Positions 1 to 64,000 of a stretch of 64,000 nucleotides of DNA are shown in pieces. This DNA is from Thermothelomyces thermophilus ATCC 42464 (lineage: Eukaryota; Ascomycota; Sordariomycetes; Sordariales; Chaetomiaceae). The stretch is from NCBI RefSeq assembly GCF_000226095.1, contig NC_016477.1:2666001-2730000 (forward strand), read 5' to 3'. The notes beneath the pieces were generated by a model that was not told the origin of the DNA, made no database searches, and worked only from the letters and a program-made list of their open reading frames with translations. The position numbers were made by a program, and so were the translations under genes. How positions within the stretch are numbered: the first letter of the stretch is position 1; the number at the start of each line of letters is the position of its first letter.

Positions 1-2018
1 TAGTGCCTAGGCTAGGCTCGTTTTGGTACTACTATAATGCCTTTTGGATCACGGGCTTTGATCTTCTAGAGCAATTCGGCCGCTTTGTTTCCTATATTAT
101 AGACCCATTCTATAGGGTAGAGGCTTCTGTCCTTATTTCCTTGTCAGGTCGGCTAGTGATTATTTTCGAATTAATCGTGAAAGTGGTATCGGCATTTGTA
201 TGCCATATACTAGAACTAGGGCACTTGTATATGTGCCTTGTATCGCGGGTATAGTCGCGTAGCATTGCCTGGAAGGTATTAGAATTCTTTTCTAAATCCT
301 TCCTACTATATATAGACTGTAGATACTCTAATGCTAAGGTAGGAGTATTTCTTCCAATAGCTTTCCTATATATACTCATCTTTTCCACGGTTTATATATA
401 TAAACTAGTACTCAGGGTTCCATACATCGTAGCTAAGTTGCTAATCGTCAGAATACTCGGTATAGCTGTCAGGCCCATCGTATATCATAGGCTATTCCCC
501 TTTAATAGTTTCTATAATATATCAGAGTTTCCTTATCTTGTCCCTCATCTTATCGCTTTGCTAGGCAAGTCAAATCAAGCGTCTATCCCGTTTACGTAGT
601 TCTATGTTAAGCCGGAAAACTTCGTTACGATACCATTCGATTCGTTCCTAGAGGAATAGAACATTAGGTCCGGGTCTTTCGATTCCTTAGGTGTCGGTTG
701 TCTACGATCTATCCTACCTCTGTATAACCGTAAAACCTTACTATCTCAAGGCTAGGAGAATCGAAATTAGTAGTATATACTCTCCTACTATGTCCTATTT
801 GGCGAGACCTATCTCTGGGTCCATAGTAACCAGTTTAGAGTACGATGCTTGTTTGTCTTTACTATTGTCATTATATCTGAGACTATCTATATCACTGCCC
901 CTATCTTTATAGCTTGTAGCTACTACTTTAATAATATCCTTGGTGTTTTTGTCGATAGCCGTAATTTCCTTTTTAGGGACTAGTTTCTAGTCTTTCTTTA
1001 GGCTTTGACATTCTCGTTTATAGTGTCCTTTCTTTCTATAGTCATAGTAGGTGACGTTAGACTTGTCTTTAGCCGTCTTCTTCTTGTCCTACTTCTATGT
1101 TACGTCTATATTTATAGCTCTAGGGTACGTCCCATACAAAGTACTAACGTACGTTTGCTTTTTCTTATTATTAGCCTTAACTATGGTTCTATTCGTTTGA
1201 CCTCATTTCTGCTACTCTTGTATATAGAGCCAATTATCGATTCTAATAGCCTATACGATATATTTATCTAGGGTCTTAGGCTAATTATACTTATATAGCT
1301 TGTCTTTAACCTTTTCCTTTAAGCTATTATAGAATAGTTATATTAATGCCTTATCGTTAAGCTAAGACTTAAATATATCTTATCTAAACTATATGGCATA
1401 GGAGGTTACTAACTTAGTCTGTCGGAGATTAGCAAGTCTTTCTTACGTATAAATCTTCTTGTCTTTGTCGCCAAAAACCTTCCAAAGCTCTTCTTCGAAA
1501 CGGTCATAAGATCGGAAGACTGCCTATGTAAACGCGTCTCGGTCGTCTTTGTCTTCCTTAGTGAGATAGTCGTTCTATATAGGCTCGAACCATCTAAGTG
1601 CCTTGCCCTCTAATCTTGTGGCTATATAGAGAACTTTAGCTTTGTCGTCTGGAAACTTGTCGTTATTAAGCCGGAAGTAAGATCAGAGGTTTGTCAGGAA
1701 TCTTACAAGATCCTCCTTGGTTCCTCCGTATTTACTAGGTAGTTCGATCTTAATACGGCTCGCTTTAGCAGTCTCGAGCGCTTCGATTTTGGCATAGGCC
1801 TTGTTAACTAGTTTCTACAAGTACTTTTTGCCGTTCTCGAGTTCCTTAATTCGGGCTTAAGTAACCTTATCTCTCTGGTCTAACTCCTAGATCTACTACT
1901 AGAGTTGACTAATCTAGGTAAGCAGCTATTTGGCTATGACATTGGTAGCTATGTCGATGTCGAGGTCAAGGTTACCTCCGTTCTAAACTATAATAGAACA
2001 AAGGGAGTGATAGCAACG
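1..2018 (-). mobile_element. Ty3/gypsy element M: 5' part with gag, cut by the window start, RIP-damaged
   Basis: Read on the minus strand this is the gag part of a gypsy element whose 5' LTR follows at 2,019-2,472. It is colinear with 10,017-12,482 of element L and with 39,650-41,900 of element 1. The reverse strand shows gag remnants, including a zinc knuckle near 1,000-1,045 (pattern C-x2-C-x4-H-x4-C with the first two Cys now Tyr), interrupted by many TAG/TAA stops typical of RIP. Protease, RT and integrase must lie left of the window. It is not functional. Confidence is high for family, lower for exact limits. Confidence 0.85.
2007..2017 (-). other. Putative primer-binding site of element M (self-priming type)
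   Basis: One base inside the 5' LTR, the minus strand reads GTTGCTATCAC. Its complement GTGATAGCAAC recurs inside the LTRs just downstream of the TATA box (10 of 11 bases in this element's own LTR at 2,196-2,206, the mismatch being a G-to-A RIP-type change). No TGG-type tRNA primer site is adjacent to the LTR. Confidence 0.6.
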
Positions 2019-2472
2019 TATGACGAACCTAACTTAGACTTCTTCTAAAAGGGTTTAGACGGAGGTAAATTAAGCGGGACAAATGTACAGGTCGTCTAAG
2101 GGATTTGATAAAGCTAAAGGGTTTATAACAATACTAGAGTTATCTCTTATAATAGTTAGTAATGCTTGGTATAAGTACTTGTAATTGTAGGTTAGGTTGC
2201 TATTACTGGTGAACTCCTAGAGTCTACTATAACGAGTGACTAGCTAGCTATATATATATAATTATCTGTCCCTCTTTAATAGTTATCACTAGTACTATTT
2301 CTCTTTTTACTCCGTGATTCCGCGTTATCGATGGTAATATGTTATTATCACTAGTGAAGACCTTAGTCTTGGCAGTGATAATCTTCTGATTGGTCTGTCA
2401 AGTGATTAGCTGTCGGAATGTCCTACATCCTAGCTGTAGCCTGCCGGGCCGTCTATATGCTTATCCGTGATA
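2019..2472 (-). repeat. LTR type A, 5' LTR of element M (454 bp)
   Basis: Inverted termini TA(TG)...TA(CA) with RIP changes. The half nearest the element (R-U5) matches every gypsy LTR in the window; the outer half is U3 type A, as at 3,194, 10,140, 39,178 and 46,318. It is exactly as long as the solo LTR at 10,140-10,593. Confidence 0.88.
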
Positions 2473-3067
2473 AAAACCTAGGATAGAACTAAAGATAACG
2501 CCTTAGTTAATAGTATTAATGGCATTATTAATCTCTAATAAGGGTATAGTAGGCGCCTCTTACTGCTCTTACTGCTTAACTGCTTCTAACTTGTCTAAGG
2601 TCGACAAACTACGCGTTACTATATTGGCACCTTTCTTTACTAAAAACTCCTTCTGTTAACGAAGACGCTGGAGCTGTGTAAGCTTTTTGGATAACTCGTA
2701 CTAGGCTTCTTCTAGACGGCATTGAGATTTATCTAGCTTAAGTTTGGTATGATGTTTAGTATCCTTGATATAACGCTACTTCTAAAGAATACGATCTACT
2801 AGAACGAATATTAGGAATTATAGTACTAAAAAAAAAAAAAAAAAGGGAGACGAGCTTATAGGAAGAAAGCGGGATGCTAGAGCTATTATAAGAATGACCT
2901 CAACAAATATAAGCCTTGTAACACTTTGTACGTGCGATCATTTTGCAGATAAGGCCTTATAATATACACTAAGAGTAAGGCATAACGATAAAACCGTTCT
3001 TAGCAATGTTCTAAGCAAGGGAAGTATAGTAACGTGTAGAATATAACTTTCGTTTCTCTATTAGCAT
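2473..3067 (-). pseudogene. Antisense zinc-cluster/coiled-coil gene, type A, cut by element M
   Basis: Minus-strand reading from an ATG at 3,065-3,067 gives a basic N-terminus, then six Cys/Tyr positions spaced C-x2-C-x6-C-x8-C-x2-C-x6-C; two are still Cys and four are Tyr codons that a G-to-A change in TGY would make. Exon 1 (2,860-3,067) is 208 nt, as in the other type A and B copies. A donor mutated from GT to AT and an acceptor at 2,799-2,800 enclose a 61-nt intron with a poly-T run. Exon 2 starts with D-R-I and continues as a charged helical segment until element M interrupts it. In-frame stops are TAG/TAA/TGA of RIP type. Function is inferred only from the Cys pattern. Confidence 0.6.
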
Positions 3068-3193
3068 TTTGTTAATATAGCGACTATAATATAGAAATAG
3101 GAAGAATATAGTACTTATAAGCAAAGGGTATTAGTACTATTTAAAACGGCCTAAGAGGGCTTTTAGGTCGAAAGCCTTAAAGGAGGGGCATTG
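2473..3193 (+). mobile_element. Element N: 3' cassette type A of a plus-strand gypsy element
   Basis: This segment aligns with 45,607-46,317 of element 1, the stretch between pol and the 3' LTR. It ends in a purine-rich tract (AGGAGGGGCATTG) next to the 3' LTR at 3,194. Its left end is cut by element M, which inserted into it; the rest of N must lie left of the window. It has no sense-strand ORF but carries an antisense gene remnant (2,473-3,067). Confidence 0.8.
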
Positions 3194-3639
3194 TGTTACG
3201 GATAAGTATATAGACGGCCTAGTAGGCTATAGCTAGGATATAGGACATTCCGACAGCTAATCACTTGACGGACTAATTAGAAGATTATCACCGCCAAGAC
3301 TAAGGTCTTCACTGGTAATAATAACATGTCACCGTCGATAACGCGGAATCATAGGGTAAAAGGAGAAATAGTACTAGTAATAACTATTAAAGAAGGACAG
3401 ACAATTGTATATATATAGCTAGCTAGTCACTCGTTAGGTAGACTCCAAGAGTTTACTAGTGGTAATAATTATAATCACAGTACTTATACCAAGCATTGCT
3501 AATTACTATAAGAGATAACTCTAGTGTTGTTGTAAACCCTTTGGCTTTACCGAATCCCTTAGACGACCTGCTTGCTTGTCCCGCTTAATCTACCTTCGTC
3601 TGAACCCTTTTAGAAGAAGTCTGAGCCGGGTTTGTCACA
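3194..3639 (+). repeat. LTR type A, 3' LTR of element N (446 bp)
   Basis: Starts TGTTACGG after a purine tract and ends GTCACA. U3 is type A; R-U5 is common to all gypsy LTRs here. Copia reverse-transcriptase sequence resumes directly at 3,640, so N is inserted in the left copia element. Confidence 0.88.
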
Positions 3640-4964
3640 TCTATATGGCTTAAGAGACTTGCTACTCTTATAGTATAAGGAGTTCTATAAAATGCTATTA
3701 GATTTAGGTATAGAACTATTAGGCGAAGAGAAGTGCCTCTTCTTAAGCTATGATAAACAAGTTATCCTAATCTTTTATATTGACGACTTCTTGGTCTTCT
3801 TCTATAAAAGTAACGTTATAGTGGCTAAGTAGGTAATAGAAGGAATCAAAGCTTAATATAATATCTATAAGTAAGGTAATATTAGTTAGTTTCTTAGTAT
3901 TAGGGTAATTCGAGACCGACCTATATATAAGATATAGTTAGTCTATAATTAATATATTAGAAAGGTAGTAGGAAGATATAAGCTAGATATACCTAGCGTA
4001 TATAAGCTAACTCCCTTAAGCTATGAAGAACTTAAGAAGTTCGAAGGAAATGTTACTAATATATAAATTAAAGAGTATTAGGAGCTTATCGGATCGATCC
4101 TATATTATATAGTTATATTATATCTAGATATTGTATATACCAATTTAGTACTCTCTTAATACCTAACTAACCTAAGATTAGACTATTTGTTAGAGATATA
4201 GCAAATAGTAAGATATCTATTTAGGAGCTCTTACCTATTAATCTAATATAAAGGTAAGCGAGCGCTAGATAGTTCGACGCTTATAATTACTAAGGACGCT
4301 TTATATATAGATGATCTAGATATACGGTATTTGTTATAGAGATATATCTTTTTTCTATTTAAAGGTCCTATTATATAGAAGGCGTTATACTAGGATATTA
4401 TTATAATATTAAGCATTAAAGTAAAACTTCTAACGCTCTCCCTTATAGTAAGAGAGGCTATAGCACTTAAAAGACTATTTATAGATATTAATCTTAAGCT
4501 TAGAGAACCTTAGAACATCTATTATAATAATTAGTAAATAATGGGACTAGTAATAGCTAAGAACGAACGTATTAATACTTGCCTATAGTATATAGATATC
4601 TATAATATATAGTTATACTGGAAAGTAGTAAAAGGAACGTTTAAAGTAATATATCCACTAACTAGTTAGATACTAGTAGATAAGCTTATTAAATAACTTA
4701 GCTAATAAGCCTTTAAGCGCTAGAAGGCTCTCCTTAATCTTTGAGATATTAGTTATAGGCTTATATAACTAAAGGGTAGAAAATAAGTTAAATTCGCCAA
4801 AATACCGCCTAATATTCCCTATCTACTATTAGTAACTATCGCTAGGATTAATAGCCTTGCCCTTGTCTTTATCTTAGCTAGGTAACGATATAACGCCATA
4901 TGTATTATTAGATATACTAGTATAAGCATTATAAGCTTCCTTAATTTTACCTAACTAATAGAAG
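3640..4964 (+). mobile_element. Left copia element: reverse transcriptase and RNase H remnant
   Basis: The plus strand encodes a Ty1/copia reverse transcriptase (RVT_2 type) starting within the L-Y-G-L-R-D motif. The catalytic YIDD box is intact at 3,776-3,787. An RNase H region with V-R-E-A-I-A-L-K near 4,450-4,470 follows. Many TAG/TAA stops make it a RIP pseudogene. The last part (about 4,750-4,960) also holds the C-terminal end of the copia antisense ORF. The element is cut at 3,640 by gypsy N and at 4,965 by gypsy L, and resumes at 12,918. Confidence 0.87.
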
Positions 4965-5382
4965 TGTAACGAACCTAACTTAGACTTCTTCTAAAAGGGT
5001 TTAGACGAAGGTAGTTAAAGCGGGACAAGCGTATAGGTCGTCTAAGGGATTCGGTAAAGCCAAAGGGTTCATAACAACACTAGAGTTATCTCTTATAGTA
5101 GTTAGCGATACTTAGTATAAGTACTGTGATTATAAGTTGCTATCACTAGTAAACTCTTAAAGTCCACCTAACAAGTGACTATCTATATATATATATAATC
5201 TTAGTGATCACTCCTAATCACGGTAATCGTAAGTGATCGTATAGTAGTAATTACCCTGATCGCTAGTAAGTGTAGTAATCATTATGCTTCCTATATTATA
5301 ATTAGTCCTTTTGTTCCTTTGACTTGATTAGCCCGTTTATACTAGTAGCTTGGGCGACATCTATATATATATTTCCGTGACA
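4965..5382 (-). repeat. LTR type B, 3' LTR of element L (418 bp)
   Basis: Begins TGTAACGAACC and ends CCGTGACA on the plus strand. The left half (R-U5) is common to all gypsy LTRs; the right half (U3) is type B, with several GTGATC/GATCAC-like motifs, and is shared with 12,495-12,912 and 62,137-62,555. Confidence 0.92.
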
Positions 5383-5511
5383 CGATACCCTCCCTCCGAG
5401 GCTTTCGACCTAAAAGCCCTCTTTAGGTCGTTTTAAATAGCGCTAACATCCCTTACGTTCCTTGTATATATTTTTCTCCTTAGCCTCTTATTGCTCTTTA
5501 TACTGTCAATT

Positions 5512-6122
5512 ATGCCATCTAACGTACGTAGATCCCTAGTGTCTATTTGTCGTAAGCGTTTAGCTTAGTTTATTTCTGATTATAGGTTTATAGTGATAGC
5601 GTGTTCCTATTACACAGAGTACAACCGAGTATATAAAATGATTAAAAACTCTTATCGCTACGAGGCTTATATACGTCGGGGTCGTGCTTACGATAGTTCC
5701 GGCGTTCTAGTTTCTTTTTGTAAGTTCCTATTTCCTTATGAGGGTACGTCTCTAATCGTAACGTAGTAGATCGTATTATACGCGAGTAACGTCATTTAAA
5801 GGCTAAAGAGAAAGAGGCTAAAGCCTTGTTACGGGAATATTAATATAAAGCTTCTAAGGTGTTAGCCTATCTGACTTAGGTTCGTAAATAACGAGAGTTC
5901 CTAGTAGAGAAGGGGGTAGATATAGTTATATAGGGTTTGTCGAATCTAGACAAATTAGAGGCGGTAAAATAGTAGGAATCGGGGGCTATTGTGTAACTTA
6001 ACGGTAGTGTCGACATTATTAACTAGGGCGCTATTTTCGGTTCTGTCCTAGGTTTGCCTTTAGCCAATCTAGGTTCTACTAATAGAACTGTTCTAGTTTC
6101 TTAGGGTAGTTTAAGTTCTTGA
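5512..6122 (+). pseudogene. Antisense zinc-cluster/coiled-coil gene, type B (element L)
   Basis: Opposite to pol. An ATG at 5,512 opens a 208-nt exon with a basic N-terminus and six Cys/Tyr positions spaced C-x2-C-x6-C-x8-C-x2-C-x6-C; one is Cys and five are Tyr, consistent with TGY-to-TAY RIP. The segment I-R-R-G-R-A precedes the last position, as is usual in fungal Zn2Cys6 domains. A good donor GTAAGT (5,720) and acceptor AG (5,765-5,766) bound a 47-nt intron with matching phase. Exon 2 encodes D-R-I-I-R-E, a Lys/Glu-rich helix and a stretch ending near E-F-L-V-E-K-G, then L-D-K-L-E-A-V, and stops at a TGA conserved in element 1. It overlaps the end of the sense chromodomain. Several TAG/TAA stops mark it as dead. 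A DNA-binding role is inferred. Confidence 0.65.
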
Positions 6123-9100
6123 CTAGTTTCTATAAGTTATCTTCTAATCCGAAATCGAGCTATTTAACTAGATACTATAGTTCTCCATTAATAATATACA
6201 AATCTAGAATTTCTTCGACGTCCTATTCTTTTTCCTCGTCTTTTGCTTCGATGTGTGTAGCAACCTTAGCATTTTTTGGTGCTGGTTCGAGAAGCGAAAT
6301 ATGAAAAACATCTATCTGTAGTCGTATAGATGACGGTAACGATAGTCGGTAGTTAGATGTCAAAATTCGTTCTTTAATAACGAAAGGTCTAACCTTTTTA
6401 AAGTCTAGCTTCGTGCTTGGTCGTTTGGTTTATAGGTTTCGTATAATTAAGTAAACTTTGTCTCCCCTCTCTAAGTAAGGTCCTTTGAGCCTATATTTAT
6501 TATAGTAGTTCTTTATTCTAGTCTTAATAAACTCGAGTTCCTTTTTAAGCTTTTTATATAGTATGTACATTTATTTCACTTTAACTACTACTCTTGGCAC
6601 TATAACCTCTAGTCCTTATCTAAGGTCTACTTTATATTTATAGTTCGCGAAGAACAATATAACTTTAGTCGTTTCCATTAGTATTATATTATAAGCAAGT
6701 TATACTATTAGCAATAGTATAACCTAGTTATCTTACTAGTAGTTAATGTAAGAATAGAGATACTACTTAATAACTTAGTTTAGTCGCTCCGTTTGTCCGT
6801 TAGTCTGCAGGTAATATGCTATTAATAGCTTGCTATTAACGTCTAATCGTTACATTAACGCTTGCTAGAACTTCGACACGAACTTAGTATCTCTATTAGT
6901 AATCCATTCTTACGGCCAAGTATATACTAATGTAACTTGCCAATAGATTACGTCTACTAGCTATTTAGCTATCTAGGATTCTTTATAGGGGAAGAAGTAT
7001 ACCTATTTAGTTAGATAATCTACTATAGTAAGAATGCTATCATAGATTACTCCTATAGTTATATCCTTAGATTCTAGTAGCTTTATAATAAAGTCTATCG
7101 TAACTAAGCTCTATGGTTTATTAGCTATTAGCAATAGCTAAAGTAGCCTATATAGCTTATATCATGCCGTTTTGCCTCGATTGCAGATATCGTAGTTCCA
7201 TACGACTTCCTTAACTCATACCGTTAACTATAGAAAGTTATAATGTTTCTTGACTTATACGACAGTCTTTATAACTCCCTTATATCCTCCGAGTTTCGAC
7301 TTATAGAGTTCTCGAATTATCCGTAGCTATTAATCCTAGTTATAGATATATACTTTACCTCGGTACTAGAGTTTCCTATCTTTTTCTTCTACTCCGTTAG
7401 GTACTAGTGGTCTAGGTGCTACTTAATACTATACCTCGTTAATCCTTTCTTCTCGAAAGATTACGTAGTATTCTAGGAACGAGTCAAGTAGATCATCTTC
7501 TATAGGTGTCTACGTTTCGTGATGTAGCGTTCTGTCTATTCGTTCCTTAAATAATAGTAATATTATTTCCGTTCGTCCTTCTATATAATCTATTCGTCGG
7601 CTTAAGATATCTGCTTATATATTCTCTTTGCCCTTCTTATAGCGGATCTTAAAGTCAAATTCCACGAGGAATTCTACCTATCGTATTTATCGTCCATTAA
7701 GCTCCTTTGTTGTCGTGAAGTATCGCAAATTCTTGTAATCTATATATACTTATATTGGTTTAATTGTACTACTAAGGTATAGTTACTATTCCTTAAAAGC
7801 TTCGATAATCGTAAGTAGTTCCTTGTTATAAATCGGATAAGTAAGATATAGTCTATCAAGCTTCTTTAAAAAGAAGGCCATGGGATATAGCTTTCCTTAT
7901 TTGTCTCGTTATCCTAATTATCCTTCAATAGTATAGTCTAAAGCGTCCGTTTCTACCTCGAATAGCTTCTTAGGATCTAATAATACTAGTACTAGATCTT
8001 TAATAATAGTATTATAGATCTATATAAATGCTTACTTGTACTATTCTTCTCATTAGAATTTAGCGTTCTTCCTAGTAAGTTCGTATAAAGGTCGTATAAT
8101 TACTCTAAAGTTCCTAATAAACATTTGGTAGAAGTTTGCAAATCCGATGAAGCGTTATATTTCTGTGACTAACGTCAGTCGTAGCTACTCCTTAATAGCT
8201 TTAACCTTTGATAGTTCTATCCGGATTTATCCTAGGGATATTTCGTATCCTAGAAATACCGTTTTCCTAATATAGAATTTGCTCTTTTCCTTATTAACTA
8301 ATAGTTTATACGTATATAACGCGTCTAATACTACTTTTACGTACTTCCGGTGTTCGTCTATCATCTTAGAGAAGATAAGTATATTATCAAGATAATATAC
8401 TATAAATTTGTCGAGAAAGGGTCAGATAGCTTAATCAATCAGGGCTTAGAACGTTACTAGCGCGTTCGTAAGTCCAAATAGCATAACAAGGTACTCGTAA
8501 TAGCTATAGGGTATTCTAAAGGCCGTTTTCTACTTATCGCCTTCTTTAATCTATATATAATTATAGGCCAATGGCAAGTTAAGACGCGTAAAATATTGGG
8601 CTCCTGCTAACTAATCTCGGAGCCGTAAGATTAGCGGTAATAGGTATCGATTTTTCACGGTCTATTTATTAAGTTATTAATAGTTAATATATAACTATAG
8701 CTTTCTATCTTTCTTAGGTATAAATAGGATTAGGTAGCCTACTAGCGATATTGATAGGTAGATATATCCTCTTTAAAGGTTCTCCTCCAAATATCGCTTA
8801 AGTTCTTTATTTTATATCTAGCTCGTATAGTAAATCTTAAAGAACTTTAGTTATACTCCTTCCTTAAGCTTAATCTTATAATCCTATAGGCCGTGTTCTA
8901 GCAATCCTTCTAGATGCTTCAATTTAAATGCTAGGTGTCCTTTATATTTTTTTAATACTTCCCTAGTCTTGTCTCGTCTCTCGGTTTTCTAATAGTATAT
9001 AAACTTAGTTCCGTTTATAGCAATACTAGCGATTTTTCCTATCCTAACCTACTACTCTGGTTATAATGCTCCGCATTCGTTAACGGAGAGAACAGCTATT

Positions 9101-9690
9101 AGCGGTTTAGCTCGTTCTTCCTATTATAATATCGATGTCGTTATACCGCCTTTTCCAGAGTCTGTAGTGATCTACCTACCACTATCTATCTCTTGCGGTA
9201 GATCTATAGGACATGCCTTCCCTTAAGTATTGTCCGCTTATAATCCTTATACGCTCTCTATCTTATTAGTCAAATACGACTCTATTCGGGGTTATAAGTA
9301 GTTACCATTCTTCTAACTAATGTCCGGGTCGTAATCTTTATACTATAGTAACCCTAATATTATATCTTTATCGTTACCTATATCTATAATACTAAATATA
9401 ACTATTATAGTCTTCCTTACTATAGTGATATTGATCGGTTCGGTCTCCTTATATACCTATTACGTTAGAAATAGCCCTTTAACCATATTATACTTCCGCT
9501 TTATTCTCTAAGGTATTTATAGCTAATTTATAAGTATCGGCAAAATTAGGTTTATCTCTACTCTACTATCCACTAATACGAGCATTTCGTACTATTTCTA
9601 TTATACTATTATCTATAGTCGCTTATCTTGCCGCCGTTATCTAAAGATCATAGCGATTTCTTATATTTCTACCGAGAGGTCTCGATATAG
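6110..9690 (-). pseudogene. pol of element L: protease, RT, RNase H, integrase, chromodomain (RIP-killed)
   Basis: Minus-strand translation gives, from right to left, a retropepsin motif V-D-S-R (from DSG, near 9,590-9,550), an RT whose YLDD box is now YLDN (near 8,395-8,380), RNase H, and an integrase with its chain broken by TAG stops. Next come the A-V-K-x-E-Q-M segment near 6,590 and a chromodomain (I-L-D near 6,200, motif L-V-K-x-L-D-F) that places it among the chromoviruses. In chromoviruses the chromodomain directs integration to heterochromatin, which fits the nested insertion seen here. Every domain contains stops. Confidence 0.85.
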
Positions 9691-9699
9691 TGGTCTCTT

Positions 9700-12482
9700 A
9701 CGCTAGTTCCTCCTGTACTACGCTACTACTTACCGCTATATAGGCATTAATAGTTCCTAGGCCCCTTAAAGGGCCCTGACCTATTTCCTAGGTTAGTGCT
9801 AACCTCTTCGGTTGTTTGGCTAATAGCGGCTTCGTTAATTATACTTATTTCCGTAAGCTATTAAGTGCTTATAGCTTCCTACTATTAGGTCTGTTCTACT
9901 TTCTATCATACGTATTATAGCTTTATCTAAAGCTCCTAAATTCGCGACTTCTTTTCGTCCGTATAATAGAGGTAATTATTGCTCTAGCACGAGTCCTATA
10001 TATCTCGTCCCATTCCACAGTACCTAAGCTAGGCTCGTTTTAGAACTACTATAATACCTTCCAGACTCCGAGCTTCGATTTTCTAGAGCAATTCGGCTAC
10101 TCTATTTCTTACATCATAGACCTATTCTATAGGGCGGAGTGTCACAGATGAGCATATAAACGGCCCGGCAGGCTGCAGCCAGGACGCAGGACATTCCGAC
10201 AGCTAATCACTTGACGGACCAATCAGAAGATTATCACTGCCAAGACTAAGGTCTTCACTGGTGATAATAACATATCACCGTCGACAACGCGGAATCACGG
10301 AGTGAAAGGAGAAATGGTACTAGTAATAACTATTAAAGAGGGACAGATAATTGTGTATATATAGCTAGCCAGTCACTCGTTATAGTAGACTCTGGGAGTT
10401 TACTAGTAATAGCAACCTAACCCACAATCACCGGTATTTATACCAAGCATCACTGACCATTGTGGGAGATAACTCTAGTGTTGTTGTGAACCTTTTGGCT
10501 TCACCGAATCCCTCAGACGACCTGTACGCTTGTCCTGCTTAATTTACCTCCGTCTGAACCCTTTTAGAAGAAGTCTGAGCTGGGTTCGTCATACGGAGGC
10601 TTCTATCCTTATTTCCTTGTCAGGTTGGCTAGTAATTATTTTCGAATTTATTATAGAAGTAATATTAGCATTTGTATATTATATACTAGAACTAAGGCAC
10701 TTGCGTATATACCTTATATCGTAGGTATAATTATATAGCGCTACCTAGAAGGTATTAGAATTCTTTCCTAAATTCTTCCCGTTATATATAGACTATAGGT
10801 ACTCTAATACTAAAGTAGGAGTATTTTTTCTAGTAGCTTTCCTATATATACTTGTCTTTTCCGCGGTTTATATATATAAACCAGTATTCTAGGTTCTATA
10901 CGTTATTACTAAGTTACTAATCATTAAGGTACTTAGTATAGCTATCGGGCCTATTATATATCATAGGCTGTTCTCCTTTAATAGTTTCTATAATATATTA
11001 GAGTTCTCTTATTTTATCCCTTATCTTATTGCTCTACTAGGCAAGTCAAGTCAAGCGTCTATCGCGTTTATATAGCTCCGTATTAAGTCGGAAAACTTCA
11101 TTATAGTACTATTCGATTCGTTCCTAAAGGAATAGAATATTAGGTCTAGGTCTTTCGATTCCTTAGGTATCGGTTATCTACGATCCGTCCCGCCTCTATA
11201 TAACCGTAAAACCCTATTACCTTAAGGCTAAGAGAATCGAAATTAGTGATATATATTCTCCTACCGTATCCTATTCGGCAAGACCTATCTCTAGGTCTAT
11301 AGTGACTAGTTTAGAGTACGGTGCTTGTTTGTCTTTACCGTTACTATCGTGTCCGAGACTATCTATATCACTACCCTTATCTTTATAGCTTATAGCTATT
11401 ACTTCGATGACGTCTTTAGTAGTTTCGTTGATAACCGTAATTTCCTTTCTAGGGACTATCTTCTACTCTTTCCTTAGGCTTTAATATTCTCGCTTATAGT
11501 ACCCTTTCTTTCTATAGTTATAGTAGGTAACATTAGACTTATCTTTAGTTATCTTCTTTCGGTCTTACTTCTATACTATATCTATATCTATAGTTCTAGG
11601 GTACATCTTATATAAGGTACTAATATATGCTCGCTTTTTCTTATCGTTAGCCTTAACTATAATTCCGTTTATTTAACCTCATTTTTACTACTCTTATATA
11701 TAAAGTTAATCATCGATTTTAATAGCCTATATAATATATTTATCTAGGGTCTTAGGCTAATCGTACTTATATAGCTTATCTTTAACCTTTTCCCTTAAGC
11801 TGTTATAAAATAATTATATTAATACCTTATCATTAAGCTAAGACTTAAGTATATCCTATCTAAACTATATAATATAGGAGGCTATTAACTTAGTCTATCG
11901 GAGATTAGCAAGTCTTTCTTATATATAAATCTTCCCATCTTTATCACTAAAAACCTTCTAAAGCTCTTCTTTAAAATGGTTATAAGATCAAAAGACTACC
12001 TATATAAATATATCTTAGTCATCTTTATCTTCCTTAGTAAAATAATTATTCTATATAGGCTTAAACTATCCAAGTACCTTACTCTCTAGTCTTATAGCTA
12101 TATAGAGGACTTTAGCTTTATTATCTAAAAACTTATTATCATTAAGCCAGAAGTAGGATCAGAAGTTTGTCAAGAATCCTATAAGATCTTCCTTAGTTCC
12201 TCTATATTTGCTAGGCAGTTTGATCTTAATACGGCTCGCTTTAGTAGTCTCGAGCGCCTTGATTTTGGCATAGGCCTTGTTAACTAACTTCTACAAGTGC
12301 TTTTCGCCATTCTCGAGTTCCTTAATTAGGGCTTAAGTAGCCTTATCTCTCTAGTCTAACTCCTAGATCTACTACTAGAGTTAACCAAGCTAGGCAAGCA
12401 GCTATTTAGCCGTGATATTAGTAGCTATATTGATATTGAGGTTAAAGTTACCTCTGTTTTGAACTATGATAGAACAAAGGGA
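9700..12482 (-). pseudogene. gag region of element L, interrupted by a solo LTR
   Basis: Minus-strand reading, colinear with 39,650-41,990. It contains an N-terminal coiled-coil-like segment near the primer site, a retrotransposon gag core, a zinc knuckle (near 11,490-11,535) and a further region of about 1.3 kb before protease. The solo LTR 10,140-10,593 splits it. RIP stops are dense. Confidence 0.78.
10140..10593 (+). repeat. Solo LTR type A nested in gag of element L (454 bp)
   Basis: TGTCACAG...GTCATA with perfect 5-bp target duplications CGGAG on both sides (10,135-10,139 and 10,594-10,598). Gag homology to positions 1-130 is continuous once the LTR is removed. It is one of the least RIP-mutated LTRs: the TATA box (TGTATATATAGC, about 10,352) and the putative transcript start at 10,406-10,416 are clear. 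A lone LTR implies LTR-LTR recombination. Confidence 0.92.
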
Positions 12483-12493
12483 GTGATAGCAAC
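12483..12493 (-). other. Putative primer-binding site of element L (self-priming type)
   Basis: Plus-strand GTGATAGCAAC, one base from the LTR end at 12,495; on the element strand GTTGCTATCAC. It is complementary to the GTGATAGCAAC-like sequence inside these LTRs after the TATA box. No tRNA-type TGG start is present. Confidence 0.62.
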
Positions 12494-12494
12494 G

Positions 12495-12912
12495 TGTAAC
12501 GAACCTAACTTAGACTTCTTCTAAAAGGGTTCAGACGAAGGTAGTTAAAGTAGGACAAGTATATAGGTTGTCTGAGGGATTTGGTGAAGCTAAAGAGTTT
12601 ATAACAACACTAGAGTTATCTCTTATAGTAGTCGGCGATGCTTAGTATAAGTATTATAATTGTAAGTTGCTATTATTAGTAAACTCTTAGAGTCTACCTA
12701 ACGAGTAACTATCTATATATATATATAATCTTAGTGATTACTCCTAATTATGGTGATTGTAAGTGATTGTATGGTGGTGATTACCCTAATTGCTGGTAAG
12801 TGTAGTGATTACTATGCTTCCTATGTTATAATTGGTCCTTTCGTTCCTTTGACTTAATTGGCCTGTTTGTGCCGGTGGCTTAGGCGGCATCTACATATAT
12901 ATTTCCGTAATA
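12495..12912 (-). repeat. LTR type B, 5' LTR of element L (418 bp)
   Basis: Same length and type as 4,965-5,382. Begins TGTAACGAACC, ends CCGTAATA (RIP form of CCGTGACA), followed by the target duplication GGAAG. Confidence 0.92.
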
Positions 12913-12917
12913 GGAAG

Positions 12918-13866
12918 ATATTATATATAAAGTAGGCGATTTTCGTAAAATGCGCGAGTTTAGCCTTATTAAGCTTATACTCCTCTATATTGTCTATATT
13001 AGCACGTTTAAGGTTATTCTAAAGAACTATACGTAACTTCTTAAGATCCTATATATATCTATTAGCAATTCGCCTATACGTTAGGGATAGAGGTTTAAGA
13101 TCTAGAGACTTATAAAAGCCTTAGCTCTATCTAGTAAAGCCTTTATTAAATCCTTTACTAACCTAATATAAGAAGTAAGATTACCATTATAGTTAGTATA
13201 AGTATCGTAAGAGCTATTAAATATATAGGCAATTAGTATATATATCCTTATACTTATAGGAACTATAGGTATAATAGTAGTAACAGGAGCTAGCACTAGA
13301 ATAATCACGATATTTACCAAAAGAACGTCTTACTAGAGCCGACCGTATATACATTCTATAAGGTACCTTATAAAGCTTACTAGCTATAATATTACTATAT
13401 TTAGTTAGCTCGAACGATCTTAATATAACTAGCAAAGCGCTAGAAAACTACAAAACCGGTATAAAATCAATCGAATAGAGACAATAGGAACACTTATAGT
13501 TTAAAAGCTTTAGCACGTATATACTTTCAAGGCATTATAAGAGCAGGAGTCGACCTACTAGTAGTTATAGTACTTACAATAGGCATACCTAATAAGTCAT
13601 CCGTTAATTTAAGTATAAGAGGCATTATCCTATTATTATTATTACAATTAAAACTAATAATACTATTACTATTATAGTTATAATAGTTATATTTAATCCA
13701 TAGCTTCAAAGGAATCGCTTTACTATACTCAACTCTTTTAGACTTCCAAATATAGAAGGTAGGCCCCTAAAGGAGCTATCAAGGTAAGAGCGACAAAGGA
13801 TATAACACTAAGAATAGTATCACTATAAAGCGTAGTTAAACGACTACCGTGTTCAACTAGGGGGTA
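12918..13866 (+). mobile_element. Left copia element: 3' region up to the LTR
   Basis: Continuation of the copia element of 3,640-4,964 after removal of element L. Its reverse complement aligns with 36,789-38,000 on the right side of the gene island. It has no sense ORF and ends in a purine tract (AACTAGGGGGTA) beside the 3' LTR. It holds A/T trinucleotide runs near 13,630-13,690 and an antisense ORF (13,000-13,440). Confidence 0.75.
12960..13440 (-). pseudogene. Antisense ORF of the left copia element (Cys/Tyr-rich, then helical)
   Basis: Minus-strand reading gives a segment starting near S-F-E-L-T-K and L-Y-K-V-P, then a Cys/Tyr-rich stretch (13,220-13,380). After a frame change comes a helical segment with K-A-L-L-D-R-A-K-A (near 13,110-13,150) and further partial homology to 12,970. 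The right copia copy (37,440-38,160) encodes the same order of segments in the corresponding frame, which suggests a real former protein opposite to pol. The C-terminal part lies at about 4,750-4,960, separated by the insertion of element L. No function is assigned. Confidence 0.45.
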
Positions 13867-14077
13867 TGTCGGAAGCTATAGAGCTTCCAAACGTATTAGC
13901 CACGCGTTTGCCACAGCTATATAAGGCTGTTTAACGCACTAGGCAGTCCCTTTGTCTATAAATACCACTCTTTTTGTCTCCTTTGTAGATAGTTCAACAA
14001 GGCACTCTTTTCCTTCGTATAGCCACCTACTGTAGACTGCTTTCAACGCTCCCGGAAGCTCATCACTACGTTCGGCA
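13867..14077 (+). repeat. 3' LTR of the left copia element (211 bp), edge of the gene island
   Basis: Starts TGTCGGAAGC after the purine tract and ends GTTCGGCA; the termini form TG...CA. The reverse complement aligns over its length with 36,576-36,788. It keeps a TATAAATA box at 13,957-13,964 and is less RIP-mutated than the interior. Normal-composition sequence begins directly after it. Confidence 0.82.
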
Positions 14078-15929
14078 GTGCGAGATTCAAATCTACGTTT
14101 GAATACCGCCCCAAGTCTGCGATACCCAAGTCTGCGAATGCCATAAGTGGACGAGGCACTGGGATTGTTAATCCACTCAAATACTCAGGGGTGACCAGAC
14201 CCGGAGAACAGAAGCCTACCTTAACCTAGCGATAGCCCGCTCGAGGTCGAGTCCAGCTCGGTCTGGCGGTGGAAATCTGTGAGGCGAAGAGAAGGAGGAG
14301 TGCAATACGTAATATTGTAATTACACTATCTTTCCATGTTGTATGTACGGAGCGGAATGATTCGGTTGTGATAAGCCGGGGAGGCGCTGGTCACAAAGGC
14401 TTGAGCAGTTGATGTTTTGACTTATTGATGCACATACGATAGAAGCTGCTGAGAGACACGGGAGGGGACAGGAATGTTTTCATTATATAAACGGCTCTTA
14501 TCCGTCGGTGGTGTCTCCGCGGTCCGGGGAGACGGGCGTTGCCAGAGACTTTTGCTGCTGCTCCGAAGATGCAAACAATTCTCGACTTCTCGAGCGGTGA
14601 TTGGAAAGGGGCGCGCGAGATCGGTGCGGCCGGCTTTGGCTGTCATTCGATTTATTCGATGTGTGCGGGCAATGTCTTGGTTGCAGCTGCCCTTGATTTG
14701 GCAACGCTCGAACTGCGTGTCTCAGGCTTGTCTCAAGAGAAGCCCAGTGGTTCGTCGCAAATGATGACGAGAAGACCAAACAAAAGGGAGTGCAACTACC
14801 AGTGTATGTACGCACTAGATGCGCAGCTCAATGTATTCCGTGACCCGTACCGGACACCACTAGAATCGGTCCGATGTGACCGAAGACCGTGCGGAACTAC
14901 GGAGGGATGATGCCGAGAAAGTGCCCGATTGCTGTGTCCACTTGCCGGCCCCGTAGGTGGGGGAGCTCGGCGCCATTTCTTCAATGGAAGTGCTAAGAAT
15001 AGCCCCCGGATCTGGCGGAGCATTTGGGGCCTCGGGGTGCTCGGTGGGGTTGACTGCACTGCAGGGCTGCAGAACGCGGGGTGATATTGCCATTATTGCT
15101 GCCATCTTTGGTTCTCTTATCTTATAATCCGTACACTCTTGCCCTGATCCTGGGGACATGTCTTCGAGCCCCGCACAGCGCCAAGGATAGTGTCAAGACA
15201 AGTGCTTATCAGCGCAGCAATTGCACGTAGCATCACCGCGCTTGATTCAATTAATTGTTTGCCTTGGTTGCTCCCTACTTCTTCTGAGAAGCAGCAGATA
15301 GCTACCCGTAGGTGGTGGTCTTAGCGTAGGCGGTCCAATGCCACGAACAGGCTTCTGCATGGGATGCACCCCAACCTGAAATTGTTGGGGGAAGTTCGCA
15401 TCCAAACCGAGGTTGCATGCTAAACGCCGAGCATCCGCGTCGCCAATTCCTCGTCTTAGTCAGACCATGGGACAAAGTACCAAGCCTTATGGCCGGACGA
15501 TTCATTTTGGCAACAAAACATTTCTTTGTGTTCGGTTTAGTGAGTTGAGAGCCTTCCGGGATGGCTTTGTTATGTAGTTAATCGATTGGACTCAGCAGGA
15601 GGCGTCAAACTCGCTGCGATTAAGTCGGACTTATTGTTCGGAGTTGTACGGTATAACCTTATTTTTAATACGAGCAGGATGATGTTAGGCCGTTGACTCC
15701 GGTTCGGGGTCCGGACAACCTGCAGCCTGACCTGCCGGGCTCTCTTTCCTTATCAGGAGAACCCCCACCATCTCTCCCCTGCTGCTTCTACTGTACATAC
15801 ACTACGTTCCCCGAATCCCGACTCGTGGTCCCCGATCTAGAATTATCCTCTGTGTTACCTTCTTTCGTCCTCGGTAGTTTGGTCATCTCCCGAACCCCCG
15901 TCAGTGGTTTTTTTTCTTTCTTTCCTACC
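14078..15929. other. Intergenic, no supported gene
   Basis: Normal base composition. Several 60-120 codon ORFs overlap on both strands (for example 14,474-14,910) but none shows a recognisable domain or plausible splicing. I see no repeat copy. A small lineage-specific gene cannot be excluded. Confidence 0.5.
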
Positions 15930-16568
15930 ATGATGGCGACAATATCGACGAGAACAACAACAGCAACAACAACAACAACGACAACCGAAGCCAAAACCAC
16001 ATTCACAATGACTTCGTATATGCCGGCCGTCACAGCCGACGCGACACCACAGCCCGCTAAATCGACCCTCCTCCCACCGACCTCCATCCCGCCGCCGTCC
16101 GAATTCCTCGCCCACCTCCCCCAGGAAGCCGTCTCCTCCCCGACCGCCCTGCGCTTCCCCGCCGCCTGGCGCTGTGGCACCTGCGCCAACCTGCACAGCG
16201 TCTTGGCCCTCCTGGCAGGGCCCACGACGACAACGGCGGCGGCGGGGGCGGGTCACTCGGGACGCCGTCGAGGGGAAGAAGAAGACGAAGACGACGACGA
16301 CGATGATGAAGGAAAGGAGGGCTCCCATCACCGCCACCGTAATGACCACCACCACCACCACCACAACAGGCAGCTCTGCCCCTGCGGCCGCCCCGCGCTG
16401 CAGGCCGTCTACGACCAGTTCGGCGAGCTCTACCTCTTCTGGCGCGACGACCCGGCCGTGTCGGACCTGAGCGTGCCGCGGATGGCGGAGGAAGCCCGGT
16501 GGCGGGTGCGGACGGCCGGGGCGGACGGGTGGTTCGGCGGCTGGTCGGCTTCGGGCCGGCTGCTCTGA
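15930..16568 (+). CDS. Hypothetical protein with two Cys pairs and Asp/His-rich linker
   Basis: The ORF is open from upstream, but the first ATG in good context (CTACCATGA) is at 15,930, giving 212 residues; a second ATG at 16,008 would give 186. Residues 1-30 are Thr-rich and encoded by a CAA/ACA run. Residues 79-95 contain W-R-C-G-T-C (C82, C85). A low-complexity linker follows (Gly/Ala, acidic run 117-127, His-rich 133-146). Then come C150-P-C152-G and a well-formed C-terminal segment rich in aromatics (F-G-E-L-Y-L-F-W, 164-171). The C-x2-C and C-x-C pairs could bind a metal. No function is recognised. GC-rich third positions and the conserved-looking ends favour a real gene; the start is uncertain. 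Confidence 0.55.
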   Translation: MMATISTRTTTATTTTTTTEAKTTFTMTSYMPAVTADATPQPAKSTLLPPTSIPPPSEFLAHLPQEAVSSPTALRFPAAWRCGTCANLHSVLALLAGPTTTTAAAGAGHSGRRRGEEEDEDDDDDDEGKEGSHHRHRNDHHHHHHNRQLCPCGRPALQAVYDQFGELYLFWRDDPAVSDLSVPRMAEEARWRVRTAGADGWFGGWSASGRLL

Positions 16569-18138
16569 TGGAGAAGTCTTGAAAATGTGCGGAGGCTGGG
16601 GGCGTGGCATCTCGTAAGGTTTTTTTTCTTTCTGTTTAATTATCGGATCCCCCCCCCCTTTCTTTTCTTTTTTTATGTTCGCTCTGTCTGATGATCACTC
16701 CGATGATTTCTTTTTCTTTTTTGTTCAAGTGATGACGAGGGTCGACAGGCGGTGAAGTGCAGTGCGGGCTGACGGGCAGTGTAGAGTCGTTGAATGATAA
16801 TACCGCAAGTTGATGGGCCCGTGGGCTCAATCGAGTTTGTAACGAGTGTGCCATGAGGGCGCGGGTATGAACGTGGCCGCTTGCTTCGTGGCGTTTTTTT
16901 GGGCTCAAGGGGGGTGGCCGGCGTACGGTTGGGATAGGGCTGTGATTCGATACCCGGCGCTCATCAATGCTTAATTATTTGATTTTTCCTGGTTAGCTTG
17001 GCTATGTTTGGGCGCAGCTGACTGTACCTGATCATCTCTTGATTTGATTCTTTCAAGATAACCTGAGCCTGATCTTCATAAATGGCGCCGGGAAGCTCTG
17101 TAGCACGGGCGTGTGTGCGAAGTCCACATGTTCTTGTCAAATGATCTACCCGGTAATCTAGCTGAATCTCAACCTCTCATAATAATTTCGATACCTGTAC
17201 GGGTTACAAATTACGAAATACGGTACCCTATTCCGTACCCATGTGTGTATGTATGTACATACTGGACGGTCCATACATCAGTTAAGCCAGCGGCGACTCG
17301 TTCAGCATTGAGAAGTGAGGCTTTCATATCGTACGCTGCATGAACAGAGGTTACCTAAAGATGGAAGTTATTCTTGTGTATCCAAGCTATAGATACCTAG
17401 GTATATATGATTGAGAATATCTGTTGCCGCTGATCAGCCAGATGACTACCCGGTTGGGAATAAGGTTGTGTATGTACAGTACGCTTACCTGGTACGGATT
17501 ACAATGGACCGTGAGCGGGCGATCACCTCAGGGTTCTTCGCATGGGATCATCTGATTCGCCGATATTCCTTGTCTGGAACTTCAGATACTCCATGATACT
17601 TCATAAAATGATGAGATTCAGAAGCCTAGACACTGGATCTGCCTCGTTTTTCTTTGGCTCGAGCCATCCTGTTGGGTATAATGCCGCGCCTTCTCCACCT
17701 CCCGTTCATGAGTAATGTCCCCATGTTCGCCATCTTCCGTCCATGAGTAGTGCCATAACTGCAACACCACCAGGGACCACACGGTGGAATCGAGTCTGAT
17801 GTCGCCGTGTCCACCGTGTTCTTTCCTCCCTCCCCTATGATGATCCGTCTAATGAATGCTACCCGTGAGAGTCTCGCCCATCTCTCAAAGCATTTAAAGC
17901 AAATGCAACAAGCGAATGTGCCACATCGTGTCGTCATGGATCCAAAAACAAGAAAAGATCCAGAACCTGTCCGGCTTCGAGTGATGCCCCCCAAAACGCC
18001 CACAACGCCCGCGCCATGCAAGCAAGGAGAAAAAGAACAAAACGAAGGAATAGAACGCGAAAAACGACAAAGAAAACAGAAAAAAGAAAAAAAGGCGCGG
18101 CCTTCTCCCTAAGCCACGACACGACACGACAAGGCCCT
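16569..18138. other. Intergenic, no supported gene
   Basis: Pyrimidine-rich tracts follow the hypothetical gene (16,620-16,730), and an A-rich purine stretch (18,010-18,100) lies downstream of the esterase stop. ORFs here are short, overlap on both strands and have no recognisable content. Confidence 0.5.
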
Positions 18139-19162
18139 TTACGCCGCTCCGTCGTCGGGCACGCCCGGGACCGGCTCTGGGGCTTGCAACCAGCCCCGGT
18201 CGCTGGCGACGCGCAGGCTGGCGTACCATATGTTAGCCATCTTGCGGTAGCCCTCGTCGGTGGGGTGGGTGCCGTCGGCGAGGTCGGCGAGGCGCGGGCC
18301 GCGGCGGCCGTGCATCTCGGCGAGGACGATCTTCTTCTTCTCCTCGTCCCTCAGGCGGGCGACGAGGGCGCGCAGCTGCTTGTTGATGGCGACCACGTTG
18401 CGCTCCGTCGCCTCGTCCTGGTTGACGAGCAGGGTGCTCAGCACGACGACGGCGCGCGGCGAGACGGCCCAGAGGTCCCGGAGCATGGCCTCCATGCGCT
18501 CGCCCGCGGTGGCGACCTGGAAGTTCTGCGCGGCGTCGTTGGTGCCCGCGTTGACGAGCACCACGTTGGGCTTGTACTTGGGCGCCGACTCGGCCGCCAT
18601 GGCCTTGTCGTGGACCTGCTCGATGCGGTAGCCTGACCAGCCCTCGACGTCGTTGTCGACCATGGTGCCGGCCTTCCGGGATCCGACCATGTTGACCTTG
18701 TTCGGGCCGGACGAGACGCGGGCGGTGCTCTTGCCGCGCACGCTCTTGAACATTTCGTCCCTGCGCGCCGCCCCCTGCCCGGCGCCGCCGCCGCCGCCGC
18801 CGTAGCTGTCCGCGGGCGGGTTGACGATCATGTCCCGGAGCGCGGCCCGGTACCCGTTGCCGTCGCTCGACTTGAGGCCGAACGTGATGGACGCGCCCAG
18901 TGGCATGATGCGCAGGGGCACGCCGTTGCCCAGCGGGGCGGACGCACGCGCCGCGATGCCGGTGGTGTCAATGGGAACGCCTTGGACGGCGAGAGGCGAG
19001 GCCAGCGCTGGGAGGGGAATTGTTAGTCAAAGGTCGTTTAATAAACAGGAACCACCCCCCCCCCCTTTTTCTCCCCCTCGGGCTCAACCTCGTGGAGCCA
19101 AGTGAGACTCGAGGGTGAAGTGACATACCCATGATCAAGGTGTTGAGTGTTAGGCCGAACAT
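18139..19162 (-). CDS. Secreted SGNH/GDSL-type esterase, CE3-like (300 aa, 2 exons)
   Basis: Exon 1 is 19,129-19,162 and exon 2 is 18,139-19,007. The 121-nt intron has donor GTATGT, branch CTAAC and acceptor CCCAG, and the junction restores an Ala codon. Residues 1-21 form a signal peptide, so the enzyme is probably secreted. The SGNH blocks are in order: G49-A-S51 (nucleophile Ser51, Ala where GDSL enzymes have Asp), the block II glycine near 134 in V-E-G-W-S-G-Y, G166-T-N168-D, and D256-G-T-H259 as catalytic Asp and His. The layout I-M-P-L-G...D-N-D-V-E-G resembles fungal carbohydrate esterase family 3, so acetyl-ester hydrolysis of plant polysaccharide is a reasonable inference. A Gly/Ser/Lys-rich insertion of about 35 residues lies between blocks I and II. 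The family is clear; the substrate is not. Confidence 0.88.
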
Positions 19163-21633
19163 GGCGGTGGCAGTGGGTTGTGTTGTCGAGATTAAATGTT
19201 TCAGTTGGTGAAGAGAAGAAAGAAGAGAAGCATACGGGAGATGGAATAAGAGAATATTAAAGAAGGTTGAGGAGTGAGTAAGATGTTTAACAGGACCTAG
19301 GACCGATAGCGCCCAGCGCCCTCAAGTTTACGAGCCAAGGCGGCCCCGGGGAGGTATGATAATTATGCTGCAGATGCTGCAGAGCCGTCGAGGCCCTCGA
19401 CTCGTGTGTGTTGCGGTCAGTCCCGTCGGGTCGGATGAGGTGGGGAGGGCTGGCCACGGCAGGGAGGTGACCGGGCGACCTAATCACGGCCAATATTGCT
19501 GCCACCGTTCTACGGTAGCATGACCCTGCCTGGTTGGGCAGCACGGTCGTGCAGAGAAAAGAGGGTGGTGCGGAAGGGAAGCAAGCAGAAGTAGACGCAC
19601 GACCGAGACACGGCCGAGTTCAAGGGCGGTGATGGGCTTCAAGTAGTGTAAGTGCTCGCCGAGACCTCCCATGTGAGGGTTACCCGTGACGGCCAAAGGG
19701 GCGGGGGAAGGGGGGGTTTTCCTGTGGCCGGGAGTGGTTGATGGTTCAGGGAAGTCTGGGGATGGGATGGTGGCAGGGCTACATAGCCTTGAAGGTATCC
19801 CTGACGACCGTCAAGGCAAGGCCGGTACGAGTGTAAAGCCAAGACCGAGGGCCCCCATTCGAACGCCCGAGTTGAGAAAAATGGGCAATTAGAGGCGGCC
19901 CTGGCCTGACAAGCATTACGGAGTACTGATCACAGTTGTTGTACTGCGTAGGTCCCAAACAGGAGGAAGTGAGCGACCGGGGGCGACCCGGGGGCGCATG
20001 TAGTGTACTGTGTAATTCAGCGTAATTCAGTATGTATCGTACCAGGGGGGTTCTGCTGGGGGTGGGGTTGCTCCGAGGTCGCCTGCCTCATCCGGACGAA
20101 GCATTGCTCGCCATGATCCCATCCGCCCAGTAAGAGCGCGCTCGCCCGACCGTCGGGAGCACGACAGAGTGCATTCTTGCTCCCCGAGATGTTGCCGAAC
20201 TCGATGCAACTGTTTTTTCCCTCTCTGCGCGGTGATGTGCGGATGATTCCAGTGCATGATCATATTGCATCTCGTGATGTCAGAAGTGTGGCCCAGACCC
20301 GTGCTCGACCTGCCCTGTTCGAAGTCAGGTCCGGAGTGTGGGTCCAGGCCAAGCTAAGCGGCTGCAACCGGCCTCGGGCCCACTGCAAGCTGAAGCCAGG
20401 CACGCGCTGGCGCGCCAATAAACGCCGACCAGCCTTCGAAACTTTCACCATTGTCTCAGTCCTTACCCAGTAGCATTTACAGGGGCTGGGGGCCTGGACC
20501 TCGGAAAAAAAAAATATCCTTGCACATCGAGGCTGTCTCTTCTGCTGCATGGATTCCGCACATCGGACCAGAGCAGTGGAGTGTGCTGGCGTTTCTCCGG
20601 TTGGCTCAGACGGCTGACTTGCCAAAAGCTTCTCTCTTCATCCCTTGCTCCAATGCCACGTTTTTGTGCGACGGGGGACAGGCGAAGCACGTAATGAACC
20701 ATGGTAGCTGCTTCATTTGGAGGCGATGCTACACGGAAATCCTGTAACATACATACAGACAGACTCAATACAGCACATACATAGTACATACATACCCGCA
20801 TACAATACCGCAGTACATACTCTGAGCGCCCTTGCCTCAGGTTTGTTTGCTTAAGTTTTCTTCAGCTATATAGCCCGCTTGTTCGATGATGAAACCGCAC
20901 GGTACTCTCTCGAACTGCTCTTCGGAACGGAGAGAACAAGACAAATATTTTCCTTTTCCGAGGCTCGACTAAGGGCTAGAATTGTTGGCCATCGGTTGAC
21001 CAGGCAGGGCGGAAGTTGGACACAAGGGCAGGATTTGGAGGCGGGGATGTGAAACAAAGGTCCCAGCGAGACGACCGGGGCGTGCCAAGCCATCGGCCAC
21101 CCACCGAGATTCCGGATCGATCTCGGATGACAGGCGGCAAGAACATCCAACCCTCTTCTTATTCTCACGGGATCTGCCCACATGTTTGTTATAGCGATTA
21201 TGGGCCAGAAGCGTGAGACCGGTCATTCCCAAGAATTCGTGGACCATTTTACAAGCGTCTACGAGGCATCAAAAAAGCACAAAAAAGCAAAGCATTGAAA
21301 GAGACAGGGAAGAAGAAATAACGGAAGAAAGGGGAGTGGAAAAAAAGAACAGAAATGGAAAGAGCCAAGATCGGATCAGGGGGTTGGGGGAAGAACAGAG
21401 ACATTGGACGATGACTGAGCTCCTTTTTCTCCCCCCAGCCATTGTGAAGTCCTTGGGCCTTTTTTTCCTGTTTGCCGGCAATTGATCCCTCTTCCTCCCA
21501 CCCTCTCCTCGGTTCGGGGCCGCTTGTGACGTCACGACAAAAAGATGGAAAGTCTGGCCGATGTTTGGACGACCATGCTCATGATGGCATGGAACAGTGT
21601 TTTTAGGTGTGGAACAGGAAAAAATGAAGGTGA
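19163..21633. other. Intergenic, no supported gene
   Basis: About 2.5 kb without a convincing coding region. It contains a TACATAC-type microsatellite-like stretch at 20,747-20,820 and short purine or pyrimidine tracts. Its ORFs lack homology that I recognise. Confidence 0.5.
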
Positions 21634-21724
21634 CTCGGATGCCGGGAATCGAACCCGGAGCTGTTGAGGGGGTTCATTGCTGAGCAATGAGAGTCAACGA
21701 TGTTAGCCATTACACCACACCCGA
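21634..21724 (-). tRNA. tRNA-Glu(CTC) with a 19-nt intron
   Basis: On the minus strand the acceptor stem TCGGGTG pairs with CATCCGA (one G-T pair), with G as discriminator. The D arm has the tRNA-Glu form GTGTAATGGCTAACAT. The anticodon stem is GTTGA/TCAAC with loop C-T-CTC-A, then a 19-base intron after position 37. The T arm is CCGGG-TTCGATT-CCCGG. The mature length is 72 nt. Box A and B sequences are intact. Confidence 0.93.
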
Positions 21725-22434
21725 TGATGGCGTCTAATTGGTTGGGGGTGAGCAGGACAAAAGAGCTTTATTAATGGAGATCAAGTCAACTGCTCGCCAA
21801 ACCACAGCTGCTTGTCGGCGCCACTTGTTTCCTCGAGTTCTTTCGCTCGTTGATGTCGACAACTTACTTTGCATATCCGCCCCATAGCTTCGTACATCGA
21901 GCAAGGAGCACGGAAATCTGTCCATCATGTTCATTTGAACCGAGGCAGTGTTATCTGTAACGATCGATACGAGTTGTCCATTTTCGCTGCAGGCGTCCCG
22001 TCATTTTGTAACGGTCGTGAAACGAGACGGGGGAAGGGGCTGTGTGTATTGAGACTGCACATTTCCGTTTCCGCAGACAGGCGATTGGGTTTCCATCCAC
22101 GATGGTGACCCTGGTGCACCTCACGAGCAATTGAGGCAGTTTTACACGAACTCGAGACTCGTATCGACCGCCGACGCTAATAAACCAAATTAGATACTCC
22201 CGAAGCTCGCCAACACGAGGGTGACACTCCTAAAACAAACCAATCCAGTCTAGCCAGTTCTATATCTAGATCGGTAATATAGACTTGACTCCAAAAGAGT
22301 AAGAGAAGGGTATCTCGGGGAGCTAGAAGAAACAGGAAGGAGACAAGAGACAGTGAAGGAAAAAAAAGGAAACAAAAAAAAAAAGGCAGAGACAAATGGA
22401 ATGACCGTCAGGAGCACAGCGCCCCCCGCCTCCT
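21725..22434. other. Intergenic, between tRNA and flippase 3' end
   Basis: No gene seen. A purine-rich stretch at 22,300-22,390 precedes the flippase stop and probably belongs to its 3' region. Confidence 0.5.
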
Positions 22435-23178
22435 TTAGACGGGCTCACTGCCGTCTCCTCTCCACGCGCTCTCCGGCCCTTCATTCTCCTCGGCGAATCC
22501 CAACCTGCTCATCCTGCGTAGCGTTTCCCTGATTGCCGGATCCTGCTCCATGACCTGCCACAGTTCCACGTCCCACTCCTCCAAGCTTGCGCGAGTGCCT
22601 TCCTCCGTCCATGCGGCGGCGCCTCTACTGAACGCCGCCTTCCACGTAGACCACCTCAGCCACTTCCAGCCAAACTTCCAGAGCCCCGCGACGATCAGGT
22701 TGCGCTTGACCGACTTGTATGCGAGCTCGATGCAGGCCAGGACGCCGAGGGCGCCAAACAGCGCGGCCCACCAGGCCGGATCCGGCCCAAAGGACGAGAA
22801 GAAGCCGTCCTTGACCGCGTACGGCCACACCCCGGGGGCATACACGCCGGCAAGGAATACCTGCCATATCCACCAGCCGCCGACGGTGATGAAGAAGGAC
22901 CCGATGACGATGCCCGTCTTGTAGTGCGTGTCCAGAATCCTGCAAACAAACAACCCGGTCAACCTGCGTTCCCCTCCCGGTCTCTCTATCCACCAAGCCC
23001 CTGACAAGAAGGGATGTGTGGATGGGTAGTTGTAGATAGGTAGGTGGGTAGGAAGGTAGGTAGGTGGGTAGGAAGGTAGGTGGGTAGGAAGGTAGGTAGG
23101 TGGGTAGGAAGGTAGGTAGGTGGGTAGGAAGGTAGGTAGGTGAGTAGGAAGGTAGGTAGGTGGGTAGGAAAGTAGGTA

Positions 23179-23217
<39 letters not shown>

Positions 23218-26200
23218 AAACTCACAGAAGCTTCAGGTTTGTCCAAATGATGTTGACCGAGAACGCCAGATCGCCCAGCGCAAACAAGCCGCCATCCCGG
23301 ACCGGCCCCATCGCGCCCCCGTACGCGGCCCAGCACAGGACCCAGACCAGCACCCCCTCGACCGCGGCGCCCAACATCCAGCCAAAATACTTTTTCGGAT
23401 TCAGACCGCGGTCGCGCTGCCCAAACACGTACAGCTCCGGCACGGCCAGCAGCGTCTCGGCCGCCAGGTCCTGCTCCCACACGCCCGGCACGATGACGCA
23501 AAGGCTGGTGAAGAGGGTGTTGAGCGCCGTCAGGCTCCAGCTCTCGTACAGGCTGGTGCCCGTGTAGCCGGCGAGGCGCTGGTAGAGCGCCGTGGGCAGG
23601 TAGAAGAGCATCTCCTTCCAGAAGGTGGCCAGGACGAAGCGGGCGGTGCGCGCGTAGTTCCACCGCCCGTGCACCAGCAGCAGCCGGCCGAGGAAGCGGA
23701 ACTGCGCGACCGCGTAGTCGGCCACGCGCGCCGCCTGCAGGCCCTCGCGCCCCGAGATGCCCACCCCGACGTGCGCCTCGCTGAGCATGGCCAGGTCGTT
23801 GGCGCCGTCGCCGATGGCGAGCGTCAGCGGGCCCGCGCTCGCGCTGGGGAACGGCAGCAGCCGCCGCCGGAGGCGAGCGACGAGGTCGTGCAGAAGCGGG
23901 GTCCCTCCCCTCCCCTTCCCGGCGGCGGCGGCGGGAGGAGCGATGCTGGCGGACGACGAGAAGTTGCGGACCGTCCGGACCAGGAGCGCCTTCTGGGACG
24001 GGGACGCGCGGCAGCAGATGACCGAGTCGATGGTGCGGATGAGACGGTAGAATGAGGACTTGGCCGCCGCCGCGGCCGGCTCTTCCAGGGCGGCGAGGGT
24101 GTGGCCGTCGATGACGACGACCGTGTGTCCCGGGAGGTTGGACGGGTTGGTCTCGGCTTGGATCTGAAGGTCTTCCATGATGGTCAGAATCTGGCCGTCC
24201 AGGTCGCCCTTGGTCGCGTCCAGCACGAAGACGTCGGATCCGGGACGGCAGATCCGGGCCGAATGGGCAATGTTGATTGCCGTTTCTCGCTTATCTCCGG
24301 TGAGCATCCAGATCTTGATGTTTGCCCGCCGGAGCCGTTCAATCGTTTCGGGAACCCCGGGCTGCAGCTGGTCCTCGATGCCGGATGCGCCGATGAGATC
24401 GAGCGACTGCTCGATCATCTCGCCCACGGCTTCGATGCGGTCTTGGCGGTCGACCAAGCTGGTCTCCGCATCGTGGTACAGCTTCTTCCAGCCGTTGTAC
24501 TCCTGCTCGGTCAGAAACCGGTGAGCAAACAGGAGCGTCCGAAGACCCTCCGTGGCAAATTCGTCTATCTGCCTGAAACAGCGAGTGAAGATGGTAGCAT
24601 CGTCGGACAATGACGGGTCCTCGAGGAATGCAAACTTGGTAGGCGTGGCCTGTGGCTCTGAGGCATCCCTCCTCGTTGTGCGGCGGCCGTCGAAGGACAC
24701 CGTGCGGGCATCGAGCAGGGGGCGAGAGAGGACATTGGTCTGAGGGTCTAGACGGCGAAGGTCAAACGACTTGCTTCTGCTCTTATCCGGTCGCACACTG
24801 CTGCTGGCAACCAGGGAGCCGTGCCGTGAGAGGGCGAGACTCCGCCGGATAGTAAGGCTTGGTCGGCCGCCGAAGCTGTTGCGGGGTTCTTGAGCCTCGC
24901 TCTTGCGGAGTAGTTGATGTTCGAACTCGAGGCTTTGCCGTACTTCCTTGGCCTTCTGCGTCGCCAGGTTTGCCAGTCTCAAGCGCGGGAGGATGACGGA
25001 GTCGGCGCCCTTGGTCAGGAGCCATATCCTCCCGTCGGGGCAGCGTACGATTATTGACATGCGTTTGCGTTTGCTGCTAAACTCGATCACGTCAAGGATG
25101 CGGTAGGTGCGTTCTGTGTGGCCGTCGCCGGTGGAGATTCGGAGAGTCACGCTTTGCGTCGTTCTCTGCGTGACCAGGAAACCGAGATCTTGGGCCGCCC
25201 TTACCAGAGCAAGCTCGTCGGGTGACGCGGCCTGAAAGTCGACCTTTCCGTCCTTAGACTCGGGGAGACAGGTGTGACAGAGCGCCATCACCAGAATGTA
25301 TTGAATGGCACGCTGAGAAAAGGGAGAATTCGGCCGTATCCGGATGTATTCTAGTAGATCCGAGGTCGTGAGGTTAGGCTGGATGTGGTCCGGCCTCAAG
25401 GTTGACCGCAATTGGGACGAAGACCGGCAAATAGAGGCGTCTTCATTCGGTGTCGGAAGAGACAAGAACCTTGAAACCTCGGCACCGCTGGGAGTGTCAT
25501 CGCCGTGTTCAAGGGTTACACCCAACATCTCACAGCCGACCTGTTGTGGTTCTCCGAGCTTCTTGGAGCCATCGCCTTGAACAAGATCCATCTGATGCAG
25601 CCAAGTCGTCCCGGCCACGCTCATCTTGCGAAATCGCATGACGTTCTCCGTCAAGGTCCCGGTCTTATCGGAAAATAAGTAGCCAACCTGTCCGAGGTTC
25701 TCAAGGATAGTGTTGGTGTTGCATCGCGCGGCGGTATCCGACGCCTGGTCGTACATCTCAATGTCTGAGTTCAGCAGCAGCATCTGGCAGATCTTGACAA
25801 TCTCAAGGCTGACATATAGGGCCAGAGGGATAACGTTGTTGAACTGGATCGCATACCCCATGATAATATGCGAGTAGGGAACCGGAACATCGCGGAGGTA
25901 CCATGCAACCCGCTCGTAGGTGTGTTGCCAGATGGCGTAACCCCCTGAGAGACCAGCAACGAGGGCAACAAGGTAGACGACGAGCGCGAGGACAATCATG
26001 TTGGCCGTGCTCTCTAGGGCGGGTTTCTTGGCACTCGGGTGGCGATTCGCGTTTCTTCGAATTTTTGTCTCCTCCCCCGTGTTGATGACCATCCCGATGA
26101 CGCTGGCGGTGTTGCGGATGGTGCAACCACGGTAGACAACCTCGGTCAGCGTGAGAGGCAGGGTCTCTTCTCCGACCGTCACCCGCCCGTCGAAGCGATA

Positions 26201-27139
26201 CAGGTCCGGGTTCGGATCCTCGACAACAAACACGGCGTCGCAGTTGCAGATGCCTTCGACAGAATCACACCCCTCCAAGGCGGCGCACACTCGCTTGCTC
26301 TTGAGATTCGTCTCCCCGTCGAGCGCCATGGTCTCTACATAAGCCAAGCCTCCCTCGCCCTCGGCATGGAGGAGCACAATGTCGGCGGGCACGTCCTCAT
26401 CCCTGGACAACTTGACGACGTCTCCGACTCGCAGGTCCTGCCACTTGATGGTTTGCCATTGCAACCCGAGAGGAGAAATCTGGCCCGTTTCGGATTGCTG
26501 CTCAAACACGCCTAGCTTGTTGGTTGGCCTTCCGCAAAACCATGGCCTCCACCCCTGGCTGGTTCCGATGCTGCTACCGGCGCGGCGCAGGACGGTTGTC
26601 GGCTTGGCATTCTCAATCTTGTCGAGGCGATGCCTCCTCCAGTCGTCGTAGCCCTCCTTGGCAATCGTGAGGAGGACGAAGAACAGGAGCGGGAGGATGG
26701 TGGTGAAGTTTCCGGTAGTGCTGATTCCCGGGATCGTCTGAGGAATGCCGACGCATAAAAAGTAAAAGTTGGCTAGCCGGGTGAACTGGAAGAAGAGCTG
26801 CTTGGGGAAGAAGTCGTAGACGGTGTAGCGCGAGGTCCGGATGGAGTTGGAAATGTACGGATAGCCCCTCCTCTCATCGATGAGCGGCTCCTCGCGGTCC
26901 GGCCGCAAGGGAATGCGCCGCCCGTCCCTGGATGGCGGCAGCGTCTTGCGCCGCAGGATGAGACCGACGACCAGTCGGTGGTACCATTGGCGCGCATTGC
27001 CTGCAAAGTTGCCCTTGGTGGTGGTGGTGGCCGCAGGAGGCCCGGCGCCAACCCGGAGGTTCCGGTGCTCGAACTGCTTCATCTCGTGGGCACCACCGCT
27101 ATTATTGCCGTCGCCTGCGCCATTGTACTGGCCCTCCAT
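22435..27139 (-). CDS. DNF3: P4-type ATPase, Dnf3-like phospholipid flippase (1,472 aa, 2 exons)
   Basis: Exon 1 is 23,226-27,139 and exon 2 is 22,435-22,939. The 286-nt intron (GTGAGT...TTTGCAG) joins N-L-K-L-L to I-L-D-T-H-Y in frame. The ATPase signatures are in order: D274-G-E-T (actuator), D491-K-T-G-T (phosphorylated Asp), K710-G-A (nucleotide binding), T947-G-D-K, and G1110-D-G-A-N-D. The transmembrane segment 4 proline is in V-I-P-L-A (about 438), in the P4 position. Membrane segments lie at about 112-160, 380-455 and from 1,165 to 1,360, including two in exon 2 (I-V-I-G-S-F-F-I-T-V and A-L-F-G-A-L-G-V). The L-G-Q-V-G-Y-L-F-S-D context and the long N and nucleotide-domain insert (740-850, Ser/Arg-rich) fit the Dnf3 branch. 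Such enzymes move phospholipid to the cytosolic leaflet at trans-Golgi and endosomes. It is divergent from VPS35. Confidence 0.92.
23036..23220. repeat. Tandem GTAGGTAGGTGGGTAGGAAG repeat and poly-A tract inside the flippase intron
   Basis: About seven imperfect copies of a 20-base unit (variant units of 16 bases occur) run from 23,036 to about 23,180. They are followed by 29 A (23,182-23,210) and 8 A. On the gene strand this is T-rich and CCTA/CCTT-rich, directly downstream of the 5' splice site. Confidence 0.9.
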
Positions 27140-28723
27140 TGTGTCTCTGCTGCCGCAGCATCGTCCGGATCTCTACGACGGGCCGTCCGTCTCCGGTCAA
27201 CTCCCAGCGAGTGTTGATAGCCGGTGAGCAACAGACTTGACGTCAGTAGCCTGGACCCCGGAAAACTCCAGGACTAGAATTGTACTGCATAATAAGCGAT
27301 ACGAGGAGGCACTTGATTCGAGGTCTGAAGTGGAGCTCCGGTTGGCCCGGATATGCGACAAGATTTGGCGCGCAGATCGAGTGTGTTCGATTGATGGACA
27401 TGATGATACGACTCATACGAGAGGGAAAACACGTGTTCACCTAATGACTGCGCGCCTCCCCAAGTTTTCAGAATCAACGAGTGGTCATGAGGGCTGACTG
27501 ACGTGCTTCGAAACATTTTCGTTTTCTGCGATACAGAGTAAAGTACGCAGTATTGAGGGGACGGTTTATTGCGTGTGGGGACGTGCATTCCCATAGTTCC
27601 AAACATGCGATTTCCACTCCGGTGGGGGCGAGCCATCTGATCGAGCATCGCGCTCTCATTGGCCACCCAGCTTCCAGCGACCGAGGTGTTGTATCAAGTC
27701 TTCGGAACTCCGTACTCCGTACTCCGTCCTCCGTACCGGGTATCCCTCCTTCGCCGAGAAGCTTATAAGAGACGCAGAACCTCCAAGTACGGGGAATACT
27801 TGGTACGAATATTGGCGGGAGACGGGTTTAGACTGCACACCACTCCTGATAGTTGCAGATTTGTGAACGAAGCTGGACGATGTGCTGTAACGTGACGCAG
27901 GTGGTGATCGACTCCAACCACATTCAACCCATTGTGTTCCTTCCCAAAAAATGGTTGGCAAATTCGCCAGCCCCGTGGACAGCAGCAGTAACACTGCGCC
28001 TCGCTTCCTATTACGTTCCGAGGAGCGATGGTCTACGTTCATGGTTGTTCAGCGCGTTGAGATTGCTCTTTCGTAGTTTTCATTGCCGTTGGTGTCTCCA
28101 AGTCGTTCTGATTGAACTACTTCTCACAGTCGCCATGTGCCACGTTTGACATGAGGGCGCACATATAGGAAGAGAACAAAATGGTAAAAAGGCGACGAAA
28201 TTTGTCCCTGCCTGCGACTCTCCGATACCCGGAGCCAATTTGGCGGTTTCTAAGTAGAGGAGTTTTGAACTCTTTGCACAGCCCAGAGTACGTCCTTGAA
28301 CCATCTACGGATCGTTTTCTGCAAGCATCGATGGAAGACGTCGATAGCCAGAAAACCTGCCCAAAGTAAGGAATGAGAAGCGAAGCTGCTCGCGGCATGG
28401 TTACGTAAGCAGGCTTGGCTTCTCAATTCACAGCGGGCAGTGGGCGTCTGCCACGCTCCAGCGAGTCTTGGCGCTGGGCATGGTCCCTGTGCCAGGGGAG
28501 TCAGCTTAGTGCTTGCGGTGCTGCAGTGCCTGGTGCGGAGCTGTGCCGCTACGCAAGTAAACTGCTGGCGTCGTCATTCCCGCGCCGCTGCAACTTGCAT
28601 CTTGATCCCGCCACGGCACCATCCTCCATCCAAGATCGTTGCGCATGACGGCCTGTTAATGATTTCCACCTGATTGATTCTCTCAGGCAATCGCGACGAC
28701 ATCGGAAGATCACGAATTGCGCC
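27140..28723. promoter_or_regulatory. Divergent promoter region between DNF3-like gene and VPS35
   Basis: 1.58 kb between two start codons pointing apart, so it must hold both promoters. It has no supported ORF. Direct repeats of ACTCCGT/CTCCGTA occur at 27,707-27,736, and pyrimidine-rich sequence precedes VPS35. A CTGATT...CTCTCAG stretch at 28,668-28,686 could be a 3' splice site of a 5'-UTR intron. Confidence 0.6.
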
Positions 28724-31691
28724 ATGTCGACCCCCGCACCGCCCGAGGACCAGGCTCGGCTCCTCGAGGATGCCCTCATTGCCGTGCGCCAACAGACAAC
28801 GCTGATGCGCAGATGCTTGGACACGCCCGGGAAGCTGATGGACGCTCTCAAATGCTGGTGCGTTGGATAATAACCCTTCTCCGCCGGCATGGCACGGCCG
28901 TGCGAGCTCATCGGGAGTCCGCCTCCCGTGGCTCTTTTTGCCTTTCTTCACATGCTTGCGTAGAGCGTCGCCCTGCTCGCTTGCTGACCCGTTCGATAGC
29001 TCTACCCTTGTTTCCGAGCTTCGAACCAGCAGTCTGGGGCCCAAGCAGTACTATGAGCTGTACATGGCCGTCTTCGACGCACTCCGCTACCTCTCGGTCC
29101 ACCTGCGCGAGAACCATCCCGTCAATCACCTCGCCGACCTGTACGAGCTTGTGCAGTACGCCGGCAACATCATCCCCCGTCTCTACCTCATGATTACCGT
29201 CGGCACCGCCTACATGTCCATCGAGGGCGCGCCGGTTAAGGAACTGATGAAGGACATGATGGACATGAGCCGCGGCGTCCAGCACCCGGTCCGAGGCCTG
29301 TTCCTGCGCTACTATCTCTCGGGCCAGGCTAGGGACTACCTGCCGACCGGCGACTCAGACGGCCCGGAAGGAAACCTCCAGGACTCCATCAACTTTATAC
29401 TCACAAACTTTGTCGAGATGAACAAGCTCTGGGTCCGCCTGCAGCACCAAGGGCACTCGAGGGAACGCGAACAGCGGACCCAGGAGAGGAGAGAGCTGCA
29501 GTTGCTCGTGGGAAGCAACATCGTGCGCCTCAGTCAGCTGGTCGACCTGCAGACATACAAAGATGGGATCCTCGGGCCATTACTGGAGCAGGTCGTTCAG
29601 TGTCGAGACGTCCTGGCACAGGAGTACCTGCTCGAAGTCATCACCCAGGTCTTCCCGGACGAGTACCACCTCCACACTCTGGATCAGTTTCTCGGCGCCG
29701 TTTCGCGCCTCAACCCGCACGTCAACGTCAAGGCTATCGTTATCGGCCTCATGGATCGCCTCTCCGACTACGCCGAGCGTGAATCGCAGAACGAATCAGA
29801 GGAAGACAGGGAAAAGATGGAACAGGAAGCTTTGGCAAATCTGCTCGAGAAGTTCAGGCTGAGCTCCTCGACTGCGGCCCAAAGTTCAAGCGCTCCTCCG
29901 GCCGAAGACTCTGGGGCTGGAGCACCGAAGAACGGAGTCAATGCCGAGAATGAGTCCGTGTCCCCGACGGAGACGCTGAACGCGGATGAGCAGACATCGT
30001 CAGTGGCAGAGACCGATGCGACCGCGGTGAACGGAGAGGAGAAACTGCCGGCCGCGAGGCGCAGGGGGATCCCGGAGAACGTACCATTGTACGAGATCTT
30101 CTTTGGGCAGGTCAAGAACCTTGTCCAGGCCCAGCACCTGCCGATACAGGACACCATCGCGCTCTGCGTCTCCCTCGCAAACTTGGCGCTCAACATCTAT
30201 CCCGAGCGGTTGGAATACGTTGATCAGATCCTCGAGTATGCCCACAGCAAGGTCAGGGAGCACGCCAAGAGCGCCGATCTACACTCGCAACCAGCACAGC
30301 AAAGCCTTTTGGCACTCCTCCAGAGTCCCCTCCGGCGCTACGTGTCGATATTCACGGCACTATCGCTTCCGACTTACGTCCCCCTATTCCACGCCCAGAC
30401 CTACCCCACACGAAGAGCAGTCGCAGGGGAAGTTGCGAGGACACTGCTCAAAAACCAGACCCTCATTTCCACACCAGCACACCTCGAGAACGTTCTCGAG
30501 GTCCTCAAGGTTCTCATCAAGGAAGGTTCGCAGCCACCAGCCGGGTACCCCGGTGTTGTGCAAACCCGGGCGCGCCCCATCGAGACCGACGAGACCATGG
30601 AGGAGCAGGGCTGGCTGGCTCGCCTTGTCCACTTGGTCCACTCAGATAACAACGATACCCAGTTCCGCCTCCTGCAGATGCTGAGGAAGGCGTACAATGA
30701 GGGCAACGAGAGGATTCGGACCACGACACCGCCCGTCGTGACCGCTGGCCTTAAGCTCGCCCGCCGCTTCAAGGCCCGCGAACACTACGACGACAACTGG
30801 TCCTCCCAGTCCTCGGCGCTCTTCAAGTTCCTGCACTCGGCCGTGTCAACGCTGTACACCCGGGTGAATGGGTCGGGTGCCGCCGAGCTGTCCCTCCGTC
30901 TGTTCTGCTCCTGCGGGCAGGTCGCCGACATGACGGGGTTCGAAGAGGTTGCCTACGAGTTCTTCGCGCAGGCATTCACCGTCTACGAGGAGGCCATCAG
31001 CGACTCGAGGGCGCAGTTCCAGGCCGTCTGCGTCATCGCCAGTGCGCTGCACCGGACCAGGAATTTCGGCAAGGAGAACTACGACACTCTGATCACCAAG
31101 TGCGCCCAGCACGCGAGCAAGCTGCTTCGCAAGCCGGACCAGTGCCGCGCGGTCTACCTCGCGAGCCACTTGTGGTGGGCAACCCCGATCGCGGCGAACG
31201 GCGAGACAGAGGAGACGGAGGTGAGCAAGAATAAACCTGAACTGATTCCTTTTATTTTTATTTTTTAACCTGTACCACATTTCGGGATCGCGCTAACGGT
31301 ACTCTCTTCCAACCAGCTCTACCGCGACGGCAAGCGCGTCCTCGAATGCCTTCAGCGCGCCCTCCGCGTGGCAGACTCGTGCATGGAAACGGCCACCTCC
31401 ATCGAGCTGTTTGTCGAGATCCTGGACAGATATGTTTATTACTTTGATCAGAAGAACGAATCCGTGAGTCCAAGCCTGCCCCTGGAGGGAAGAGTCCTAC
31501 TTGCCTAACCCGGTCGATCCGCGCAGGTCACAACCAAATATCTCAACGGCCTCATCGAGCTCATTCACTCAAACCTGGCCGGCAACCAGCAGGACTCGAT
31601 ATCCATTGAGGCAAGCAGGAAGCATTTCATGCAGACGCTCGACATGATCAGGAGTAAGGAGTATGAGGGCGTCGTACTTACGCCAAAGTAG
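28724..31691 (+). CDS. VPS35: VPS35, core subunit of the retromer complex (888 aa, 4 exons)
   Basis: Exons are 28,724-28,857, 29,000-31,220, 31,317-31,463 and 31,527-31,691. Donors are GTGCGT, GTGAGC and GTGAGT; acceptors end ATAG, CCAG and GCAG with CTGAC/CTAAC branch sites; phases agree. The N-terminus ([24 protein letters not shown]) and the P104-R-L-Y-L motif, needed in this family for binding Vps26, are conserved, as is the [11 protein letters not shown] segment. A Ser/Ala/Glu-rich disordered insert (about 345-415) separates the N-terminal part from the C-terminal alpha-solenoid that binds Vps29. The last exon ends [10 protein letters not shown]. Retromer recycles cargo from endosomes to the trans-Golgi network. 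The length is normal for fungi. Confidence 0.97.
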
Positions 31692-32490
31692 AGGATTTGG
31701 AACGAGGGAGAAAAGGAGTACTGGGTATGCCTAGAAGTCGAAGTGGGTGGACCTAGGCGAAGGCCACACACAGCACAACACACATTCTCACACACACACC
31801 CACAACAACACGCCGCATGAAGGGTCATCCTGCATGTAGAGTTATTGTATATATGTACACCCTTTCCTTTACGTCCGTCTCTTCAAGCTGTTTTGAGAGG
31901 GAGCCCCCTGTCGAGCGTCTAATGATACGCATATACCATCGCCGTTGTCCGTGTCTGAACAAGAAGCAAGTCTGTTCAAGGGAATAACGACAAAGTGGAA
32001 AGTCCTTGCCCGGATCGAGTGGAATTCCGCCGTTGTTGGATAGCCCCTCATATCTAGGCACCACAACAACGTATGGAGAATAAACGTGCATCCACACGCG
32101 GCAGCAGCCAGGTAAGAAACGTTTCGAGTAAGGTAACTGTACAATTGGTGGCGATACCCTCTCACCGCTGAGAAGAGAAAGAGGGAAGGAAGATAGGAAA
32201 TTATATAAGTCAGCTAGACTTTGTACACCAGCAAGTAAGCAGGCGAATCGCAAGCTTGGTGTGGTTCGAGCCAGGAAACCCAAAACGCCGATGCGATGCA
32301 ACATATATAGCAAGGAGATCCTCCAACCGCTGGGCCCCTACTTTTCGGGAGCCAATTACAGTGTTACCAACCAGATAAACAAACAGCCAGGAAAAAAAAA
32401 CCGCCAACAAGGGTGAATGTGGATGGGGTGAAGTGACGCAAGGCACCCTGCGTAGTCGGTACCGTACCTATCTAACTAACCCAGTTTGGT
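31692..32490. other. Convergent intergenic region (VPS35 and Tre-like gene 3' ends)
   Basis: Shared 3' region of two genes facing each other. A CA-rich stretch occurs at 31,765-31,810. No ORF is supported. Confidence 0.55.
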
Positions 32491-35395
32491 TTATTTCAGC
32501 AGATTGTCCCCGGCCTGCTTCAAGATGCCCGCGACCCTATCGACGGTCAACTGCGCCAGCGTCGCGTTGCCCGACTTGATAGCGTCCCTGATGCTGGGAA
32601 AGTAGGCTTCGGGATCGCCGGGCCAGACCTGCGGGCCGAACACGACGTGTTTGAACTGCGTGCGATGAGGCATCTAAAACAGGCATACCACCGGATTGGT
32701 TAGCAAAAAAAAAAAAAAAAAAATCATGAGCGGAGATTTCCTTCCCACCCGGGAGCGTGGTGCGCAATGTTAAAACGGGGGACCCGTGATCAAGTACTAA
32801 GTGACTTACCCCGGCAAGATCCAACAGGTCCGATTCGAACTGGGCCATGCGGGCGTTATAATCGCACCGCTCCCTCCCCAGATTCGACGGCTCCCACCCG
32901 CTGGCCGAGAGCACTCTGGTCTCCCAACTGCTCTCCCACTTGACAAACTCCCCGACCGACTTGGCGACGTCCTTGGCCGCCAGTTCGAGGGCCCAAAATG
33001 ATATTTGTTTGTCTGCTGCGCCCGGCTGCTTCTCGGCCCACGACTTGAGCCCGTTGACCCAGCGGAGGAGGTTGTCGGCATAGGCGGGCATGTCGAAGGG
33101 CATGACGGGGCGGTCTGCGAGTTCGAGGATCAGGAGCCCCAGCACTTGGCCGAGGAGTGTGTGGTAGATGAAGCCCGGGTCGCCGACGTTGTCCATCCAC
33201 TCAAAGTTCTCGTAGCTCGAGTGGTGGGGGAACCTGTCGCCGTCAAAGTGGAGATCTAGGGAGGACGTGCCGACGATGTCCTGAAAGGCGACATAGTCGG
33301 AGTCGACGCCGAGGCCTTCGATCTTCCCCTTGCGCTCGTCCCAGCGCTCGCGCAAGGTGGCGTTATAGTGCGGGTCGCCGACACGGTTCAGGACCTGGAG
33401 CAGGAGCTTGCGGAAGACGGGCGATCCGGCGGCGCGAAAGGTGCGGCCGGATACCGCCTTGCCGAGATTGATGTAGGCGAGGGCATCCCGGCGCAGGGCT
33501 TCTTCGTTGTGTTCGACGTACTCTGTGGATCCAATCAAGTTATACTCTGAACCGTCCCAAGACGCAAACTCGATGGTGCGCAAGGGCCGCCAGCCGCGGG
33601 CGACAACGTCGCCGAGGACGCGGATAATCTCCATCATGATGGCGGTTCCCGAATGGGGATCCGCCGCTCCAAATGCCCACGAGTCGCGATGGTTTCCGAC
33701 GATGACCTTCTTCTCTCCCTGCTCGATGCCGACGATCCTGCCGTACACATTCCAGATCGGTTGCCTCTCAACCTCGTCCTGCTCGTTCCTAAGGCGCACA
33801 ATTGGCGACGAGCCGTTTCCGGTCCACCACTCGCCCACATCCGGGACGCCCCCGACCCATGGTTTGGGGACGAGGTGACCGCATCCCTGCAGACGCTGGA
33901 GCAGGCCCTGCGCGTCGCGCCATGCCAGAGGGATGCTAGGGATCTTGGCAAGGCCCTGTGTTTGGTCCACCTTCATGCGCGGCATGTTCTCCTTGCTCTC
34001 CCAGCTGGGCGTCAGGGGGTCGCCGACCACCCAGTTGGTCAAGCTGACGCTTCCTCTCTGCACGCCGTCGGCGGGCATGAACCGACCCTTAGGCGCCTCC
34101 GTCCCCTTCACGAAGCCGTTGTCGCTGGGGTCGGTGAACGTGATGCAACCGGCGGCTCCGGCTTCCTCGGCAGCCTTGACCTTGAATGCGAGGTCTTCCT
34201 GCGGCCCGTAGTGCCTTACCAACACAATCGTGCCTGTCGTATTGATGCCACGGTCACTCAACGCCTGGAAGTCCTCCTTCGAGCCGTAGTTGGCGTAAAT
34301 CAGCCTCCCCTGGACATCCCCGGACCTCGAATGTCCGTGAAATGCAAACGTCTGGCGCCCGGCGCTCCTGCCTCCAACTTCCTCCTCTTCCAGCTTGGCC
34401 GCCCACACCATCTTGCCACCCTCTTCCCAGATCTCCACGGCCCGGCCTTGGGCCGTGGGGTAGTTTAGGTACACCTGGTACACGTCCCGCTTGACGTCTT
34501 CCAGCCCGTACTTGGTGAACAGCATCTCGGTATCCTCCATCAGCGCAAAGTCACCGGCGGTGCCGGCAAGATGCGCATAGCTCGTGAAATGCTGCAGGTG
34601 TTCTCGGATCTTTCGAGGGTCCACGTTGCTCTGGACGTATATCCGTATACTCTCCGGGTCAAACATCTGGCTGCCCATCCTCCGGGCCATGTCACTCCAC
34701 AGATCGCTCGCAAAGAGGAGGTAGAGGAAGCCCATCACGATCAAGATGGCCAGTGTCCGGCCAACAAGGAGGAAGAGGGCGGTGCTGCCGAACTTGGGGA
34801 ACGATAATGGGCGTGCGCGCGCGAACCAGGAGGAGCCCGAAGTTTGTTCGGCTTCGGGTGCTCGACCTGTGTCGTCGCTCCCGCTCCCGCTCCCGTTCCC
34901 GTTCCCGCTCCCACCGGCGGCAGCCGGGCGCCGAAGGGTCGGTAATCGCCACCTCCATTTCCAGCGCCATGGAGGGAGAGACAAGCCTATGCGCTTGCCC
35001 CATGACGACTGGTTTCGGCCGTGTACGTCGGAGTCGTCAATCTCCAATTCTTGCATCTCCCGGCGCACCTGGTCCGCCTCTCGCTCATCGTCCGAGTCCG
35101 AATCGGAGCTCGAACTGAACAGGCTGCTCTCGTCGTCCGTCTCGACGGTCGGGGGCCGATAGCCTCGGGGTCGCCGGCCGTGCGCGGGCGGTTGATTCGG
35201 AGTTGTGGATTCGAACGCATGTCGGGAGTTTGTTAGAAGCGATTGGCCTTCTGCCTCTGCTTCGGTCGTATGACGGGCGTGGTCGACGGGCGATTCTGCG
35301 ACGTCGCGATGCCATGCGCTGCCGCTAGCGATCGCTTCTTCGTAGGTCGGTATTGGCGGCACGGGGTCATACCGCTGGTCATGGTTCGGGGCCAT
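32491..35395 (-). CDS. Tre1/Tre2-like transferrin-receptor/glutamate-carboxypeptidase family membrane protein (922 aa, 2 exons)
   Basis: Exon 1 is 32,810-35,395 and exon 2 is 32,491-32,673. The 136-nt intron (GTAAGT...GTTTTAG, branch CTAAC) contains a run of 19 T on the gene strand. A cytosolic N-terminus of about 205 residues with a PPxY-like motif (P13-P-I-P-T-Y18) and acidic Ser-rich stretch precedes one membrane span (about 206-229), so it is type II. A PA domain (about 345-455), an M28 peptidase fold (about 548-760) and a transferrin-receptor-like dimerisation domain (C-terminal about 100 residues, ending in exon 2) follow. Compared with glutamate carboxypeptidase II, zinc ligands H569, D579, E617 and H725 are present. 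The catalytic Glu is Ser616, and the Asp ligand is Gly645, so peptidase activity is doubtful. Yeast Tre1/Tre2 act as Rsp5 ubiquitin-ligase adaptors in vacuolar sorting. Vps70 is the alternative relative. Confidence 0.88.
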
Positions 35396-36575
35396 GGTGG
35401 CCGATTGCTATTGTAAGTTCGTACGCAGCGCAGTCTCGGTTGTCGCGGGCATTCAGAAAGGGGTGTGGTGGGGGAAGGGAATTCCGGGGACTCGGGGTTT
35501 CTGAGACAGATTGCGAACTCGGCGATATTGCTAGGGGCAAAGGAGCGTAGTGCTTGAAGTAAGGAGAAGATAACAATAAAAAAAAGAAAAGAAGAATGTC
35601 TAGCGAACGGCAGAGGTAGGAAGCAAGGCAGCGTTCATCGGGCCAGCTGCTCGGCGAGCCAATATTGATGATGGGAACGGCGCTGAGACCTGCTGATGGA
35701 TCAAGTCGAAATTGCCGATCTGAAGCACATCCCCAGGTTTGGGGAGCATCGCCCCTTGTCGCAGGAACAGTGCTTGGCACCACTGCACCAGCGGCCGATT
35801 GTGCCAACAATCGGTGGGACCCCATCCCCACTGTTTCTGGCCATTCAAACTCTGTAATCTCATACTCGGGTTACGGTTCCATGTCAAGCACGCGACACCA
35901 AAGATTAAAATCTGGGTAGCTCTGGATAAGCAAACCGCGAATAAAAGAGTACGTTGATTTCAAAAGTTCCGTTTTGAAATTTGCCCTTCTGTTAGTCGTT
36001 TCTGATATCTATAGGCATATCTGAAGACGGAGTACCTGCATACCTTCAATTGCAGTCGTACTGTAATAACATACCGTGACATAACACCATACAGAGCAGG
36101 GGGATGTAGAGTTAGAGCAAGACCAAGGCAAACGAGAATAGGCAAGCTGCCACTAGTGTAGTTAGATGGATGGGTAATTATGGATAGATAAATTGCGACT
36201 GGAAAGCAGGGAGAGGAGAGAGTAAATATTAAGAACACTAGGAACATGATTATTGTATTCATCTGCAAGGAAGAACAAATAGATGGTAATTAAACCATCA
36301 AAAAAAGAAAAGAAAAGAAAGAAAAAAAAGGAGAGAAAAGAAAGAAAAAAAAGAGAAGAGAAGAGAAGACGAAACAATTGGCAGAACAACATTGCCCCCC
36401 TTTTCGTCTTGACCAATCTTGTCAGGCACAGGTTGCCAGCCGTAAATACAACCGTACAGTATGATTCCGTCGAGTGCTGACGGTCCATTTGCTTCGATGT
36501 CAACCGGTGCCTTGGGCTTTTTGAGCTCATATTCTAGCTAACTGATTTGCACCGTCACGCAACGACGATAATGAG
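35396..36575. other. Upstream region of Tre-like gene to the right edge of the gene island
   Basis: It holds the promoter of the Tre-like gene and no supported ORF. A purine tract of A and G runs spans 36,299-36,372. Composition is normal up to the copia LTR at 36,576. Confidence 0.55.
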
Positions 36576-36788
36576 TGCCGAACGCAGTTACGAGCTCGAA
36601 TAAGCATTTAGGAGGCGTTAAGAGTAGTGGCAAGGAAGGAACAGAAAGAGTACCTTGTTAAACTATCTACAAAGGAGAGAAAGAGCGATATAAATAGACA
36701 AAAGAAAGATGATCCGTACGTCTACGAGCTTATAAGGTGGCTTACATTACTTGTAGCTAGAGCTATAGAAGCTCTCTAGCTTCTGATA
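36576..36788 (-). repeat. 3' LTR of the right copia element (213 bp), edge of the gene island
   Basis: Reverse complement of the LTR at 13,867-14,077 over its whole length: plus strand begins TGCCGAACG and ends CTTCTGATA, followed by the complement of the same purine tract (TACCCCCTAG). The element continues to the right, so both copia copies point their 3' LTRs into the island. Confidence 0.82.
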
Positions 36789-38230
36789 TACCCCCTAGTT
36801 AAGCGTGGTAGTCGCTTTAACTGCTTGTCGTGATATTGTTTCTAGTGTTATATCCTATATTATGCCTTCCTTGACTAATTATTCTAGGTACCTATCTTTT
36901 TAATTTGGTAGTTTTAAAAGAATTAAGGGTATTTAAGTAATTCTTTTAAAATAGTAATTTAAATACTATTATTATTATAATAATAATAATACTAATAATA
37001 ATAGTAATAATAACTATAATAATAATAATAGTAATAATAATAGTAATAATAGTAAAATAGTACCCCTTATACTTAAATTAGAGAACGGCTTGCTAGTTAT
37101 ATTTATTATATCTATTATAGCCTTAGTTAAGCTTAGTAAGTTTGCTATTACTTCTAGCTTAGCTAGGGCTATTACGGCCGGTAGGCTAGTACCTACTCTT
37201 ATAATATCTTAGAAGTATAAGTATACTAATAGTAAGTCGCTATAAGTACTTTTATTTTGCTTTATTTATTTGATTTTCTTTAATTCTATCATTAGTTTTA
37301 TAATTTTCTATCGAATCTATCGATTTTAAGCAATTCTAGTAATTTTTTGCTATTTCTTTATTATATAGTTTTACTTTATAGTTTCTTAGTTAAAAAGTCG
37401 ACTTTAATTATAGTTTCTAAGTATTATACTAATTGCTTCTAAGTCTTATAAGCTAACAGATTATAGTATAGTTAATACTCTCGAGCTTTATAAAGTCCCT
37501 TATAATATATATATATACTTAGTATTAGCTAGTCGTTCTCTTAGCAAATATTATAATCATTTTAGCCCTAGCTCTTATTACTATTATTACTACTATAGTG
37601 GTTATAAGTATTTTGAGATATATATTCCTTACTCGTTAGTAACTAATCGCTCTTACTATACTCTTACTAATTAGAATATTAATCCTTCTTCTTACGTTAA
37701 AGTAACTTTAGCTTTGACTAAGGCACTACTAAAAGATACTAAGGCCTCTATAAGTATCCTAACCCTACCCCCTATATACAAGTATATTATATATACCAAC
37801 TTATATATAAAAGACCTCAAGAAGTTATATATAGTCCTCTATAGCGACTTTAAGCGTGCTAGGGTTTCCCTAGACAAGGATAATAAGCTCGAAGGAGATA
37901 GTTCGGAGCTCGTACACTTTATAAAGATCGGACGGTCCGTCTTCGAGATTTTTAACTAGGTTAATAAAATCAAGGAAGAGCGTACGGCTCGCGCCTATGC
38001 TAATAAGGATACGTCGGCTACTGCCGAGTAGCTAGCTAATAGTAAAGATAAAGGCAAGGGTAAGGTAGTTAATAATAATGGTAATGCTTAGATAGAGTAG
38101 GACGTTTACTTTAGTGTCTTTAGGAGCTTAGGATAGCGTTTCAGGTGCTAGCAAGCGCCCTAGTTTATCTTATGTTTTCTTAATTTAACTAGTTTTCTTT
38201 ACTCCTCTGCTTATATAAGCCTATAACTAA
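36789..38230 (-). mobile_element. Right copia element: 3' region with antisense ORF
   Basis: Aligns with the reverse complement of 12,918-13,866 and, further right, of 4,750-4,960, which proves that the left copy was one element before gypsy L inserted. It includes A/T trinucleotide runs (36,960-37,060). It is strongly AT-rich from RIP. Confidence 0.75.
37440..38160 (+). pseudogene. Antisense ORF of the right copia element
   Basis: Opposite to copia pol. Plus-strand reading gives L-Y-K-V-P followed by a Cys/Tyr-type stretch with a run of Tyr codons (37,490-37,610). Next is K-A-L-L-K-D-T-K-A-S (37,717 on), then a helical charged segment with an open 81-codon stretch (37,714-37,959), and a Lys/Gly/Asn-rich part to about 38,090. 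Stops are almost all TAG. The left copy matches in the same order and frame. The Tyr runs would be Cys runs before RIP. I cannot name a function; a small nucleic-acid-binding protein is possible. Confidence 0.5.
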
Positions 38231-39177
38231 TATTTTAGAGATTAAAGAGCGCTCTCTATCGCTTAAATGTTTATTAGCTAAGTCATTTTATAAGCCCATC
38301 TACTAGTATTTAACTAGTTAGTAGGTATATTACTTCGAATGCTCCTTTTACCACTTCCTAGTATAGCTATAGGTTATAAATATCTATATATTATAGGTAA
38401 GTATTAATACGTTCGTTCTCTATAACTACTAGTTAAATAGTTTGCTAATTATTATAATATATTTTCTAGAGCTTGCCGAGATCGAGAGTAATATCTTTAA
38501 ATAGCCTCTTAAGTGCTATAGTCTCTCTTGCCGTAAGAGAGAGCGTTAGAAGTTTAGCTTTAGTACTAGACGTTATAACGGTATTCTAGCGTAACGCTTT
38601 CTATATAATAGGTCCTCTAAATAAGAAGATAATATATCCCTATAACAAATACTACGTATCTAGATTATCTATATACGATATATCTCTAGCTATTAGGAGC
38701 ATTAGATTATCTAGCACTTACTCTTTACTATATTAAATTAATAGATAGGAAATCCTATATAGATATCTTATAATTCGCTTTACTTCTAATAACTAGTCTA
38801 GACTTAGGTTAGTTGGGTATTAAGATGGTATTATATAAATGTGCGTTACGTTAGGTTATAATATTACTATATAATATAGGATTAAGCCTATAAGCTCCTA
38901 GTATTCTTTAATTTATATATTAGTAGCTATCCCTTCGAACTTCTTAAGTTCTTTATAGCTTAAGGGAATAGGCTTAAAAGCGCTAGGTATATCTAACCTA
39001 AACTACTTTACTACCTTCTTAATATACTAATCGTAGACAAGCTAGACTTTATATATAGATCTATCTCGAATTACCCTAATCCTGAGAAACTAGCTAATAT
39101 CCCCCTACTTATAGACGTTATAACAAGCTTTAATTCCTTCTATTATACGCTTAGCCACTATAGCGTTCTTTCGATAG
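38230..39177 (-). mobile_element. Right copia element: RNase H and C-terminal RT
   Basis: Minus-strand reading matches 3,800-4,750 on the left, including the V-R-E-A-I-A-L region near 38,485-38,520. It is cut at 39,177 by gypsy element 1; the RT resumes at 46,770. The 5 bases GATAG (39,173-39,177) are the target duplication. Confidence 0.82.
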
Positions 39178-39624
39178 TGTCACAGATAAGCACATGGGCG
39201 GCCCGGCAGGCTGCAGCTAGGACACGGGACATTCCGACAGCCAATCACTCGACGGACTAATCAGAAGATTATTACCACCAAGACTAAGGTCTTCACTAGT
39301 AATAATAGCATATCACCGTCAACAACGCAGAATCACGAAGTGAAAGGAGAAGTAGTACTGGTGATAACTATTAAAGAGGGACAGACCATTATATATATAT
39401 AGCTAGCTAGTCACTCGTTATAATAGACTCTAGAAGTTTGCCAGTAGTAACAATCACAATCACAGTACTTATACCAAGCATTGCTAATTACTATAAGAGA
39501 TAACTCTAGTATTGTTATAAACCCTTTAGCTTCACCAAATCCCTTAGACAACCCGCCTACTCGTCACGCTTAATCCACCTCCGTCTAGACCCTTTTAGAA
39601 GAAGTCTAAGTTAGGTTTATCACA
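39178..39624 (+). repeat. LTR type A, 5' LTR of element 1 (447 bp)
   Basis: TGTCACAG...ATCACA. A TATA-like TATATATATAGC lies at about 39,392, and the putative transcript start GTAGTAACAAT at 39,444-39,454. Confidence 0.93.
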
Positions 39625-39625
39625 C

Positions 39626-39636
39626 GTTATTACCAC
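39626..39636 (+). other. Putative primer-binding site of element 1 (self-priming type)
   Basis: GTTATTACCAC, one base after the LTR. Its complement GTGGTAATAAC matches 10 of 11 bases of GTGGTAATAAT in the element's 3' LTR (46,584-46,594). Both differ from the L/M version in compatible ways. Confidence 0.62.
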
Positions 39637-39649
39637 TCCCTTTGTTCTA

Positions 39650-41990
39650 TTATAGTTTAGAACGGAGGTGACTTCGACCTCGACATCGACATAGCTACCG
39701 ACGTCACGGCCGAACAGCTGCTCGCTTAGCTTAGTTAACTCTAGCAGCAGATCTAGGAGTTAGACTAGAGAGACAAGGCTGCTTAAGCTCGAATCAAGGA
39801 ACTCGAGAACCGCGAAAAGTACTTATAGAAGTTAGTTAACGAGGCCTACGCCAAAATCGAGGTACTTAAGGGCGCTAAAGTAAAGCGTATTAAGATTAAA
39901 CTACCTAGTAAATATAGAAGAACCAAGGAGGATCTCGTAGGATTCCTGACAAACCTCTAATCCTACTTCCGGCTTAATGACGATAAGTTTCCGGATAATA
40001 AAGCCAAAGTCCTCTACGTAGCTATGAGACTAGAGGGCAAGGTACTTAGATAGTTCGAGCCTATATAGAATAACTATCTTACTAAGGAAGACAAAGATAA
40101 CTAAGACGCGTTTATATAGGCAGTCTTCTGATCTTATGACTGTTTCAAAGAAGAGCTTTAGAAAGTTTTTAGTGACAAAGACGAGAAGATTTATACGTAA
40201 GAAAGACTTGCTAATCTCCGACAGACTAAATTAGTAGCCTCTTACGTTATATAGTTTAAATAGGATATACTTAAGTCTTAGCTTAATAATAAAGCATTAA
40301 TATAATTGTTTTATAATAGTTTAAAGGAAAAGGTTAAGGATAAGCTATATAAGTATAATTAGCCTAAGACTCTAGATAAATATATCGTATAGGCTATTAG
40401 GATTGATAATTGACTCTATATACGAGAGTAGTAGAAACGAGGTCAAATGAACAGAACTACAGTTAAGGCTAACGACAAGAAAAAGCGAGTGTACGTTAGT
40501 ACCTTATATAGGACGTACCCTAGAGCTATAGATATAGATGTAGCGTAGAAGCAGGACCAGAAGAAGATAACTAAAGACAAGTCTAATGTTACTTACTATA
40601 ACTATAAAAAGAAAGGGCACTATAAGCAAGAATGCCAGAGCCCGAAAAAAAAAAAGAAACTAGCCCCTAGAAAGGAAATTATAGCTATTAACGAAACTAC
40701 TAAGGATATTATCAAAGTAGTAGCTACGAGCTATAAAGATAAGGGTAGTAATATAGATAGTCTCGGACATGATAACAATGGTAAAGACGAACAAGCACTG
40801 TACTCCGAACTAGTCACTATAGACCCAGAGACAGGTCTTGCCAAATGGGATATAGCAGGAGAATATGTACCGCCAGTTTCAATTCTCCTAGCCTTGAGGT
40901 AGTAGGGCTTTATAGTTACGTAGAGGCGGGATAGATTATAGACAACCGATACCTAAGGAATCGAAAGACCTAGACCTAATATTTTATTTTTCTAGGAACG
41001 AATCGAATAGTACTATAACGAAGTTTTTTAGCTTAATACGGAACTACGTGAATGGGATAGATGCTTGATTTAACTTGTCTAGTAGAGTGATAAGATAAGG
41101 GACGAGATAAGGGAACTCTAACGTATCGTGGAAACCATTAAAGGAGAACAGCCTATGACATATAATAGGCCTAATAGCTATGCCAAGTACCTTGACAATT
41201 AGTAACTTAGTAACAATATATAGAACCTAGAATACTAGTTTATATATACGAACTGCGGAAAAGATAAGCATATATAGGAAAGCTACTAGAAGAAATACTC
41301 CTATGTTAGTACTAGAGTACCTACAATCTACGTATAATGGGAAGGATTCGGGAAAGAATTCCAATACCTCCTAGGCGACGCTACGTGACTGCACCCTTAA
41401 CACGAGGCATATGTACAAGTGCCCTGGTTCCAGTGTATGGCACATAAATGCCGATACCACTTCTATAACAAATTCGAAAATAATTACTAGCCGACCTAAC
41501 AAGGAAATGAGGACAGAAGCTTATACCCTGTGGAATAGGTCTACAATATAGGAAATAGAGTAGCCGAATTGCTCTAGAAGATCAAAGCCCGCGATCTAGA
41601 AAGCATTACGATAGTTCTAAGACGAGCCTGGCCTAGGTACTACGGAACCGGACGAGACATATAGGACTTGTGCTAGAGTAACGATTACCTCTATTACACG
41701 GAAGAAAAGAAATTACGAATTCGGGAGCTTTAGACAAAGCTATGGCATGTATGACGGAAAGCGGAACGGACCTAATAGTAGGAAGCCGTAAGCACTTAAT
41801 AGCTTACGGAAATGAGCATAATTGACGAAGCCGCTATTAGCCAAATAACTAAAGAGGTTAGCACTAACCTAGGAAACAAGTCAAGGCCTTTCGAGGGGCC
41901 TAGAAACTATTAATGCCTGTATAGCGGCGAGTGATAGCATAGTATAGGAGGGACTAGCGTAAGAGACCACTATATCGAGACCTCCTAGTA
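39650..41990 (+). pseudogene. gag region of element 1 with two zinc knuckles
   Basis: It starts near a RIP-lost ATG and reads G-D-F-D-L-D-I-D, a coiled-coil segment, then the gag core (K-E-D-L-V-G-F-L-T-N, 39,920 on). A first CCHC knuckle lies at about 40,590-40,635 (first two Cys are Tyr). A long extension of about 1.3 kb follows, with a second knuckle-like motif C-G-K-D-K-H near 41,246-41,290 and the segment V-P-W-F-Q-C-M-A-H-K-C near 41,430. TAG stops are frequent. Confidence 0.8.
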
Positions 41991-42059
41991 GAAACATAGG
42001 AAATCGCTATAATCTTTGGACAACGGCGGCAAGACAAGCAATTATAGATAATAGCATAG

Positions 42060-45000
42060 TAGAAATAGTATAAAATGCTTATACTAGTAGATAGTAGAGC
42101 AGAGATAAACCTGATTTCGCCAACGCTTGTAAATTAGCTACGGATACCCTAGAGAATGAAGCAGAAGCATAGTATAGTTAAAAGGCCATTTCTAACGTAA
42201 TAGGTATATAGGGAGACTAAACCGATCGATATCACTATGGTAGGGAAGACTATAGCAATTATATTTAGTATTATAGACATAGGTAACAACAAAGACATAA
42301 TATTAGGGTTACTATAGTATAAAGACTATAATCTGGACATTAGCTAGAAGAATAATAGCTACCTGTAACCCCAAACGGAGTTGTATTCGACTAGCAAGAT
42401 AGGGAGTACGCAAGGATCGCAAGTAGACGATGCTCAAGGAAAGGCATGTCCTACGGATCCACCGCAAGAGACGGACAGTAGCAGGCAGACCACTACGGAC
42501 TCTAGAAGAGGCGGCATAACGACATCAATATTACGATAGGAGGAACAAGCTGAATCGCCGATAGCTGTTCTCTCCGTTAACGAATGCGGAGTACTGTAAT
42601 AGGAGCAGTAGGTTAAGATAGGAGAAATCGCTAGCATCGCTATAGACAGAACCAAGTTCGTATACTACTAGAAAACCGAGAAACGAGATAAGACTAGGGA
42701 AGTACCGAAGGAATATAAAGGATATCTAGCATTTGAACCAAAATATCTAGAAGGACTACTAGAATACGGCCTATAGGATTACGAGATCAAGCTTAAGGAA
42801 GGAGCATGACTAAAGTTCTTTAAGATCTACTATATAAGCTAGATATAGAATAAAGAACTTAAGCGATATTTAGAAGAAAACCTTTGAAGAGGATATATCT
42901 GCCTGTCGACATCGCTAGTAGGCTACCTAATCCTATTTGTGCCTAAGAAAGACGGAAAGCTACGGTTATACGTTGACTATTAGTAACTTAACAAATAGAC
43001 TATAAAAAACCGATACCTGTTACTACTAATCTTATAGCTCCGAGATCAGTTAGCAAGAGCTTAATATTTTACGTGTCTTGACTTGCCATCGGCTTATAAC
43101 TATATATAGATCAAAGAAGGCAATAAGTAGAAAACGGCCTTTAGGATACCCTATGGCCACTACAAGTACCTCGTCATGCCATTCGGACTTACGAACGCGC
43201 TGGCAATGTTCTAAGCCCTGATTAATCAAGCTATCTGACCCTTTCTCGACAAATTTACGGTATGTTATCTCGACGATATACTCATCTTCTCTAAGACAAT
43301 AGATAAATACCAGAAGCACGTAAAAGTAGTGCTAAACGTGCTATATACGTATAAGCTATTAGTTAACAAAGAAAAGAGCAAATTCTACATTAGAAAAACG
43401 GTGTTTTTAGGATACGAAATATCCCTAGGACAAATCTAGATAGAACCTTTAAAGATTAAAGCTATTAAGAATTAGCTATGACTGACGTTAGTCACGGAAG
43501 TATGAAGCTTCATCAGATTTATAAACTTCTACCGGATGTTCATTAGGAACTTTGGAGCGATTGTACGACCTTTATACGAGCTTACCAAGAAGAATACTAA
43601 ATTCTAATAGGAAGAGCAATACGAGTAAACATTTACGTAGATCCGGAATACCATTACCAAAGATCCGGTACTAGTACTACTAGACCCTAAGAAGCCATTC
43701 GAGGTAGAAACAGACGCTTTAGACTACGCCATCAGAGGACAATTAGGATAACGAGACAGACAAGGGAAGCTATATCCTATAGCCTTCTTTTCAAAGAAAC
43801 TCAATAGACTATATCTTAATTATCCGATCTATGATAAGGAACTACTTGCGATTGTTGAAGCTTTCAAGGAATAGTGACTATACCTTAGCAATACGATTAA
43901 ACTGGTATAAGTATATATGGATTACAAGAACCTACGATACTTTATAATGACGAAGGAGCTTAATAAACGACAAATATAATAGGTAGAATTCCTTGTAGAA
44001 TTCAACTTTGAGATTTGCTATAAGAAGGGCAAAGAGAACGTACAAGCGGACATCTTAAGCCGACGAACGGATCACACAGAAGGACGAACGGGAATAACAT
44101 TACCGTTGTTCAAGGAACGAACAGACGGAACGCTATATCACGAAACGCAGACACCTATAGAAGACGATCTACTTAACTTGTTCCTAGAATACTACGTAAT
44201 CTTTCGAGAAGAAAGAATTAACGAGGTATAGTATTAAGCAGCACCCGGACCACTAGTACCTGACGGAGTGGAAGAAAGAGATAGGAAACTTTGGTACTAA
44301 GGCAAAGTATATATCTATGACTAGGATCAATAGCTGCGAATGATTTAAGAACTCTATAAGTTAAAACTTGGAGGATATAAAGGAGTTACGAAGACTATCG
44401 TACAAGTCAAGAAATACTATGACTTTCTATAGTTAACGGCACGAGTTAAGGAAGTCGTACGGAGCTATGACATCTATAATCGAAGCAAAACGGTATGACA
44501 CAAGCTATATAGGCTACTTTAGCTACTACTAACAGCTAACAAACTATAGAGCTTAGTTACAATAGACTTTATTATAAAGCTGCTAGAATCTAAGGATATA
44601 ACTATAGGAGTAACCTACGATAGTATTCTTACTATAGTAGATTGCCTGACTAAGTAGGCATACTTCTTTCCCTACAAGGAGTCCTAGACAGTGGAACAGT
44701 TAGCAAACGTGATCTATCGGCAAGTTACATCAGTGTATGCTTGGCCGCAAGAATGGATTACCGACAGAGATACCAAGTTCGTGTCGAAGTTCTGGCAAGC
44801 GTTAATACAACGATTAGGCATTAATAGTAAGCTGTCAATAGCATATTACCCACAGATCAACAGACAAACAGAGCGACTAAACCAAGTTGTTAAGCAATAC
44901 CTCTACTCTTACATTAATTATTAGCAAGATAACTAGGTCATGCTATTACTAATAGTATAACTTGCCTATAACACGATGCCGACAGAAACGACTAAAGTTA

Positions 45001-45600
45001 TACTATTCTTTACAAACTACGGATATGAAGCAGACCTTAGGCAAAGACTAGAGGTCACAGTACCGAGAGCAGCAGTCAAAGCAGAACAGATGTACGCACT
45101 ATATAAGAAGCTTAAAAAGGAACTCGAGTTTGTCAAAACCAGAATAAAGAACTACTACGACAAACATAGGCTCGAGGGACCTCGCTTAGAGAGGGGAGAC
45201 AAAGTCTACCTGATTATACAAAACCTGCGAACCAAATGACTAAGCACGAAGCTAGACTTTAAGAAGGTTAGACCCTTTGTTATTAAAGAACGAATCTCGA
45301 CATCTAACTACCGATTATCATTACCATCATCTATATAACTATAGATAGATGTTTTTTATATTTCACTTCTCGAACCAGTACCAAAGAATACCAAGGTTAC
45401 TATATATATCAAAGCAAAGGACAAAGAGGAAGAATAGGACGTTAAAGAAATTCTAGATTCATATATTATCAACAGAGAACTATAATATCTAGTTAAATAG
45501 CTTGATTTTAGACTAGAAGATAACTTATAGGAACTAGTCAAGAATTTAAACTGCCTTAAGAAACTAGAACAGTTCTACTAGTAAAACCCGGATCGACCAA
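42060..45600 (+). pseudogene. pol of element 1: protease, RT, RNase H, integrase, chromodomain
   Basis: Protease V-D-S-R-A-E (from DSG) lies near 42,086. RT runs from about 42,900 to 43,450 with an intact YLDD box at 43,266-43,277. RNase H (E-T-D-A-L-D-Y-A near 43,710) follows. The integrase core has its DDE residues visible: T-I-D-F-I near 44,562, I-T-D-R-D at 44,760, and Q-T-E-R near 44,870. A GPY/F-like segment (45,240-45,300) precedes the chromodomain at about 45,440-45,600 (E-I-L-D, L-V-K, L-D-F). RIP stops occur in every domain. Confidence 0.9.
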
Positions 45601-46190
45601 AGGGAAACCCGGGACAGAACCAAAGACGGCGCCCTAGTCGACAGCATCGACGGCATCATTAATCTGCGACGAGGGCATAGCAGGCGTCTCTTGCTGCTTA
45701 ACCTCCTCTAACTTGTCTAAGGTCGACAGACTACGCGCTACCATATCGGCACCTTTCTCTACTAAAAACTCCTTTTGCTAACGAAGACGCCAGAGCTGTA
45801 TAAGCTTTTCGGATAACTTACGCTAGGCCTCTTCCGGACAGTGTTAGGATTTATCTAGCTTAAGTTTGGCACGACATTTAGCATCTTTGATATGATGCTA
45901 CTCCTAAAGAATACGATCTACTAGAACAAATATTAGGAATCATAGTAAAAAAAAAAAAAAAAAAAAAAGGAGACAAGCTTATAGGAAGAAAGTAGGATGC
46001 TAAAGCTATTATAAGAATGACCTTGACAAATATAGGCCTTATAACGCTTTATACGCGCGATTATTTTACAGACAAGGCCTTACGACGCGCACCAAGAGCA
46101 AGGCATAATAACAAAACCGTTCTTAGCGATGTTCTAAGCAAGGGAAGTACGGTAACGTATAGAATACGACTTCCGTTTCTCTATCGGCAT
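45538..46190 (-). pseudogene. Antisense zinc-cluster/coiled-coil gene, type A (element 1)
   Basis: Opposite to pol, starting 128 bp from the 3' LTR. Exon 1 (45,983-46,190, 208 nt) opens with an ATG. Its six Cys/Tyr positions are spaced C-x2-C-x6-C-x8-C-x2-C-x6-C, with the first three still Cys and the last three Tyr. The donor is RIP-changed (AT for GT at 45,982), and the acceptor AG (45,921-45,922) closes a 62-nt intron holding a poly-T run. Exon 2 starts D-R-I-L, continues as a charged helix, reaches Q-K-E-F-L-V-E-K-G-A-D and L-D-K-L-E-E-V, and ends in a TGA at 45,538-45,540, the same relative stop as in element L. This is the best preserved type A copy; the pattern equals that of fungal Zn2Cys6 domains. 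It overlaps the sense chromodomain end. Confidence 0.68.
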
Positions 46191-46317
46191 TTTGTCAATA
46201 TGGTAACCACGATGTAGAAATAGGGAGAATGTAGTACTTATAAGCGAAGGGTTGTTAGCGCTATTTAAAACGGCCTAAGAGGGCTTTCGGGTCGAAAGCC
46301 TTGAAGGAGGGGCATCG

Positions 46318-46764
46318 TATCACGGATAAGCATATAGGCGGCCCGGCAGGCTATAGCTAGGACACGGGACATTCCGACAGCCAATCACTCGACGGACCAA
46401 TCAGAAGATTATCACCGCCAAGACTAAGGTCTTCACTGGTGATAATAGCATGTCACCGTTAATAACGTAGAATTACGAAGTGAAAGGAGAAGTGGTACTG
46501 GTAATAACTATTAAAGAGGGATAGACCATTGTGTATATATAGCTAGTTAGTCACTCGTTATAGTGGACTCTGGGAGTTTGCTAGTGGTAATAATTACAAT
46601 CATAGTACTTATACCAAGCATTGCTAATTACTGTGAGAGATAACTCTAGTGTTATTGTGAACCCTTTGGCTTTACCGAATCCCTTAGACGACCCGCCTGC
46701 TCGTCACGCTCAATCTACCTCCGTCTAGACCCTTTTAGAAGAAGTCTAAGTTAGGTTCGTCACA
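46318..46764 (+). repeat. LTR type A, 3' LTR of element 1 (447 bp)
   Basis: Starts TATCACGG (RIP form of TGTCACGG) after AGGAGGGGCATCG, ends CGTCACA, then target duplication GATAG. Confidence 0.93.
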
Positions 46765-46769
46765 GATAG

Positions 46770-49700
46770 AAAAAGACAAAGAAGTCGTTAATATAGAAGA
46801 CGAGTATAACGCGTTTATCTTGGCTTAGAAATAGACACTTCTCTTCCCTTAAAGGCTGTAGGCTAAGCTTAGAAAGCGTTTTATAGAACTCCTTATACTA
46901 TAGAAGTAGTAAGTCCCTTAAGCCGTATAGGGCTTATAGGAGTTCTATGTACTTTCCTAGCTATTTAAAGCCTTCTAGAAGTTTATAGATAATAGGGTCG
47001 TTTTCTAGCCTCTCTACGTTAAGGAACGCTTACACTATATCGAACTATTTGACTTTAAGATCGAAATACACTATAAGCGCTATTATCATTTGGAACGTTT
47101 ATACCGCTAGCGTAGTAGCGTACGTATTCTCTAGACCACTTATATCTTATAGATCACTATATATATATATCTATGACTTATACTTCTCGAGGAATCTGTC
47201 CTTGTTAAACTTATATATAAATACCTACTTTAACGGTATAGGTCGTACTTTCGCCTACTTATAGGGGATGACTTTTTACGTTCCCTTACTTTCTAAGTTA
47301 TATATCTTATCTCTAATAGCTTCTTTAAACTATTCTCCCAATAGGTGGTTATATAGGTTCTTCTAGTTACTAGGCAATTAGATAAGTTTATTAATATACT
47401 AACGTGGCTTATTTAGAGATACTCCTGGATATATAGCGTCTTTCTGCTATATTATGGCTATAAATACTATATATAGCGTTCTTATGCTCTAGCTATCTAG
47501 GCAAGCTTCCTATTAATTAGGTAGGTAAGTTATATAAAACTGCTAGAATTCTGGAGTAATAGTTCGAAAGGAGTATTTATAGTTAACTCTCTTATAATAG
47601 TGTAGTCTTTCGCTTGACTATATAGGAGCCTATAGCTATAAAGCCCTCCTCTTACCTCTGCCTCTCTATATAGGAGGTTACTAAGTTGTTTCTCCTTTGT
47701 CTACTTGCTCTAGAGAATACGCTAGCGAATTCGGACTTTGCTTAGCACTCTGTTCCTCCTAATCTTATGCCTAGGAAGATATATCGGTAGTATTATCCCT
47801 AGCTTCTAGCTCTTCCGCTAACTCGTTATACGTATTAGATATATCTATAGAAGGTACTTCTCCTTCCTATAGGGGGTCTTCCCTGCTCTCCTAAGCTACT
47901 AGTTAGCTAGCTAGAGTCTTAAGAAGCCCTAAGTCTAAATCTTTGTCTTAATAGTAAGCTCCTTCTTCTGCTGGTATAGAGTGTACTAATGTAGGCTTAG
48001 GTATATATTTAGGGGTTAAGAGTCTTCTAAAGCTCTCTATCTACTTGGCAAGTTTTTTTGCTGCTCTCTCTTGAACTATAGGCGACTAAGAAGCTATTGG
48101 TTTGCCTATAGGCTACATTTCTAAGAGTTTCTCCCTTACCCTTAAGTCTTAACCTTATTATTAGAGAGGTTTTTCTATCGCTAGACTTGTCTACGATAGG
48201 GGCTAAGTTATAATAATAGAGCCCTATATAGGTTAACAGGTCTACTCTAACGCTTGCTAGAGAAACTGATTATCTTAGGAATCCTTGCCTAGGTTAAAAA
48301 GATCGACTTTGTAGCTCGAGATAGTAACAGGTTAGTCTTTTGGTTATACTTTCTCTAGGTTAAAGAACATCTTTTTATCAAAGTAAACGTTATAAGTTAT
48401 AATAACCCTATTAAGCTTAGGTATCTAGATATAGTAAATATTAGATACGCGATATTCTATAAGATACCCTATTAGCCTATATAATAGCACCTTAAAGTCC
48501 TTTATACGTCTATTCGCTTCCCTATCCTTATAGGGGATATACGCCCTATATCTATATACGAAGATGCCGCTTTAATCTAGGCGTAAGTCGCTAGTTATTA
48601 TAATAACAAATCTAGGTTTATACTAGTAAAAATACCATTTAAACTAGGAGTAGAGCATCTCGTTAGGGCTTTTAAACTTATAAGCTTTGCTTAAGCTAAT
48701 TAAATATAGGTATACTATAACTTATATACTTTCTAACTAGAGCTTCTTAGGTAAATTCGCTCTATTTAGTATCTTAATCAAGCGTAAGATTAGTTCCTAC
48801 CCTACTTGCTTAGCTAGTCTATTTAGTTCGTAAGTATATAGCGGTAATAGTTTAAGATTAATACTACTTTCTATTAGCTACGTTTAGTACTGTAAAGGCG
48901 TTCGCCCTACGAGACTAATCGTTATAATGTCATTATCCTACTTGATCTTATAGATAGCAAGCCTATATTAACGTCTTACCTAGCTTTTAAAGTTCTAAAT
49001 AACTCCTAGGATCTCCTCTAACGTTTTCATCGTTAATAGGAAAGGGAATAGCTTACTACTATACTTATTAATAATTACAAGTAACTAGCGTAATCTATTA
49101 ATCGCTTCTAGGAAGTCAAAAAGATCCTATACAACGCGTTAGAACGGATAGGCTGACTTTTGCTTAGGTAGTCTCCTTAAGATGACCTTCCCGGTATAAG
49201 TATAAGTGTAGCTCTTGCACTTAATACGCGCCGTCCCTTTGATCTTGACGTTTCTAGCGTTATTAACGAGTGCTCTTAATGCTTCTAGACTAAAGTATCC
49301 TACTTTTAAGTGCTAGAGTTTCTCTATATCCTCTCTTATAGTAGATGAAGCTCGTATACGTAACCTCCTTCCCTATATAATAAATATACTCTAGAAAGAC
49401 ATTTAGGTATTAACTAAACCTGCTTTACTAATTATTATATAACTTAGAAAGCTTAGGTAGTAGGAAAGCGGCTTATATTCGAGGAAAGTAAGGTTATACT
49501 TACGTTCTAACTTTCTAAGGATAACGTTCTTCTCTAGTATTCTATACTATAATAAGTAATCTAGACCGTAGTACTATACTCCTACCTTAAATAGTAAAGT
49601 CTCTAAGATAATATTTATATAGAATCCTTTGACGATAGCGATATCCTTAAGTATTAGACTCTCTATATATAGATTATATAATCTATTTAGAGCGTTCTTG

Positions 49701-50190
49701 ATGATCCGAGTTCCCTTTCTACTTATAGGAAACGTTATCGTACCTACTTCTATAAACTCTAGCTTATTAAGCTTGACAAAGGACCTAAGAATAAGGAACT
49801 TCTTGTTATTAACTAGGTAGGTAGACTTATAAATATTAACTATGGTACTTTCTAATAGTAGATAGCGCTATATACTAATAGTACTAAACGTACAATAGTA
49901 GCTTATAAGCTCTCTAAGTAGCTAAAGGCTAATTACTAAAGCGTTAAGAGAACTAGGGTATCTTACCCTTAATTACCTAGAATAGAATAGCTCCCCCTAC
50001 TTAGTAATAAGCTAACCCTTTAATTTAGCCTATCTTAGCTATTTAAGCTACTTGTAAATTCTTTTATATTCCTTCTTAGAGAGATATATATATTACTTAT
50101 TATCATATAAGGCTTACCTAAGTATATTATAGTCTACTAGATCCTATTTATATCTAGGTCGCTTATAAAGACACTTATAATCTTTCTAGA
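46770..50190 (-). mobile_element. Right copia element: RT N-terminal half, integrase and gag region
   Basis: Minus-strand reading from 47,345 to 46,770 gives the RVT_2 start (W-K-V-I, F-D-L-K-V-K, D-P-I-I-Y-K-L, L-Y-G-L-R-D) and its catalytic box, now YIND (46,784-46,795, Asp to Asn by RIP), just before element 1 interrupts. Further right, integrase and gag remnants with dense stops extend to about 50,190, where a LINE begins. No 5' LTR is seen, so the element is truncated or continues beyond the window. Confidence 0.78.
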
Positions 50191-50478
50191 GGGAGTACTA
50201 CCACTATAGCCCCGTCGAAGTCGGCTAGATTCCTCGGGGTCTAGCTAGACTAGAGGCTATAGTGGGGCCCCCATTGCGTAAAGGTAGCTAAGAAGCTAGA
50301 AACCTAGGAGTTTGCCCTAACCAGGCTCGCTGCGAAGACCTAGGGCCCCGGCCTCTTACAGGCCTGCAAGGTCTATACCAAGTGTATCCACAGCGCCCTA
50401 GCTTACAGGGCCTCGAACTTTCACAAGCCTACAAAGCCAGGGGGTAAGCCGGAAGGCCCTGCTAAGGAACTATCAAAG
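50191..50478 (+). mobile_element. Tad1-like LINE fragment, part 1 (end of RT)
   Basis: GC-richer than its surroundings. One plus-strand frame reads A-P-S-K-S-A-R-F-L-G-V, later F-A-L-T-R-L-A, then H-S-A-L-A-Y and K-P-E-G-P-A-K-E-L-S-K, typical of the thumb region after the RT of fungal Tad1-clade LINEs. All stops are TAG from CAG/TGG. Element 2 interrupts it at 50,479; the frame continues at 58,555. Confidence 0.75.
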
Positions 50479-50931
50479 TGTCACGAGCCAACCATATACC
50501 GCGACCCAGTAGGGCGCAGCAGGCTAAATAAGCCACCAATCAAGAAGGGCACGGAGCGAGGCTAACACGGGATCGCTAGGGAGCGCGGGCTACCATGGGC
50601 GAACAATTGCCAAAAAGGGAAAGATAGCAAAGGATAGCCAGCTACTAAAGGCAATCTAGGGGCAGGCTAGAAAGGGACCTTAAGCGACCAACAAAAGTAT
50701 ATATATATGTAAATAATTACTCGTCATAGTAGACTCTAGGAGTTTACTAGTAATAGCAACCTATAATTACAGTACTTATACTAAGCATCACTAACTACTA
50801 TAAGAGATAACTCTAGTATTATTATAAACCCTTTAGCTTTACTAAATCCCTTAGACGACCTGTACGCTTGTCCCGTTTAATCTACCTTCGTCTAAACCCT
50901 TTTAGAAGAAGTCTAAGTTAGGTTCGTTATA
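50479..50931 (+). repeat. LTR type C, 5' LTR of element 2 (453 bp)
   Basis: TGTCACGAGCC...GTTATA. U3 is unrelated to types A and B, with less RIP damage than most. From the TATA box (TATATATATATG, about 50,699) onwards it matches the other gypsy LTRs. Confidence 0.93.
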
Positions 50932-50932
50932 C

Positions 50933-50943
50933 GTTACTATTAC
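50933..50943 (+). other. Putative primer-binding site of element 2 (self-priming type)
   Basis: GTTACTATTAC one base after the LTR; a RIP-changed form of GTTGCTATCAC, complementary to the LTR sequence GTAATAGCAAC (one mismatch). Confidence 0.55.
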
Positions 50944-50958
50944 TCCCTTTATTTTATC

Positions 50959-53800
50959 ATGGTTTAGGATAAAGGTGATTTCGACCTCGATATCGACATA
51001 GCTACTAACATTATAGCCGAATAGCTGCTTGCCTAGCTTAGTTAACTTTAGTAGTAGATTTAGGAGTTAGACTAGAGAGATAAAGTTACTTAAGCTCAGA
51101 TCAAGGAACTCGAGAACGGTAAAAAGCACTTGTAGAAGCTAGTTAGCAAGGCCTATACTAAAATCAAGGCACTCGAGGGCGCTAAAGCGAGCTATATTAA
51201 AATCGAACTACCTGGCAAATATAGAGGAACTAAGGAAGATCTTGTAGGATTCCTAACAAACCTCTAATCCTACTTCTGGCTTAATGACGACAAGTTTCCG
51301 GATAATAAGGCCAAAGTCCTCTATATAGCTATAAGACTAGAGGGCAAGGTGCTTAGATGGTTCGAGCCTATATAGAATGACTATCTTATTAAAGAAGACG
51401 AAGATGACCGAGACGTGTTTATATAAGTAGTCTTTTGATCTTATGACCATTTTAAAGAAGAGCTTCGGAAGGTTTTTAGTGATAAAGATAAGAAGATTTA
51501 TATATAAGAAAGACTTGCTAATCTTTAATAGACTAAGTTAGTAGCTTCCTATACTATATAGTTTAGATAGGATATACTTAAGTCTTAGCTTAACGATAAG
51601 ACGTTAATGTAACTATTCTATAACGGCTTAAAGAAAAAGGTTAAAGACGAGCTATATAAGTATGACTGGCCTAAGACCCTAGACGAATATATTATATAGG
51701 CTATTAGAATCGATAATCGACTTTATATATAAGAGTAGTAGAAACGAGGTTAGATAAACGGAACCGTGGTTAAGGCTAATGATAAGAAAAAACGAGCATA
51801 CATTAGCACCTCGTATAAGATACATCCTAAAGCTATAGATATAGATATAGCGTAAAAGCAGGATAAGAAGAAGATAACTAAAGACAAGTCTAACGTTACC
51901 TGCTATAACTATAGAAAGAAAGGACATTATAAACGAGAATGTTAAAGCCTAAAGAAAGACTAGAAACTAGTCCCTAAAAAGGAAATTACAGCCATTAACG
52001 AAACCGCCAAAGATATTATCAAAGTAGCGGCCACAAGCTACAAAAACAGGGATAGCGACACGGATAGTCTTAGACACAACAGCGATAGTAAAGACAAATA
52101 AGCACCGTTATCACGAGCCAACTATATACCGCGACCCGGTGGGGCACAGGAGGCTAAATGAGCCACTAATCAAGAAGGGCACGAAGCGAGGCTGACACAG
52201 GATTGCTAGGGAGCGTAGGCTACCACAGGCGAACGATTGCCAAAAGGGAAAGATAGCGGAGGATAGCTAGCTACTAAAGGCAATCTAAGAACAGGATAGA
52301 AGGGGACTATAAGCAATCGGCAGAAGTATATATATATATAAATAGCCACTTGTTATGGTAGACTCTAGGAGTTTACCAGTGATAGTAACCTAACCTACAA
52401 TTACAAGTACTTATACTAAGCATTATTGACTATTGTAGGAGACAACTCTAGTGTTGTTATAAACCCTTTGGCTTTACCGAATCCCTTAGACGACCTATAC
52501 GCTTGTCCCGCTTAATTTACCTCTGTCTAAACCCTTTTAGAAGAAGTCTAAGTTAGGTTTGTTATAACTGTACTCTAAACTAGTTTCTATAGACCTAGAA
52601 ATAGGTCTTGTTAAATAGGATATAGCAAGAGAGTATATATTACTAATTTCAATTCTCCTAGCCTTAAGGCAATAGGGTTTCATAGTTATATAGAGGTAGG
52701 ATAGATTGTAGACAACCGACACCTAAGGAATCGAGAGACCTGGACCTAATGTTCTATTCCTCTAGGAACGAATTAAATAGTATCGTAACGAAGTTTTCCG
52801 GCTTAATACGGAACTATACGAATAGGATGAACGCCTGATTTGACTTACCTAGTAGAGCAATAAGATAAGGGACAAGATAAGGGAACTCCGACGTATTATA
52901 GAAACTATCAAAAGGGAACAGCCTATAATATATAATAGGCCCGATAGCTACGCTAAGTATTTTGACGACTAGTAACTTAGCTATAACGTATAGAACCCCG
53001 AGTACCAGTTTATACGTACAAATCGTGGAAAAGATAAGCGTATATAGGAAAGCTATTAGAAGAAACACTCCTACCTTAGCATTAGAGTATCTATAATCTA
53101 CGTACAGTAGGAAGGATTTAGGAAAGAGTTCTAATACCTCCTAGGCGACGCTATACGACTATACCCTCGATACAAGGCATACATACAAGTGCCCTAGTTC
53201 TAGTATATAGTATATAAATGCCAATACTACTTTTACGACAAATTCGAAAATAATTACTAGCTAACCTAACAAGGAAATGAGAATAGAAGCCTCTGCCCTA
53301 TAGAATAGGTCTATAATGCAGGAAACAAAGCAGCCAAATTGCTCTAGAAGATCGAAGCCCGTAATCTAGAAGGCATTACGGTAGTTCTAAAACGAGCCTA
53401 GCCTAGGCACTACGGAACAGGACAAGACATATAGGACTCGTGCTAGAGCAATGATTACCTCTACCACATAGACAAAAAGAAATCGCGAATTCGGGAACTT
53501 TAGATAAGGCTATAGTATATACGACGAAAAGCAGAACAGACCTAATAGTAGGAAGCTATAAGCACTCGATAGCTTACAGAAATAAGTACGATTGACGAAG
53601 CTGCTATTAGCCGAATAACTAAAGAGGTTAGTACTAACTTAGGAAATGGGTTAGGGCCCTTTGAAGGGCCCGAAGACTATTAATACCTATATAGTGGCAA
53701 GTGATAGCGTAATATAGGAGGAACTAGCATAAGAGACCACTATATCGAGACCTCCTAGTAGAAATATAGGAAATTGCTATAATCTTTAGATGACGGCGGC
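50959..53800 (+). pseudogene. gag region of element 2, split by a solo LTR
   Basis: The gag ATG is preserved at 50,959 (M-V-*-D-K-G-D-F-D-L-D). The first zinc knuckle lies near 51,898-51,942, with C-Y-N-Y...G-H-Y-K-R-E-C: only the second Cys is lost (to Tyr). The extension with further Cys/His motifs follows. The solo LTR 52,109-52,566 interrupts it. Confidence 0.8.
52109..52566 (+). repeat. Solo LTR type C nested in element 2 (458 bp)
   Basis: TATCACGAGCC...GTTATA with 5-bp target duplications ACCGT/ACTGT (52,104-52,108 and 52,567-52,571). The interrupted sequence equals 40,790-40,810 of element 1. It carries the clearest start-like sequence GTGATAGTAAC (52,379-52,389). Confidence 0.92.
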
Positions 53801-53839
53801 AAGATAAGCAATTATAGATAATAGCACAATAGAAGTAGC

Positions 53840-56800
53840 ACGAAATGTTTGTACTAGTGGATAGTAGAGCAAAGATGAACCTGATTTTGCCGACACTTGT
53901 AAATTAGCTACAGATACCCTAGAGAATGAAGCAGAAATATAGTATAGTCAAGGGGCCATTCCTAACGTAATAGGTATATAAGGAGACTAAACCGATCGAT
54001 ATTACTATAGCAAGGAAGACTATAGTAGTTATATTTAGCATTATAGATATAGATAATAATAAAGATATGATATTAGGGTTACTATAGTATAAAGATTACG
54101 ACCTAGACATTAGCTAGAAAAATAGTAGCTACCTATAACCCTAAACGGAGTTATATTTAACTAGTAAGATAGGGAGTATACAAAGATTATAAGCAGACGA
54201 TGCTTAGGGGAAGGCATATCCTATAGATTTACTATAAGAGACAGATAGTAGTAAGCAGACTACTATAGACTCTAGAAGAAGCGGTATAACGATACCGACG
54301 TTACGATAGGAAGAACGAGCTAAACCGCCGATAGCTGTTCTCTCTATTAACAAATGTAGAACACTATAACTAGAGTAGTAGGTTAAGACAGGAGAAATTG
54401 CTAGTATTGCCATAGACAGAACTAAGTTCGTATACTATTAGAAAGCCAAGAGACGAGACAAGACCAGGGAAGTACCAAAGGAATACGAAGGACACCTAGC
54501 ATTCGAACCAAAGCATCTAAAAGGATTACCAGAGCACGGCCTATAGGATTACGAGATCAAGCTCAAGGAAGGAGCACGACTAAAGTTCTTTAAGATTTAC
54601 TATACGAGCTAGACATAGAACGAAGAACTTAAGTGATATTTAGAGAAGAACCTTTGAAAAGGATATATCTGCCTATTGACATTGCTAGCAGGCTACCTAA
54701 TCCTATTTATGCCTAAGAAAGATAGAAAGCTATAGTTATATATTGACTATTGGCAACTTAATAAACAGACTATGAAAAACCGATACCTGTTACTGTTAAT
54801 CTTATAGCTCTAAGATTAGTTAGTAAGAGCCTAATATTTCATACGTCTTGACTTGCTATTGGCCTATAACTATATATAGATTAAAGAAGGCAATAAGTGG
54901 AAAACGGCCTTTAGGATACCCTATAGCCATTACAAGTACCTTGTCATGCTATTTAGACTTATAGACGCGTTGGTAACGTTTTAAGCCCTAATTAATCAAG
55001 CTATCTGACCCTTTCTCGACAAATTTATAGTATATTATCTCGACGATATACTTATCTTCTCTAAGACGATAGACGAACACCGGAAGTATATAAGAGTAGT
55101 GCTAGACACGTTACATACGTATAAACTATTAGTTAATAAGGAAAAGAGCGAATTTTACGTTAGGAAAACAGTGTTTTTAGGATATAAAATATCCCTAGGA
55201 CAAATTTGGATAAAACCTTTAAAGGTTAAAGCTATTAAGGATTAGCTACGACCGACGTTAGTTATAGAAGTACAAAGTTTCATTAGGTTTACAAACTTCT
55301 ACCGGATGTTCATTAGGAACTTCGGAGCGATCGTACGACCTTTATATAAACTTACCAAGAAGAATACTAAATTCTAATAGGAAGAGCAATATAAATAAGT
55401 ATTTATATAGATTCGTGATGCTATTACTAAAGATCTAGTACTAGTGCTACTAGACCCTAAGAAGCTATTTAAGGTAGAAACGGACGCTTTAGACTACGCC
55501 ATCAGAGGACAATTAGGATAACAAGACAAACAAGGGAAGCTATATCCTATAGCCTTCTTTTCAAAGAAGCTCGATAGACTACATCTCAATTATCCGATCT
55601 ATAATAAGGAATTACTTACGATTGTCGAAGCTTTTAAGGAATAGTAACTATACCTTAGCGGTATAATTAAACTAGTATAAGTGTATACAGATTATAAGAA
55701 TTTACAATACTTTATAACGACAAAGGAGCTTAACAGACGACAAATATAATAGGTAGAATTCCTTACGAAATTCAATTTTGAGATCTGCTATAAGAAGGGT
55801 AAAGAGAACGTATAAGCGGACGCCTTAAGCTAACGAACGGATTATACAGAAAGACGAATAGAAATAACGCTACTATTATTTAAGGAACGAATAGACAGAA
55901 CACTATATTACGAAACGTAGATATCTATAGAAGACGATCTACTCGACTCGTTCCTAGAATGTTATATAATCTTTCGAGAAGAAAGGATTAACAAGGTATA
56001 GTATTAAGCAATACCTAGACTAGTAGTACCTAACGAAGTAGAAGAAAAAGATAGGAAACTCTAGTACTAAGGCAAAGTATATATCTATGATAAAGATTAA
56101 TAGCTGTAAATGATTTAAGAACTCTATAAGTCGAAACTCGGAGGATATAAAGGAGTTACAAAGACTATTGCATAAGTCAAGAAACACTATGACTTTCTAC
56201 AGTTAATAGCATACGTTAAGAAAGTTATATAGAACTACGATATCTATAGTCAAAGCAAAACGGCACGGTATAAGCTATATAGGCTACTCTAGCCACTGCC
56301 AATAGCTGACAAACTATAGAGTTTAGTTATAATAGACTTTATTACAAAACTGCTAGAATCTAAGGACACGGCTATAGGAGTAATCTATAATAGTATTCTC
56401 ATTATAGTAGATTGCCTAACTAAATAGGCATACTTCTTTCCCTACAAGGAGTCCTAGACAGCTAAACAGTTAGTAGACGTGATCTATCGGCAAGTTATAT
56501 TAATATATACTTGGCCGTAAGAATAGATCACTGATAGAGACACCAAGTTTATATCGAAGTTCTGGCAAGCGTTAATATAACAATTGGGCGTTAATAGCAA
56601 ACTGTCAACGGCATATTACCTATAAACCGACGGATAAACGGAGCAACTAAACCAAGTTATCAAGCAATACCTCCGTTCTTATATTAAGTACTAGCAAGAT
56701 AACTAGGTCATGGTATTGCTAACAGCATAACTCGCCTACAATATAACGCTAACAGAAACGACTAAAGTCATACCGTTCTTCGCAAACTACGGATATAAAG

Positions 56801-57350
56801 CAGACCTTAGGCAAGGACTAGAGGTTACGGTGCCAAGAGCAGCGGTCAAAGTAAAACAAATGTATATACTATATAAGAAGCTTAAAAAGGAACTCAAGTT
56901 TGTTAGAACTAGAATGAAGAACTACTATAATAAACACAGGCTCGAGGGACCTTGCCTAGAGAGGGGAGACAAGTCTACCTAATTATACAAAATTTACAAA
57001 CCAAATAACTAAGTATAAAGCAAGACTTTAAGAAGGTTAGACCCTTCATTATCAAAGAACGAATCTCGACATCTAACTATTGACTATCATTACCGTTATC
57101 TATACGATTACAGACAGACGTTTTTCATATTTTACTTCCCGAACTAGCGCCAAAGAACACCAAAATTGCTATAAATATTAAAGCAAAGGATAAAGAGGAA
57201 GAATAGGATATTAAAGAAATTCTAGATTTATATATTATTAATAGAGAACTATAGTACCTAGTTAAATAGCTTGATTTTAGACTAGAAAATAACTTATAGA
57301 AACTAATTAAGAACCTAAGTTACCCTAAGAAACTAGAGTAGTTTTACTAG
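53840..57350 (+). pseudogene. pol of element 2: protease to chromodomain
   Basis: Colinear with 42,060-45,600. The protease reads V-D-S-R (near 53,857). The RT box YLDD is intact at 55,036-55,047. RNase H, integrase and chromodomain follow. It has many TAG/TAA stops and a one-base deletion near 56,972 relative to element 1. Confidence 0.88.
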
Positions 57351-57984
57351 TAGAATCCTAACTAGCTATAAGAATTAGCTCTAAAGCCTATTCTCTAATA
57401 GGAAAAGAGGGGAACCTGCTAGAATTAGAACTAGGATCTAACCCGATCGATTCCTAATTTAGCACGTCAAAAGCACCTGACACCTAAGCCTAACCTACAA
57501 GGGTCTACGTCTCCGATATCAGCGGAGGAGTATTTGGTTCTTCCTCCTCCTCTAGACGAGCTACACTACGACGAAAAACTTCGGTACCATGATCGCGTAG
57601 GGATTGCTATAAACGACGTAATCGACTTAAATGGCTTAGTGTCTAAGCAAGAAGTACCTCGGTCTTAGTAATCTCTTTCGAAACCTTCTCCTACTCTGAC
57701 AAATTCAAAAGGACTAAGATAGTTAGTAACCTAGGATTATAAAGGAAAATAACAAGGAACCTATAGGCATCTATAATATTTAGGCTACTATACTTCTTGC
57801 CTATATAAATATAGTTCTAATACTTGTTTAAACCTTCTATTATTATATAACGCTTTTACGGCTTCGTATTTTAATAACGCTTGCAAGGTATAGCGACCTT
57901 GTAACCCTCTTGCTCAATCTTGATCGTAATAGTATATCGTTTACGCTTAAGATCGCGACGGTTCCTAGGAATATAATTAGCTAT
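57307..57984 (-). pseudogene. Antisense zinc-cluster/coiled-coil gene, type C (element 2)
   Basis: The sequence is unrelated at DNA level to types A and B but has the same design. From a RIP-lost start (ATA, 57,982-57,984) it has a basic N-terminus and six Cys/Tyr positions spaced C-x2-C-x8-C-x8-C-x2-C-x6-C (first Cys, the rest Tyr), with G-K-K before the last. After a middle part (frame or intron unclear) there is a helix with L-S-R-L-R-R-L, R-R-S-V-A-R-L and four Glu (E-E-E-E). It ends at a TAA (57,307-57,309) matching the stop of the other types. RIP stops throughout. Confidence 0.58.
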
Positions 57985-58101
57985 AGCGGAAGGAAGCTAG
58001 CGGAAGAAGGACGTTACCTACAGGAAAAGAAGGGGTATTAATAGTATTTAAAACAAGTTATAAGAAGCTTTCAGGTCGAAAGCCCTAAAGAGGGGGCATT
58101 A

Positions 58102-58554
58102 TGTTACAAGCTAACCATATACCGCGACCCGGTAGGGCGTAGCAGGCTAAACGAGCTACTAATCAAGAAGGGCACGGAGCAAGGCTAACATAGGATTGCT
58201 AGGGAGTGTAGGCTACCATAGGCAAACAATTGCCAAAAAGGGAAAGATAGCAAAGGATAGCTAGCTACTAAAGGCAATCTAGGGGCAGGCTAGAAGGGGA
58301 CCTTAAGCGACCAACAAAAGTATATATATATATAAATAATCACTCGTTATAGTAGACTCTAGCAGTTTACTAGTAATAGCAACCTACAATTACAGTACTT
58401 ATACCAAGCATCGCTAACTACTATAAGAGACAACTCTAGTGTTGTTGTAAACCCTTTGGCTTTACCGAATCCCTTAGATGACCTATACGCTTGTCTTGCT
58501 TAATCTACCTTCGTCTGAACCCTTTTAGAAGAAGTCTGAGTTGGGTTCGTTATA
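58102..58554 (+). repeat. LTR type C, 3' LTR of element 2 (453 bp)
   Basis: TGTTACAAGC after the purine tract AAAGAGGGGGCATTA; ends GTTCGTTATA followed by CGAAG. Confidence 0.93.
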
Positions 58555-59187
58555 CGAAGGCCTAATATAGGGCCCTTCGGGTAGTTACTAGGGCCTATAA
58601 GGCTACTCCTATCTAGTGCCTCGAAATGGAAGCCTAGGTACTGCCCCTTGACCTCTATCTTAACAGGAGACTAGCTAACTTCGAAGCTAGACTCGACTAG
58701 CTACTCCTATAGACCAGGGTAGGCCTAGGGGCCCCCTAGGTCCCTACAAGAGCCCTTATCTAGCAGGTCTGTAATAGGCTAAGCCAGAGGTTCCGGAAGA
58801 GGAGGGCAAGGGCAAGGGGCTAGGAGCCGAGGCCTATAGCCCTAGAGGCAGCGAGGTCGATAGTCTAGTAGTAGGTTTAGGAGGGCTATAGAGAGGGTCA
58901 ACCCCCCTTATAGATCCTATAAAGGAGGCTATAGGCTACGGAACTAGCTATAGTAGCTAGCTAGAGTAACCGCTAGAAGGCCGACCAAGCCGGTAGGAGG
59001 ATATAGCGCGTATTAGACAAAGACCCCCCGTGCCTAGTTTTTATAAGGGAAGGCCTATAAAGGTACTAAGGCATAACGAAGGCCTAGAGCTCCCTACTAG
59101 TACAGGCCTATACAAGGGCTATCGGCCTCTATAACTTCCTATTTAAGGTTTAAGTCCCGGGAGTCAGTACCCCTTACTATGCCTATA
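58555..59187 (+). mobile_element. Tad1-like LINE fragment, part 2 (RNase H region to C-terminus)
   Basis: The plus-strand frame continues part 1: R-A-L-R-V-V, R-A-Y-K-A-T-P-I, L-P-L-D-L-Y-L-N-R-R-L-A, and near the end K-A-*-S-S-L-L-V-Q, V-P-G-V-S-T-P (59,155-59,175), the usual C-terminal motifs of Tad1-like ORF2. GC content is much higher than in nearby gypsy DNA. Gypsy element 3 cuts it at 59,188. Confidence 0.78.
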
Positions 59188-59615
59188 TATAACGAACCCA
59201 ACTTAGACTTCTTCTAAAAGGGTTTAGACGAAGGTAGATTAAGCGGGACAAGTAGGCAGGTCGTCTAAGGGATTTAGTGAAGCCAAAAGGTTTATGATAA
59301 CACTAGAGTTGTCTCTTACAGTAATTAGCAATGCTTGGTATAAGTACTGTGATTATAAGTTACTATCACTGGTGAACTCTTAGAGTCTACCGTAACAAGT
59401 GACTATCTATATATATATATAATCTTAGGATTACTAATAGTCGTAGTGATCCTCTATACTGGCTTACCTGACTTATATCGTAAGCTAGTAATCCTCTGCT
59501 AGGATTATTTCTTACTAAGTGTAATCCTGTTTTAATTAGTTTATTATTCCTTTGGCTTAATTAGCCTGTTTGTACCAGTGGCTTAGGCGGCATCTATATA
59601 TATATTTCCGTAATA
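59188..59615 (-). repeat. LTR type B', 3' LTR of element 3 (428 bp)
   Basis: Begins TATAACGAACCC, ends CCGTAATA. R-U5 is common. U3 shares only its outer 90 or so bases with type B; the inner half differs, hence a separate type. Confidence 0.85.
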
Positions 59616-59741
59616 TAATGCCCTCCCTCCAAGGCTTTTGACCTAAAAGCCCTCTTTAGGTTATTTTAAATAGCGCTAATATTCTTTTCTATATATACCT
59701 CGTAGTTTTTCCCTTTTTTCGTACTACTAGTGGCTGATAAG

Positions 59742-60402
59742 ATGGTAGATCGTATCTCTAAGCGCCAATCTTTAAAATCCTAATAGCACGCCGCGCTTAC
59801 TTCTTTTATTGATTCTTCTAGTGTAGACGTTATACCGTATTTGTGGTATTTTAAGCGGAACTTAGCTTATTATATAGCGTTAGGCTCTTCTTACTATAGC
59901 GAGTACGTACGTTAGGGTCGTTCTTATGCTAGTTCCGACGTAACGTCTACTTATTTGTAACCTAGTTTATTGCCTTAATGTTTATAGCTAATCTTTTATA
60001 GTAATAAAGATTATATCTAAATAAAAACGTATAAAACAAGAAGAGGCTAATGCTAAAGAGGCTCTTTTCGTTCTTTAGACTTAACTTTAGATAGCTATCG
60101 GTCGATTAGCTCGTCTTTGTCGCTAGAAACGTTTCTTAAAGGAGCAGGGTTCCAAGCTATTTCGTCAAGGTATATAGTCTCTAAAGGAAATAGAAGCGGA
60201 AGAACAGAGGGTATAGGATTCCGAGGTACGTGTTATTAGTGACGTACGGTCTTAAGGTGCTAACGTCCCGTTTGACTGGTCTTCTTTAGGCCTAGATTTA
60301 TTAGAGGCCGACTTGGCTATTTTATCTAAGCTAGTGCCTATGGTTAATCCGGGTTCTACTAGTAGAACTATTTTAGTTTCTTAGGGCAGTTTAAGTTCTT
60401 AA
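59742..60402 (+). pseudogene. Antisense zinc-cluster/coiled-coil gene, type B' (element 3)
   Basis: ATG at 59,742. All six cluster positions are Tyr codons, spaced x2, x6, x8, x2, x6 exactly as in types A and B, with V-R-R-G-R-S before the last. A donor-like GTAACC follows at 59,957; the splice phase to the next exon is not clean, probably because of an indel. The second part is a helix (A-N-A-K-E-A-L, G-R-L-A-R-L, K-R-F-L-K-E-Q-G, S-L-K-E-I-E-A-E-E) and stops at TAA 60,400-60,402, the shared stop position. Confidence 0.6.
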
Positions 60403-62136
60403 CTAGTTCCTATAAGTTATCTTCTAATCTAAAATTAAGCTATTTAACTAGATATTATGGTTCCCTATTGATAATATATAAATCTAGAATTTCTTTGACG
60501 TCCTATTCTTCTTCTTTATCTTTTACTTCGATATGTATAGTAACCTTAGCGTTTTTCGGTGCTAGTTCGAGAAGCGAAATATAAAAAACATCTGTCTATA
60601 GTCGTATAGATAATAGTAATAATAGTTAGTAGTTAGATGTCAAAATTCGTTCTTTAATAATAAAAGGTCTAACCTTTTTAAAGTCTAGCTTTGTACTTAG
60701 TTGTTTAGTTCGTAGGTTTCGTATAATTAAGTAGACTTTGTCTTCTCTCTCTAGGTAAGGTCCCTTGAGCCTATGTTTATTATAGTAGTTCTTTATTCTA
60801 GTCTTAATAAACTCGAGTTCCTTTTTAAGCTTCTTATATAATACGTATATTTGTTCTACTTTGACCGTTGCTCTTAGCACTATAACCTCTGGTCCTTGCC
60901 TAAGGTCTGCTTTATATCTATAGTTTACAAAGAACGGTGTAACTTTGGTCGTTTCTATTAGCATTATATTATAAGCAAGTTATATTGTTAGTAATAGTAT
61001 AACCTAGTCGTCTTGCTAGTAGTTAATGTAAGAGCGGAGGTACTACTTAATAACTTGGTTTAGTCGCTCCGTTTGTCTATTAGTCTATAGGTAATATGTT
61101 ATTAATAGCTTGCTATTGACGCCTAATCGTTATATTAACGCTTGCTAGAACTTCGATACAAACTTAGTATCTCTGTCGGTAATCTATTCTTACGGCTAAG
61201 CATGTACTAATGTAACTTGCTAATAGATTATATCTCTTAGCTATTTAGCTATCTAGGACTCCTTATAGGGAAAGAAGTATACCTATTTAGTTAGGCGATC
61301 TACCATAGTAAGAATACTATTATAGATTACTCCTATAGCTATATCCTTAGATTCTAGTAGCTTCGTGATAAAGTCTATCGTAACCGAGCTCTATAGTTTA
61401 TCAGCTATTGGCAGTGGCTAAAGTAGCCTATACGGCTTATATCGTACCGTTTTGCTTCGATTGCAGATATTATAGTTCTATATGACTTCCTTAACTTGTA
61501 CCGTTAACTATAGAAAGTCGTAGTGTTTCTTGACTTGTGCGATAGTCTTTATGACTCCTTTATATCCTCCGAGTTTCGACTTGTAGAGTTCTCGAATCAT
61601 CTATAGCTATTGATCCCTATCGTAGATATATACTTTGCCTTAGTACTAGAGTTTCCTATCTCTTTCTTCTACTCTATTAGGTACTAGTAATCTAGGTGCT
61701 GCTTAATACTATACCTCGTTAATCCTTTCTTCTTAAAAGATTATATAATATTCTAGGAACGAGTTAAGTAGATTATCTTCTATAGGTATCTACGTTTCGT
61801 AATATAGCGTTCCGTCTATTTGTTCCTTAAATAATAGTAATGTTATTTCTGTTTGTCCTTCTATATAATCTGTTCGTTAGCTTAAGATGTCCGCTTGTAC
61901 ATTCTCTTTGCCCTTCTTGTAGCGGATCTCAAAGTTAAATTCTATAAGGAATTCTGCCTATCGTATTTGTTGTCTGTTAAGCTCCTTTATCGTTGTAAAG
62001 TATCGTAAATTCTTATAATCTATATATACTTGTACTAGTTTAATCGTACTATTAAGGTATAGTTACTATTCCTTAAAAGCTTTAATAATCGTAAGTAGTT
62101 CCTTATCGTAGATTAGATAATTAAGATATAGTCTAT

Positions 62137-62555
62137 TGTGACAAACCTAACTCAGACTGCTTCTAAAAGGGTCTAGACAGAGGTAGGTAAAGCAGGACAA
62201 GCAGGCAGGTCGTCTAAGGGATTCGGTGAAGCCAAAGGGTTCACAACAACACTTAGAGTTGTCTCTTACAGTAATTAACAATGCTTGGTATAAGTACTGT
62301 GATTGTAATTGTTACCACTAGCGAACTCCTAGAGTCTACCATAACGAGTGACTATCTACATGTATATATAATCCTAGTGATCATTCCTAATTATGGTGAT
62401 CGTGAGTGATCGTATGGCGGTAATCACCCTGATCACTGGTGAGCGTAGTAATTACTATGCTTCCTATGCTATAATTGGTCCTTTCGTTCCTTCGACTTGA
62501 TTGGCCCATTTGTGCCAGTGGCTCAGGTAGCATCTGTATATATATTTCTATGACA
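62137..62555 (-). repeat. LTR type B, 3' LTR of element 4 (419 bp)
   Basis: TGTGACAAACC...TATGACA. Matches the LTRs of element L in both halves. The R-start region reads (minus) GTGGTAACAAT. Confidence 0.9.
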
Positions 62556-62684
62556 CGATGCCCTCCCTCCGAGGCTTTCGACCCGAAAGCCCTCTTTAGG
62601 CCGTCTCAAATAGCGCCAACATCCCTTACGTTCCTTGTATATATTTTTCTCCTTAGCCTCTTGTTACCCTTTATGCTATTAGTT

Positions 62685-63295
62685 ATACCGTCTAACGTAT
62701 ATAGATCCCTAGTATCTATTCGTCGTGAGCGTTTAGCTTAGTTTATTTCTAATTACGGGTTCGTAGTGATGGCGTGTTCTCATTGCGCGGAGCACAACCA
62801 AGTGTACAAGATGATTGAAAAATCTTGTCGTTACAAGGCTTACATACGTTGGGGTCGTGCTTACGATGGTTCCAGCGTTCTAGTTTCTTCTTATAAGTTC
62901 CCGTTTCCTTGCGAGAGCATATCTTTGATTATAACGTAGTAGATCGTATTATATACAAGTAACGTCGTTTAAAGGCTAAAGAGAAAGAGGCCGAAGCCTT
63001 GCTATAAGAATATTAACGCAAAGCTTCTAAGGTGTTGGCCTGTCTGACTTGGGTCCGTAAACAACGAGAGTTCCTAGTAGAGAAGGGGGTAGATATGGTT
63101 ATATAGGGTTTGTCGAATCTAGACGAATTAGAGGCGGTAGAATAGCAGGAATCGGGGGCTGTTATATAGCTTAATAGTGGCATTAACGTTATTAACTAGG
63201 GCGCTATTTTCGGTTCTGTCCTAGATTTGCCTTTGGCCGATCCGGGTTCTGCCAATAGAACTATTCTAGTTTCTTAGGGTAGTTTAGATTCTTAA
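62685..63295 (+). pseudogene. Antisense zinc-cluster/coiled-coil gene, type B (element 4)
   Basis: Second type B copy. The start codon is ATA (RIP form of ATG). Exon 1 is again 208 nt (62,685-62,892), the donor is mutated to ATAAGT, and the intron is 47 nt (62,893-62,939). The cluster positions are Cys, Cys, Tyr, Tyr, Tyr, Tyr with spacing x2, x6, x8, x2, x6. The helix and L-D-E-L-E-A-V follow; the final stop TAA at 63,293-63,295 corresponds to the TGA of element L. Comparison with L shows changes mainly of RIP type within a kept frame. Confidence 0.65.
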
Positions 63296-64000
63296 TTAGT
63301 TCCTATAAGTTATCTTTTAGTCCGAAATCGAGCCATTTAACTAGGTACTACAGTTCCCTATTAATAATATATAAATCTAGAATTTCTTTGACGTCCTATT
63401 CTTCTTCCTCGTCTTCTGCTTCGATATATATAGCAACCTTGGCGTTTTTTGGTACTAGTTCGAGAAGTGAAATATAAAAAACATCTATCTATAGTCGTAT
63501 AGATGACAGTAATAATAATTAGTAGTTAGATGTCGAAATTCGTTCTTTAATAACAAAGGGTCCGACCTTCTTAAAGTCTAGCTTTGTACTTAGTCGTTTG
63601 GTTCGTAAGTTTTGTACAATTAGGTAGACTTTGTCTCCCCTCTCTAGGCGAGGTCCCTCGAGCCTGTGTTTGTCGTAGTAGTTCTTCATTCTAGTCTTGA
63701 TAAACTCGAGTTCCTTTTTAAGCTTTTCATATAGTACGTACATTTGTTCTGCTTTGACTGCTGCTCTTGGCACTGTGACCTCTGGTCCTTGCCTAAGGTC
63801 TGCTTTATATCTGTAGTTCGCAAAGAACGGTATAACTTTAGTCGTTTCCGTTGGTGTTGTGTTATAAGCAAGTTATACTATTGGTAATAGTATGACCTAG
63901 TCGTTTTACTAGTAGTTAATATAAGAGCGGAGGTACTGCTTAATAACTTGGTTTAGTTACTCTGTTTATCTATTAGTCTATAGGTAATATGCCGTTAATA

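What the first reader, a model, noticed from the sequence alone, without database searches (positions are those of the whole stretch)
45538..46190. Gypsy elements carry an antisense gene with a Zn2Cys6-like cluster followed by a coiled coil
Seen: in six copies and four divergent 3' cassettes (2,473-3,067; 5,512-6,122; 45,538-46,190; 57,307-57,984; 59,742-60,402; 62,685-63,295) the strand opposite to pol reads a basic N-terminus, then six positions that are Cys or Tyr in every copy. Their spacing is C-x2-C-x6(8)-C-x8-C-x2-C-x6-C, often with R-R-G-R or G-K-K before the last, and then a charged helix with a shared stop position. Known: Gal4-type Zn2Cys6 domains have C-x2-C-x6-C-x5-12-C-x2-C-x6-8-C and are often followed by a coiled coil; RIP turns TGY (Cys) into TAY (Tyr). 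Inferred: the ancestral elements encoded a DNA-binding antisense protein. I am not aware of a formal description of such a gene in chromoviruses, though similar short predicted proteins may be annotated as hypothetical in fungal proteomes.
Basis: partly seen in the sequence, partly recalled or inferred. Interest (0 to 1): 0.9.

Follow-up and report, generated by a model that had tools for sequence, protein, structure and literature searches.

The report
Swappable antisense zinc-cluster gene in retrotransposons
A fungal jumping gene carries, on its opposite strand, an extra spliced gene for a small zinc-cluster, coiled-coil protein that looks like a gene regulator and appears to be exchanged between otherwise near-identical elements together with the promoter next to it.

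Summary
All six window copies read antisense to pol with Cys or Tyr at the six positions. The genome (Thermothelomyces thermophilus) also holds at least 18 equal-scoring B-type copies without exon-1 stops; the 4 read are un-RIPped and have all six Cys, C-x2-C-x6-C-x8-C-x2-C-x6-C. The gene has two exons: zinc cluster, intron of 62-80 nt, then a 66-residue helix. The spliced 196-aa protein exists as a database entry. Homologues occur across Sordariomycetes and in Pseudogymnoascus; of 86 that cover the cluster, 77 keep six Cys and 8 more have only Cys or Tyr. Transversion-only codon statistics support purifying selection in exon 1, which lies outside pol.

In the last 781 nt of pol, types differ by 0.1-0.2% transversions, but by 8-50% per codon position in the antisense gene. 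The exchanged block is antisense gene plus LTR U3; U3 type matched gene type in 70 of 70 loci, while R-U5 is shared.

Best reading: a Zn2Cys6-like DNA-binding regulator of its own U3, moving as a promoter-plus-regulator module; direction unknown. Antisense accessory genes are known in plants and HTLV; ten literature searches listed no description of this one. No expression or binding data.

The parts
45983..46190 (-). Exon 1 of the antisense gene, type B copy: basic N-terminus and zinc cluster, broken by RIP stops
46011..46100 (-). Six-Cys cluster (codons 31-60), C-x2-C-x6-C-x8-C-x2-C-x6-C; here C,C,C,Y,Y,Y
   Evidence: translation; all six Cys in un-RIPped copies
45921..45982 (-). Intron, 62 nt; donor GT reads AT here (a G-to-A change of the RIP kind), acceptor TAG intact
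   Evidence: un-RIPped copies have GTAAGC...CTAG, 69-80 nt
45538..45920 (-). Exon 2: long charged helix (predicted, coiled-coil-like), mostly low-confidence tail and stop
45538..45662 (.). 125-nt overlap of the antisense 3' end with the end of pol (stop codon 45660-45662, + strand); the module boundary lies in it
   Evidence: positions worked out from the translation
39178..39624 (+). 5' LTR of the element carrying the type B copy
46318..46764 (+). 3' LTR of the same element; U3 about 46318-46533, shared R-U5 block from about 46548
   Evidence: U3/R-U5 division worked out
2861..3067 (-). Exon 1, type B, in the 3' remnant of another element
5512..5718 (+). Exon 1, type A
57775..57984 (-). Exon 1, type C (spacing x8 between second and third Cys)
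59742..59951 (+). Exon 1, type D
62685..62891 (+). Exon 1, type A (second copy)

Best explanation
The elements are Ty3/Gypsy chromoviruses. Between the chromodomain end of pol and the 3' LTR they carry a two-exon protein gene on the opposite strand. Exon 1 encodes a six-cysteine, Zn2Cys6-like binuclear cluster; exon 2 encodes a long helix that would pair as a coiled coil, and a mostly low-confidence (probably disordered) tail. I think it is made from an antisense transcript starting in or near the 3' LTR, enters the nucleus, dimerises and binds the element's own U3, regulating sense transcription. The gene and the U3 are exchanged together, probably by template switching in reverse transcription, so one gag-pol carries at least five alternative regulator-plus-promoter modules. 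Shown by sequence: coding antisense gene, intron, six Cys, purifying selection in exon 1, block exchange with U3. Predicted: the fold. Inferred: transcription, zinc and DNA binding, dimerisation, U3 as target, template switching. Not resolved: activator or repressor.
Confidence: 0.6

Rival explanations
1. The protein is real, but it acts on other targets (host genes, integration sites or chromatin, silencing machinery), and its linkage to U3 is only physical adjacency during 3'-end recombination.
For: Gene and U3 are neighbours, so any crossover in the pol tail would carry both. Known Zn2Cys6 proteins regulate host genes (recalled). The top 6-mers in the B and C U3s are not significant.
Against: Each U3 carries its own short repeated motif upstream of the TATA box: GATCAC in A, D and E, GTGATAA in B, GCGATC in C (post hoc). 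HTLV HBZ is an antisense regulator of its own LTR (PMC3736048).
Confidence: 0.25
2. The antisense RNA itself is the functional product (dsRNA for RNA silencing); the protein matters little.
For: Spliced antisense transcripts of transposons, Ty3 elements included, occur in Blumeria hordei and were judged non-coding (PMC10648671, passages).
Against: 77 of 86 homologues covering the cluster keep all six Cys and 8 more have only Cys or Tyr; codon-position bias in exon 1; an in-frame intron is read through at the same place in 10 of 76 homologues; long open frames in several genera.
Confidence: 0.08
3. Artefact: Tyr/Cys columns and an open antisense frame produced by RIP and by pol coding on the other strand.
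For: RIP turns TGY into TAY, and the shared stop overlaps pol.
Against: RIP cannot turn Tyr into Cys; the un-RIPped copies read have Cys; exon 1 does not overlap pol; homologues in other genera keep six Cys.
Confidence: 0.01

Closest known systems
[quoted passage not shown] TRP28 domain)
   Same: Same position and strand; nuclear localisation reported for Grande gene23; DNA binding predicted for TRP28; regulatory role suggested (PMC7264820 passages; PMC11963269 passages).
   Different: Fungal chromovirus rather than a plant element; six-Cys zinc cluster plus long helix rather than TRP28. I saw no module exchange with U3 in the passages read.
HTLV-1 HBZ and HTLV-2 APH-2
   Same: Antisense gene at the 3' end, spliced transcript from the 3' LTR; HBZ is a nuclear factor with a basic zipper acting on LTR transcription (PMC3736048 abstract and passages).
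   Different: Retrovirus of humans; bZIP rather than zinc cluster; no homology claimed. It serves as an analogy of mechanism only.
Fungal Gal4-type Zn2Cys6 transcription factors (PF00172; PUT3, HAP1)
   Same: Six Cys with compatible spacing, a helix at each C-x2-C, long helix after the cluster; UniRef names some homologues 'Zn(2)-C6 fungal-type'. The family profile aligns to PUT3 in straight order, weakly (E 0.08).
   Different: Below Pfam's cut-off. On average the half that looks like the hosts' first half is its second: halves swapped fit better in 47 of 64 family members and 0 of 17 host controls. Small protein carried by an element.
Ty1 copy-number control by p22
   Same: Self-encoded control that is subfamily-specific and changes by recombination and horizontal transfer (PMC7055915, abstract).
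   Different: p22 is derived from Gag and acts on virus-like particles (abstracts); it is not an antisense DNA-binding protein.

Membership tests
Gal4-type Zn2Cys6 (PF00172) | Six Cys, C-x2-C-x6-C-x5-12-C-x2-C-x6-8-C (spacing rule quoted from the finding) | tested here: met
   un-RIPped copies; 76 of 117 homologues carry a looser form of the pattern, 57 of them exactly 2-6-8-2-6
Gal4-type Zn2Cys6 (PF00172) | Profile score over Pfam's curated cut-off | tested here: not met
   13.6 bits against 21, E 0.073; no Zn_clus match in 6 of 6 homologues
Gal4-type Zn2Cys6 (PF00172) | Fold of solved zinc-cluster domains | tested here: inconclusive
Gal4-type Zn2Cys6 (PF00172) | Basic loop in the first half of the cluster | tested here: inconclusive
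   mean net charge of the two halves 1.44 and 2.19 in the family, 4.18 and 0.65 in host domains; but copies of types C and D here have 4,3 and 3,1, and B 1,1
Gal4-type Zn2Cys6 (PF00172) | Binds two zinc ions and DNA | not testable with these tools
   needs protein
Antisense additional ORF of LTR retrotransposons (aORF-3R) | Conserved coding frame antisense to pol, between pol and 3' LTR | tested here: met
Antisense additional ORF of LTR retrotransposons (aORF-3R) | Present in most copies of the element family | tested here: inconclusive
   150 scored matches per exon-1 query, a cap, with cross-matches between types; elements lacking it were not counted
Ty3/Gypsy chromovirus (host element) | RNase H, integrase and chromodomain in pol | tested here: met
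   RT_RNaseH, Integrase_H2C2, rve and Chromo (E 1e-14) over cut-off in two pieces of an un-RIPped copy's pol
HTLV HBZ | bZIP domain and retroviral genome | tested here: not met
   zinc cluster instead; no bZIP family in the Pfam scan; the element is a Gypsy chromovirus

The most novel reading that the evidence does not exclude
A retrotransposon 'immunity' module: each antisense protein controls only its matching U3, as repressor and operator do in lambdoid phages (recalled analogy). Copies already in the genome would then silence newcomers of the same type, and an element escapes by swapping its regulator-plus-U3 block while keeping gag-pol. This would explain at least five deeply divergent modules on one nearly uniform gag-pol, with module lineages that look older than the species.
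Probability: 0.3. Interest if true: 0.95.

Novelty: new variant of a known kind. Interest (0 to 1): 0.85.

Why it matters
The function of antisense genes in plant LTR retrotransposons is a stated open question (PMC7264820, passages). Here the protein has a recognisable DNA-binding-type cluster, natural intact copies exist, and several types with distinct U3s share one gag-pol. That makes a clean matched/mismatched binding test possible. Self-encoded, type-specific transcriptional control in retrotransposons would link retrovirus-like accessory genes, phage-like immunity and genome defence. It would also re-label at least part of a family of fungal 'hypothetical' and 'Zn(2)-C6' proteins as transposon genes.

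Tried and rejected
RIP artefact: rejected, because RIP cannot create Cys and the un-RIPped copies read have Cys. Pol coding as the cause of conservation: rejected for exon 1 and most of exon 2, accepted for the shared stop. First homology search with a RIPped read-through: no hit. Viral contigs, three scans, and genome contigs, one scan: no relatives, so DNA context in other fungi rests on protein tails alone. PDB by single sequence: none. NCBIfam on four proteins: nothing meaningful. Pfam on exon 2 and on the whole protein: only sub-cut-off matches to mostly coiled-coil-type families, including names of unrelated bacterial proteins, discarded. The type C intron could not be placed. An earlier argument from '29 homologues with six invariant Cys' was dropped, because I had picked those 29 from proteins that match the pattern; the count replaces it. 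A second structure job (cluster alone) and the plain Foldseek search were never accepted by the queue.

Full report
Setting. The window is G000:C6:2666001-2730000 of a 38.7-Mb genome in 7 contigs. AT-rich flanks hold Gypsy elements with the marks of RIP around a gene island of normal GC.

The observation. Queries for five types (A-E) each return 150 scored matches in the genome, a cap, with cross-matches between types. For type E the first 60 rows match at 64-100% identity and the rest at 58% or less. In sampled copies the six positions are Cys or Tyr in 20/20 (A), 40/40 (B), 34/34 (C) and 19/20 (D; one Asn) (seven rows dropped beforehand, listed in the observation check; many copies were chosen for similarity or few stops). 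Cys is present at every position of these types except A position 50. RIP only turns C into T and G into A, so it cannot have made these Cys. All-six-Cys copies were found in B (5), C (2) and D (1), none in A.

Un-RIPped copies. One search lists 18 B-type matches of identical score without stops in exon 1. The four I read (L069-L072) are 52% GC and carry the intact cluster; the other 14 were not read. Their donor is GTAAGC and acceptor TAG; intron lengths of 69, 70 and 80 nt were measured in three of them. In the window copy the donor GT reads AT. Introns with a similar layout can be read in types A, D and E by comparing copies and homologues; type C is unresolved.

The protein. The spliced product, 196 aa, is identical to database protein P0001 (metaclust, 6 members). 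I recall that this collection is predicted without splicing from metagenomes and metatranscriptomes, which would make it cDNA evidence; this is not proven. A profile search gives 116 proteins (8000 candidates were scored, a cap), named among others from Chaetomium, Canariomyces, Corynascus, Staphylotrichum, Apiosordaria, Verticillium, Colletotrichum, Metarhizium, Cordyceps, Apiospora, Neoarthrinium, Thyridium, Xylariaceae and Pseudogymnoascus. Of 117 proteins in all, 76 carry a six-Cys pattern, 57 exactly 2-6-8-2-6. In an alignment of all 117, 86 have residues over the cluster: 77 keep all six Cys, 8 have only Cys or Tyr at the six positions (the RIP signature again) and 1, P0053, differs in a misread first half; 16 cover it partly and 15 not at all. 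At the exon junction 38 of 76 read short, 10 read through an in-frame intron at the same place and 28 were unclassified.

Same placement elsewhere. Two homologues run past the usual stop into sequence matching the antisense of this element's pol tail: Corynascus P0015, 22/40 identical, E 2e-14, and C. globosum P0004, 13/33, E 6e-6. I compared two of the four that show such a tail. For other genera I have no DNA context (searches found none).

Selection. Only transversions were counted, since RIP makes transitions. Exon 1, one chosen pair A-B and one D-E: 21, 8, 34 of 102 at codon positions 1, 2, 3; p = 9e-6 for position 2 against 3. Exon 2: 17, 13, 21 of 84, p = 0.18. Averaged over all copies, position 2 is lowest in 9 of 10 type pairs in exon 1 and 10 of 10 in exon 2, and position 3 highest in 8 and 6 of 10; the pairs are not independent (8 rows failed in exon 2). 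Pol ends in a chromodomain and overlaps only the last 125 nt of the gene.

Module exchange. In the last 781 nt of pol, 64 of 70 long loci (A 8, B 28, C 27, D 1; 6 lacked the full ungapped stretch) differ between types by a mean of 0.0014-0.0022 transversions per site, against 0.0012-0.0017 within types; the four sites variable in two or more copies each cut across types. Longer window comparisons agree: 12 transversions in 4137 nt between an A and a B element. In the antisense gene the between-type values are 0.08-0.50 per codon position. Scanned from B, the change to near zero is at about 600 nt from the ATG for A, C, D and E. In the LTR, U3 differs between types (A, D and E share part of its start) while R-U5 has 0-4 transversions in 216-217 nt. 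The nearest U3 type equals the gene type in 70 of 70 loci (A 9, including the reference locus; B 30, C 30, D 1). In a protein tree, D groups with Canariomyces P0054 and P0050 (99/95) and A plus B with C. globosum P0004 and P0005 (98/88): module lineages look older than the species, while the pol they sit on in this genome is uniform (19 of 48 inner forks are weak and some branches long). This is what template switching between co-packaged RNAs would give (inference).

U3. Repeated 6-mers: GATCAC 7 times in both A copies (0 of 300 shuffles), 4 in E (6 of 300), 4 or 3 in the two D copies (5 and 83 of 300 for the top 6-mer); B and C are not significant. The total excess of repeated 6-mers is about 3.4-5.4 standard deviations in the A, B, D and E U3s, 0.1-1.8 in C, and -0.7 to 2.2 in R-U5. 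Motifs differ by type. They were chosen after looking, so they are a lead, not a proof.

Known or new. Antisense additional ORFs with unknown function are established in plant elements (PMC7264820, passages; PMC11963269, passages), and antisense regulators in HTLV (PMC3736048, abstract and passages). A term search of two studies of fungal elements (PMC3248453; PMC3441728) and of a fungal co-option screen (PMC10799480) showed no such gene; I did not read them whole. Ten literature searches, not all aimed at this question, showed no description of it in the titles and abstract openings listed; the library is open-access only. So the kind is known and this is a new variant. The exchange of regulator and promoter as one block is the most surprising part.

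Noticed in passing
window 14,500-36,000: Gene island of normal GC between AT-rich elements: P4-type ATPase (23225-27139 -), Vps35 (28863-31265 +), M28 peptidase with transferrin-receptor-like dimer domain (32540-35395 -), GDSL lipase (18142-18921 -). A fifth frame (15858-16610 -) had no Pfam match.
   Followed up: partly
L069, L071, L072: A poly-T run inside the antisense intron varies in length between un-RIPped copies whose translations are otherwise nearly the same (introns of 69, 70 and 80 nt).
   Followed up: no
genome: At least 18 equal-scoring B-type copies without exon-1 stops, 4 of them read and un-RIPped, in a genome whose other copies look heavily RIPped: recent activity after, or in spite of, RIP.
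   Followed up: partly
P0114 (Pseudogymnoascus destructans): A 337-aa predicted protein joins a PF11917 domain (recalled as DUF3435, known from Starship captains) to a member of this zinc-cluster family; it may be a gene-call fusion.
   Followed up: no
U3 of types B, C, D, E (L116-L120): The first copy of the type-specific motif begins at U3 nucleotide 90-92 in all four types, although the sequences otherwise differ.
   Followed up: no
type E exon 1: 59 of the 60 closest type-E rows lack stops in exon 1, unlike the other types, although the one read (L102) shows Tyr at four of the six positions.
   Followed up: no
homologues P0046, P0070, P0075, P0081, P0086, P0102, P0112, P0115: Eight database homologues have Tyr in place of one or more of the six Cys and nothing else, as in the window: predicted proteins from RIPped copies, in T. 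thermophilus or other fungi.
   Followed up: no
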